In this document: positions 1-64,000 of the stretch, one piece after another
How positions within the stretch are numbered: position 1 is the stretch's first letter
Layout of the letters: each line of letters begins with the position of its first letter
NCBI GenBank assembly: GCA_947568835.1
Contig: OX387606.1
Location: 2,914,001-2,978,000 of the forward strand
Reading direction: 5' to 3'
Length of the DNA: 64,000 nucleotides
DNA from: Protonemura montana
Taxonomy: Eukaryota; Arthropoda; Insecta; Plecoptera; Nemouridae
Translations under genes and position numbers: made by a program
The notes under the pieces: generated by a model
Database searches by the model: none
What the model was told of the DNA's origin: nothing
What the model saw: only the letters and a program-made list of their open reading frames with translations

Positions 1-606
1 AAAAGAGCGTACAAAAGCTCATGTCCGTGAAAACATGCCAGGCTTTATTCACTGTAAAGGCAAACCTACCACACCAGTGGGTACAAAATGATAGAAGTTA
101 GGTTATTTTAAGGTTGGTCCTTTTGTTTTAAACCTTACCAGCCTCATGAAAAATAAAGATACATAACACAGCAAACGTATATGCAACGTAATGTATATAT
201 TTACGTTTGTTTTGTAATTTTAAGCCTGATCAGGACAACGTGCCTGGAATTGAGTTGATCAGAGTTTTAGAAAAATTCTTCTGAGAAGATCTGAAGCAGT
301 AAAGCTTGGCTGCGTTTTGACGTTTAAAAGAAAAGAGGTTTTTTTTTAGATAAAAATCCTAGATTTACCACAACATGTAATCTAGAGGCTAAGAGATGAC
401 GTGATCAACTTCAAGCAGCTGTAGTGTTAAGTTGTGTGATATGCAAGGGCACCTTTATTCATTAAAAGAGCCCTTCATCGTTCTCCCAACGTGCCATAGG
501 TATTGCAATTTGCCAGGCAGCCAGGTGAGTGTACTTGACGCTTTTCCGTGCTTTATTCAACGTGCTAGGGCTACCTGTACCAGCTTTGGCACCGAGATCA
601 GATCAC
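1..606. other. intronic/flanking sequence left of the last visible EFL1 exon
   Basis: The exon at 607-789 (minus strand) ends in a splice donor at 605-606, so this stretch should be EFL1 intron. I looked for the remaining EFL1 C-terminal exons on the minus strand (the elongation-factor domain IV/V-like part) and saw none. The sequence is AT-rich with no recognisable feature. Confidence 0.5.
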
Positions 607-3600
607 CTGAGATATCCGGGAACGCGGTTCAGTAGTAGGTTAGGCCCCACGCGACGCGGACCGCAGCTCCAGATGGCGTCGACGTCATCGGCAGACCAAC
701 CGCCGCCAGCCGCCGCGAGCGCAGTGCGTAGAGAACGCAGGAAGGCACGCAATTGTGCTGCCAGCGGTAGAGACATACTGGACATGTCACTGGAATCGGT
801 GGATCTGAGGACACCAACCAGTGTGATTTAGTTTGATTGTGCTGTGTCCAGGTTATTGTCATCACTTCTGGCATACAGAAATATAGTTACCACTTAGAAT
901 TCAAATTTCTTTCTGCAGCCAAGAAGTTGTGGATAGGACGATAGAAGATATGCTAGTTAATTTCTCACAACTTCTGATACATTTTAGCCAATAGGCAACT
1001 TTCAATATTGATTCCTTCTCTATTTGACATCGAATTGGGTCATTGAAAGGGAAATACGTTTATGGATCTGTTCCATCAAACTTAAATTCTTTTTAAAGAA
1101 ACTAGCATCGATCATAACTTATATAATGTTTATATTTACTTATTCATTTTCAAAACATTTTGAAATTTGATTGCTTCAAACTGAAATAGATAATGGTTCC
1201 AGTTCTTTATTTTTTTTTGTAATACCAATTCAGGTTCTGGTTTTAGGTCCATGATATGGAGACTCAGCACTCAAATCTATGGCTAGAAAGGCATGGAAAC
1301 ATTACCTGACTATTTCCGCTGGTTCCCCGGTTCCCTGTTGGTCATGCTGCTGGTCGTGTCCACGCAGGAAGGCGTCCAATGTAGCCAACACGTCGTGGCT
1401 GGCTTCCAACAGAGTAGTGACGGCTGGAGGCAAGGGCACGGCACGCACACCCAACGGCCCGACGGGGGCGGTGACGGCAGGGGCCGGCGTAGGGATCGCT
1501 TCGTTGGTCTGGTCCAGCAACGGGGGCGGCACTACAGTCTCACGGAACGCCACTATCGGCTCACTCGCCACGATCTCCACCTTGGCGTAGCTAGGCACGG
1601 AAAAGTTAGTTAGTGACTTGTCTTAAGTGTAGTAACAAAAGACAAAGTAAGTCTACATAATTAAAGGCCAGTTTACAAGGGGCTTGTTTTCTTATTTTTC
1701 TTATTATGAACACTTTTACCGCCTCAAAAATTGATGCCCAAACAGGGACTCGAACCCCGATCTCCACCTATCGCGGGTGTTGCTCTAACCCATTGAGCTA
1801 CTTGGACCCCGATCTCCCACCTATCGCGGGTGTAGCTCTAGCCCATTGAGCTACTTGGACCCTGATCTCCACCTATCGCGGGTGTTGCTCTAACCCATTG
1901 AGCTACTCGAACCCTGATCTCCACCTATCGTGGGTGTTGCTCTAACCAATTGAGCTACTTGGACAGAGTGGCACTAAAGCAAACTCATCACAAGTCAAAA
2001 ACTACTTTGTTGGCCAAGTTAAACCCAGATAATATTACAATTTTCTTCTCTGGGGGCATGTGATTTAAGTCGGCTGTGTTAACAGCAGTAGCAAGCCGAG
2101 GCTCGCCTAGGTTAGCAAGAATCACGTACCGGTCGCGGAGGTCTTCAAGGCAGCGTTGCAAGTGCACTTCGCCTGCCGTGAGAAGGACGGTCTCACCGCT
2201 CGCCTCCACCAGCACCTGACAGACCAGGCCACCTGATTAGTGATTAGACTCAGCAAAAGTACAAATACTTCTCACTCATCACTAGACGCAGCTGATATAG
2301 ATCATAGATTAATCGTCTGTTTCATTCTCTTTACTTTCCCAATCAGGAGATTTATACCTCCGTAAGTTGTGTTTCCTCTTTCATCTTTCTCAATTAATAA
2401 GCAAGGTAATTGTCTCAATGAAGCTACATTTCACTCTCCCACAAATCCAATCTGGCTTGCCACTCAAAAAATAAGCCTGGGAAAGTTATTATTTCCCAAA
2501 CTTTTACTCAACGAACATGCTAACTATGTTGTGGTGAGTGACGGACTTGCTCTGTTGTAATTGACTCGAGGTCCTAAAAAGGACCTAAAAAGTCGAAGTT
2601 TCGTCGGCGTTGGCGCCGACATCTTCAGGCCCATGCTAGCTATAGTAAAACTAGGTATCACCGTGTAGATCTTTCTCTTCTTTTCGCCCTAAGATGAGAG
2701 TGGATTTGAATCCAACCGACCCAATGGCACTAAATATAATCCAAAGGTTTTAAAACTAAAATGAACTTTAGGTATGTGCAGTTATTTTTTAAGCATTTGA
2801 TATCTATCTAGAAGCAACAGGGTTTTATCAGGCCCAGCTTTTCCATATACTGCAACTCTGAGTTGTGTTCTTACCCACATCACATAACAATTTCACTGCA
2901 TGCGATTGGCAGATGCCCTGGCAATTTTTTCAACGAACACTCATGTAGAAGTCAAGATTTTTGATAATACCAATACAAAGAATAAACAAACTCTCTCTGA
3001 TTTTTTAGGTGAAACGGTTTAAAGTCCACGAAAAATAAAGACAAACAAAGAAATACAAAGTACCAAGCCGACCTGAAATCAACTTAACTCATTGCTTGTT
3101 TACTTGGGCTACCTGTGAGGTATTGGATGATTGACCATCATACACATGACCAGTTCTGTTCGGGAGAGAGGTTGGAGGGATGAAAGTTAAGCAGCACTGC
3201 GCTGGGTCAGGTATTGGGTGGGTGACCATCATACACATGACCAGTTCTGTTCAGGTGAGAGATTGGAGGGATGAAAGTTAGTACAGCAACTTCACTCGCC
3301 TTGCTTATCAACCTCTCGACAGCATGGATTTGTGGAGGAATCCTGTTGTTCGCGTTGTACCGTCCTTCGGAAGGGATGTGAAGTCTGTGGTCCCCTTGGT
3401 GCTCTTCGACAGGAGTAGGCTATGTGCCAGCACCGGGTTTCCCCTTCTCCCTTCTAGGCTAGGTTAGGTTCATCATCATCCACTCATTCACCGACGCTAT
3501 TAGACCAGTGCCGCATGGCCAGATGTCAAAACAGTGCATTGTTAAACACAACAAATAATAATAATGGGATACCTGTACGCAAGCGTCCGCCTGGTTCAGC

Positions 3601-6600
3601 AGACGCAGCCCACGACGCAAAGCTGCAGCGTCGGCCGTGTTTCGCGGCTGGACGGCTACCCGGACGACCGGATTCACGGCTGCCCGGAGTTCCCCGAAAG
3701 CTGGGCACGACAGAGTCGACGACAGCGTCGCGGTCTTGAGCACGTGGAGACGCAGACCGCCAACGCCTGTTGAACGTCTTGTTGCATTAGAAAGCTAGAC
3801 TGATAATGAGAATGATTAACATAAAATCTCATGAGATTTAAACTAAATACAACGCATCCATCGTCAAATTGAAGTTATTCGAGTTTGGCGTCACTAGAAT
3901 CAGAGTGACTGTGAACCTCATGGTTCTACTCCTTGGAGAACTGTCATTCTCAACAAATGCACTAAAATCGTCTCAAAAAGCAAGTGTCCCAGTAGCTCAA
4001 TGGGTTAGAGCTACACCCGCGATAGGTGGAGATCGGGGTTCGAGTCCCCGTTCGGACATTAATTTTTGAGACAGTTATAATGTTGATAATAATAAAATGA
4101 TTAACAGTACATAGAGGCTGGTTTCAAGAGGAACTTTTCAAGAAAATAAAACAGCTCTTTGACATATATACATAGATCTTTTTTAACTAGTGCTAAGGTA
4201 AACTACAGTGTGTCTAAAAATTCAGGAAATCATAAGTTGCCTGGAGATCAAGGATGCATACAACCAACACCTCATTCACATATACAATTGGTAAATAGTA
4301 AATACAACTCGTTGGTCACGGTTAAATTATTTAATCGAAAGTACTAACAGCATAAGTTTCTCATCGTCAGCTTGGTTTCATTCAAACGAGTCTTGACAAG
4401 AGGTAAAAATAAAAGATAAAAGATAAAATTTGTTAGGAGCAAACTAGATTTAGATTTAAGTTAATCAATATTTATACCTTGCCACAGTGCTATTTTGTAC
4501 GCCAGTACGATGTTATAATAATAAATCAAATAAATAAATAAATAAAACAACACGTACCTACGACGGTGCCTGCAGGTGCGTGGCCCAGAGGTTCAAGGTC
4601 GGCGCCCATCAGCAGGTAGACCTGTCGCACGACTGCGCGGGTCACATGACACCCCGCGGGAAGGTCGCGCAAGGTCGTGCCGGGCTCCACCGTCTCGCCG
4701 CGTTTCACCTGCCGTAGGAAGGATATCCGTGACCAACGTTGCTAGCCGTGCTCCAGACATGCTTGATATTGTCACCGACCTGCTACTGTTATGGTAGCAC
4801 AAACTAATAGGTCTACCAACAATAAGCCCAAGCAGATGACACAAATCAATCGATTAAATAAATAAATACTCACGGCAGCTGCTGCTCGCACGGGGTCGTG
4901 CTTCGGCCCGAGAACAAATACCTCGGAGCCCGCACGTAGCGTACCGCTGAACACTCTAGCGAACGCAACGAAAGTGTCTTCGCCCTCCTCGACATCTTCA
5001 TCAACACCACGGACAACAGCCTCCTTGCTGTCACTGGGCTCAACCAAACGATTCGTTACGACGCTACTTTCAGTCGGTATGTTTTTAGCATCACCACCTT
5101 CGCGGCTAGATTCCACTGCGGAACTTGATGCATCTGCTTGAGTGGTGGGTTCCGCCATGATAGGCACATTTGGTTGCTCTTCCCCCTCACAAACCCGAGG
5201 CCCCTTCTCGTCGGCGTCTCTTTGTCGCCTTGCCGCCAACGCAGCTGCCCGACGGGCTTGTAGCTCTTCTGGCGATGGTTCCACGGGACGGTTTTCTGGC
5301 AGGCTGCTTCGAGGCACCTGCAAAGCAAGTACCGTGAAATTACATCGAGCATGGGGACGGAGCATGTGAAGTCGGTAAATTATTGTTTTTTTAATTGCTG
5401 AATGTTTGAAGGCTTCTGAAAATTAGCTGCGTGGGCCCATGTGCTGTGCTGGGGATTCAAATCTCATGCCATAGCAACCATCTGAGGAATGTCTAAGTGT
5501 GACAACAAGTAAATGTAGATGGGTATTATGTGGTATAAAGTATCAGGAATTAAGCTATTCAGGGGTTATACCTAGAGCAACCATTTGGCGGTGCTGCCAT
5601 ATTGCTACTAAATACGATCAGTTGTATTATATAAACCTGGCCTAGAGCGGTCATTTGCCATTGCTACCATGGTGCTTCATAATAAGACCGGTGGTATTAT
5701 ATAACCCCGACCTAGAGCAGTCCTTTGGCGGTGCTATCATGGTGCTATACAATACGATCAGTGGTATGATTTAATCCCAACCTAGAGAGGCACTTTCCGA
5801 CAATGCTAGAGATTGTTGTTTTCACTACCACTGGCAACCAGTAGCTTTAGGTCTGGGTTACTGCTTGGTGCTGTGTTGTTGCTAGTTAGCACGGTGCTAC
5901 TGACAGTAATACCAGGGTCAGGAATCACCGCTCTAGGTCGGGGTCACTGCTTGGTGCTATGGTGGTGCTAGTTAGCACGGTGCTACTGGCAGATATACCA
6001 GGGTTACGAATCACCGCTCTAGGTCTGGGTTACTGCTTGGTGCTATGGTGGTGCTAGTTGGCACGGTGCTACTGACAGTAATACCAGGGTCACTGCTTGG
6101 TGCTATGGTGGTGCTAGTTAGCACGGTGCTACTGGCAGTAATACCAGGGTTACGAATCACCGCTCTAGGTCTGGGTTACTGCTTGGTGCTATGGTGGTGC
6201 TAGTTAGCACGGTGCTACTGACAGTAATACCAGGGTTACGAATCACCGCTCTAGGTCGGGGTTACTGCTTGGTGCTATGGTGGTGCAAGTTAGCATGGTG
6301 CTACTGACAGTAATACCAGGGTTACGAATCACCGCTCTAGGTCGGGGTTACTGCTTGGTGCTATGGTGGTGCAAGTTAGCATGGTGCTACTGACAGTAAT
6401 ACCAGGGTTACGAATCACCGCTCTAGGTCGGGTTACTGCTTGGTGCTATGGTGGTGCAAGTTAGCACGGTGCTACTGACAGTAATACCAGGGTTACGAAT
6501 CATCGCTCTAGGTCAGGGTTACTGCTTGGTGCTATGATGGTGCTGGTTAGCACGGTGCTACTGACAGTAATATCAGGGTTACAAAATGACCGCTCTAGGT

Positions 6601-9600
6601 CAGGCCCCAAGGCATCAACTTGAAGATTTGAAGTTGAACTGTTGGCCTTTGAACTGCAAGTGAACTGTTTGCGAGCAAGATGTTTTCGGAACGTACAGGA
6701 AACATTTTAGCGATAAAGACTACGAGTGGGGCGCCGTCTGCGGCCGAGCACTCGGTAAAGGCGGTGACAAGGTCGCGTGGTTCGGCCGTTAGCTCAACAG
6801 AGTCGTCGGGAAGTCCGAGCAGTAGCCGAGCTCTCCGCTCTGACAGGCTCAACGGCGACGGTACGCATCCCACAGCCATGTCTAGACAGGAGGAAAACAT
6901 TTTTTAGTACAAGTTCAGCCACAATTTGCTGGATTTCCCCCTGAGGCCATTGATGATTGATTGATTGATTGATTTCCTTTATTGGCTTAAAAAAAAAAAA
7001 AAAACATTTACAAGCCATGAATCCCATTAGGGATTGTCAGGATAGTACATAAAAGTAATATTAATAAAATACAGTTATAATAATAATGATAATAATAGTA
7101 GTAAAAATGATAATAATTATTCTGATGGTATAGTGGTAATACAAGTGTGGTAGGAACATACGTACAAACTATGATACTAATATGGTAACAATACTTATGA
7201 TTGATAAATGATGCTCTGGCAGCTGGGCTGTAGGTATCTATCTGGCCCCAGAAATAATATGAATATTTTCTAGGAGTAATATACAATTTGCAGAGGTGAT
7301 ATGGCTCTGAAAGGGCCATTAGGTTCGGTTTTGTTAAGTTAAGTTAGATTAGGTTAGGTTAGGTTTGGTAAAATTAGGTTCTATACGGCGCCAGGGTCAT
7401 TGAAGCAAGCGTAATAGAAATTCATATAGCTCAGGAGTTAGGGTTATGATTTTAGAAACTACACTCGATCTTATTTTCTTCAGAATAACAATGAATTTGT
7501 TTCCAATTACTTCCTTGTATCTATATGGATTTAAGCCCAGTCGTCAGGGAGTGCGTAAGTGCCCCAACCACGTAAATCTTAGGACCGGGTCTTGATTTTC
7601 CACTTAAATTCAAATCGGTGAACGGAAATGCAACGCCACAATGACAACAAACGTTAAAATGAAAGCATTGAACGTGTTTGATTCGCAGAACCGATTGCTT
7701 GTTTGCTAAACGTACCCAGCACGGCTTTAGACAGCGGCAGCCACGCCTGCATCAGCGCCTGCAGTTGAGCTCGACCGTCCACCAATCGCAACTCTCGCGC
7801 CGACAGCGTTACTCCAAGCACCGAGCAGAGCGCGGGGAGCTTGCCGCGATCCTTGCGTTCTACCAACGTCTCGTACACCTACATTCATGAAGGGAACGAA
7901 CCTGGTATTTTATTATTATGAACACTATAAGCCCAAACAGGGACTCGAACCCCGATCTCCACCTATCACGGGTGTTGCTCAAACCCATTGAGCTACTTGG
8001 ACTTTGATGAGCGTTTGCAATTAATTTAAGATTTCAAATAAATACAACGCATCCAACGTCAAATTGGAGTTCCTCGAGATTGAATGGTTGTGACGTGATA
8101 TAGCGTCACTAGAATCAGAGTGACTGTGAGTATTTACAGCCTCTTGGTTCTACTCCTTAGAGATCCGTCATTCTCATCAAATGCACTAAAATCGTCTCAA
8201 AAATCCAGTGTCCAAGTAGCTCAATTGGTTAAAGCAACACCCGTGAAAGGTGGAGATCGGGGTTCGAGTCCGCGTTTGGGCATCAATTTTTGAGACATTT
8301 ATAGTTTTCATAATAATAAAATACCTCGTGCATTGCAAGCGTTTGCAATTTAAATAAGATTTTAACAAAGTCGATATTTATCCGTGTTTAAGATGGTGCA
8401 GCTGATCAGGTGCAGCAGGTTCATAAGCCTCATTCATTGACCAGACTAGGCTAAGCGGCAGGAATTCATTTCATTTGAACAAGCACTCAAAATATTCAGG
8501 CATGGTCAGGTGGGACGCTAAGCCAACTGAAATTGCTAACTCCTCAATTATATTTAATTAATAATAAGTCATTTCCTTTCGGCAAAATAATTCACAATCC
8601 AACCAAATTTATTTACAGCAGCATAGCTCATAGGCAATCTTGATACGTTTCTCTAGAGTTGCCAGATTTTATTAAAAAAACAAGTTTGCATTTTATGGCA
8701 AATATTAAGATCATATGAGGTGATGAAACGCAAGGAAATTGTAAAATTCCACAGGGAATTGAATTACATTTGAATTTTCTTTTGACAAAAGGAATCTAAC
8801 GTGGTATGAAGATTTGGAAATTGGTCATCACTCATCATTCTATATTGTAATTTCAGATTGGTTAAGGTACTGGTAGATGGCTTAGATCTTAAAATCACAG
8901 GAAAATTATTAAATTTGAGTCCTCATGGCTGACTGGATTTTCTATAAACTTAGTCTTTGTATAAATAACACTCAAATCAAATGGGATCCCTTTTATCCGA
9001 GCCAGTAGAAATCACTGACATCACTGAAATCACTGACATCACTGAAATCACTGACATCACTGAAATCACTGACATCACTGACCTGCCAAAGGTTTTCCAA
9101 AACGAGCTGAGCAAAGAGTGTCTTCTTGGCACGTGCAGCAGCACCAGCCTTGACCTTGCCGCCCCCGACATAGAAGTCGCCCCAGAGAGCGGCACGAAGC
9201 TCTGGCTCCGCCACCCCCAACTTTGAGGCATAAAGCCGCGAGAAGTGCTCCAGCCTGTCGGCAACAACAGAGCGTTCGAGTTTGTTCTTTGTCGTGATTA
9301 CATCACTTAAGGAGACTTTGAATTTTTTTGCATCCCTGAGCAATTGTCAGGGGAATGATTATTGCCCACAAGATGCCTGATTTAGCCACCTCCACACCCA
9401 GTAGCCAGGGTCAAGGAAACCCAGCTTCAAAGATTACTTTTTAGTCCATAAAAACTCTTTTACCCTTGGAAAAAGGCAGAATCCAAAAAAATACACATTT
9501 GTAAACTTTGTGGTGGCCTTCAAAGAAAATTTTACTCTTAGTGTTCTTATTGGAATCAATTGAGCATTTCTTTGAATACATTTTATTTATATAATTTAAT

Positions 9601-12531
9601 TGGGACTTTGAAATGGGATCTTAAAAAGTAAACTCAACTTGTAAAACTAACCACGTAGCTTCTTAAACTGTCTAAACATTAGATGATAATATTTTGGTGC
9701 TCCTTAAGATCAACTTGTGAGCCCCCAATAAGATTGCTAAGTCAGAAAGAATCGCTCAATGAAAATAAGAGAGCACTCATGAACTATTATTGTACCTATA
9801 TTGTATTTATTGTATATTTATACGTTATTGTATATTTTATTTATTGATAACTTATTGTAATTGTAATTGAGAGACAACTCCAAATATCATGTCCATGATC
9901 AAACTGGAATAAATAAACAAATAAACAAATAAACACAAACCACTTACCGAAAGGCCCATCCGTCTACGGCGCTAGCAAAGGCCACGTTTCCTCGTTCAGG
10001 CTGAAAGTAGAGTGCTGAGTCGTCTGCGTCCTCTAGTCCTGAAGCCCAATCGTGCGTGATGGCCAGCCCTTCCACCCCCAGCCCTTCTACCCCAGATCCC
10101 GCCCCCACGGGGGCGGAGTCAGCGGCTCGGGCAGCGACCTCCGACGTGAAGAGTTCGCCAAGAACGGCATTCACCTTTGTCGGGCACAGGTGTTCCAGTA
10201 TCATGCATCGGTTAGAAGTAAGTCTTCAGAATAATTATTTAAAAAGATGTGTGTCTAAAATGCTTAATACGCATTACAAGTTAAAACCCAGAGATTAAAG
10301 GTAAATGGGTTTTTAATTGGGTCATGCCATTGATAACGCTTGGGGTGTATTCCATATAAGATCTGGATCGACGTGGCCAATCGTTCTAGTTTATATATCG
10401 GCCATTTTTTATCCTGGTGGATCAGCTGAAAACGGAATGATGTTGGTTGGAAGTTTAAGGCTATCAACAACATTGCTGCTCCAGAGACTGCCAACTTAAT
10501 AAAAATGTATCTGAGATACATTTGATGAACAGTTGGTAATCTGCTGAATGGAAAACTTTATAAATAGATTTCTATGAAATACATGAAATGAAATTACATG
10601 AGACAAAAACAATTTTTTTGCTTTACTAACGCAGTAAACGCATGCGGTCAACTCATTTCGGCCATAACGTGGTCAAAAAAATGCGCGCAATGTGTCACAA
10701 TTTCTGAAACCATACTCCCGAACAGATATGAGCACAGAAGATTTGAATACGATGCCCCTCCAAACCAGAGTTCTCACTCCTCGGTTACAACCAAATTGAC
10801 CAAACAATCCAACCGGTGGTTTACAGGACGGCAAGCCGGAATAGCAGGTAAGATTTACTGGTGAATCCCGGTTGCAACCAGATCCGACCTGATTATTTTA
10901 CCCTTGATAACTCGTTAAATTTACCCCCATCGGTGGTAAAAGGTGTTTGTGATGATGTTTTTTGAATAAAATAACTATATGACAGTGGTAGGTACCTGTT
11001 CCAGCAGTTGTGAAAGGTGTAAGTGAGCATCTAATGGGGCTAGCTTCTTCTCCAAGACGAGACGGTCCATCTTGTTAAAGACCAACACCGGCGTAAGTCC
11101 CTGCTCGTACGCCTGCTGCAGTGAGACCTGTTCCGACAGCGCAGACCCGATGTTATCTCAAAAGGAAGACACTTTCAAACAGAAGTGACTTTCTCAAATG
11201 TCTTCTTTCAAGTTAATTCAAGCATTGGTTCCCAAGACTGTCCTTGGACTGTTTTTTATAAACTAGTAATATGTTATCTATGGAGCCCTGATACTAGGTT
11301 ATCAAAAACTTAATTTTAAAAGTTATTTATTCAAGTATCTGTTTTTTTTTCTTCTTCGTTCTCTGTTCAATCATTAATTTTACATCTTTTGAGACTCAAA
11401 TTTAAATTTGAATTTGGTGTCAAGTCAAGTACGATTTAAGATATGCACTGACTGCCACATAAAAGAAGTTTTGTTTTTCAGCCACCACCATTTTCTTCCC
11501 ACTCAAACTGTCGTTTAATATTTGAAACGAATGAGAGCGTTGCTTTTAAACTGTGTTTTGGAGATCAAAGTAAAAAATCCGATTCATATTTTGTAGGTAT
11601 TCACAAGGCAACAAGTGTTCCTCTTCCTGTCCAGCTCTATTCTTTTAGTTTCAGTTAATTTTTACTGAAAATATTGATAATATTAAAATCTTAAAACTCA
11701 TCTTAAAAATGTTGGTGAGTTGCACTTTTTCAACTTGTTTCCAGATTTCCTAATTCATAGTCGAAAACAAGTTTGATGCCAACCGGAGAAAAAAATAATG
11801 AAAGTATTAGGAACTCAAAAATTTGTGCAGCAATATTAAATGCTCATTTTGTAGTCTCCTATGATGGGCATCATTAACAGATATAGATAATAAAGTGGTT
11901 ACAAATCAGTTGAATTCTATGAAACACCTGCATTACCTAGAATTCCTTGAAGTCGTAGAAGTAGGGATATGACCTCAATGTAAATAAATAGTGAGAGCGC
12001 TGACTACACTACAATGCTACTTGATGATGGTAGGTAGTTATATTTAAACCTTAAACCCACCTTGGTCTGAGCACATACACCTTCCAGAACATCAACCAGT
12101 ACGACAGCTCCATCGGACAGCCTGACAGCAGCAGAAACTTCCCAGCCAAAATCTACATGCCCAGGGGAATCTACCAAATTGACCAAGTACTTCTGCGGAG
12201 GATCGCCGGTCTCGTGACACAGCGCAATACTTGAACTCTTCATTGTGATGCCTCGCTCTTGCTCGTCTCGCCGCGAGTCCATGTACCTAAACATTTGTTC
12301 GGGTTAATCACTAGTTCTAAACCACAGTCACTTGAATATCTGTCGTTGACTTTCGACGGTTACCTACCTGAGCTTGCCTGCCTGTCTTTGAGAAATTACA
12401 CCATTGCTAGCAACTAGTGAATCCGCCAGAGTTGTCTTGCCATGGTCGACGTGAGCTAAGATACAGATATTTCGAATGTTTTCGCCGTTGGCATGCAGTT
12501 CGGCAACAGTTGCCGAATTCACAGGCCTCAT
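607..12531 (-). CDS. EFL1: Elongation factor-like GTPase 1 (EFL1/EFTUD1), 13 exons, C-terminus outside window
   Basis: An EF-2-like GTPase that, with SBDS, releases eIF6 from pre-60S subunits in the cytoplasm. Exons (complement): 12368-12531, 12061-12286, 10996-11127, 9948-10174, 9083-9254, 7716-7878, 6697-6881, 4874-5317, 4558-4708, 3573-3766, 2130-2215, 1306-1590, 607-789 (the last could begin at 804). Every junction keeps phase. They encode about 870 of an expected ~1,100 residues; the rest lies left of the window. Visible motifs are P-loop [10 protein letters not shown] (residues 26-35), RGITM switch I (66-70), DSPGH (94-98) and NKMD (148-151). Further on come the family strings [74 protein letters not shown] and [12 protein letters not shown]. 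The start codon at 12531 gives MRPVNSATV before the G domain. It is divergent from AF9. The introns are full of repeats, and several donors sit beside simple repeats. Confidence 0.95.
1695..1968. repeat. tRNA-like foldback element, copy 1, with tandemly repeated tRNA-like core
   Basis: It starts with the family end (TTATTATGAACACTTTTACC, then CTCAAAAATTGATGCC). A minus-strand tRNA-like sequence follows, with a B-box (GGTTCGAGTCC) and A-box (TAGCTCAATGGGTTA). The A-box part, from about CCCGATCTCC to GAGCTACTTGGAC, then repeats four times at 50-60 bp spacing, ending near 1965. It lies in an EFL1 intron. Confidence 0.75.
3115..3566 (+). repeat. 5S-rRNA-derived SINE, copy 1
   Basis: It contains 1.5 copies of the 5S-like segment (AAGTTAAGCAGCACTGCGCTG, GGGTGGGTGACC). 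The family body follows (CAACTTCACTCGCCTTGCTTATC, GACAGCATGGATTTGTGGAGG, CATTAGACCAGTGCCGCATGG), and it ends GTTAAACACAACAAATAATAATAATG. That tail stops about five bases from the EFL1 donor at 3571-3572. The 5S promoter start is missing, so the copy is 5'-truncated or rearranged. Confidence 0.75.
3820..4098 (+). repeat. tRNA-like foldback element, copy 2
   Basis: A right-arm version of the family. An internal block (AACGCATCC...GGCGTCACTAGAATCAGAGTGACTGTG) is followed by CACTAAAATCGTCTCAAAAAGC, a plus-strand tRNA-like sequence with A-box (TAGCTCAATGGGTTA) and B-box (GGTTCGAGTCC), then TTTTTGAGACAGTTATAATG and AATAATAAAAT. It lies in an EFL1 intron. Confidence 0.7.
5571..6600. repeat. Facing tandem arrays: three 70-bp units, then about eight 86-bp units
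   Basis: CCTAGAG recurs at 5571, 5641, 5711 and 5781, marking 70-bp units. From about 5835 to 6600 an 86-bp unit (CTCTAGGTCGGGGTTACTGC, then GCTTGGTGCTATGGTGGTGC) recurs with markers near 5931, 6017, 6163, 6249, 6335, 6421, 6506 and 6593. The two arrays share a segment in opposite orientation: AACCCCGACCTAGAGC on the left is the reverse complement of GCTCTAGGTCGGGGTT on the right. The block ends about 95 bp from EFL1 exon 6697-6881. Confidence 0.85.
6951..7320 (-). repeat. 3' end of a retroposon with ATCA-type tail (minus orientation)
   Basis: Read on the minus strand, it runs through CCTGACAATCCCTAATGGG, then GGCTTGTAAATG, an A/T run, AAGCCAATAAAGGAAATC and tandem AATC repeats. The same arrangement occurs in plus orientation at 37085-37372. 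The upstream part is ATA-rich and poorly bounded. A short-tandem-repeat tail after a conserved 3' end suits a non-LTR retroelement or its SINE; no reverse transcriptase is visible. Confidence 0.5.
7898..8365. repeat. tRNA-like foldback element, copy 3, two inverted tRNA-like units
   Basis: The left arm (TATTTTATTATTATGAACAC) leads into a minus-strand tRNA-like unit (about 7932-8001). Next is the internal block also found in copies 2 and 7 (GTCACTAGAATCAGAGTGAC near 8106). A plus-strand tRNA-like unit (about 8208-8281) and the right arm follow: TTTTTGAGACATTTATAG, AATAATAAAATACC, GCAAGCGTTTGCAATTTAAATAAGAT. It lies in an EFL1 intron. Confidence 0.8.
9009..9080. repeat. 18-bp minisatellite against an EFL1 splice donor
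   Basis: Four copies of ATCACTGAAATCACTGAC (plus strand) lie directly beside exon 9083-9254. On the transcribed strand each unit contains GTCAGTGAT, the same sequence as the inferred donor (CAG|GTCAGTGAT). The reading frame stays open through the repeat, which would encode Val-Ser-Asp and Phe-Ser-Asp triplets. Confidence 0.85.
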
Positions 12532-12996
12532 GGCAAAAGTGAATCAAACCTCACTTTTTTGACGTCTCTTAGCCTTGTCGCAACAGCGAGATTGCTTGTA
12601 TCGTTCACATGCAAACATTTAGCATTTTAGCAGATGCGTACACTCCCTTGGAATTAATACAAATAAATTATGCATATGATAATAGTAATTTAATTCAAAT
12701 TAACAATAAATATGTTGTCTCAAAACTCTCGCGGTTCACGTGGTGGATCCACATGTGCTAAATTAAATTACGACATGACAGACACTGGCCGCACTGACTT
12801 ATGTTTTTGACGTATCGGGAGCGCCAATTGGGGCTAGTGTTTTCTCGAGGTTTGGCTCCCTTTCTAACCTTTAAGGAAACTAAACAGACAATTTGGTGTG
12901 CCCTACGAACAAGCACATCAAATTTAACTGTTAGCTGGCGATTACCTGCCGACGTCTGCTGGCATCGGACGATGAGGCCGCGGCCCGGCGATAAGA
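12532..12996. promoter_or_regulatory. Shared divergent promoter region of EFL1 and AF9/ENL
   Basis: The start codons of EFL1 (12531, minus) and AF9 (12997, plus) are only 465 bp apart with no other gene between. No clear TATA box was identified. The AF9-proximal end is GC/CpG-richer (GACGATGAGGCCGCGGCCCG). Inferred from layout only. Confidence 0.5.
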
Positions 12997-15900
12997 ATGG
13001 CTTCTGCAGTAAGTGCATTTGGCTTCTTTTAGTTTCGAGCCTTCGCTAGGGTCCAGTGCTAGACTTTGTCGTGATCTTTGTGTTCCCATGTTCCAGTCCG
13101 TCAGTGTTTGCTTTGAGCTGGGCCATGAAGCGAGCTTGCGCACTAAGCGTACGGCGGAGGGCTTCACACATGACTGGGAGGTTTTCGTACGCGGCTCAGA
13201 CGGAGCCGACATTAGCTACTTAGTGGAACGAGTCGTGTTCACTCTGCACGAGACGTTCCTTAACTCTCGGCGTGTCATCCGTGAACCACCGTACTCAGTA
13301 CGAGAGTCTGGCTATGCGGGTTTCATACTCCCTATAGAGGTTATATTTAAGAATGCAGAGGAACCGCGAAGAATGAGGTACGTGTACACAATCGGTACCA
13401 TGACTACTACATGATACTATCTAGGTATCTGCCTACCTATCTAGCAGCTTAGTTGCTCAGATTTCAACACCTAACTGACGATCCTAACAGTCTGTTAATT
13501 TTTTATTTGATCGGCAGCAGCTAATCAAAAGATATTATTTGTTTGTTAACAGTAGATGTTAATTTCATAATTTGCCACTGGAAAACAGGCACCAAAAAAT
13601 CTTAAGATAATTTATTTGTTTGTCATTTCAAAATAAATTGTTAAATACCTAACAAATTATTTGAAGGCGACAATTTAAAAAAGTTTGGAAACAGAGCGAG
13701 GATCCATTAACTAACCTTGCAAAGCTAGAATCTGTGTACCCAGATAGCTTAGTTGATAGAGCAACCGACCAGGGATTGGGAGGTCCTGAGTGCATATCCC
13801 AGCTTGATTGCATATTTCTACGGCCTAGCTTCTTTTTCATCCTTTGCTTGCTGGTTTCAACTCTCTTGGAATCATCAGAAAACCAAAATCCCTTAAACAA
13901 GTTTGATTAATTTTTCAGCTACAACTATGACCTGACTCTGCAGACTTCAGGCCCACCTATCAGTATGGTCGTCAAACAAACGGTCAACTTCCCCAATCCT
14001 TCCGAGGATTTGCGGAGGAAACTTATTCGATCTGGAGGGGTAGGTCACAACTCATTTGATGTTGATTATTAAGTTTTTTTTTTTAGAAATAATGTGCTAG
14101 CAGTTATTCCCCAGGAAAACCGATTCTCTGCTATATTTTCACTCACCAAATTCTAGCTTAAACAAAGCCTTGGTCATGTAAAATGCCAAAAGTGTAAAAA
14201 AGCCATTAACACTAAAATGAATATTTTACCACTTCTTTATGTTCCCAAGCAAAAATGATTAGAGTTGATAATTTTTGGTTTGTATGCTGAAACCAAACGC
14301 AGTCCACAAGATGTTAGTGTGTAGTACAGTAGCATGCCAGTAGGCTGGATGAGTGAAAGTAAAAGGGAAAGATTACGTAGTTACCAAACTTGCCGATCTT
14401 TGGTTCTCCGTATGAAACTCATTAGTTGTTGATGACGCAACAAAAAATTCCTAGAAGTTTAAGGATAGATCCACGACGGGAGCATTTCAGTCTTAATTCC
14501 CAGAGTAGAAAAAATACCAAAAGTATTTTAGTGCACCTAATAATAAAATGTCATTGTAACTGCAATCATTAAAGAACCTAGAAAATATGACTAGGTTTAT
14601 AATAATATAATACGAGTTATTATAACATTGGACACTTTTTTTTGCTTAAAATGAAATTATTGGGACAAATATTTTATTTTTATTTTTATGGATTTGCTGA
14701 TAGGATTCTGATGTGGTTACGGTCTGTGGGAAAGAAAAGAATTGCTAAATCAGGGGGGTATATTTTACCTTCCCAACTGCATAACTACTTTTGGACACTG
14801 TTAGAAATGGGTTTGGTAACTGGATTGTGAAATGTTTGCCTGGTTGCCTGCAGTCAGGGAACCCTACCGCCCCCACGGTGGCCAGTGCGGGCATTCCCCG
14901 AGATGTGGAACCTGAACGACCGAAGCCTAAAGGGGAGAAACTGCCGAGGGATTCCTTTTCGGATCTCTTCGGGCAGCCAATTCGGCGGGCCGAGCAGCCC
15001 AAGACCAAGCACAAGGCCAAACATATTCCCCGCAAGGAGGTAAGTTGTTGCTTGGCTCTAATACCTGCACGAAAACACGAAAACATCTGGAAAAAACTAT
15101 TTACTACTGGCTTTTAAATGCTAAGTAAAAAACAAGCAACTTTCAAGACTTTTTTCAATATTAAATGTATGGCAAACGCTTGAGATGTGCGGGGTAATTT
15201 ATTATTATGAACACGTCTCAAAAATTGATGCCCAATCCTCGTTTGGGCATTTTTGAGACAAGTTCACAATAATAAAAAACTTTCAAGATGTTTCGTAACT
15301 TATGCCTGTTAATCTTACATGCGTAAGTTACGAAACATCAAGAAAATGTGTTTTTTTTTACATAGCATTCAAAACCCAGCTGCAAATATATATATATATA
15401 TATTTTTTTTTTTTTCAAAACTAGAGCTAAAGTTAGATAAGTAGACATGAGTCTAAAAATCATAATACCAAAATATCTTGTTTAATTCAAACACACACAA
15501 GCTGGTGCTATCTCTACTGTATTCAGCATCATTCCCACGCTCGGAAACTCTGCCTTTTGCCACTTTATTGCAGTTCCTAATAATTACTGGATATTGTTAA
15601 TTTGCAAACAGTCGTAAATAAACGAGTGGTAAACAATGACGAACAATGGTTCTGAATAACAAACTTCTCAGTGCAATTGTGTTCCAGCTGAACTAATTGT
15701 GCCAACTCCTTGCAAACCAGGCAGTGTTCCAGTAGTGCCAGACTGTGGCTGCAGTCAGTTTTGTGATAGGCTACTTACGCAGAGGCTCGAGAATGTTTGA
15801 CAAGGTATTAGTGATTTCTTTGCCAATGCTGCAGGTCCGTGATAAACCCAAGAAGCAGTCTCCAAGTAGCTCGAAGCGGTCCACCTCTCCCAAACGCCCG

Positions 15901-16665
15901 AGCTCTCCGAAGAAAGCTCCGTCACCGGTCCCCACGAAGCGGCAGCCGTCTCCCAAGCGACCGCCATCGCCCAAGAGAGCGACGTCCCCGAAGCGACCCG
16001 CATCGCCGGGCGGCAAAAAGACCGGACCGTCGGCCAAAGTTCCTCGACAGGACAAAGAGGCAAAAGACAAGGTGAAAAAAGATAAGAAAGAGAAGCGTGT
16101 GAAAGACGAACGCAGCAAAGATCGCAAGTCTGAGAAGGAGGCGCATAAAAAGCATAAGAAGCGCGACAAGAAGCGGCGCTCGCCATCCGAGGAGAAGAAA
16201 CGTGAACTTAGCCCGGCACCCGTAGCGTTAGCCACGCCCCCGCCCTCGCTGCCCCCACCGCCCCCCGAGAAGCCGGTCGCCAAACAGCCGCTGAAGATGC
16301 TGCTCGCCGAGCTGTCCGATCCCGATTCCAGCGACTCGGAGTCGGTCCAATCGGAGGAGGAGCCCGCTCAGGTTCTACCCACGGCCCTGGTTTCGCCCCC
16401 AGTCCCGCCCCCGCGAGCCCCGGAGCTGGCAAGGGACGAGCCGCGGTTCACTCCTGCGTATGTCTCCGAGCTCCGGGCGTTACAGCAGCGAATCATGTCG
16501 CTCGAATCAAACGCCGAACTGCAGCAGGTCGTTCGAATGATTTCGCAGACCGGCCGTTTCGAGATCACCAAAAAGACGTTCGACTTCGACTTGTGTGCGT
16601 TGGATCGAACCACGGTGCAAAGACTCATGGACTTGTTGCATCCACCGCTCTCTACTGCTTCGTGA
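12997..16665 (+). CDS. MLLT3: AF9/ENL family YEATS-domain protein (476 aa, 5 exons)
   Basis: A chromatin reader that binds acylated histone H3 lysines and recruits super elongation complex, DOT1L or PRC1 partners in the nucleus. Exons 12997-13008, 13097-13377, 13919-14039, 14854-15039, 15835-16665; phases agree and total 477 codons. The first exon codes only MASA, like the MASS start of human AF9. The YEATS domain fills residues ~5-135. Acyl-pocket positions are Phe27, Thr57-Phe58 and Tyr77 (human Phe28, Ser58-Phe59, Tyr78), with Thr replacing Ser. A long Lys/Pro/Ser middle holds repeated SPKRP-type units, then KKDKKEKR and [12 protein letters not shown] basic blocks. The C-terminal ANC1-homology domain is at ~410-470, ending [20 protein letters not shown]. 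Vertebrates have two paralogues; this looks like the single invertebrate gene (Drosophila ear). Confidence 0.95.
15098..15465. repeat. Foldback repeat family B, copy 1, with nested solo tRNA-element arms
   Basis: GCTTTTAAATGCTAAGTAAA at the left is mirrored by TTTACATAGCATTCAAAACC at ~15357. GTTTCGTAACTTATGC near 15291 pairs with GCGTAAGTTACGAAAC near 15322. The right end is AGAGCTAAAGTTAGATAAGT then AGACATGAGTCTAAAAATC. Inside, 15190-15282 is a short palindrome made only of tRNA-element arms (GTCTCAAAAATTGATGCCCA and TGGGCATTTTTGAGAC), apparently a deletion derivative. It lies in the last AF9 intron. The relation to copies at 31795 and 49240 is by shared sequence. Confidence 0.6.
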
Positions 16666-19600
16666 CGTGAGGGAGGGGCTAGCGTTAACGGCGGCATGTG
16701 ATGTAGACTCTGAATATCGCACACAAGCCAAGTTGGATCCAAGTCCATCGGACATATTGCAATCACAACGCAGGTTCACTTTTTTATTTTTAAGTTATGA
16801 CTTTGTTTCCATATCGACGTATTGTTAAGCTTTAGAGCGACTACTTAAAAGTTGAGTAAAGCGTGATCTTGTTACCGATAACTAGCGTCGTAGCCGCATC
16901 CGTAAGTTTCCTATCGGGTCGTTGTATATTAATAGCGAACAAGTTGTGCAATTGATTAGGTATTAAAATAGAGAAGTTAGTGACGTCAATACCAGAGCCC
17001 AGATTCTCACATGCCTCCAAGTGCTTAAACAATGTTTTAATAAGATGAAACTTGCTAACGAAATCAAGTGACAATCCTAGATTTTGTTGGTTTTAAGCTC
17101 GGCGAGCGTTTTGGAAATCTTGGCTCGGTTATATTACATTTTGACTCGTGGAATTTTTTCAAAACGGGTGAATGTAGTTTTTTTTATTTTGTTGATGTCT
17201 AGGTCTATATAACCTCGTTATCTCATCAGCTGTTCAGGCTCGATTTCACCAACGTTGAGCTAAACTCGGTATGCGCTTTCGTTTTTTTTTCTTCTCTAAA
17301 TCAATGACGTTGTTCAAACGTAAAGCAAGTAGATTTGGTCAAATCACGAGAGACAAGAAAAAATGTCTTGGGCACAAAGTATGTCTCGAATGCAAAGGTT
17401 TTGGGATAAAAAAATATATTTTAGTTGTGTTTGGCATTATTTTCTATAAACTTAAAACTTGGCTTAAAATTTAAACCTTCATTGTTGTAGGTTCAATTAT
17501 TGAATGTTGATTTACACAAAAAGCTTCATAATGCTTCATAATTGGTAAAGTATCTAACATGTGCCTTATAGCATTAACACGTAATTTACAAGGAAATGTA
17601 CAATTTTTTTTTGTGCATTCACGTAAATGTAATTGTTTCAACTTATCGAAATATCAGAAAACGAGCAGGGATATGCTTGGTCTTTGGCCAAAATGCCGAA
17701 TCAGGGTTACGGACACGAACAATATAACTTTTTTTTTTTTTTTTTTAATGATCCCATTTTATTCTTCTAAATGTTTTTTACACAAACAGCAGTATTTTTC
17801 CATGTGCATAGTTTTAAATGTTTTTACCTTCAATGAAGCAGAAAATAATGTCATGTCACTAAGATTAGTTTTATTTTAAAGGAAATTTTGTTGCGTGAAC
17901 GGAGAGACATTTTCAAAGAATTGATACATGTGTTCGATAGTGGGAATTTGAAAAAAAAAATCGCATTTTCCAAAAAAATATCATAAAGCTATAATAATCT
18001 CTAATTAGAGATAAAACAAAACACAAAAACTTCAGGAATGTGCCTTAAAATTGGTACGTTTTGGTCTGTTTGTTATCTTTGTCATTCTTAGAGAAGTATT
18101 TCAGTTTTACTATGTTGGTAGCAGCATTGAACTTTGTTTCAATTTACACTGAGCTCAGCTCGACATTGGTGAAATCAGGCATCGGAGGTGTAGTGGTTTT
18201 TTGGAGATTGTATTAGCGATGTGTCTTTGTGTTGAGAAAATATTTATTTGTTCACAAATGTGTTAGAAAAGTCAGCTAAGGTGTTTCGTCAACTTTTGAC
18301 GGTTATGTGAATGAGATAGCTTTGACAGTTGAATCTGTTGGTAGGAACGTCTTGTGCCATGCCTTGTTTTCTGATGGCCACGATCAGAGCATTCTCTTCA
18401 GAACACTAATACTAACATCACCAGAGTACTCGTGGAGTACGTTATCATTTTTATTTTGCTCGTCTCATCTCGAATCAAAGTCTATTTCTAAATTATTCCC
18501 GAATCGTACACGATGACAAAGCACTAAACATAATTACTCCATGCGGCATACTCACGTCCCTAACCTGGCCAATCAAAGCCAGCAAAAAGTGGCACGACTT
18601 AAACAATCGTTGAGATAAAAATTATCGATGCCAATTCATCGTGTCGTCGTAAATGTTCCTTCGCTTTTAATTTTAGTGGCCCTTCATCTGGTGCGTTCAA
18701 GTTGCCGCAAGGGATTATCTCTGCGGAAGTCTTTCCGCAGCTAAACCAAGACCCATTTTTCCGCAGCCCGTTCTGTTGCGTGGAAACAATCGACGCAATT
18801 TTCTGCCTTGTGTCCACTGAATAAGTACAAAGCAGTCTTTTTTTTTTAGCTCCATTGCTCGCCTTGTTACAAACTGGTCACAGCAACATTTCGTAATAAT
18901 GAGTAGTAGGCACATTTTTTAAATCGGCTGGTATTTTATAACAGCGGCCAAGTTTAAGCACTTTTGTGTGCATTTTTTCATATCATTTGATTTCTCTATT
19001 TCTATCATCATTCATTCATTTATTTCTGTAAATCACCTCTCAGGCTCAAATAGCCTGGTTACTGTTGAGCTGAACAATCAATCAATCAAATGATCCAGTA
19101 GCAAATTAAACAAAAAACATCCTTTTTATTTAAATTTTAATAATGCTGGAACAGGCTAAATATTTCGTTATGTAAGCTTCTGATTTCATGTCAAAATGTA
19201 TATTCTTGTTCCGAGCAAAGGTTTAATGGGCTTATTTTGTTTAAACGAAGGTTATGTATTGCTTAACGACTGTGTTTCGAATTGCGTTCAAATAGTGTGA
19301 TAATTTGTCGCTTCTAATGTTTCGGATGGTGTGCTGCGATCAGGCAAGACCATAGTTCTATTCACTAGCCGAGCGCTAGTGCCAATTGTTGGTCTCGGTT
19401 CCGACTCTACGGCTTCGGAACCGAGTGCCAACACACAGCTGTAAGCCAACCAATAAATAAATTGTATGTTTACCTAGACATCGACCTTGCCCCCTCTTAT
19501 CTCATGCTTGCTTTGTCCATGGCAAACATGCTCCACATCCAATTGTCTGGTCCCAATCTGAACAAGCAGTTTTTGCTGGCAAAACTAGGAACCAGGCAGA

Positions 19601-20236
19601 GAAAAGCAATTTTGATGTTTGCAATGGTATAATCTCTAATATATAATGCCATAAAAGCAAGAATATTACAGTTTGCCTAGGGCCAGCGCCTGTTGATCGA
19701 AACGGTTTCCATAGTTGAGTAAGCTCCCGCAGGAACGTAACATGCTTACAACAAGTTGCTGCGTGAGCCTGTAACCAGAGACGTTGAACGTTGTTGATTT
19801 CTTGGTTAATGTGTGTGCAGCCTGTGGATTCTAAACACGTCTGGTGAGAGTTTGCTCGTTGAGTGTGTAGACGGTTTGCTGCCATCTAAATGTTCCGATG
19901 CGCTGACAGAGTGCTTACTTTCGATCAAAGTTTTACCAAGGCTAAAAATTATTTCCTGGTTTGGGTGTAATGAAATTGCTCACTTTATATTGACATGTAT
20001 GCTTCATGACAGAAAATGCTGAAGTGCATATTAAGATGACCACCATACATAGCGTCAAAAATTTAGGAAAAAGTCATTCAAGCTTAATCCTTTTTGTCTA
20101 TAAAACTATAGAAATATAATTTTACTGAAGAAATAGAGGGTTGCATGCCTTAGGGGATCGACTTTTGTAGTTTAAATGTCAGTGCGTACTGCTTACATTC
20201 TTGCAGGTCAGCTGGTTACCAACCTAGCCCGAGAAA
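16666..20236. other. AF9 3' UTR and intergenic DNA before the ZIP gene
   Basis: AT-rich, with no reading frame I would accept as a gene. It presumably holds the AF9 3' UTR and the ZIP promoter. A short retroposon-like tail (CAATCAATCAATC) is near 19075, and a T run near 17731. A good acceptor (TTCTTGCAG) just before 20206 suggests that the ZIP start exon has a spliced 5' leader. Confidence 0.5.
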
Positions 20237-22893
20237 ATGATGGACCTCCTGGTTACCAAGCTTCTTGCGTTGGCTGCTTTGGCTTCAGGCAGCTTGGCAC
20301 TTGGGCTTGCTCCTCTGCTGGCTCCTCGAGGCACAGGCATGGATTAAACTTGGTGGTGATTCTATTTTACTCATCCTCCAATTGAAAATCAGAGTAATTT
20401 TGACTTAAAAAATGCCAGACAGTCTAAAACTGTGTGCAACCAAAAATGAAGCATTCAAATTTCAAAAACTCTATTCTGTTGTTGAGGAAATTATGGTTTC
20501 TCTGAGTAGAAAAAGAAGTTATATTGTGAGGCAAGCAATGCCTACTGAATTAAAATTATGACTGAGCATTGACCATGCACTGTACAGCATTATTCTTGTT
20601 CATAATACAAAATAAACAAGCTAAAATTACTGTAGTGGGCAAGGTCGTATCTTGTGTTAAGCTGTGCCATGATTATGAAGGATTATGCAACACACAGTGT
20701 TTTCTCCTCCTGATTTTTTTGCATTGATTTCATTTGCCGGCCATGAACTATTTGCCCGTCGCTTACTGGACTATGCTTATAAACGCAACACTGGTCTATG
20801 TACGGAAAACTAGAAGCTAGATTTTGCTCCTTGTTTGCCTAGTTTTTTTAATTGAGGTTTGATGTTTTGGCTAAGAATAGTGACTCATTTAACAATTCTA
20901 TTTTAAACAATTGCCTTTCACTGGACGTTGTTTTGATGCTCAGATCAGAACCTATCACAGCGTCGCCTGGTAGTGCAATCGTTGGCCCTGTGCGCCGGTG
21001 CAGGTGTCCTCCTGGCCACCTCCGTGGCGCACATCCTGCCTGAGCTTCGTGCGCAGCTTCCTGTCGGGGCAGAGGTTGTTTTCTGTGCCGGCTTTTTCTT
21101 GATGCAGCTCGCGGAGGAGGTTGTGCTTTGGCTGCGTGGGGTGCGGTTTTCACGCAGGGAGCAAGCTGCTTGCACAGCCGAGGACGGTAATACAGCAGCC
21201 GTATTGTTTAAGGATAGTTCAGGTGAAGGTGGAAGGAAGGTTTTGGATGTGCACGGATGTGCAAGAATGGCAGGAAATATGTGTATGGCAGGAAACGATT
21301 TGATCTTCCTCTAAATTTTTCAAACTCTGAAACTATCTTTACCTGCGTTTCTTGAGCAGCGTAGAAAGGCATTATAATTCCTCATTTCATTTTCACCTTA
21401 AAAAGAAGATAATGGCTGGCCATCCAACCCGCTTATCAGATTCTGTCACCTTTTCATAAAAGGATCTCAATTTGTTAGTGTCACTTTAGTAGTTATTGCT
21501 GCAAAATATTTTATAAATACCTATATTAATAATTGAAATCTTATTTAAATTGTAAACGCTTGTAATTCGCGGGGTATTTTATTATTATCAACATTATAAC
21601 CGTCTCAAAAATTGATGCTCCAACGGGGACTCGAACCCCAATCTCCACCTATTGCGGGTGTTGCTTTAACCCATTGAGCTACTTGGACATTGGCTTTTAG
21701 AGACATAAATCATACATTGATTGAGACACAAATTGAGACATAAATCATACATCAAATGCACTAAAATCATCTCAAAAAGCCAGTATCCAAGTAGCTCAAT
21801 GGGTTAGAGCAACACTCGCGATAGGTGGAGATCGTGGTTCGAGTCCCTGTTTGGGCATCAATTTTTGAGACGTTTATTGTGTTCATAATAATACAATACC
21901 TATATTAATATTTTGAAAAGATTTGTGGCATTCTGTGTCAAAGCCGATGCCACTGTTTGGAGGCAGGGTTTTAGTCCTTCAATGTCTCTCGTTGCTTGGA
22001 CAGAGAGCAGCCCCCTGCTGACATCATCCGCCCCCTCGCCCACACCAGCAGCTCTTGGTCTTGTGGCAGCACTGAGCGTACATTCAGCACTGGAAGGTGC
22101 AGCGGTGGGGGTGCAGTCAACGGCGCCGCGTGTATGGCTGCTGGCAGCGGCGGTGGCGGCGCACAAGCTCGTTGTCTCACTCTGCCTCGGTATCGAACTG
22201 CGCCAGAGCTTCGGGACCAGGACCCATGCTGTCGCAGTCGCTGTCTTTGCGGGCGGCTGTGTAGTGGGCGGAGTCACAGGCGCCTTGGCACAGGTGCGAT
22301 TACGTGAAGTTGCGCTGAGTGCACTGGCATGTTGAGCCAGGATTTATAATGTCACTGATCAAATGGTTCCAACATGGAATTGGATGTCAACTCCATGGTT
22401 CCACAATCATACGCCGACAGCAAAAGTGGGAATTTTCTCTTGTCTGTCCTGAGTCAAAGAGAAATTTAGATTAAAGTTAACTGTCTCAATTGATTAACCT
22501 AACACTTCTCTGGGCTTGCAAAAAAATTTGTAAGTTATTGGTTTCTAGGATCTTCCTTGGACTGTGAGTTACAGTTACAGTGCTAGTAAAGAACCTGACA
22601 CTCAATTAGGAACCCTCGTCAGTAACGTGATGCAAAATTGCTTCTGTGAAACAACATACTTGAAACATGGCTTGGCGCTGATATTCACGAATCCGTTTCA
22701 GGCGAGCGGTGGAGGGCTCGCATGGCTGCAGGCGTTGGCAGGAGGAAGTCTGCTCTACGTGGCCGTGTCGGAGGTTTTACCACGCGAGCGCATAAGATTG
22801 GCTGGCCAGGCTTGGTGGGCGGGTCTAGCGCAGCTCGTCGCAGCAGTTGCAGGGTTTAACGTCGCGCTGGCGATGGCAACTCTAGGTACGTGA
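20237..22893 (+). CDS. SLC39A1: ZIP family zinc transporter, subfamily ZIP1/2/3-like (286 aa, 4 exons)
   Basis: Imports Zn2+ (or a related metal) across the plasma or an organelle membrane. Exons 20237-20336, 20944-21222 (or ending 21186), 22004-22293, 22702-22893; 287 codons including stop. The start ATG-ATG follows an in-frame TAG, so it is likely correct. Exon 1 encodes a hydrophobic first helix. Exon 2 has GVLLATSVAHILPEL and the third helix. Exon 3 holds the metal-path signature HSALEGAAVG and AAHKLVVSLCLGIEL, and exon 4 the last helices with SLLYVAVSEVLP. The His-rich cytoplasmic loop of many ZIPs is short here. The first intron seems to use a GC donor (CACAG|GCATGG), because no GT occurs before the in-frame TAA. 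A donor-like CTAG|GTACGT just before the stop leaves another 3' end possible. The ZIP-I grouping is sure; which of ZIP1, 2 or 3 is not. Confidence 0.85.
21536..21895. repeat. tRNA-like foldback element, copy 5, head-to-head tRNA-like units
   Basis: The left arm (GAAATCTTATTTAAATTGTAAACGC, GTATTTTATTATTATCAACA) is followed by a minus-strand tRNA-like unit ending near 21690. A short spacer and a plus-strand unit (about 21785-21858) follow, then the right arm TTTTTGAGACGTTTATTGTG. The two halves are near-complementary, so a transcript could form a long hairpin. It lies in the ZIP intron before exon 22004-22293. Confidence 0.8.
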
Positions 22894-25800
22894 AGCCACG
22901 CCGAGCGGTGCCATCTAACGGCCAAGCATTTCTCAATGCATGTGGTCAAAGTTTATTTAAAGGTTTTTTTTTTCAACTAAAAGTACTATTAGTAAAAAGT
23001 ACTATTATACTCGATTTGGATTTTGGTGGTGAAGCGCGATGAACCGTTCAGGACTATGATTATTATTATTATTTATTCTCAATTATAGAATAATATTAGG
23101 TATCGCAATGCATCTAGATTGGAGGATTTATCCTTAATAAGGTGGGCTTGTTTGTATCCGTGTTTCAGTGAATGAGGGCCCAGAAAATGGCCTGCCAGAT
23201 GGAGGAAACTGACTCGAGGTTTGGTGCAGGCTTGCAGCACTTAAACATTCCGCAAATGTCACTCAAGTGACGACAACGTCAAGGAGTCTGATATTTGTCA
23301 TTGCCTGGGGACATACAAGGCTACAACATTCTTCCACTTCATGTGATCTGAAGCCAAATATCTCGGAGCGATTTAGGTACATTCTCAAAAGATAGGCGTC
23401 ATGTTTGCTGAATAGTTTTAAATGTTTCTAAGCAAAAACTGTATATGAGCAGTGTCAAGATAAAAAAGGGCAATTTTACTTCGAGATACGTTTTCAATCT
23501 ACTTGAAGAGTGCAATAGCCTACCTCTTCAAAAAATATTTATTTATTTATTTTTAAACATTAGCAAGATATACGAACATGATGAACCCTGGACAGGGAAC
23601 GACTATGCTGTACCCTGTCCAGGGTACGAACATGAACGTACGCATGTAAAGCAAAAATACTCTCATCACTTGTTCACTTGTTCACTTGTTTATATCTAGT
23701 AGTTAACCATGAACTTTTTTAATTTAATAGATTAGTTAACTAACAATATTATGTGAGGTGTTTTTTTTGCTACAGTGATCTCTCCCTATCCTCGTCCTTC
23801 ACAAAGTAGGTCTGTTCAATAAATAAGCACATTTATTTCAAAATTCATCTCAAAGTTAGCCTATTTCTGTCCAGGGCTGGGCCAAAAATTTAGATCATCA
23901 CAGATTAAAAGCCCGTCGCGTACTCTATCATCTGTGAAAATTTTAAGGGAGTAACCCCCCTTCATTTTCTCGCAAATAAATGATAACAAAAATTTTGTAA
24001 AAGTTAGCCTTTTTTTGTCCAGGGCTGGACCAAAAATTTAGACCATCCCAGATCGAAAGCCCATCACGTACTCTATCATCTGTGAAAATTTCAATGGAGT
24101 ACCGCCCCTTAATTTTCTCGCAAATAAATGATAACAAAAATGTTGTAAAAGTTAGCCTATTTTTGTTCAGGGCTGGACCAAAAATGTAGACCATCACGGA
24201 TCGAAAGCACATTACGTACTCTATCATCTGTGAAAATTTAAAGGGAGTATCCCCCTTCATTTTCTCGCAAATAAATGATAACAAAAATGTTGTAAAAGTT
24301 AGCCTATTTTTGTTCAGGGCTGGACCAAAAATTTAGACCATCACGGATCGAAAGCACATTACGTACTCTATCATCTGTGAAAATTTAAAGGGAGTACCCA
24401 CCCCTTTATTTTCTCGCAAATAAATGAAAACCAAATTTTTTTTTTGTTTGCCTGTTTCGTTCATTGAATCGCGTTTTTTTGAAGGCTAGCGCTTATGAGT
24501 TTTGTAGGCTGTTTTCTCGTTGCGCTATGTTGAGTTGGTGCCTTTAGATGGCGTTTTAGATTTTGCGAGCTAAGTTTCCACTAGTCTAGAAAGTGTTTGT
24601 TTAGGATGCTGGAGATTTGTATTCTTGGTACAGTTTTGTTGGATTTTGTTCTGTAAAATTGAAATTCAGAAACATGTCAAAAAATGTTCCATCACCATTT
24701 AAAAGAATTATTAAAAAATCACCAAATAGCAGATAAAATGAAATTGTTTGTAGCATGTCGAAGCATGTTCAAACTAAAATGCACCACTAATGCAAAAACT
24801 TGTAAAATGCTTTCTACCTGTGCGCCCTTTTCAAGAGCGGCCACCTTTCTGAAGACAAAATACCCAGTTGCAATTTTGGGTAGTAAGTAAATGAGAACTC
24901 AATTAGGCCAAATCTTGATGCAACAATCATTCAGTGGTAAAAGTTATGATGTGTGATGTTGATGATGATGATGAATGTGTCCATCTGGATCGATATCTGT
25001 AATAGTTGCTGATGATTAAAATGCTAGATTATCAATGGACAACTCTGAAAATCTCAGAATCACCTGACAGGTTGACTCTTTGGTTGGATTTTATGTCTGC
25101 ATAATTAAAAAGTAAAGTACCTAATAAAAATGTGTTTATAAAAATTTTCATCCCTGGTCAATTTGCTTTGTGAATGAAGTGTGTTGGTAAAATTGGCAAC
25201 GTACCTTGCAATGTCTATGAGCGATGGTTTGACGGTCCAGTGGATTTCTAGACTAAGATCTTAGCTTTTAAAAGTTTTGCTGCCTGGTTTTCAACTTAAA
25301 AAAGCTGCACATCTTTGTTTCTCTTTCCAAGAACAGCTTGAGATAGCTTAACAATCATTAAACATTAGTTCAGTATTAATTACCAACTGCATGGTTGTTC
25401 AACCAAAAGGTAAGCCTAGGTCTTAAATAAATAGTTAAAAAAAAAAGCAATCCCCCTGGTGATGGGCCTGTAATGGCTTCAATGGCATTGAAATGTGCCA
25501 ACAGTCATTCCATTGGTCTGGATCGGTAACTAAAACAGCGTTGTTACCTTCGTGCCCTGCTGATTACTCCGGGAGTAATGTTTATTATGTATGTATTTTT
25601 TAAATTCAGACAAACCTATCACCCAAACTGTCCACCAATTTTCATGTTTCTATTAATGGGAAATTTTTTTTTGGGTGATTCTTACCAACCATAAGAAACG
25701 CATGAAACCTAGCTGCTGTGTACACGCAAAAGCACAGTTACTGAACCTAAGGTTCAATTGCTTGCTTCCTGTAGCCACCAGCACTATGGCACTAACCATT

Positions 25801-26542
25801 GGGTGTCTTCTTTATAGGTTTTATCAGAGACCCAACTGCCAGAATTGTACTTGCACTACTGATAGCAGAAGTTGCCAACTGAACCCTCTACCTTGAACAA
25901 AATTCAGTATGCGTCTAGTCCCAACTACTTTTATAGATTGTTAATTTCTGTCAAATTAATTGCATTTGAGATGGGATTCATGCATCAATTGATATGTCGA
26001 TAGTAAGTATGTTGGCTTGACTGATATTAACCACCTTGCAGGAGATAACTGATTGCTCAGCAGAATTAACATTACTGCTGGGACTTTGGTAATCCTGTAG
26101 ACTCAATATTACTAACTATTAAATACAGAGGACAGTGAGTGTTGCATAAACGGTATGAAGAAATGTTTTAGAAATTACCTGATAGAAACTGATCTTTTAG
26201 CAGTTTAATGTAAATAGTGCCAAAAAGCTGGATATTGATTATTGCGAAGAAAGAAAGAGTGGGGGGGGGGGGTGCAACTTACCAGAGAAGAAAACTGGTG
26301 TCGCGTGGTGCATTGTCCAGAAATGTGTAGGAATCCCGAGAATTTAGACTATTTGGCATGTTCCTTTTGTCGCTGTTAGCGAGTTCAGTAGTTTGACTCA
26401 GTAAATGCAATTCTCTTACAATAGCTACCCTGGGCAGAAAGGAATGGTGATGAATTGAAATCATCCGCAAGTTCTGTACAAAATAAATATATTTATATCT
26501 GTGTTCTGTGTGGCGGCGGCGGGGTTGGCTGATGGTTTGAGG
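22894..26542. other. Intergenic region between the ZIP and MTMR10 3' ends
   Basis: The two genes converge here. The region should contain both 3' UTRs, plus a tandem array at 23855-24440 and a poly-G run near 26266. No coding exon is convincing: short open frames show no domain, no codon bias and no paired splice sites. Confidence 0.5.
23855..24440. repeat. Four-unit ~148-bp tandem array
   Basis: GTTAGCCT starts units at 23855, 24003, 24151 and 24298. Each unit includes CAGGGCTGG, a GATCATC/GACCATC-type word, TACTCTATCATCTGTGAAAAT and TTCTCGCAAATAAATGA. Unit length (148) is not a multiple of three, so the 113-codon open frame crossing it on the minus strand reads successive units in different frames and is not a credible protein. 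Confidence 0.85.
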
Positions 26543-29500
26543 CTAATCAGGCCGAGCCTGGCTTGCGAGTGGCTGCCTTGATTTGAGCTCGTCAGAGACT
26601 GCTCGTTGCCGTGACAGTAGCTCGCTGCTAGCAATCGATCTTCGTGCAGGCACCGTCTGCAAACAATGCAAGGCTTCGTTTAGATGACAACGGTTAGCAT
26701 TTTATTATTCGGAACACTACTACCCTCTCAAAAATTGATGCCCAAAAGAAGACTCGAACCCTGATCTGGGCATACATTTTTGAAAGGGTAGCAGAATCCC
26801 TAATAATAAAATACTTTGCGCATTGCAAGCATTTGCAATTTAAATCAGATGTCACGTAACAGTTAGCAAGTTAAGAGCGTTACTGTGGTATAGTATGGTA
26901 CAGTGGTACTGAGTTAACTCCTTCAACAAAAGGGCATGATGGTCTTTCTAGACAAACCAAGAGCAGCTCTTGACCTCATGGGGCCAGTGGATAACCGCAG
27001 CCATCTGGAATAGATTTCTATCACTAGCTCTCTCCATTCTCCATTCCATGACAATATCATTGTAACTGACAATGTAATTGTTTAACATAGTCTATTGCGT
27101 TACTTACAACATTATACACTCAAAAACCCAAACTACATTAAAAAATATTTGTATTAACAAACAAATAAACAATAATAGAAAATAACCCAATATCTACAAA
27201 ATCAAACTTTCTCCGTGTGGTGCTTTTATAGTCATTTGTTTTATACAATTTTGGATATCTGAATGTTATGACTTATGAATGTTTTAATGTAGATGTTCCT
27301 TGAAAACCTAACCACGGATAGGCAGGTAACACAAACTCAGAAATGAATATGCTGGTACTAGATTCCAGTCGACCCCAACAAAACGAAGCAAGGCGTATTC
27401 TGACCGGTTTTTTATTGCCGTCGTAGCCAGGTCCTGCGGCAGCTGCGACGGCTGGCTGGGGGATGTCGAGCAGCGGGACAAATCGGAAGAAGGCAGCCGG
27501 CCATGGCGCCATCAGCGCTAGCGAGGTGGCCGCACGCAACGGGCCGCAGCCCGCCTCGTAGCTTGCGTTGCGCAGGCCGCGGGAAGCCAGCGCCGGCCAT
27601 ACCGAACGAGAGACCAACGGCTTTTGAGGGTCCTAAAAAAAAAACGGAGGAATAAGCTTCGCTGACACATTTCTGATGAGTCTGGAAGGTTTACAATAAA
27701 TTGAACGCTAATAAAAGTATATTTAATGCGAAAAGGGTGCCAAGAGCCTTGGATATTTGATGTGGTGAAGAAGAAAAGTGAGAGGGAGCACAACTTATCA
27801 GAGAAGTAAATTGGCATTGTGTAGTGCATTTGTCAAGAAATTTCTAGAATTCCTGACATTTGGGGGACATTTCAAATGTTTCTCGCCCCTCCCCCCCCCC
27901 CCCTCCCTGACCACAGAGCCACCAACTTGCCCCTTCCCATCCTTATACTATCCCTCCACACCCCTTCACCCGATACCAGCGCAATACTCAACATTCAAAA
28001 GTAAAATCTATAAAACTGACAAAGGCAACTCGCCGAAACTTTAAAATTCTGGGAAATTCTCGGAATTTCTCAACAAGTGGACCACATGACGGCGATTTTG
28101 TTCTTTGGTAAGTTTATCCCTCCTTTAATTCTTCACCACATCAAAAATGTAACTATGATCATGCAGACCCTGACCAATCAGCCTGACCAAGTTCCTGATA
28201 TAACGTGAATTTGATCATACTGTTCCGTTTGGCATAAATATGTTCAATTAAAGATCAAACTACTCCGTGACAGTGACATTGCCACGCTGCTCTTCTCCTC
28301 AAAACATGCGCTAGCAATAGATTGGATATGCAAATGTTCTGAAGTGGTGAAGATCGGAGACTTTTGGAAAATAATAGGATTTAAATAACAACTCGAGTTT
28401 TCGGGATATTTTAAATCGGGTTGTTTGGGGAAGTTTCAACTCACCGCGATGGCGGCCATGCGGTCGCGCTCGCAGTTGAACAGGAACGTGTCGAAAAGGG
28501 TCACATGGCACGAGTCCCATAGCGCGACCAGCATCCGTTCTGAGAACTGGAACGCATCGGGAAACTGCCGTGTCAGCTGCCACACGCAGTGCAGGAACAC
28601 CTGTGGGTCACAAAACTTTGTCAGACTACACAGGGACAGAATTTCAAGGCCTAGAATGTTTTTGAGGCATAAAACTCGATAATTTCTTTTGTTATTAAAA
28701 GGAAGAAAAAATTATATTATACTTTATAATATGACCTGTAAAATCATTTGTCTTCTTTTTCACACTCCCTTGCCAAAACCAACTTCTTCCAGACCTCTTT
28801 CTCTTTCCTATTTCATTTTATTTTCCTCCTCTTTACTTTATACCCTTCCTTACCATATTTTACTCAAACATTGAGTTGACTTGTTTATGTTACCAAATGA
28901 ATTCACAAGACTAATTTTATTTCAACAAGAGTTTTTGTCAGATTCTGGGACCAGAACAGAAGTTAAAAAACATTTTATAACATTTTATAACATTTTAGAC
29001 TTGCAATCATAAATTCAAATGAGTTCTATGAACATAGCCTCAACGGCCAAACTGAATTTAACATGGAGAGATTTTGCTTTGTTCCTAGCGCTTGGTAAAT
29101 GAAAGTCACTCACGAGGAAGACTGGCGAGCGTTCTGTCTCGTCGCTGAGCACGTGAGCGAGCCGCGTGCAGAACGGGTGACCCAGTGCCACCCACTCCTT
29201 CTGGACCAGTGCTGCCAACCCACGTACTGTTCGGAATCGTTCGTCAAGCAGCAGCTGAGCCAGGCTGGACACCACTGCAGACAAGTCCCGCCCCTCGCCC
29301 TCTGTGCAAACCAATTATAGGGAAACCATGAGTTTTTCGTTGCTTTTTCATTTCTTGCTAAACTAAAGACGAAACGGTTTGGCGTGTTGAAAACACCGGT
29401 TCTCCTGAGATCACCGAAGTTAAGCAACACTGCGCTGGGTCAGGTATTGGATGGGTGACTATCATACACATGACCAGTTCTGTTCGAGAGAGAGGTTGGA

Positions 29501-32500
29501 GGGATGAAAGTTAAGTAGACTGCGCTGGGTCAGGTAAGGATGGGTGACCATCATACTCATGACCAGTTCTGTTTGGGAGAGTGGTTGGAGGGATGAAAGT
29601 TAAGCAACACTGCGCTGGGTCAGGTATTGGATGGGTGACCATCATACACATGAACAGTTCTGTTTGGGAGAGAGGTTGGAGGGATGAAAGTTAAGCAACA
29701 CTGCGCTGGGTCAGGTATTGGATGGGTGACCATCATACACATGACCAGTTCTGTTCGAGAGAGAGGTTGGAGGGATGAAAGTTAAGCAACACTGCGCTGG
29801 GTCAGGTATTGGATGGGTGACCATCATACACATGACCAGTTCTGTTCGAGAGAGAGGTTGGAGGGATGAAAGTTAAGCAGACTGCGCTGGGTCAGGTATT
29901 GGATGGGTGACCATCATACACATGACCAGTTCTGTTCGAGAGAGAGGTTGGAGGGATGAAAGTTAAGCAGACTGCGCTGGGTCAGGTATTGGATGGGTGA
30001 CCATCATACACATGACCAGTTCTGTTCGAGAGAGAGGTTGGAGGGATGAAAGTTAAGCAGACTGCGCTGGGTCAGGTAAGGATGGGTGACCATCATACAC
30101 ATGACCAGTTCTGTTCGAGAGAGAGGTTGGAGGGATGAAAGTTAAGCAGACTGCGCTGGGTCAGGTATTGGATGGGTGACCATCATACACATGACCAGTT
30201 CTGTTTGGGAGAGAGGTTGGAGGGATGAAAGTTAAGCAGACTGCGCTGGGTCAGGTATTGGATGGGTGACCATCATACTCATGACCAATCACAATGTGAC
30301 ACCACAATACAACACCATGACGGTAAATAGTTTTTCACCTTCCTTGGTTTACTACGGGGTAGTTACCCCCCGAGTGACAGGAGGGCAGTCTGGATAGAAC
30401 ACTGGTGGCGCGACCATCTGAGCCGAGATCCATATTGGTGGGTTAGTGTGCGTGAACTTTCAAGTCCACGCTAACCTTGATGAAATGTTGACTCTTTAGG
30501 TCCTTTTAAGGACCGCAAGTCAGTTTAAAGTTTAAACCAAGTAAATTTGTCACACCCAATACCAAGTGACATTAAGCCACATTTGAACTTTTTTAGTTGA
30601 AATCTTATTTAAATTGCAAACGCTTGCAAGGCACGGGGCATTTTATTAAACCTCAAATTGGAGTTACTCGAGATTGACAGGTTGTGACGTGGTATAGCGT
30701 CACTAGAATCAGAGTGACTGTATTCACAGCTCCTTGGTTCCACTCATTGGAGATCCATCATTCTCATCAAATACACTAAAATTGTCTCAAAAAGCCAGTG
30801 TCCAAATAGCTCAATGGGTTAGAGCAACACCCGCGAAAGGTGGAGATCGGGGTTCGAGTTCCCGTTTGGGCATCAATTTTTGAGAGGTTTATAGTGTTCA
30901 TATTAATAAAACACATTTGAACTATTTTTCGTCTGTCTCCCTTATGATCGGAATGTTCAGATTACATTTTTCCAATGGGTTGCGTTGCATACGCACCTTG
31001 CAAGACAACGGAGGTGCCGGCTTGCAGCGCAGTGGCGACATCATCTGCGCGTGCCAGGCATCGTGCAACCGTTGACAGCCACTGCGAGGCCTCGAGCAGC
31101 GACAGGTAGTGATTGTCCTGCGTCCAGAATTGACGCACACTCTCGGGGGCGCACAACTCGCGCAACTTCACGTAGCTAGTCTGCAAGCAATAGTTGGAAC
31201 TGTTATCTCGCAACCGGACGGTTTGGCGTGTTGGAAACACTGGTTCTCGTCAGATCACCGAAGTTAAGCGACACTGCGCTGGGTTAGGTATTGGATGGGT
31301 GACCATCATACACAGGACCAGTTCTGTTCGGGAGAGAGGTTGGAGGGATGAAAGTTAGTACAGCAACTTCACTCGCCTTGCTTATCAACCTCTCGACAGC
31401 ATGGATTTGTGGAGGAATCCTGTTGTTCGAGTTGTACCGTCCTTCGGAAGGGACGTTAAGCCGGTGGTCCCCTTGGTGCTCTTCGACAGGAGTAGGCTAC
31501 GTGCTGGCACCGGGTTTCCCCTCCTCCCTTCTAGGCTAGGTTAGGTTCATCATCATCCACTCATTCTCCGACGCCATTAGACCAGTGCCGCATGGCCAGT
31601 TGTCAAAACAGTGCATCGTTAAACACAAACACCACGGATCTCGCGGATTAAGGGCAAGGGAGTCAAGTGTGACGTAAAAGTTAGTAGAATTGTATTCAAT
31701 TGCTTTAAAATTAAAATAGAAATATATGTTTGAAATTGTATAATTATTTAAAAAGCCTCCTGATAAAAGAAGAAAAGTAACAAAAACTATTTGAACTGGT
31801 TTTTTAATGCTAAGTGAAGAACAACTAAATTTCCCAACTTTTCGTAACTTATACCTATTACTTTTTCAAGGGTAAGAGCTAAAGTAAAGAGGGTTAAGAG
31901 TAAAGAGTAAAGAGATTAAAGAGGCTACTTGGTTAATTGGGTAATTGTTATAATTTTGTGTGGTTCTTTTGTTATCGGAAAATTGTCAGGACTGCTCTTT
32001 GACGAAGTTTGAAGAAGCAGTTATGACAGCTCTCATGACAGTTTGACAACATTTTGACGAACGATGATGAAGTTTGCCAAGTCTAAAAGGAAGCCGAGGG
32101 TCAACCAGGGGCCGGCATGTATCCTGGTTCTGTCCAACAGCACCGAGGGTCAGCTAACTCTTAGGGCTGGTTTTTCAGTGGTCCCTTAAGAAACTAACAA
32201 TCGTTTCATTTGTTATTTCCTTGGCAACAACCAATCAGAAGATATTTCTTGTTTGTGAACAGTGAGTTAATTACTTGACATGTCACTGAAAAACCAGCGC
32301 TAAGTCTTCTCCAATGATACACTAGGTTGGAGCTGCCTCAGTTGAGCTCTTATGACAAAACTGGTCTAGCCGAGGAGGCAGCTAGAGTTTGGCAATGGAC
32401 AATGGTTCAACCTACCATTGTCGAAAAAAACCAAGGGCCTTGCACGTTCCGTCGACGCATAATCGCATAAAGAAGTGTGGTGTTATCGTTAGCGAGGGGT

Positions 32501-34629
32501 TGGGCTTACCAGTATGTCCTTGGTGGAAGGCAGTAGGCGGTCCAGACAGAGCAGGGTGGGCCGCGCGATCCGGGGGTGTGACTTGCGCACTGACTCAAGC
32601 ATCGAGTTCTCCTTGCTGCGGTCTGTCAGGGTAGGGATAATGTCTGCCATGCGAACCAATGCAGCACCCTGGGAAAACAATGCAACGCTTGCTTAGCGAC
32701 AAAGTTTAATTACTTTCTGGAATTGTCGTGTGGTTATTTAAAAATAGTTTTTTACTAACTGGAGGGGGGGGGGGGGGGGGGGGGGGGCTTGGTGTTTGGG
32801 GATTGATTATCTGAGAGGATGACCAATTTCCTGATATTAGTCAAATTACTTATCACTGATACACTTTGAGACAATAGAGATTCCGACCCAATTTTTTTTT
32901 GGATTTTTTTTTTATTCTGCTTAAAAATTCTTAGCAAAATGTCTCAAGTACAAATGAGTCAGTTTCTTTCCATGCATTCCACCCCCTTACTCTACTCCAG
33001 ACTTACCAATATATAAACTGAGTTATAATTTTCTATGTATTATTTTCCAATTTTGAACTGCTAATTTAAGTGGCTGATCTAGTATTTACTCTTATGACTG
33101 ATTGTTGGTAAAAGCCTGTGTATCAGCCATTGTTAAAGGTGGTTCTTATCATGAATGCTAAAGCAACTTTAGCTCAAGTATTTGTTACTTATGAAGCCAA
33201 ACGCAAAGCTGTGTACCTGCGGCGTGCCCCAGACCCAAACAGGTGGGCGGTTTGCACGAAATGCGCCGGCAATGTCTTCGAGTTGCCGATCAAGCACCTC
33301 CTGAGGGACCACCAGCCATTGGGGCAGTGACCTCGACAGTTGGTAGGACTGGTTGGCTGCTGACACCCGCCATCCCGCGCACCCGCTCGCGGCCAACTCC
33401 GACAGCCAGTCACTTGGCTCACGAAACAGCTGAGGCTCCACGGTCAGTGCGGGAATGGGTCCCGGATTGCTGTCCCTAGATGAGATACGTTGCTCATCGG
33501 TTTTGGCGTGGAGTTAGATGTTCAACTTTTGAGCAATTTGGTTGACCTTGATTTTAAGGATTTTTTTTCTAGTATAGGATGGACTATTTTATCTTTGGGC
33601 ACTGTTTATAATAATGGATCCATTGCCATAAAGGTAACACAAGATAAGCCTAATGCCAGCAGATAAGAGAGATGGCATTTGTTTGGCATAACCCAACTAC
33701 TGAACAAATAAGCCACTTATGAAGCCACAAGAAATGGTAATGGATTTAACAAACATTGGTTAAGAATTTGTCATGCGTTTCCTTTATTCCTAGGACTTTT
33801 AAAGTCTGTAAGTCCGAGGCAGGTAAAGGGACACAATCAAAGGGGAAACACACCTGTAGTCGTAAGTGAAGAGTAGCTGGTGATGTTTTGGGTATGAGTA
33901 ATGCAGTAGTGCATTAGCGAGGCTCTTGCCGTGGTCAACAGGAGAGAACTTAAAGCTGAACGACATTGCTCGCATGTTCTGCAAGCAAAGCAAACTCAAA
34001 TCAGCCCGTTGAAAGCCCGTTATTCTACTAACCAATTTCTCAATAACCAGATGCTTACCTTGCAAAGCACATGAAGCCCTTTGACACGACCCGATACCAC
34101 GCTAGCCGGGGGAAGGCGTCGCTTCTTATCGCCCATTATTTGGAATATTATGTCAATGTTGGAGAGGCATTCCTCGTCTGGACTCAAGAGGCCTCGGCTG
34201 TACCCGTCCTAAATTGACAGAAAAAGTTTTAAGTCTTTTCATTGCTCCTATTTTATCTCTTTTTCTAGTGGGAAAAACAAACAAGAAAGTGCTAACCTCA
34301 GCCTCTTCTGAATTGTGTGCAGAGAGAAACGCAAGCTTGAAATTGGTGACGCAAAGTGATCCTGATCGGCCCTGCCGCTGTTCACTAACAGGGGCAAACA
34401 TGAGCACGTTGCGAGCTTCAAATATCAGCATTTCTCCTTTAACCAGTCGCAATTTGGGCAGGCATTCTTCAATCTGTGAAAATATAGACACTTTAGAATC
34501 AAACTATAACCTGACTTTTTGATAACTCGCCCTCATCCCTTATTATGCCATCAACTGTCCGACCTCTGGTGTGTTTTCTGTGATGCCGACGTAGCTCGTA
34601 AATCTGTCTGACATTTTAGTTTCGTTCAT
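26543..34629 (-). CDS. MTMR10: Myotubularin-related pseudophosphatase, MTMR10/11/12 type (601 aa, 11 exons)
   Basis: Inactive myotubularins bind phosphoinositides or active MTM partners on endosomal membranes rather than cleaving lipid. Exons (complement): 34564-34629, 34297-34473, 34059-34208, 33854-33978, 33217-33475, 32510-32668, 30997-31180, 29114-29301, 28445-28600, 27405-27632, 26543-26656; phases agree, 602 codons. The N-terminal PH-GRAM part is LRLVKGEMLIFEARNVL and VTNFKLAFLS. The myotubularin core includes GWRVSAANQSYQLS, GAALVRMADI, a KSHP motif, SVVLQ-EGEGRDLS, VQKEWVALGHPF and FSERMLVALWDS. Where active enzymes have HCSDGWDR there is only a SVVLQ-type segment, as in MTMR10/12, so no catalytic Cys or Arg. 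The protein is shorter than human MTMR10 (~777 aa), mainly at the C-terminus. The first donor (GTCGGA) and the second-to-last donor (GTCAGA) are weak. The start could also be the inner Met at 34614. Confidence 0.9.
26697..26852. repeat. tRNA-like foldback element, copy 6 (internally deleted)
   Basis: The left arm (TATTCGGAACACTACTACCC, TCTCAAAAATTGATGCCCA) and right arm (GGGCATACATTTTTGAAAGG, AATAATAAAATACTTTGCG, TTTGCAATTTAAATC) flank only a B-box remnant. It lies in the last MTMR10 intron, about 40 bp from exon 26543-26656. Confidence 0.7.
29372..30290 (+). repeat. 5S-rRNA-derived SINE head expanded into a ten-unit ~91-bp tandem array
   Basis: It starts ACGGTTTGGCGTGTTGAAAA, then GATCACCGAAGTTAAGCAAC, the 3' half of 5S rRNA. 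The unit (CTGCGCTGGGTCAGG, ATGGGTGACC, CATGACCAGTTCTGTT, GGTTGGAGGGATGAAAGTTA) then occurs ten times with few changes, averaging 91 bp from about 29423 to 30244. Units are close to identical, so expansion looks recent. It lies in an MTMR10 intron. Confidence 0.9.
30599..30912 (+). repeat. tRNA-like foldback element, copy 7
   Basis: The left terminus (GAAATCTTATTTAAATTGC, AAACGCTTGCAAGG) is followed by the internal block (GTCACTAGAATCAGAGTGAC), then a plus-strand tRNA-like unit with A-box (TAGCTCAATGGGTTA) and B-box (GGTTCGAGTTC), and the right arm TTTTTGAGAGGTTTATAGTG. It lies in the MTMR10 intron upstream of the 5S array. Confidence 0.8.
31212..31627 (+). repeat. 5S-rRNA-derived SINE, near full-length copy
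   Basis: This copy has the head GGTTTGGCGTGTTGG, the 5S 3' half (AGATCACCGAAGTTAAGCGA, GGATGGGTGACC) and the whole body (GCAACTTCACTCGCC, GACAGCATGGATTTGTGG, GGTGCTCTTCGACAGGAGTA, CATTAGACCAGTGCCGCATG), ending CATCGTTAAACACAAAC. It begins 32 bp beyond MTMR10 exon 30997-31180, in its upstream intron. A 5S-promoter head with a conserved body matches the SINE3 class. Confidence 0.85.
31795..32000. repeat. Foldback repeat family B, copy 2 (partial)
   Basis: It shares TTTAATGCTAAGT, TTCGTAACTTATACCTATTA and GAGCTAAAGTAA with the copy at 15098. It also shares a block running from ATTGTTATAATTTTGTGTGG to AAAATTGTCAGGACTGCTCTT with the copy at 49240. It lies in an MTMR10 intron. Confidence 0.6.
32764..32787 (+). 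repeat. 24-base uninterrupted G run
   Basis: A pure G homopolymer in the MTMR10 intron, about 95 bp upstream of the acceptor of exon 32510-32668 on the transcribed strand, where it reads as poly-C. Long mononucleotide runs are also prone to assembly length error. Confidence 0.9.
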
Positions 34630-34895
34630 CTTTGTCACCAACACTTTAAACATAACTGATAGTTAAGGTTTAGAAAAATCTTTCCTATTCATTTCAACTT
34701 CTGAAGCGCTGCCATTTTGACTGGTCTGTCAATTTTAGATATTACCGCCGCCCACTTGCACACACGCAGGCTGTACTACATCTGAGTTCAAGGACACAGC
34801 CTACCTATTCGATTATTAATTGACAGTTAGAATTTCGTCTTTGGTCTACCTCTCCTGAGGGTGCAGATGGATGTTTTGCTCAATGGGTTGAGGTG
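34630..34895. promoter_or_regulatory. Shared divergent promoter/leader of MTMR10 and the 152-aa gene
   Basis: MTMR10 (start 34629, minus) and the plus-strand gene (start 34896) lie head-to-head within 266 bp. The plus leader contains no ATG before 34867, where a 9-codon uORF begins. A splice-acceptor-like TTAATTGACAG at ~34825 leaves room for a further upstream exon. Confidence 0.5.
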
Positions 34896-34896
34896 A
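34867..34896 (+). promoter_or_regulatory. uORF overlapping the start codon of the 152-aa gene
   Basis: A nine-codon frame (MDVLLNGLR) starts at 34867, and its TGA (34894-34896) shares its A with the ATG at 34896 (TGATG). If this leader is transcribed unspliced, the main frame would be read mostly by leaky scanning or reinitiation. Confidence 0.4.
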
Positions 34897-35868
34897 TGGA
34901 CTCTTGTGACTGCTTAGGCTGCCGCCGAGAAGGTGACACAAGCAGAGATCGAATGCTCCCGGATAGAGCTCTACGCCGCTGGCAAAACAGCCACCACCAA
35001 TGGGCCGACAGCGACAATGCACTCAACGCTTTAAAAGAGCGCATCAGAGGATGTCGAGGCGACTTGGAGAATCATGCTGTGCAAGTAGCAATTGGTTGGC
35101 ATGGACTTCAAGCCGAACAAGCTCATCGAGTTGTTTCAAGAGATAGGATTCAACGGGTTGAGCCACCTCTTGATAATATGGAGGTCTTGCCGCCACTGAG
35201 GTAAGTTCGTTGCCACTGGAAGGATTCTTCAAGAGCATTATCATGCGGAATATATGCTGCATGTTGTTCTTGTAAGCCTGAAAGCAAAGATTTATTGACA
35301 ACAGTATTTGCCAGTTCAAAGAATCAATACATTTAATGACTGATATTGTGTTCAAATTAATTACAACAGAATTGATACTTTACTTGTTCCATAGTTTTAT
35401 CTTTTTCAGGTCTCCAGTTTTATTCTTCTTAGTTGAATACTTAAAATCTATGTGCCTTTGCAGCAATGGCCAAAAACCAGAAAATACCATCTGCATTTTG
35501 TAATTCAAAGACGTTTGAAATTAATGTTCCTATGCCTTATCAAGATTTGAAAAAAATCCTAAGTTGAAACAATACATCCAAACATTTTTAGGTACAACAT
35601 ATACCTACTTTTGAAGTCAATTTATGCCCCAGTCCTTAGGAGGAACAAAACACTCAAGTGCCCCAAAAAGCTGTGTGTAGTTTTTTGCCGGGATACTAAC
35701 CATGCGACTTGCAGGGTGGCGCGAGACGAGAACCTGGGGGCAGAGTCGTCAGCGGCACGATCACAAGGAGAGGCAACGCCTGACCACGAGGATTTCCTGG
35801 ACCGAGCGGTGGCGGCGGCTATCCGACGCAAGGGACTCAGCGTCCTCGAGTGCACTGACTTCGGCTAG
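34896..35868 (+). CDS. Unrecognised small, probably helical protein (152 aa, 2 exons)
   Basis: Exons 34896-35200 and 35715-35868, joined by strong sites (CTGAG|GTAAGT and ACTTGCAG|GGTGGC) with matching phase; 153 codons including stop. I do not recognise the family. Residues ~30-85 are rich in Arg, Glu, Gln, Leu and Ala (ALNALKERIRGCRGDLENHA, GLQAEQAHRVVSRDR) and look like a helical or coiled-coil segment. PPLDNMEVLPPLR follows, then an acidic linker and a C-terminal helix (DFLDRAVAAAIRRKGLSVLE) ending ECTDFG. The frame stays open upstream of the ATG to about 34822 and reads LEFRLWSTSPEGADGCFAQW, so an extra upstream exon could supply the true start. The second exon has clear coding character; the first is less certain, because two other frames are also partly open. 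A poly(A) signal lies at 36237. Confidence 0.6.
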
Positions 35869-36236
35869 CACCAACTAGTCCTACTACTCAGAAAGTGAAA
35901 GAAATATAACGGAATCTTGATGAAGTATTTCATGGATGTGTGCAAAGACATGCAGACGACGCTTGAATCCCAAGCCTTGTGTTCCAGAAGACATTGCCAA
36001 TAGGAAATTATCCTACTTTAGTAACTATTACCTGCATAACATGAAATGCGATTCCAACCTGTTTAGTGTTATTTTTACTTATGCAACTATTATTACTTAC
36101 TACTTCAATTATTATGACTATTATTATTATTATTAATCATGCGATTGCGATTCCAGTAACTGTCGGTGAGGTAATTGTTTCTCGTGCCCAAGTCTAGCTC
36201 TAAGTTTGAAGTTGATGTAAATTTTTAGGTTCTTGT

Positions 36237-36242
36237 AATAAA
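36237..36242 (+). terminator. Poly(A) signal of the 152-aa gene
   Basis: AATAAA, about 370 bp after the stop at 35868, is the first canonical signal seen in this 3' region on the plus strand. Confidence 0.45.
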
Positions 36243-37084
36243 ATAAGACACCTGGCACATCGCTAACTGAATACTCTTTGACCATCAATTAAAAGCCTAT
36301 CCAGTCCACAAATCAAGGGGCGGCTCTTACATAAAAAAACTTACCGAGGTCTGACCATAAAAATTTCAAAATAATGGGGTGGGGGTGAAGAGAGACTTGG
36401 CGACAAAAATAACGTTTTCCAAAGAAATGTTTACCAGAACACATACATTTTTAAAAAATTATTTTCGAGGTCAGTTTGGTTGAAAATATTTCACTTGATT
36501 AATTGTTAAAATTACATGGCATTTGTTTCTTGGTACTTTTATGTCTTGTTGGACTTCTGACCTCGAAATACCCCACTTTAAATTGTGTCCCTCGTCAGCT
36601 AAATATAACAGCAATAAGACCACACAGGGTCGATAGCATTTCACAAAACTCACAGAGTAGTTTTCTCTTCAAAAATAATTTGGTCAGACGTAAACATCTA
36701 GATAACGAAAAATAAAAGATTTGAAAAAATAGCGAATACCTTGATTCTTGAAATCTACGATACCTGAAATTTAGCATCGCAATCCCAGACTGCCATATTT
36801 ATTTACAGATTGATGAAAGTCAAACCGCCGCCCAACGAAACCTTCCTATCGTAACAAATAATTATAGCATCAGAATAGATGCAAAATGATACCTTCTGAG
36901 AGAAAATGCATGTCCTGCCACCTCAACAAGCTTGGAAAGAATGAGCATCACCAGCCGAAATGCACTTTTATATCCTTTGCGGATACCAGACCCGGTGAAC
37001 TCTCCTTCGGACGCACCTTTCCATCAATATCTGAACTTGCTAACGATGGTACGGTGGACGTAGCAACATGCATCAACCTGCTTG

Positions 37085-37372
37085 TGTATACTTCACTAAT
37101 AATAAAATAATAATTTTACTTTATAATAATAAAATAATTATTTTATTTTATTTTTTTATTTATTTATTATTTATTATTTATTATCATTATTTTGTTAACA
37201 TAGTAATATCATATATGTCTATTATTATTATTACTATTATTATTATGTATCTTATTAGTCAATATGCTCTATATGCTATCCTGACGATCCCTAACGGGAT
37301 TCGTGGCTTGTAAATGTTTTTTCTTTTTATTCTAAGCCAATAAAGGACATCAATCAATCAATCAATCAAACT
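37085..37372 (+). repeat. 3' end of a retroposon with ATCA-type tail (plus orientation)
   Basis: An ATT-rich stretch, then CCTGACGATCCCTAACGGG, GGCTTGTAAATG, TAAGCCAATAAAGGACATC and a run of AATC repeats. It is the plus-strand counterpart of 6951-7320. Confidence 0.55.
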
Positions 37373-38353
37373 GAGTGCATCACAGGCAAGAGCAAAAATA
37401 CCTCTTCGATGCAGGTTTTTGCAGGGGCTGAGATTCATTTGCAAAACAAAAACTGATTTTGTATTAAAATGCATAAATAAAGTTAAAAAAATATAGCGTT
37501 TTTCTCCTCAAGAACAGAGGCTTAGAAGAAATTTGTAGAAGCACATTGACGAAGTGCAGTTGTAGGAGTTCGTGGAGTCATGCTACAATTAACTAGGAAA
37601 GTTAAATAAAAACAACGAAGCATAACTGACAAAATATTTTATTAAGCTGTTGACCTTTGCAATACAAAAGAGCGGAGAATATCTTGTGGGTCAGCCAGTA
37701 GCTCTGCTTGAGAGGTAAGGCTGGACTCAGAATGGGATGGTTCTGAGTAAGTATTCCAGGATAAAGCTGGGATCAGGAGGAGCAATGGGTCAGGGCACCA
37801 GCAGTGGCCAGCTCTCACATTCTCTGGGTCCATTTCCATAGAGAAGAAAATAGAAAAGATGGAGGCATCGAAGGAAAATCTCATTGAGCGGACGTTGGCA
37901 CCTATGCAATCGAGTACGTCTGTGGAAACAACAAGAAAAGTGCTTTTCAGTCAGCATGATAGCAGAAACTGGCAACTGACAGAATAGAGCTAAAGGTTAG
38001 GCTAGGTAGTCGAAAGATCCCGAACAACTTTTTTTTTGCTGCAGCAAAAGCCAAAGCCAGGAAGTAATGTATCAATTTTTTTAAACACCAAACAAAAACT
38101 ACAGGTGCAACTGTGATTGTTCAGCAATACTGATTATCACTATTGCAGTTACAGCTGTGGCATTTGATTGGGCAATGCAACAAGGCATGTACATTTTAAT
38201 AAAATTTACCTCAGGAACCATTTGAAAACCAAACCTTTAACCTGTTCTTAAACAATTATCGAACTTTGTTTCTTACTAGAAAAACTGAGACTAGCCTGAG
38301 CTTGCGTACCCGTGAATTCGTCGTGTGGTGGTGGTTATGGTATGTCGTGGTGC

Positions 38354-41300
38354 CTAGCTACTCTTGTGCGGCAGCTTCATGATGACCGTCTTAACCTCGG
38401 TGTAGTTGTGTAGTCCGTACTCTCCGAGCTCGCGTCCGTTGCCAGACATCTTGAACCCGCCGAACGGGGCTTGTGTGCCCAGCACGTTGTAGCAGTTGAT
38501 CCTGCGGTCAAGGAAAGACTAATTTAGTTACCAACACCCGGCAATCGTACACCGTTTTGCACGATATAAAGTTGGGTAAGATTGCAAATGATTTCCATCC
38601 AGGATCAACCTGTTTTGTTGTACAACTAAAAAAGCTCAGTTTCAAAGATTTCGTGGAAGAGTTCGAATAAAAGAAAAAATATAATTAAAAGATAACTCCA
38701 AAAATGGAGGATGTTTCTGGGCGAAGTCACCGCCATTAGAGTGTTAATCTATTTAATTTTGTTATTTCTCCCATTTGAGACTAGTTTACCCTTTATTAAT
38801 TCATTGATGCTAAACTTAACAATTAATAAACATGTATCAATATATTTAGTCGTAATTAATTAATTTTATAGGTTTGTTAAAAAGGTCGACAGCAAGCGGC
38901 ATCCAATGGCACCCACTGTTACCAAAAGTTGCAGGCTTGTTTGCTCAGCAGAAAGTTTAACATTAACATTGAATATACTTATAAACTCAATTGTAGCAAC
39001 GAGCAAGAACACATGTGTAACTTAATAACCTCTACCTACAGTAGAGTTGAGTACTGTGACATGGAAAGGTTTATTAATGGTAGTGGAGCGCTTCTAACCA
39101 GACAGTGCCGGCTCGCAGCCCCTGCGACAGAGTCATGGCATCGTCGATGTCCCGCGTGAACACCGCAGCCGCGAGGCCGTAGTCGGTGCCGTTAGCACGA
39201 TCGAGCAGCTGCTTGCGACTGTCAAACCGTAGGATCTGCTGGACGGGGCCGAAGATCTCGTCTCGTGCGATGCTCATCGAATCGGTCACGTCGGCAAACA
39301 CGGTCGGCTGAATGAAGAAGCCCGCGTCGCCGTGTTTTCCACCGCCTGCCACCAGTCGCGCGCCTTGCTTGCGGCCGCCATCGATCATCTCGAGGATCTT
39401 GTCTCGCTGCTCAGCATCCACCTAAAATCATACGGTGTTGCAGAAAGAAACACATAACACTAGCATTTTATCCTAACTAGCTAACTTATTATTAGTAAAC
39501 AGTTTCTACTAGTAATACTATTTTTTAATGATAAATTAGGAGGTTGGGAACTGAACAATAATTGGACTCTCTGGTAGTAGCTATGTGTTCTTGAACTGAA
39601 ATAAATAGCACTTGGACACTTACCATTATTTGGACTAGAAAATTAAATGGATGGGAGGCTCTTTGGTAGCTTTAATGGCAGGTCGCCTGTTTCCAGTTAG
39701 TTAAATCACCTTAACTCCGTACAGGTTAGTGTCACAAGAAGATTGTATCGGTGGAAATACTGTATCTGTATAACGGAAAACTTGAACCAGGAGCTCAATG
39801 AATGTCACCGCTTCAGTGAGTTAAGCGTATGTAAGGTGTAAGCTAGTAAAAGTTAGGCATTGCTGACTGCGGCACATTAACAAGGCACTGCACCTGTGGG
39901 CCAGACTCGTTGTTGGGGTCAAACGGGTCGCCGACGGTTCGCTTCTTGGCGCGAAGCGCGCTCTTCTCCACGAACTCATCGTAGATCTCGGCCTCGACGA
40001 ATGTGCGCGAACCAGCACAGCAGCACTGGCCCTGAGGGACGACAAACGTTCAATCTTCGACTACAGCCTCCGAAACTTCCTTATCTTAAACCCCATCTAC
40101 TCCTGAGATGGATACCTATCCTCCACGACCAATCCCACATAGAACCACATGTACTGGCACCACTTTCAGTGCACAAACAATTTTAATTATTATATCTATA
40201 TCTTACTTTATTTACCTCTATATTTATATAATTATTCTCTCATTTCCTAACTGTAATCATCAAAAATATGAATATACATCTTGTGAAAATATTACTGTTT
40301 ATCCAGGCTAGTCAACTGACATAACCTATACAATAACTAGAGCCACGATTATATGGTGATGCGCGAAATCGCGAATTGTTCTTATCTCTTGTTATTCTTA
40401 CAAATGAGTGCCATTCATTGAATTCCCAACTCAAATATGCAAGAAGCTCATCGCGACAAAACGCGAAATTCACGAAAAATCATCCATAACAACAAAATCA
40501 ACTATTTTCGAAATGAGCCTTTTCCCATCCAATTATCTTAAATTTCAGTAATCGGTTTTTTTTTCATTTTTATCAAACCATATTTCACGGAAAATAAATA
40601 AACAAATAAAATAACCGGTTTGTTTTTATGCTAAATTAAGAGATAATGAAGCTATTTCACTGAAATATGTGTATTTTGCGAAATAGCCACTTATTTCCAT
40701 GCAAAATATTTAAAATGTTTATTTTATCTCTCTAAACACACATTTCCATGAATTTGTCATATTCAGGTCTGTTTCTCATCAAATGCTGTCAACATTCCTA
40801 AGCTTAGGGGGTAGAAGTAGTGGGGCAAAATGTTTGCAGTAGGAAACCATTGCCATTAGTTGGCTGAATCTTCCCCTCCTTGCCATGTGAGCACCAGCAC
40901 CACATGCATTCAGTCTATATAGAGATTAGCTGGGATTTCAAATTTCAATAGGGTGTAATAAATCTTTAGACTTTTGAGGATCAAACAAAGCAACTCTTTG
41001 TGAGTGATGGATATATTTTGATGTGTGGAATCTGGAACACCAGACTTGTCTGGGAGAAAAAAGACAATCTTGCAAAGTATGTTGTTAGTACCAGGCAGTG
41101 GGTCTCATTCAAATTCTAATGGATATAAAAATCTCAAACTTCTCATTTGCAGTTCTGACTTAGCAAACTATTTGGGCCCCAGTGAACAGTGTTGATGCAG
41201 AGAGGTTTTTTAGGGAAGCTACCATTGAAACTTGTTCAATGTTCAGTTTAACAAGTGGTAGGTGTCGCTCTTACTGCCATACAATGTATTTCATGGTGGC

Positions 41301-44300
41301 ATTTATGTAAAATATTGATTTGTATTATTAATTTTGTTCCAAGTCCCTAACAAATACCGATGTTGAGGACCTACACTAAATATTTGCTTTATTGTAATTA
41401 TTATTGATCACTTCTTTATTAAAGATCCCAGTGCTTACCCTAAATCTTCATTCCTTTCGAATGTAGATCGCAAAACCCCTTTTTTCTATTTAGCTATAAA
41501 CGCTAAAATTCAAATAATTAGCACTAAAATTTCGATAAAACTAATGCTAAAAACACGTTTTTTCTTTTTTTCGTCACCTATGTCTGAAATCTGTTATAGA
41601 CATGAAATTCTGTACTTATTCCATAACACCGCCATAACACCGAAATCCAAAAAGCTTACCACGAAATTATCGAAATCATAACACCGTAAAATCTTGGCTC
41701 TAACAATAACTATGTGATCGTCCTGAGTTTGAAATTAATAAATACAAAAAAATACAAATACAACACCTGGGACGTGGCGTTGGACAGAGCACTTGGGTTA
41801 CTTGTCCATATATTGTCAAAATTCAGATGCCTCTATGGTAAATTGTATTCTTCTAGCAAATGTAGAAAATAGCAGTAGGCACCATGTTAAAGAAGAGTCC
41901 GAAGTGGGCCTGTTCAACGGCATGGTCAACGTCTGCGTCTTTGAGCACGATGTTGGGTGACTTTCCGCCGAGCTCGAGCGTGACCCGCTTCAAGTTGCTA
42001 GCGCCTGCGCCTTGCTGCACCAATCGGCCAACCTGGAATCAAAAGTCATCAGCATCATGAATATAATAACCAGACTGGGCTTTCAAATCTTTCTAGCTGT
42101 TATCACCCTGTGTTTATCATAACATTAATCGTGAATGAATTAAAAATATAGAGTAAATACTCAAGTGTATCCTTGTGTTTGGCTGTATTATCCAATAACA
42201 GTAATTTAGCTGCCAAAGCAATTATTTTGTAATTATTTTATTTTTTCATCCATTTATCAAGACAGGTAGAAAACATCATGTCTGAGGCTTAAGACTTTAT
42301 AAAATTATCTACCGCTTCTTTTTCATATTCCTTAACAAAAACCAACTTCTTCCATACTTCTTCGTTCAACCAACTTGCCAGTTTCATTTTTTTCTTATGC
42401 TTAGTGCAAGTATTCCACAACATTTCCATGCCAGCATGTCCATGCCAACAGAAAAAGGGGTGGGAGTTACCAACCTCTGTACTGCCGGTGAACGCAACCT
42501 TGTCGACAAGTGGGTGATGCACGAGTGCCGCACCGGCATCGCCAAAGCCGGGCACAACGTTCAGCACTCCGGCCGGCAGCCCAGCCTCCACCGCCAGCCG
42601 GGCAACGAACAAAGCCGTCAGCGGCGTCTGCTCAGCCGGCTTCAGCACCACCGTGTTTCCTGTCGGAAGCAAACACACGCAATCGACAATGTTTCTAGCA
42701 TCGGAAACCTGGGCAGGGGGTCATTTGGACAAAGTCCCCTCAGTGTTCATATCACTGCAATAAGATCTATCTTGTTTGTTTGTTAGGACAACAGAATCAT
42801 CAAGCAGAGATTTAAATTATTAGGATGAAATCTTATTTAAATTGCAAACGCTTGCAATGCGCGGGGTATTTTATTGTTAACAACACTATAACCGTCTCAA
42901 CAATTGATGCCCCAAACGCGGACAAGGGTGGACAGGGTGGAGATCGGGGTTCGAGTCCACGTTTGGGCATCAATTTTTGAGACGGTTATAGTGTTGTTAA
43001 TAATAAAAAAAAAGAGATTTACATTATTGTTTTTTTTTGGAAGTTTTTCGTTTGCGTACATTCCAACTGTTCATGTTTCTACGAGGATTTAAAAGTGTTG
43101 CACTGACAGGAAAAGGTTGTTTTGGGATCAAATGTCAGGATACTCGTTTGATTGGTGATCTGGTTTCGGTCATAGTAGAGCAAGGATTGTTTGTGAAAAG
43201 CAATTCATTGTGGGTTCAACACTGGGCATAAGATAAGCAAAACTCTATCTTTAATTTTTTTTTTTTGTTTTCTTACCTATCTACATTTAAATATAAGATT
43301 GCATTTTCAACAAAGCTCTTCAAATGGATGCATTTTTAATTGTTTTTAAGGCTTGCCGAGTTATCAGTCATGATGATTTCAGGTCAATTTAGCAGCCGGA
43401 AGCTTTAATCTCACAACCCTCAAGTGAAACTTCTTTAATCTCTCGGTACTCGAAACACTCACAGATAAGACCTATTAGAATATCATAGTTACAACAAGAA
43501 TTGCAGAGCTTGAGAACCTGCTTAGCTACTATACTATCATCTGTCTACAAAAGCAATCTCACCTTGAACTGGGTATCAACCAAAAGCTTCAACAAATATT
43601 ATTCTCCATATTACAATTTTCAAGGACATGATTATTTTAGTGGCCTTGTGTTTATACAAGTAATCCTACTAAGCCCTTTACTCTCCCCATTGCTCATTGC
43701 ACTCACCCGTGGCCAGTGCAGGCCCAATCTTCCAAGCCAACATCAGCAGTGGGAAGTTCCACGGGATGATTTGTCCGCAAACCCCCACTGGCTCGTGTCT
43801 TGTGAACGCAAAGTAAGGCCCATCCAGTGGGATCTGCAACCTCATAACACTTTAGATACTTAAGCTGGGAAGACAATTTTGGGAACGTTAGTGCCTCGGA
43901 CTCTGACTCTCGCAAAAAATTCTCACCGTCTGACCGTGGTTCTTGTCAGCCCAGCCAGCATAGTAGCGTAGCACCTTCACGGCAGCTGGTACATCAAAGC
44001 CGATTGAAGTGGCGTATGGTTTGCCGTTGTCCAAAGTCTCCAGGCTCTGTTCATTGAAACAACAATCATGTCTGTAACTGAAACTGTAGCAGATACAACC
44101 GTGTTGACTCTTGTGTTCTGCTTACCGCAAGATACTGTTGGTTCTGCTCGATGAGGGCAGCTAGTTTCAAAAGGATTAGGCCCCGGTCCGATGCATCCAT
44201 TGACCTCCAGGGAGAGCCAAGCTTGAATGCATCTCCGGCTGCCTTCACAGCCAAGTCAATATCGGCCTGTGCAAGAAAACAACAGTAAATTCATATTTTA

Positions 44301-44853
44301 AAATTTACAAACAAAAAAAGATAACTACCGTACACCAGATATAAAATAATATTTAGCAAGCCTACCTTTGCTCCATGTTGCACTTCAGCTATAGAGGCAC
44401 CTGTGGAAGGGTTGACAGTTTGAAAAGTCTTGCCTGAGACAGACTTGTGCCATTCGTTGTTAATAAAAATCTAAAATAAAACGGATTATGGAGTAAGTGA
44501 TCTTTCTTGAAACAACAAACAGGGTAGGAGAAAGAATAGAGGTGTCACAAACTCATTTTTAGCCAGTTCAGGTACAGAGTGCCAGAGTATACCTAAAGAA
44601 GTATTTGTTGGAATTGCAATGTATCAATAAAATACAACAAATAACACGGGGCACTAGGTAAGTATACACATGCTCAGTATAAGGCAATCGGCCTAAGTGG
44701 CCTCGGCCTTAAGTCCCACCCACATACACACACGACACCACTCACCCCATTGTGGAGAATTTCAGGACGAGTGATGGGCTCCGGAAGGGCTGAATAGGAG
44801 CGCGTTGAAACTTTCAGGGTCTGAGCCCCCGTCTTGACGAAAGCACGCAACAT
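38354..44853 (-). CDS. ALDH2: Mitochondrial aldehyde dehydrogenase, ALDH2 type (514 aa, 10 exons)
   Basis: NAD-dependent oxidation of aldehydes to acids in the mitochondrial matrix. Exons (complement): 44746-44853, 44366-44470, 44126-44266, 43927-44046, 43707-43833, 42475-42659, 41883-42032, 39894-40031, 39099-39421, 38354-38501; phases agree, 515 codons, close to human ALDH2 (517). The N-terminus, [20 protein letters not shown], is an Arg/Lys/Ser/Thr-rich presequence without acids. Key parts are [14 protein letters not shown], the cofactor segment [39 protein letters not shown], catalytic base Glu282 in [11 protein letters not shown] and nucleophile Cys316 in [36 protein letters not shown] and the C-terminus [15 protein letters not shown] follow. 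The 34-residue spacing between Glu and Cys matches human Glu268/Cys302. No active-site residue is missing. It forms tetramers in the family. Confidence 0.97.
42828..43010. repeat. tRNA-like foldback element, copy 8 (near-perfect arms)
   Basis: The left arm is GAAATCTTATTTAAATTGC, AAACGCTTGCAATGCGCGGG, GTATTTTATTGTTAACAACAC, TATAACCGTCTCAACAATTG. It faces the right arm CATCAATTTTTGAGACGGTT, ATAGTGTTGTTAATAATAAA. Only a B-box half of the tRNA-like unit remains between them. The matching GTTAACAACAC/GTGTTGTTAA variants in both arms suggest that the arms were homogenised together. It lies in an ALDH2 intron. Confidence 0.8.
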
Positions 44854-45091
44854 ATTTTCCGCCGGAGAAATCGACGTGAACTAGCGATAACCGACTAGGA
44901 TACGACTAGGAGCTGCAAGGGCGACCGGAGCGGCTTCTTGCGACCTTGTAAAATGCAGTCTAGAAGATTATGTAAATGAAAAGATAACTTCCCAACGTCA
45001 ACACGAGGATATATTTGCAAGCTTCGCCTTCTCACACAATCAGCAATATACGCGCACTTCGGCCCCTTAGGCGTCACGAGGTCACACTCAC

Positions 45092-45110
45092 CTTCAGGTT
45101 TGTTCACCAT
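45092..45110 (-). CDS. Candidate alternative first coding exon of ALDH2 (cytosolic form)
   Basis: An ATG (45110-45108) codes MVNKPE plus one base, ending in a strong donor (GAAG|GTGAGTGT). Inside ALDH2 exon 1 there is an acceptor, CTCCTATTCAG, at 44790-44791. Splicing to it restores the ALDH2 frame exactly: MVNKPE, then [15 protein letters not shown]. The product would lack the presequence and resemble the start of cytosolic ALDH1 proteins. Inferred from splice signals and phase only; no transcript evidence. Confidence 0.35.
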
Positions 45111-46493
45111 GTGTTTGATGCCGCAGTATTTTGACGTTTCTGCTGTCAAACTCACAGGGGATTTAAAGTTGCCCGCGCAGCCCGGGGCAAAAAGGCGATT
45201 CGATTTGCATCACTGCACAATTTGAACGTAGTTTGAATATCTTGTCCTGTTGTAGCATGGGACTAACCTGAACTGTTTGAAGAAAAGTAAAAATGATTTA
45301 AGAGGATAAAGCTCAAATCTAAATATTTTATTGAGCAAGGTTAAATCACTGAGTGTGAAGGAACGGGAATATACTGCTATCTTTGAGTATGAACATGCTC
45401 GATCTTTAGTACAGAAATTTCACTGTGTGACAAAAACAATTTATTCGCACACCGGCTAATCAAGCCGATGCCTAGAACCAAGTTACGAGCTAGTCTGTCT
45501 CGAAAAGCTCACATTAACAATGTAGTAATAATAATATTAATCATATTTATAATAATAATATCTCTTAAGTGGTGACACAATTACAAGCGAGTTGAAGGCA
45601 TTTGTTTAGTATTATTCATTTTGATGATAGTAGCTATTTTATTCTGAGTGTGCTCTGCTCTGTTTTAGCAAGTAAGCCGTACAAAAGTCGTGCGGCTTGC
45701 TTCTTCGTACGCTGCCTACTACGATCAGCGGCGTCGACAAAGCGAAGCGAAAACGCCGCCTCAGCCCCGGTGGTCCTTGCAAAGCGTCCAATAAATACGT
45801 GGCTAACGATGGCGGTGGCAGCGACTTCTGGCCCATGGAGTATTAACAGTGAGATTCGATTACGACGATCACGATTACGATGCGGCAGATGATTGGGGAC
45901 CCCTGGGCCTCGGCGTGGCGACAAGACACACCTAATGCTGTATGTACATTCTCTATTTCCCTCACTCTCTTCCACTCTCTATCTCTCTCTGCGTAACTCT
46001 CTCGAGTGGGAAAAGTCTCTCTGGCTCGCATGGGTAAAGCACACACACACAAGTCGGCAGGATCCTCCTCGACTGACGAATACCCTGACGTCCGCTCGGC
46101 AACCGAGCACAGACGATATCTATCTTTGGATTTCTGCCACCTTAACAGCTGATCGACCGATTCACTGAGGGGTGGTGCAGCTGATTTTCTGGACCCGACG
46201 TAGTCAGTGGGGAAATTTTCGGGGGGGCAGGATATAAACGATGGGGCTATGTTTTGCTAGAGTGGTTGCGCTCGATTGGCCATGCCCATTGCATCCAATT
46301 GGTCAACTTTATCGGCCATTCTTAGCCACTGTCGGTTCGTCCGGTCTTTGGCGTCAAATGGTCAACATTCTCGGCATTTTCTCGCCTACTAGTTGAAGCA
46401 TATCCAGCCGATTGGTCAACTTCGCGGCTGTGTGGATTCGATTGGCCGACCTCATGTCCCTGTGCCAGTCGATTGGTCAACGTGCCCGGGCGG

Positions 46494-46631
46494 CTAGTCC
46501 CAGCGCATGCGCCGGGAGGGCAGCCCGGGCGAGAGCAGCGAGCGAAGAGACCGGGACTCCGCCAGCGCCGGCGGGCTCTGCAGGTGGCGGTGAGGTATCA
46601 CCTCACGCTCGGGTGGCAGCGGCCACAGCTC
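46494..46631 (-). CDS. Candidate alternative 3' exon of Fe65
   Basis: After an acceptor (CTTGTGCCTAG) a 45-codon frame reads ELWPLPPEREVIPHRHLQSP, continues PALAESRSLRSLLS and ends RMRWD and a stop. It starts in phase 0, compatible with splicing from the last PTB2 exon (48357-48572), which would replace the usual Fe65 tail. The GC- and CpG-rich composition could also be coincidental. No homology recognised. Confidence 0.25.
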   Translation of the reverse strand, partial: ELWPLPPEREVIPHRHLQSPPALAESRSLRSLLSPGLPSRRMRWD

Positions 46632-46926
46632 CTAGGCACAAGCCAACGTGCAGTCTTAGATCAGTTAGAAAAAATAATATATCATCACAATGAATAAGTA
46701 ACTACCAGCTAAAACAATTGCCAGACAAGGAATAAAAATTGTTTCCATAAAGGAATTATGCTAGACTTTGTCAAGGAAAACCTCTGACTATTGCCACATC
46801 TTTCTCACAACTGGGCTTGCAGCAAACAGAGTAATGGCCAAATGAAAACAGAAAAACCATCACAACCTTCAGAGTAGCATAACCAGGCAATAGAGAGCAA
46901 GGTACCTGCAGAGAGAGGGCCGTCCC

Positions 46927-49900
46927 TCAGGACTGAGATGCCCGGAGCCGTCGACCGGTGAAAGTGCCGACCAGCGACTTTAGAGTTGCACCGAGACCCC
47001 GGCCGGGGGTGGTGGCGCCGCCCCCCGCTGCTCCTCGCCCTCCTGCGCCCTGGGTTGGCATCAAATCACACATATATCAAGGTATTCATGCACAATCAAT
47101 CTCTTCAAAAGCAATCTGTAAGAGATCTAAATAATAGCCTCTCGGCACACTATTTGCATTGAACTTTAAGTACCCTGTGCATTTTCCCACCTATGTACGC
47201 AAACTTAAGGCATCCACTATTTAGAGTCTTAGCTTTGATGTTGATCTTTCTCTGGAGCTAACGAGCCTCTAGCCTCTAACAAGCCGGAGCTAGCAGGCGT
47301 CCTTTGTAAAAAACCCTCTACCTAAACTAAAGCGTTCTCAAGTAGCAAGCTAACGTTCTGAGACAGAAGAAGTGTGTCGTCTTTCAAGCAGTTAAGTTAA
47401 TTTTTTAAAACTACCACAAAGTATTTCACAGGCAATGCATTTTTCTAGTTGTCACAGCATTAAGATTTTGTCATTCTTAAGGCACTCAGAAACTAATCCA
47501 AAAAATGTGTGTTTGTAAAATGTCAGATTTTACAACTGAGTGTGCAAAGAAAAATAAGATTTCTCTCGTTGAAAATTTCACTGTTCATGTGAACGATGTC
47601 GATCCTGCCTTTAGTTGGGCATCGTCCCTACATTGACTATCTCTAAAACCTGCGCTAATTAACAGGGTAGGTGGTAATGATTCTTGTAGTTACACGGTGT
47701 TTGCGCATTTGAGAAGAATTTGAAGGACTTAGCTCTGCCATTTGCTGGGTGCAGATGGCAAAGTCATCTTCAGATTTTAGGACTGCAAACCTTTCATGAA
47801 ATATCAAACACCATGAAACCACAAGATTCATTATTATTATTATTAGTTGTGGTGTTTAACGACGCACTGTTTTGACAACTGGCCCTGCGGCACTGGTCTA
47901 ATGGCGTCGGTGAATGAGTGGATGATGATGAGGATGATGATGAACCTAACCTAGCCTAGAAGGGAGGAGGGGAAACTTGGTGCCGGCACGTAGCCTACTC
48001 CTGTCGAAGAGCACCAAGGGGATCACCGGCTTCACGTCCCTTCCGAAGGATAGTACAACTCGAACAGCAGGATTCCTCCACAAATTCATGCTGTCGAGAG
48101 GTTGATAAGCAAGGCGAATGAAGTTGCTGTACTAACTTTCATCCCTCCAACCTCTCTCCCAAACAGAACTGGTCATGTGCATAATGGTTACCCATTCAAT
48201 ACCTGACTCAGCGCAGTGTTGCTTAACTTCAGTGATCTAACGAGAACTGTTGATTCCAACACGCCAAACCGTTCGGTCACAAGATTCATCTCTCTCAAAA
48301 CCTCAGACAAATAAGAGTTATTTATTTTGCAATAATTTCTTGCACCGATGAACTACCTGTGGGTGAGCATCCAGACACTTCTGATAGCGCAGCTTGCAGG
48401 CCGCCTCCACAGTCTTGCAGAGCGCGCCTGACGACGGCTCGCAGTTGAACACGTGCGCCACGAACAAGTCTTGCGCCGTGTGCACTATGAAGCCGCATTG
48501 CTTGACATCGCGCCCGATCCCCAGGAAAGACAAGTACCGCACGCGACATTCAGCCACTAGCGATCCATCCTCCTGCGACAAACGATGAGGGTCAAGCTTC
48601 GAGGGGTCAAGCTTAGGACGGTCAAGATCGGGGCTTTACTTCAGCTGCTGGGCCACCTGAGGCCAGATCCACAATGATGAGATTAAGTTTAGCCCTTATC
48701 AACCTGGAAATAAGTAGTTATCACTATGGTAACAAACCCTGGAAATCTGGAAACACCATCTGTTATTTAAGAAAAACTATTTGAACTGGGTTTGACCATC
48801 TGTGATTGGCTGATCATCTTAAAGCTCCAATATTAAACTTAAAGTCTCCTTTGTGGATCTGGCCTCTGGAAAGGTAATTTGCTTATGGTAGAAATAATTT
48901 GCGGTGCTGGTAGGAGATATGATGAAATTGTCTACAAAAAGTGGTCATCCGTGGGGTTCATTGATTTTATGAGTCTGTGATAGCAGCGTTTCGTAACAGA
49001 TTGGAGGAATCTACTGAGCTTCTTATGTGCTGAGATCTATAGTCAAAGTAACAATTTGAAGAAATTGTTAACCGAATGTTTTGGGGGTATTTAGAGTCTG
49101 TCGAACTCCAAAACTTCGATTCAACTTTCTTTCTACTAGGTGTAAGTTCTTATATGATGACTATTTTATGCTTGTGGAAATGAATCAAACCAAGCAAAAT
49201 CAGGATAAAAAAAGAGATAAAGCAAAGAAATGCTGCAATAGTTAAAAGCTTACAGAGCCAAAGTAGATAAAATGTTGGTTTTTAGACTCATGTCTACTTG
49301 ATTTAGCCTTAGCACTAGTTTTAACAACAGCCATTTTTTCCATATACATAATTGGTTAGTTAGTAAAATACACCAATTTGTTCAGGAATTTATTTCAGAA
49401 ATTACAAAATATGTTAGTTTGTAAGTTATTGACCCTGAGTATTTTCTTTAGATGCATTTAGGATGCTTGAACTTGGTAATTGTTATAATTTTATGTGGTT
49501 CTTTTGTTATCGGAAAATTGTCAGGACTGCTCTTACTCTTGATAAAGTAACAGGTACAAGTTACGAAACGTCGGGAAATTTAGTTGTTCTTTACTTAACA
49601 TTCAAAACCCAGTTGCAATAGTTTTTGTTAAAACTAGTGCTAAGGCTAAATCAAGTAGATATGAGTCTAAAAGCCATCATAGATAAAATGTATCTGACGC
49701 TCTTGCGAGTTGCCACATTTGTGAGCACTGACCGGCCGAAGGATGGAGATCATGGAGGGAGCGACGGCTACGTTGACGGAGAGCCAGCGCTCGGTGGGCA
49801 GCGTGGCAACTAGCAGCGCGATCGCGTCGTTGAGCGTGTCAACGCCGGTGGCGCGAGTCACTTGTGTCGAGCCCAGGTACTGCGCCCGGAGAACCTTGCG

Positions 49901-52900
49901 CGGCTCTTCCATCGGAGTCGGGAACGACTGGCCTGGGGGCGGAGTCAAGAGAGGGCGCTAGCGAAACGTTTCCTAACTGACGACATTCCGTTGTCCTCTA
50001 GTGACCAGGCCAACGCTTGGGCTGACAAAAGATTCTTAACTCGACCCAAGCGATTGTCCACGACTAGACTTTGAATGCAGCTCGTCAGTTTTTTTCAACG
50101 TTTTCACACAAACATGAAACAAAAACACTGTCAGCGAACGCTGATTTTGCTTTTGTTGTCCATCCGTGAGTTAGCAAGTTTGCTATCACATGTTTAACAC
50201 CCGCAGATCTGCCTTCACTGAAATAATTTGTTTTATTTGCTGCCTCAGATACTGCCTTATACCAGAAAAGGCAACATAAATGCCATTTTACACTCCCATC
50301 TGTCAAAAAATATGCCCATGTGGCAATTTTACCCCTATTTATTCTTCTGCAATAAGGAACAGGAAAAGAGGGAAACAACTTGCAAACGTTGACAAATCTG
50401 GTTGTGATGCAGATTGCACCAGCTCTTTCAACTTTGGTGCGTTGCATTCCTTCTTTCTTCTTCCCTATTACACGTTCCAGTCCTTTGGCACTAATATCAT
50501 CCAATTCAAATCATTCTCATCGAATACACTAAAATTGTCTCAAAAAGCCAGTGTCAAAGTAGCTCAATTGGTTAGAGCAACACCTGCGAAAGGTGTAGAT
50601 CGAGGTTTGAGTCCCCGTATGGGGATCAATTTTTGAGATGGTTATAGTGTTCATAATAATAAAATATCACTAACTTTTTTCTTTAAACTTATTTTAACGT
50701 ATCCCAGTTTTTCCCAAAACACAGTTCATCAGAGCAGCCTCAGAGCAGCTAATATCCTTGCTTGGTTTCCCTGCGTACCTTGCTGCGTCGGCTGCGTGAG
50801 CGGTTGCGTTCGGTGCAGCCTTCGCGCCTGCGTGGGCAAGTCTGTGGGCCGAGCGGCTCGCGAATCCTGCGCATGCGCGAGGCTGCGTTCGATCATTATG
50901 CGCTTGCAGATGTCACGCAGCGTGTTCGCAATGGTTCGCGCAGGAATGTCACAACGGAACACGTGGCACATGTGCCTGCGGGTCGCGCGGTCGCGAGCCA
51001 CGTACGCAAAGTCTCTGCAAAGGCGTAATTATACTTTTAGTCAAGGTTTTTTTTATTTCCTTCAAATGAATGTTCTGAAAATGGTTTTGCTCTGTTTGGA
51101 GTTGGTTCCGGTCCTTAAAAGGACCAGCAAAGGATCAGCTAAAGACCTTTTTAGGACCGTTTCCACTTTCAACATCAAACAACGGCTCTGAACCACTTCG
51201 CCTTACCGTTCTTACTTTCAGCAAAAGTCGATCTTACTACACCATGCAAGATATGCTGGTCCTTGGACTAACTTCTGATTAGAAGTTGGAAATAAAGCAT
51301 TTGGAAACCCAAGAAGAAATTATATACTCATAGAATCTGTGCTCATAGCCTAGGGTAACCAAGATAATAACTTGTTAATAATTAATAAATGTAATTACAT
51401 AATACTGTTGTATAATGCTGTGACATGCATTCAGCTTGGTAGTTTTTAAGTCGGTAAAATCTCAAAACGTGCGTAGTATAGTAGTGCAGATTTAACGGTG
51501 TTAACTGGAGGAATGATGTAAAGATTCCTTTTTGCGGTTTGTTCCGTTCTTCTTTGAGCAGCAAGTGACAATGCTCTAGTATGGTTCAGCCAACGAACAT
51601 ATATGTCCATTGGTTTTGCCATTCTGAGGTAATCCATATATGTTTGATGGATTTAAGATTATAGATAGAGGCAATCTCTACATCTTTGGAGACATACATT
51701 AGGTGTGCAATTTAATCGTGAGAAACACAGTTATTAAAGCAATGGAGCAATGACCATTTCAAAACAATCTCAAAACTATTTTCAGTTTTTCTTCAATTTT
51801 AGCAAGGAGTTGGGACATAGGAATAATTCTTGAAGAAGGTTTGTAGGAAAATTAAGCTTTTAAGTGTGTTTGAGGATAAAGTAAAACTTTCTACCCAAGA
51901 AATAATAGAAAAATACAAAAGATTCTATAAACTAGCACAAAACATGAAGACATAAAGCATGCAGCAAAAATAGAGCTGTGCAAGATAGGGACAACAATCT
52001 AGGCATTAAATCAGGTTTAAACTTCAAGGAGGGAGAACTGGATGCGGCACAAAGCGGGAGCGTTCAACGCAGGCAGCGAAACGTGATTCCGTTTACCTCT
52101 CTCTGTGCCACCACCGCAGCCGCCACCGAGGGAAAGAGACAAACAGGTTAGCCACCACCGCTACGCTAGCTGAGTACAGGTACACCAACACAACACAAGG
52201 AGACGAAACGGGAGCAATTTGACAGTAACAATCGCACGAAATCATTTATCGGAGTAAAGTGCTGTCCTTGCAATGCGTTCACCTAACTCAACTATTAAGA
52301 CAGAGAAATGCAGACAGAAAGCGTTTAGGAACATTGCCGGTGCTTTCACTGGCAATATTTCTTTGAAATAGTCTGTTTTTAATTGTATTATTGTGAAGTA
52401 ATGCAATTTAGTTTAAGTTGATCCGATTTTTATGCCAAGAATGCGATCATCTTAGGAGAATCACCCACAAAAGTAACACTGCACCTATTAGCTGATCACA
52501 ATCGCAGGGACAGCATTATATGCTTAAAAGCCGACCTGATATTGCAACATTCTAGTTCAGCGAGCTTCAATAGTTACATTGCACGTACAATTCTAATCAA
52601 CATCAATTAACAAGGGCACATATCAAACAAACACACACTAATGCTAACATCAGAAACATTGAACATCTCGACTCATTTTAATTTGAGATAGGTGACAGAA
52701 TACATATCAAAGACTTTGGTGATTCTTCTACATTTCCTTACTTCCACTACAGTTTTTCACCATAAGAATTGTAGAAGTTCAATGGTCAACCACACATTTT
52801 AGCAATGGTATAAGCTGCCATTTTCAACTGGCCTTTTATGGTGAAATAATTATGTAAGATAAGGTACGTAAACTAAAGATCTGTAGCTAAATGGCCGGAC

Positions 52901-55900
52901 TATAGCTAGGGCGAGAGGAGACCGCAAGTCGGATTGTTGCTCACCTGCCGTTGTCCCTGCCAACTCCCCAGACGCGAATCGTGTGAATCGGCTGCGTATT
53001 AAGTCCAGCCAGGTTGTCAGGATCGACCAACTTCAGGGCACCGTCGTCCAGGTCCATGAACAGCTCCTGCCGTGGTAGAAAACATCCCCATTGATACGAG
53101 CTCACGACTTTCACGTTGCTATTGGTCCTGATACTACTTTCTCTGGCTTTCAAAAGGCAAGGGCAGAGACTAACATTGACTGTTAACTCAGTACTGCAAG
53201 TATTTTTGAATCTCATTTCAAGAGAAGAAATCATCAATTCAAAACCCTTAGAGATTTAGACTTGATAGTTAACACTAGACAACGATCCATTTGTACCTTC
53301 AGTGACATTAGTAAGCATTTTAGTCAACTCCAAAACTACAAAAGCATTCAAATTTTTCCAGAGTCGGGGCTGCAACCATTAACTGTAGGAAGTTGCAACA
53401 CCGTACAAGCGAAGGCATGAACACAGCAAAATTGAGTGCCTAGACAGTTTGACCTAGATGTTAAATAATATTAGACGGCAGATTCCGAGCAGTCCAGAGC
53501 AAAGATAAAGTTTCGCAAACCTTTCCATCGCCCCAGCGTCCGACTACGTCCAGTAGGTCGTGCCTGCCAAGTGACAGGTCCACGATGCACTTGTTCACGG
53601 CGCGAGACGACCGCTCTGGCGTCAGGTCCAGCTCGGAGATCTCCACCCAGCCGAGCGAACGGACCGCAAACCGAACTGCTCCGCTAGAAGCACTGAAACA
53701 GTTTCGTATTTCAGTTTCGTGTGAACCTAATTTTTTTGGGTTCTTGAATGCTATGTAATGAAGCGAGCTACTTATTGGGCAAAGTTTACTTCTGGAGTGT
53801 TCCTAAGAAACTGAAAGCCTTGTCCATGGCTTTTATAGCCTTCCATAGCTTCTTTCTTGTCCATAGTCCAAAAACGATGATAGAAAAGAAAACTTTATAC
53901 GTAATATTAACCATTTAAGCCACCAGCTGGAAAACTCTCAGCAATTTTTTGTGTCTACAACAGATGAACTTTTTGTACCACAGTTAGAATTGGTAAAAAT
54001 GAGTGCAGGAAGTCGTGAAACCATAGCGGCTAGTAAACACACTAGTGTGCTTAACTAGGCATACACAATCGGAAGAGCAACTGAGAAGGGCTTCCGAGGA
54101 AATCTCATGTCAATTCGAGAAGGTTTCGCGCTCGACTCACGGAAGTGTCTGAGAGGGCAGCTGTACGGGTGCAGGCGGCGGTTTCTCCGGGAAGCTGCGC
54201 GGCCTGCGGGACTCGTCTCGAGAGCGCCGCCCATCGAGCTCCCAGCTCGTTTGGCTGCGTACGACGCCGGGGGCATCACCCGGCGCTGGCGGAGCGACGG
54301 CGCGACCTCGCACGTCTGGCTGCGCTCGGGTTGGAGCCTCGCGCTGGATCGTACCGCTCTTGATGTGCCAGAAGTACGGCCCGTCATTGTCTGCAGAATC
54401 AGATATGCTAATGAGGGGAAGTGTCCTGATGCGTTGACATATAGGTATGTGGATTTTAGTATTTAACTATGAAACTGATGCAATGGTACATCCTTTGACA
54501 AACTTTGACAACAATATGGGTTAGTGCAACACCCACAATCGGTAGAGATCGGGGTTCAGAGTCCCCATTTGGGCATCAATTTTTGAGACGGTTTTAGTGT
54601 TCATAATAATAAAATACCCAGCGCATTACAAGCGTATGCAATTGAAATAAGATTTCATCTTAATATGCAACACCTCTATATCAAAATAAATAGTTGTGGG
54701 AATTTTAACAATAGGGAAAGCTTAAAAGCCAGTTCTTTGGCACCCAGAAGTATGGCAGTCATCAAGTTATTTACAGAATATGCTAAATAAAATGAGTATT
54801 CAATTGATTAGCATGCATTATAAACTATTGTACTCATGCTAGGACTGACTAAGTACGGTGAAAGTTTGATGTACCAGTGTTGAATACTGGAAGGCAAGGC
54901 ATGTTAGTCCCATCGAAGATGCACAGAGGAGCCAAAGACTGATCTGAGAATGCAGGTAAGTAGCCAGGTATTGAACCCAATAAAACCGGGAAAAATGCAT
55001 CATGACTTACCTTCGTGGCGTTCCCAGCCGGCCGGCAGCGTAGCCTCTCCCCCCTCGTCGGGGGAGTCAGGAGGCGAGGGGGTACCGGGGGGACTCCCCC
55101 CTTCCTGGTACTTCCCCTCCTCCTCGTCGCGGGAACCCTCGTCCTCCCCAACACATGACCTGGAACCATGGCAACCGACACGTCAGAAGACCAGCTTAGC
55201 AGCGGCAGCGTTGCAGGATTAAAATTGCGTCTTCAGGCACACTGGCGGCTTAAAACATCAAAGACTGGACACAAAAAAAAAGCGGAGTTCATCAATCTTC
55301 TTTTCTTTCTCATCAACTACTGTGGGCACTTTTGAACCACTGCCATTAGACCAGTGCTACAGGGTTCACTTCACTTGTCTTGCTTTTCAACCTTAAAAGC
55401 GGCTCTGCAGGGCCACTAAGCAAATCTTGCTGAGTCCATTTCGTAACCACATCAATGCACTTCGTCACTGCTAAAAAGTTGACTGTAAGTTACTGGACCT
55501 TATTTGTTCACTAGCTTTTACTGGTAGCTTACTGGAGACAGTAAATCCAGTAAGTTTTTGAACACCCCCAGTATTTACTGTTTTTGCAATGGATTGGACC
55601 CACCAGTTGAAATAGTTGACCATGAAGTCGTCTTGCCACATTAACGTAAAAGCCCTTATGGAATTATGTTACAAGGATTCTGTGGAAGCAACCACTTGTT
55701 ACCGTGGACTGTTCGTAAAGTATTGTACCTAACATGTTGCAGTGACCAGGCCTTGGTGCTGTTGACCAGGTACATGCTTGTGATAGCACTAGAGTCAGTC
55801 ATCATGAGCATGCAGGTAACAATTAAGTCTGTTACCCTGTTATAAAATGCTACCTGCTAGACCTAATAAATGTCTCGCTTCAGAGTGAAATTTTTCCCTC

Positions 55901-58900
55901 GAAACTTAAAATAAATTACCAGTGCCTAGTACCAGTGCCTAAAGTTTGGAGTTCAATAAAAATAAATTAATATGGACCAATACATATGCTTTCAGTGATG
56001 GAAGCATAGAAAAATGAGTGCATCAGCAACTAAGAAACTATCTGGAAACAAACACATTGACCGGGTCAACTCACTTGAGCGATCGGAGCTCGGCACTGCA
56101 CTCTATGAGGTCCGGCTGTGTCCGCATGCGGCCCATGGCGCGTGCTACAAGGTTCACGTTGTCGTTGAACAGGTTGTCCAACCCCGCGACTTCGCTGTCC
56201 TCTCTGCAAGGGAAGCAGGTGGGCGGCATGTTAGTTGGACGCTTGGACGTATCAGAGAATGGGAGAATAATGAGATCGGGCAAAATCTATTTGACAGAAG
56301 TATCAAAAATCAAAATGATAATCTCTATATCTATAACTGTCGTGCTGGTATGATACTATCGATAGTTAAATTATTCTGAAATTACGAAACACTTGAAACT
56401 TTAGGTGGGATGCAACACGATACAAACCAATAGTTTCTTTTAAAATTGTCAAATCGTAATGGACGCTAGGGTGATAGTTTAGGTAAGAAAAATCGAACTC
56501 TTTGGCATGGAAATCAAGCCACTTCAGCAAGGTTATAATTCCTGACATTTTTCTACATGTACGTTCCTCAGACCTGACCGGTTTTATCACATAAGAGTTG
56601 GGAAACGTCTCACAGCTGCAACCATATGACGAATTCAAATACTCAAACGCACTGCCATAACAACGAGTAACGGCAATTTTAATTTAAATAGGAAATATGT
56701 TGGGTGATGTATCGACATGGAGAAATCAATTGGAGTATGGAGGCTAGCCAATCAGCACCACAAGCCAGTGACTGGTTGGGAAACCCGGGAGCAGGTTCCA
56801 ACCATCGCTGCAAAGAAACCCCAAAGCCAAGCACTGCACCAAAGTCGCGGCAAAGCAAAGCCCTTGCCGCGAATTGATCGGCGTCCCCCGCGCGTGGGCA
56901 GCGCCTGCCGCCTTGAGAATGCAGCCCGCGTGGCGTGCGTGACGGACCGGTTGCAGTACGCCCGGGGGCGCCGGATAGAAAAACCGACTTGCGAAACGGG
57001 GTGCCTACCCGCCAGACTCGATGAATCGATGCTATCTGCAACGGGCGCCGCGACGTCGGCAAACTTGTGGAGACGACGCTCAGCCGGTTAGAGGCGTTTG
57101 AAACGTTAAGGTGCTCTTCAGTAAGTTTTGCGGGCACTGCGACACCACTAGCGCAGCTAAGACTGCGAGGGTAGGTGGTATGTCGCTGTGGAAGCTGGTC
57201 CGGATAAGCAGGTGGAAGCCACTGTATGATAGACCACTGACCCAGTCGCACTTTTGAACGCTAGGCGACAAAACGCCGACACTGGAACCTCCTGTCGCAC
57301 TCGGCGCCCAGCTAAGACTGCGCGGGCGAAGCGACGTCGATCGCGGACTGACTCACCAGCGTCGGTGTCACGTCAAGGTCGCGGCTTCTCGGCGGTGGCG
57401 GAGGGAAGCGTCGTGGCGCCTAGCGTGCCTCGACGGGGGGATGGGGAGGGGGGGGGGCGACGGTTCCCAGGAAGCAGAGGAAAACAAAGCGTGTGGCATG
57501 TAGCTAGGTCAGTTTCCTCGAAGCGGTATGCACGACTGGGAACGTGTGGAAATGGAAAGTAAGTGCGCGGCTAGGTTGGCATGTCGGACAAAGGGTCGCC
57601 GGTTTGTCACGGTTCCGGGACATCGTGGGTGTGATGGCAACACCTCTTCCAGGAGAGACAACTCGATAGCGAATCTCGGCTAGACACGGCAACACGGCAA
57701 TTTTGATCGCGAAGGGAGCCCGAATGGCTTTATTTTCTCTTCAATTACAAGAAAACAGTTGATTCTGCTCGAAATTGTTCACAAGAATACTAGAACCCTG
57801 CCACGCAATCGGTATAGACTGATAGGGAATTCTCCCAGCAATATCGGGACATGTCCACCAATAGCCAGCCATTGCGCTTGGAGTCACGTCCGTTTGGTCG
57901 GTCCAGGCCGAATCAAGGCGTGCAGAAAGTCAGCTAGGTAGCGTGATAAAAGATGTTCAGCAAAAACATGTTCTGCAAGCGGGTAGATCGGAAGGGCGTC
58001 AAGCTAATGCAAAGAAAAGGTCACAGGTCAACCCAATCAGAGAGCAGGTAGGATACAAGAAACGTCGCGTAGGGGGACCGAGTTGGGCTTGATGTCGCTG
58101 AAAGCTGTCACTCAGCAGAGCGAACACTCCGCTTCCGTAACACGTCCTAAGAAGTCTCCCTTCGGCTGCCCCTCCGAGCGAAGGGTGGGGGGGGGGGGGG
58201 GGGGGGTGAGCTCGGCCGGCGTCGGTTCGACGCCGATCGATGCCGATTGCTGTCCAGTCGGCGCCGCGAGCGCCGCGATGACGTCATCGTGAGCGCCGCG
58301 ACGCCAAAAGGACGCTGATGCCGGAGGGGAGACACGGTGGCGACGAAGCGGGAAACATCGGGGCAGAGGGGGGGCAGCCCCTCCGTATCGCAATGAAGTC
58401 CACATGACACAGGGAGTCAATGTCAAGGAAATGGTTACCGTACTTTCCCAGAAATGTACAGCAAGGAGAAGAAGCAAGGCCTGTTATTTATGTCTCTCTG
58501 CAATGAAAGTGTCTCTTGATTTTGACGAAAGGTTGGCTGTGACTTCGCTGATAAAGCTTTATAGACCTTACTGTTGTTGGGCACAAAGCAAGAAAAATCA
58601 CGCAAATGTTCCCTAGCTTCGAAATTTGTGGATAATGGCTGTGAGCTCCTCGTTTTCCTTTCAATTTATTGTGGTAGAGCTTGGAATAGCTTTTCGCAAC
58701 TGGGAATTCTAGTCCAGGCCAATACTAAAGACGCCAATCACAGCTGTGGCGGTCCAGGTTAGTCACATAGAGAACTGCAACCAAATGTAGGTCAACTGGA
58801 AACAGACTGATCTTGGCGACTGATGTCGCTGATATTACTATTCCTGAATGCATTTGCTTGTTTTGTCACCAGCAAGGTTTTGACTGCATTGTTCTGATGC

Positions 58901-60746
58901 ACAAATGGACCGCTGTTAACTCGTTCTTGTCTGGCAATTTCGGCATAAAATACCTGAATAATTGGGATGGTGAAATGATTAAATTGAGTCTATGAAACAC
59001 TGGAAACCAAACCATCTCATTAAATCTGGCTTAAAGTCATTTTTATCTTCATGTTTGTAATTAGATTGGTGTCAAAGACAATGCCTTTAGCTACGTTTAC
59101 CTGGGAAACCTCCCACAGTTAAATTTAGTTGCTAAACCCACTTCCAGGGATTGCTTTTCAAATGTTTTTCAACTTATTATGAAACAGGTAGCATGGCGAC
59201 AGACAGACAATCACCATTGCTTATTTTTCAGATTCATAATTCTCAACAAATTGCATAGACTTTGTAAATTTTGACCCAGAAGGGTAGCTACACGGTGCTA
59301 ATGATTTTCTGTGGCCCTGTTTCAAAAGCTCTTTCTACCTTGTAAGTTGGGATTCCACCTTGTCGATGGATTCAAATAGGGTCAACCGGGATGAAGACGC
59401 ATTATCTAACGGTGTCCTGGCCACCGGAAGATATAGCATTCGCAGGACAAGAACTGCCATTATAGATAGCAAAAACAAAAGCATTCAGCACATTTGTTAC
59501 TAAGGGTGAATGTTGCCCGAAGGCTGAGTGTCGGCCATCTCAATTGACTATACTTATCCTGAAACGACTAAAACAATGCTAAGAGAATAAGCAAATGGCA
59601 AGTACTACAGATTAATTTAATGTTGTTGGTAACCCAAGGGTAAATGTCCCAAGGAGAAAGGAAGCTAGAAGCTAGGAAATCCAAATCCGTTGTCCTTACA
59701 AGCAGCTGCTCTCCCCAGCTTTGTAAATGTACAAATGGAAGAAAATAAGGCCGATATAAATGCGATGTCAGCCTGTCTTTTAATCGCACCCGAGCATGTT
59801 TAGCGTCCCTACCTGTGCTGTCGGTTGTCAGCCAACGGCTCTGTGTCTGTCTGTGGGCCGGCAACAACGTCGACACCCATCGAACCAACGTCCAGGGTTG
59901 CGTATCCTCGACGACCAGTCGTTGAAGTCGGAGCCGCGCCCTTGGTGGCGGGCGCCGTGCCGCGCGAGAGCAGCAACAGCTCGGCGTACAAGTCGTCGCT
60001 GTTGGAGTTCAGTGCGTCGTCTAGCCGGCAAGCGTCCAGCCCGCGGTAGTTCGGGTTCTCGTAGCTCAGCAAACCGTTCTCTACGACAAGCGCCGAAACA
60101 GTCTCGTTCAATCGCTGCCGGCCTCCGCCATGCAACGAAGGGGTTTGTTTGGTTCTGGACGAGCATTTTCATTCTTATTCAATAGCTCAATAACTTATCA
60201 GAAATGTCTTGATTTTGCCAGTTTTGATCTAAAAAAAACCCTAAACTTACAATTGATTACACGCTCAAGACATTCCCTGACTATAAAAGTGACATAGTAT
60301 TGAATCTGGTCTCCAAGTGATGAAGATTCGGTACTGATCTCCTGGGGGTTCTTCCTAAGATACAAAGCTCAAAGTGGCAAGACTTGAGAGCTCATTGTTG
60401 CAGAGACCCACTGTCTGAATGTGTGCAATAAAAATTCGGGAAAGGCGGCGAGCTAAACCAGTATGGCGAGTCCTTCAAGACTAAAGAGCGCATATCCTCT
60501 GTCCTCACCAAGGAAGATGTTGTCGGTGGGTGTCCCGGTGGCACCATCACGTCCCATAAGATGCTCCATGGCGTCGGCGTCGGCGTCGTCGTCGTCGGCG
60601 GATGCGGCTAGCGCTTGCAGCAGCGCCGAGTAGGGGGAGCGGGTGCCCTCGGCGCAGGCCGCCGCTAAACTCAGCGGCAGGCTCAGCGGGCGGCCGGCTG
60701 CGCGACCCGACTGCGCGACTTCGCCGCACAACATGCGCGCCCGCCG
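46927..60746 (-). CDS. APBB1: Fe65-type adaptor (amyloid precursor protein-binding family B), ~710 aa, at least 11 exons
   Basis: A scaffold whose PTB2 binds the NPTY tail of APP-like receptors, PTB1 binds LRP or Tip60 and the WW domain binds proline-rich Mena-type ligands; it acts at membranes and in the nucleus. Exons (complement): 60509-60746, 59813-60122, 56075-56203, 55011-55159, 54141-54390, 53521-53692, 52945-53066, optional 52097-52102, 50779-51014, 49733-49932, 48357-48572, 46927-47049. Phases agree throughout. From the Met at 60734 the product has 710 residues, similar to human Fe65. An acidic N-terminus (DDDDADADA) comes first. The WW domain is at ~264-293 (LPAGWERHE joined to DNDGPYFWHIKSGT). 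PTB1 spans ~357-500 (FAVRSLGWVEISELDL, IHTIRVWGVGRDNG, DFAYVARD, CHVFRCD). PTB2 spans ~535-670 (AQYLGSTQV, CRVRYLSFLGIGRDV, LRYQKCLDAHPQ). The tail GLGATLKSLVGTF resembles the human C-terminus. The two 5'-most exon borders are the least certain. Confidence 0.93.
47831..48278 (-). repeat. 5S-rRNA-derived SINE, minus-orientation copy
   Basis: Complement of the family from the tail (GTTTAACGACGCACTGTTTTG) through CTCCTGTCGAAGAGCACC and AGTTGCTGTACTAACTTTC to the 5S-like head (TGTTGCTTAACTTCAGTGATC, CAACACGCCAAACC). It sits 79 bp beyond Fe65 exon 48357-48572, in its downstream intron, with an ATT microsatellite at the tail end. Confidence 0.85.
49240..49690. repeat. Foldback repeat family B, copy 3 (both arms present)
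   Basis: The left arm TAGACTCATGTCTACTTGAT, TTAGCCTTAGCACTAGTTTTAAC (about 49284-49328) is the inverted match of GTTAAAACTAGTGCTAAGGC, TAAATCAAGTAGATATGAGTC at 49627-49670. Between them is the block TTATGTGGTTCTTTTGTTATCGG, also present at 31795-32000, and ACAAGTTACGAAACG. It ends about 40 bp from the donor of Fe65 exon 49733-49932. Confidence 0.75.
50505..50672 (+). repeat. tRNA-like foldback element, copy 9 (right half)
   Basis: ACACTAAAATTGTCTCAAAAAGC is followed by a plus-strand tRNA-like unit with A-box (TAGCTCAATTGGTTA) and an altered B-box (GGTTTGAGTCC), then TTTTTGAGATGGTTATAGTG and AATAATAAAATA. It is about 105 bp from Fe65 exon 50779-51014. Confidence 0.7.
52097..52102 (-). CDS. 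APBB1: Candidate 6-nt Arg-Glu microexon of Fe65 PTB1
   Basis: On the transcribed strand the sequence is GGCACAG|AGAGAG|GTAAAC: an acceptor, six bases and a donor. It lies in the intron between exons 52945-53066 (ending ...GRDNG plus AG) and 50779-51014 (starting A, GACTTTGCG). Including it changes GRDNG-R-DFAY to GRDNG-RER-DFAY and keeps frame. Mammalian Fe65 has a six-base neuron-specific miniexon adding Arg-Glu in PTB1. A TGC motif lies about 20 bases upstream in a poor, GC-rich polypyrimidine context, as in many neural microexons. Confidence 0.65.
54510..54660 (+). repeat. tRNA-like foldback element, copy 10 (3' part)
   Basis: It starts inside the tRNA-like unit (GGGTTAGTGCAACACCCAC, then GGGGTTCAGAGTCC with a 1-base insertion in the B-box). 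The right arm follows: GGGCATCAATTTTTGAGACG, GTTCATAATAATAAAATACC, GCGTATGCAATTG. It lies in the Fe65 intron beside WW exon 54141-54390. Confidence 0.7.
58187..58206 (+). repeat. 20-base G run in a GC-rich intronic segment
   Basis: A pure G run flanked by GGCGTCGG/CGCCGATCG-type CpG-rich DNA in the large Fe65 intron 56204-59812. A palindromic TGACGTCA (cAMP-response-element core) lies about 75 bp to the right, near 58278. Confidence 0.85.
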
Positions 60747-63700
60747 CTGCACGCACGCAACACGTCGGAGGTTAAGCGAAATTGCGCGCGGTTCGGTGGC
60801 GGGTGGGTGACCACGAGCATTGATAGCAGACGTCACCGGTAAGGCACGTCAAGGGAACTCAGTTAAAGGTACGTAGTCTTCAGCACGAACGTTATAACCA
60901 TAAGCTGGCTTTAACGCGAGCTAACCGACACCACGGTTGGTGTCCGCAAATGGCAAAAAACACCACAAAGGGCTCAGACAATATTAGTAGTTGAGCCGGG
61001 ACTGCTTGTGATGACATCGGGGTTGATCATTACAAACTGCTATATGTCTCTCAATTTATTCAAATAAAACCAGGAGAAAGCAACAGGACAGGACTCCTCT
61101 CCCCGGACGCTGTTCGCTAAGCGTTAGCTTCTAGCCGTGGAATATCACTTGAAAGCGAGGTTAGGTGGAAGAATCCTCGCTAATCCAGTGGTATAAGAAT
61201 ATCAGAGAAAGGAATTGGTTAATTTCATCATCTGATTGGTGCAACTTCCAGTGCAGTGCTCTAAGAGTATGATGGTTAGGAGACGTGGTTCAGAGCCGTA
61301 GTCGGAGCCTTGGTTCTTTTTAGGACCGAAACTCAATACAGAGCAAAACCGTTACCACAATGAAAAAAGGGAATGTTGTTGCTATGACCGTCATAAAGTA
61401 TTTAGAGTGCACTTGGAGTCAGGCTTTCCCTTGTGAAACCGAAAGTGAATTGAAACTTGAAGGACCGCGCTGCAGCATACAAGCACTGAGGCCAAACAGG
61501 GCAGTGCTAAAATCTGCCCCAAACGGGGTTCGTGTTCACCCGACCCGGCCTTGGACGGCGATAGCACGGAAGCTGGACATGGGGGTCGCATAGCCGCACG
61601 CCGCTGGCGACGCCATGACGTATCGGCGTCGATCGATGACGTCAGACGTCGGCCACAACAACGTCTCGGGCCTCGTTTTCTTCGCGACGAGGACTGTCGC
61701 CCGTGTCGCCCGCGAACCAAGAGTTTAGCGATCGAACATATTAGGGGTTGGTTTTTGCATTGCATGCCATGACATGCCGCAGACTTTGAACGATTGCCAA
61801 GCGCCAGGATCGAACCTCGTGCTGCTAGGACAACGCTATACGCGGCGCCGTACACGAATCCCTATTACAAGCATTTAGTGCTAGTCTTGGAGCCTTCCCG
61901 CAGATAGACAACCGTTTGGGCCGGCACCAGGAAATGCAGGGGTACGATGAACCGTTCATCATCCATGCTTTCTTTCATTACTTTATCAAGTTACGAGAGC
62001 GACCTGTACCTACGACGTCTACTTATTAGACGTAGAGGTGCTGACATTCACTCACTCTCCATCGAACGTGCGCCGAGCGAATGCTCGAGGGAAACGGGGA
62101 TCCCGAGGGAAGTGACAGTCAAAGAGCACTCTGGTATACCTCAGGATAGGCGTCGTTGACTCCTCGAAGGTCGCATGGTATTTTATCACAGACTCGAGCA
62201 GCGCGGCGGAAAGGTCACGTGTGGCAATATAGGTCACGACAGAGAGGATTGGTATGTGTCCGTGGGTCATCGGTAAAGCACTGCGGCGTTTACTCACCGA
62301 TCAGCAGGCGACCAAGAGGACCGCTTCACGCCTTGACGGAGTCCCACTCCATGCCAGGACGCAGACTGGAACACACAGACACAAGACCTCAACGTCTTCC
62401 TATCACGAGCTTTCACCATAAAGCTCTTGGACCTTAGGGACAATTCACATTGCATGAACGCGAAGAGGAAGTAGTGACTCCGAAATGTTTAATGTCAAGG
62501 GTCGAGTCGCGGTCCGCGCCAAGGAATTTGTCTCAAGGAGTATGTCTTGGAGGAAGACCCCCCGTCGTTCGGCCGCCATTTAAATGTCAGCTCGACGACA
62601 GGAGGTCTGGCAGGCAGAGCAAAGGCTTCGGGGGGATGCCGTCGACGCCAATCTTACGCACATAGAGGGTGTCGTCTCTGCACGTAGCGTTAAGTCAAGT
62701 CGTAGCACTGCACACGGAAACTTAACAGGACACGGACAATCCAGTCGCGAGCGTATAGAGTTTTGCTGTAAATCGACGGCACAAAGACGCCCGTGTCGAC
62801 GTCGATCGCTACTCGATAGGTGCGTCGCGACGCTTGGCGCCGGCGCTCGTGTATTGATCGCAGTCGCCCGGCCGACGCTTGCTGGGCAGGGGGTGGGGGT
62901 GGCGTCGGTGTCCCTCAAGGCGATTAGTCTCGGCGCCGACAACGCGACCAAGACGACAAATTACACGGCGGCGGCGGCGGCGGCTCGTTGGCAAACTAGA
63001 CGCATGGCGCCGTCGGTGACGAAATCGTCATATGATAAACATTCTCGACTATGTTCTCGTCTTGCACATGGCCTATATTGAGTGTCAGACACATAAAATG
63101 TGCCATTAAATTGGGGATCTCGGTATGTCTATCTCATTGAATCCTTGAGCAGAGTCCACACAGTACAGGTATCTCACCAGGAACTCCCACAGGACTACGG
63201 ATTCACATCATGAGCTGAACGACTTAGTAGTGCCAGACGGTATTGACAAAACTATTTTACTCGTCACGGGATTTCATCCAGTTCCGATATGGTTGCTGCT
63301 AACCCCAGCCTCCTGGTCTCCAAGTTTGATCCCGATTATTAAAATTTTGAGGCTCACGTTTCCCTACACTGGACGATTAACTTACGAAAATTACACAAAT
63401 TTTTAGCGTTGAGTCAACGGTATTAGTCAACTTATTCGGTGACATCGTAGTCATGCCATCGTGCCATGCTCCAACCGCTCTAGGTTACGAGTGCTCGAAA
63501 AATGTTCCTGGAACTTTAAGGCTAGTTTCTGAACAGTATTCATATGTATGCATACCCTTGATGTAAAGAAGTACGACTGGAATGTGGCTCTTCAGTCAGC
63601 AGTCCCGGTAGCTGCCAGGAAAAATCGCAAATATGCACTCCACTTCGTCACTCAGATTCCATCCACTTGTTTCGCTGCCATGACAGTTAAGCTACAGCTG

Positions 63701-64000
63701 ACTCTGATCTGTGGAGATGACAGCCATTCAAAATAATGCCGCTAAATTTGAATCGGTGATCAGCTACCTACCTGTGACCGTCGAGTGTCTGCGACAGTAC
63801 TGGTCAAATTTATTTACTGGTGGACTAAAAGTAAGGACCAGGAATAACGTGTGTCTCGGGATTTGAGGAAATCTGTGGCATAACTGGGGACGACAGAAGT
63901 GATAAGACAGTCAGGAGGTTAACTTCCAAGTCTAAAAAAACTACCAACATACACCGATAAGTAAAGCTTTAAAACAGTATGCTTATTAATAAATACTTGT
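60747..64000. other. Fe65 5' flank/first intron, with GC-rich segments
   Basis: Upstream of the first recognisable Fe65 coding exon. It contains a 5S-like fragment at ~60750-60820, GC- and CpG-rich stretches near 61540-61720 (with a TGACGTCA) and 62480-63010, and otherwise ordinary sequence. Fe65 5' untranslated exons and promoters probably lie here, but I cannot place them. A minus-strand AAATGGCGGCC (YY1-like) near 62575 precedes a 44-codon open frame of unknown meaning. The repeated short open frames here show no domains. Confidence 0.4.

Follow-up and report, generated by a model that had tools for sequence, protein, structure and literature searches.

In mammals, a 6-bp miniexon of Fe65 encodes Arg-Glu in the PTB1 domain and is included in neurons only (PMC3296194). 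Fe65 isoforms 2 and 3 are missing E462 and R463 owing to the loss of this mini-exon 9 (PMC8304848), and its inclusion leads to stronger Kat5/Tip60 binding (PMC8911335). The zebrafish apbb1 microexon was among 21 picked for neural inclusion, regulation by srrm3/4 and conservation in human (PMC12626424). Exons that depend on the eMIC domain follow a code: AG is excluded over a long zone, UGC lies close to the 3' splice site, the pyrimidine tract is rich in UCUC and the branch point is a strong CUAAY; in the fly, their splice sites are also weak and their flanking introns short (PMC8797185). In Drosophila Srrm234, the eMIC exon is a distal alternative last exon and neuronal (PMC8797185; PMC10551640). 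The fly and mouse programmes have almost no exons in common and are described as almost completely rewired, with four eMIC exons in equal positions and convergence thought likelier for all of these except EndoB (PMC8797185). Fe65 has been inferred, from Drosophila and with a call for more study, to be lost in arthropods (PMC8304848). Our literature search found no report of an Fe65 microexon outside vertebrates, though one may be in print.

Here we describe a predicted six-nucleotide exon, AGAGAG, in a 64,000-nt stretch of arthropod DNA (the window). Judged from its genomic sequence, the Fe65 gene of this arthropod very probably contains a real, alternatively spliced microexon that is the homologue of mini-exon 9 in vertebrate APBB1, and its regulation is probably neural.

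The host gene is Fe65/APBB

The exon ends were picked by eye on the minus strand and then checked for splice-site ends. The features identified, in the order of transcription, were:

55011..55046, minus strand: end of the exon with the first half of the WW domain (ATLPAGWERHE), its start not fixed; Pfam, ends checked
54141..54390, minus strand: exon with the second half of the WW domain (DNDGPYFWHIKSGTIQREAP); by eye, ends checked, Pfam
53521..53692, minus strand: exon with the N-terminal part of PTB1 (FAVRSLGWVE...GDGK); by eye, ends checked, Pfam
52945..53066, minus strand: upstream exon, middle of PTB1 (ELFMDLDDG...GRDNG); translation, Pfam
50779..51014, minus strand: downstream exon, end of PTB1 (DFAYVARD...); translation, Pfam
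49733..49932, minus strand: exon with the first half of PTB2; by eye, ends checked, Pfam
48357..48572, minus strand: exon with the second half of PTB2; by eye, ends checked, Pfam

Two of five single-exon peptides, the first halves of WW and of PTB2, had no Pfam match, but the joined peptides matched three domains that follow one another in the gene, WW (5.5e-5), PTB1 (1.2e-27) and PTB2 (1.5e-9), the WW score of 23.5 bits being slightly below the Pfam cut-off of 26.9. The best solved-structure match of PTB1 was the APBB1 entry 3d8d (1.7e-46), and the six best for PTB2 were all APBB1, APBB2 or APBB3 entries. The last PTB1 exon is encoded at one locus in the genome. With WW followed by PTB1 and PTB2 within one gene, APBB structure matches and a single locus, the host gene is, on its predicted protein, Fe65/APBB. 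This single locus leaves no paralogue or haplotype copy for comparison, and a scan of bacterial and archaeal contigs for relatives gave 129 pattern matches, none from a relative. Downstream of Fe65, the exons of an aldehyde dehydrogenase gene were observed at 39074-44880 on the minus strand (PF00171, 7.9e-35 for one exon; the others by eye).

A predicted six-nucleotide exon in the PTB1 intron

The intron that follows the upstream exon runs from 52944 to 51015 on the minus strand (1,930 nt) and splits a codon in phase 2 within PTB1. It is bounded by the 3' end of the upstream exon, GGCAG/GTGAGC, and by the start of the downstream exon, TTGCAG/AGACTTTGC, which in turn ends at AGCAAG/GTACGC. Within the intron, the minus strand at 52104-52091 reads AG/AGAGAG/GTAAAC, placing the hexamer at 52102-52097 in the context ...GGTGGCACAG/AGAGAG/GTAAACGG... 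and leaving introns of 842 and 1,082 nt on either side. The features of this site were:

52147..52151, minus strand: branch-point-like CTAAC, beginning 47 nt upstream of the acceptor AG; motif scan
52129..52146, minus strand: pyrimidine tract CTGTTTGTCTCTTTCCCT containing UCUC; motif scan
52116..52118, minus strand: UGC motif, beginning 14 nt upstream of the acceptor AG; motif scan
52103..52104, minus strand: 3' splice site AG (CACAG), the first AG after a 56-nt AG-free zone; sequence
52097..52102, minus strand: predicted six-nucleotide microexon AGAGAG, adding Arg-Glu to PTB1; sequence, frame, 3d8d alignment
52091..52096, minus strand: 5' splice site GTAAAC, with A at +5 and hence not of the strongest form; sequence

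The original prediction held that an acceptor, AGAGAG and a donor adjoin on the transcribed strand and that inclusion stays in frame to give R-E-R, and both points were borne out. Translation of the joined exons gave ...WGVGRDNG-RER-DFAYVARD... with the frame kept on inclusion and GRDNG-R-DFAYVARD, also open, on skipping.

Probable homology with the vertebrate mini-exon

The inclusion form aligned without gaps to the Fe65 PTB1 structure 3d8d, which we take to be human, with GRDNGRERDFAYVARD over GRDSGRERDFAYVARD and RER included. In the skipped form, a two-residue gap appeared exactly where the microexon would insert. Six nucleotides encoding Arg-Glu are thus found at GR^DFAYVARD. The candidate resembles mammalian APBB1 mini-exon 9 in its length of six nucleotides, its place in PTB1, its residues and its whole-codon effect, a likeness judged on length, position and residues, and differs in that its host is a pancrustacean arthropod.

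The identity of the host was read from contig C34, a 15,885-bp mitochondrial genome (frames under code 5; protein genes named by eye). Its gene order is I -Q M nad2 W -C -Y cox1 L(taa) cox2 K D atp6 cox3 G nad3 A R N S E -F -nad5 -H -nad4 -nad4L T -P nad6 cob S -nad1 -L(tag) -rrnL -V -rrnS, from 24 mitochondrial tRNAs called by ARAGORN with two extra ones inside cox1 (Trp-cca and Leu-aag) left out. This order, which places tRNA-Leu(UUR) between cox1 and cox2, is the pancrustacean (insect-crustacean) ground pattern. Nuclear copies of cox1 were observed on C4 (5760925-5762262, 5776811-5777755 and 5394498-5394635), with pieces on C3, C12 and C16. One nuclear copy is full-length with a score equal to that of the mitochondrial gene, and because this equal-score copy lies on C4, the contig of the window, the mitochondrial contig belongs to the same animal. 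The original prediction had further proposed that AGAGAG is the homologue of the vertebrate Fe65 miniexon and that the exon is present outside vertebrates; the match in residues and position to the solved PTB1 supports the former, and the pancrustacean gene order together with the cox1 copy on the window's contig supports the latter. Both suggest that the microexon probably originated before the insect-vertebrate split.

An arthropod Fe65 gene bearing a microexon of identical residues contradicts the inference of loss in arthropods made in PMC8304848. The finding matters because PMC8797185 held convergence to be likelier for all shared exons but EndoB; the Fe65 microexon would be a second candidate ancestral exon beside EndoB, in the APP-Tip60 pathway.

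The acceptor carries the eMIC cis-code

All four motif features of the eMIC code are present at the microexon's acceptor: the AG-free zone extends over 56 nt, the pyrimidine tract contains UCUC, and both CTAAC and UGC occur. Of 93 AGs tested in the intron beyond its first 100 nt, one, the microexon's own, combined UCUC and UGC with a CTAAY in its AG-free zone; 43 of 29,954 background AGs (0.14%) did so, a background that takes in the window and the candidate. The thresholds were chosen after the sequence had been seen, and the features themselves come from PMC8797185. Five other Fe65 acceptors were examined, and none had CTAAY in its AG-free zone or the cis-code. The flanking introns (842 and 1,082 nt) are not short, being longer than those of fly eMIC microexons, a fly-based criterion that is weak for another genome. 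The site therefore resembles the eMIC-dependent neural microexons of fly and vertebrates in its CTAAY, UCUC tract, UGC near the acceptor and long AG-free zone; it differs in that Fe65 lies outside the four exons shared by fly and mouse, and neither apbb nor Fe65 is named in the main text of PMC8797185.

A candidate Srrm234-type gene in the same genome

A profile search of the genome with PF15230 (SRRM_C) at E<=0.001 gave no match, which we attribute to an intron that splits the domain. At E<=10, the two best of 9 matches (0.38 and 0.59), each singly below the cut-off, were neighbours on contig C1, on the same strand, in the right order and 2.1 kb apart. Splicing at AG/gtgagc...cag/TGCTCGC joined them into RRGSPSFLDRRRITSARKRPIPYHRP, and the spliced peptide scored 61.6 bits (1.1e-16) on PF15230 against a cut-off of 27, placing an eMIC-coding gene in this genome. 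Its features, in the coordinates of locus L010 and of C1, were:

L010, exons ending 7858 and 5710-5536 (C1, about 13,433,858 and 13,431,710-13,431,536), minus strand: end of the eMIC gene
L010 7286-7193, minus strand: candidate proximal last exon, cag/CCTGAAG...CGCTAA, in frame to its own stop

The candidate proximal last exon sits between the two eMIC exons, and a split eMIC domain with a proximal alternative last exon has been described for holometabolous insects. At the acceptor of the eMIC exon itself, CTAAC and UGC are present and UCUC is absent. Two exons upstream gave no Pfam match over the cut-off (best 0.027, MAGE). The N-terminal domain of Srrm234 is PF08312 (cwf21), and the gene is a candidate Srrm234-type gene whose identity rests on its eMIC end. 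That this genome encodes the eMIC domain, in a gene with a candidate alternative last exon, is a further likeness to known eMIC-dependent microexons. The SRRM4-like programme postulated in the original prediction is supported by this gene end and by the cis-code at the acceptor, which suggest that the Fe65 microexon is probably driven by the eMIC system.

Alternative explanations

An AG, a hexamer and a GT could adjoin by chance within a long intron and never be spliced. GA-rich runs do occur, and the microexon is itself a GA-repeat, an easily arising type of sequence that counts against it; the 13-nt core YAGAGAGAGGTAA alone was found 19 times in the genome compared with 20 for its reversed control, neither depleted nor in excess. 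We counted AG, any of the 8 hexamers encoding R-E-R in frame, and GT on both strands of the window plus 20 x 10 kb. There were 13 occurrences in 528,000 strand-bases, from which 0.048 are expected per intron, with 1 seen. Six of the 13 lie in one 90-bp tandem repeat, one is the candidate and six are unrelated (about 0.02 per intron), so only about 0.02-0.05 would be expected per intron by chance. A Markov-1 simulation of the intron yielded at least one such match in 24 of 5,000 runs. None of the other 12 matches had an AG-free zone of more than 20 nt or CTAAY within the zone. The 258-Mb genome contains the pattern CTAAC-N30-50-CAG/AGAGAG/GTA twice, one of the two being the candidate, and the reversed-pattern control once. 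With the three cis-elements at just 0.14% of AGs, the product of the two frequencies is below 1e-4 if both are independent. A chance match was rejected on the hexamer, cis-element and combined-pattern counts, with the caveat that the cis-code thresholds were fixed post hoc, and we regard it as very unlikely.

A real microexon might also have been gained separately in the arthropod and vertebrate lines, in the same intron. PMC8797185 favoured such convergence for three of the four positions that fly and mouse have in common, but here it must yield the same length, site and residues, and of the 4,096 possible hexamers only 8 specify R-E-R in frame; we consider it improbable. The site could instead be a recursive-splice (ratchet) site or tandem acceptor, with AG/GT at 52098-52095 allowing two-step removal of the intron and leaving no residues in the mRNA. 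An upstream pyrimidine tract and an AG that runs directly into GTAAAC fit this reading. The intron is just 1.9 kb, the first AG past the branch-point motif lies 6 nt earlier and the stretch between encodes the exact residues of the solved Fe65, all of which make recursive splicing extremely unlikely.

Proposed mechanism and a possible hairpin

We infer that the predicted microexon is spliced, that its inclusion is restricted to neurons and that it affects binding. In most cells its tiny size, together with the G-rich stretch that separates its pyrimidine tract from the AG, would lead to skipping. In neurons, an eMIC-containing Srrm234 isoform may aid U2AF/SF1 at CTAAC-UCUC-UGC-AG, leading to inclusion of AGAGAG. 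Inclusion would add Arg-Glu between WGVGRD and DFAYVARD of PTB1 and, by analogy with mammals, would tune the interaction of PTB1 with partners including Tip60/KAT5.

Local folding, considered post hoc, pointed to an additional element:

52089..52146, minus strand: possible 15-bp hairpin, 4 of 15 pairs G-U

Its arms would pair the pyrimidine tract at 52146-52132, unbroken, with 52103-52089, a segment spanning the acceptor G, the whole microexon and the donor region. Local folds of 67 and 59 nt had z-scores of -2.5 and -2.3, with 3 of 200 shuffles equally good in each, and folds over 125 and 141 nt had no excess stability (z -0.02 and 0.07). Among 1,768 AG-N6-GT places, only the microexon site reached 15 bp. 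When 1,101 other upstream pyrimidine tracts were paired with the microexon, 1 reached 15 bp or more, as did 6 of 2,000 shuffles of its own tract. This longest-helix measure was devised after the fold had been seen, and the complementarity of UCUC and GAGA supplies part of the pairing for free. The predicted hairpin is an extra hypothesis, unproven, and we offer it as a lead. On a fuller reading, the Arg-Glu microexon would be one of very few ancestral bilaterian neural microexons, its residues kept since before the arthropod-vertebrate split, and the 15-bp hairpin would gate it by hiding both splice sites until the eMIC complex opens them. We put this forward tentatively and find it, taken whole, rather doubtful.

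Repeats in the window

The 90-bp tandem repeat lies at 29417-30287 (9.7 copies), and part of its unit (GTTAAGCAG...TGGATGGGTGACC) seems to resemble the end of 5S rRNA. Six tRNA-Ser-like loci, on both strands (1735-1807, 3985-4059, 7929-8003, 8209-8284, 21784-21859 and 30799-30874), look like tRNA-derived repeats, not genes; the seventh listed tRNA of the window is a tRNA-Leu at 21616-21689. Inside the contig, at 7319-7380, there is a degenerate array of TTAGG, the arthropod telomere word, with 12.4 copies and a 71% match. A tandem array of an 86-bp unit was observed at 5844-6601, with 89-96% matches in two overlapping rows.
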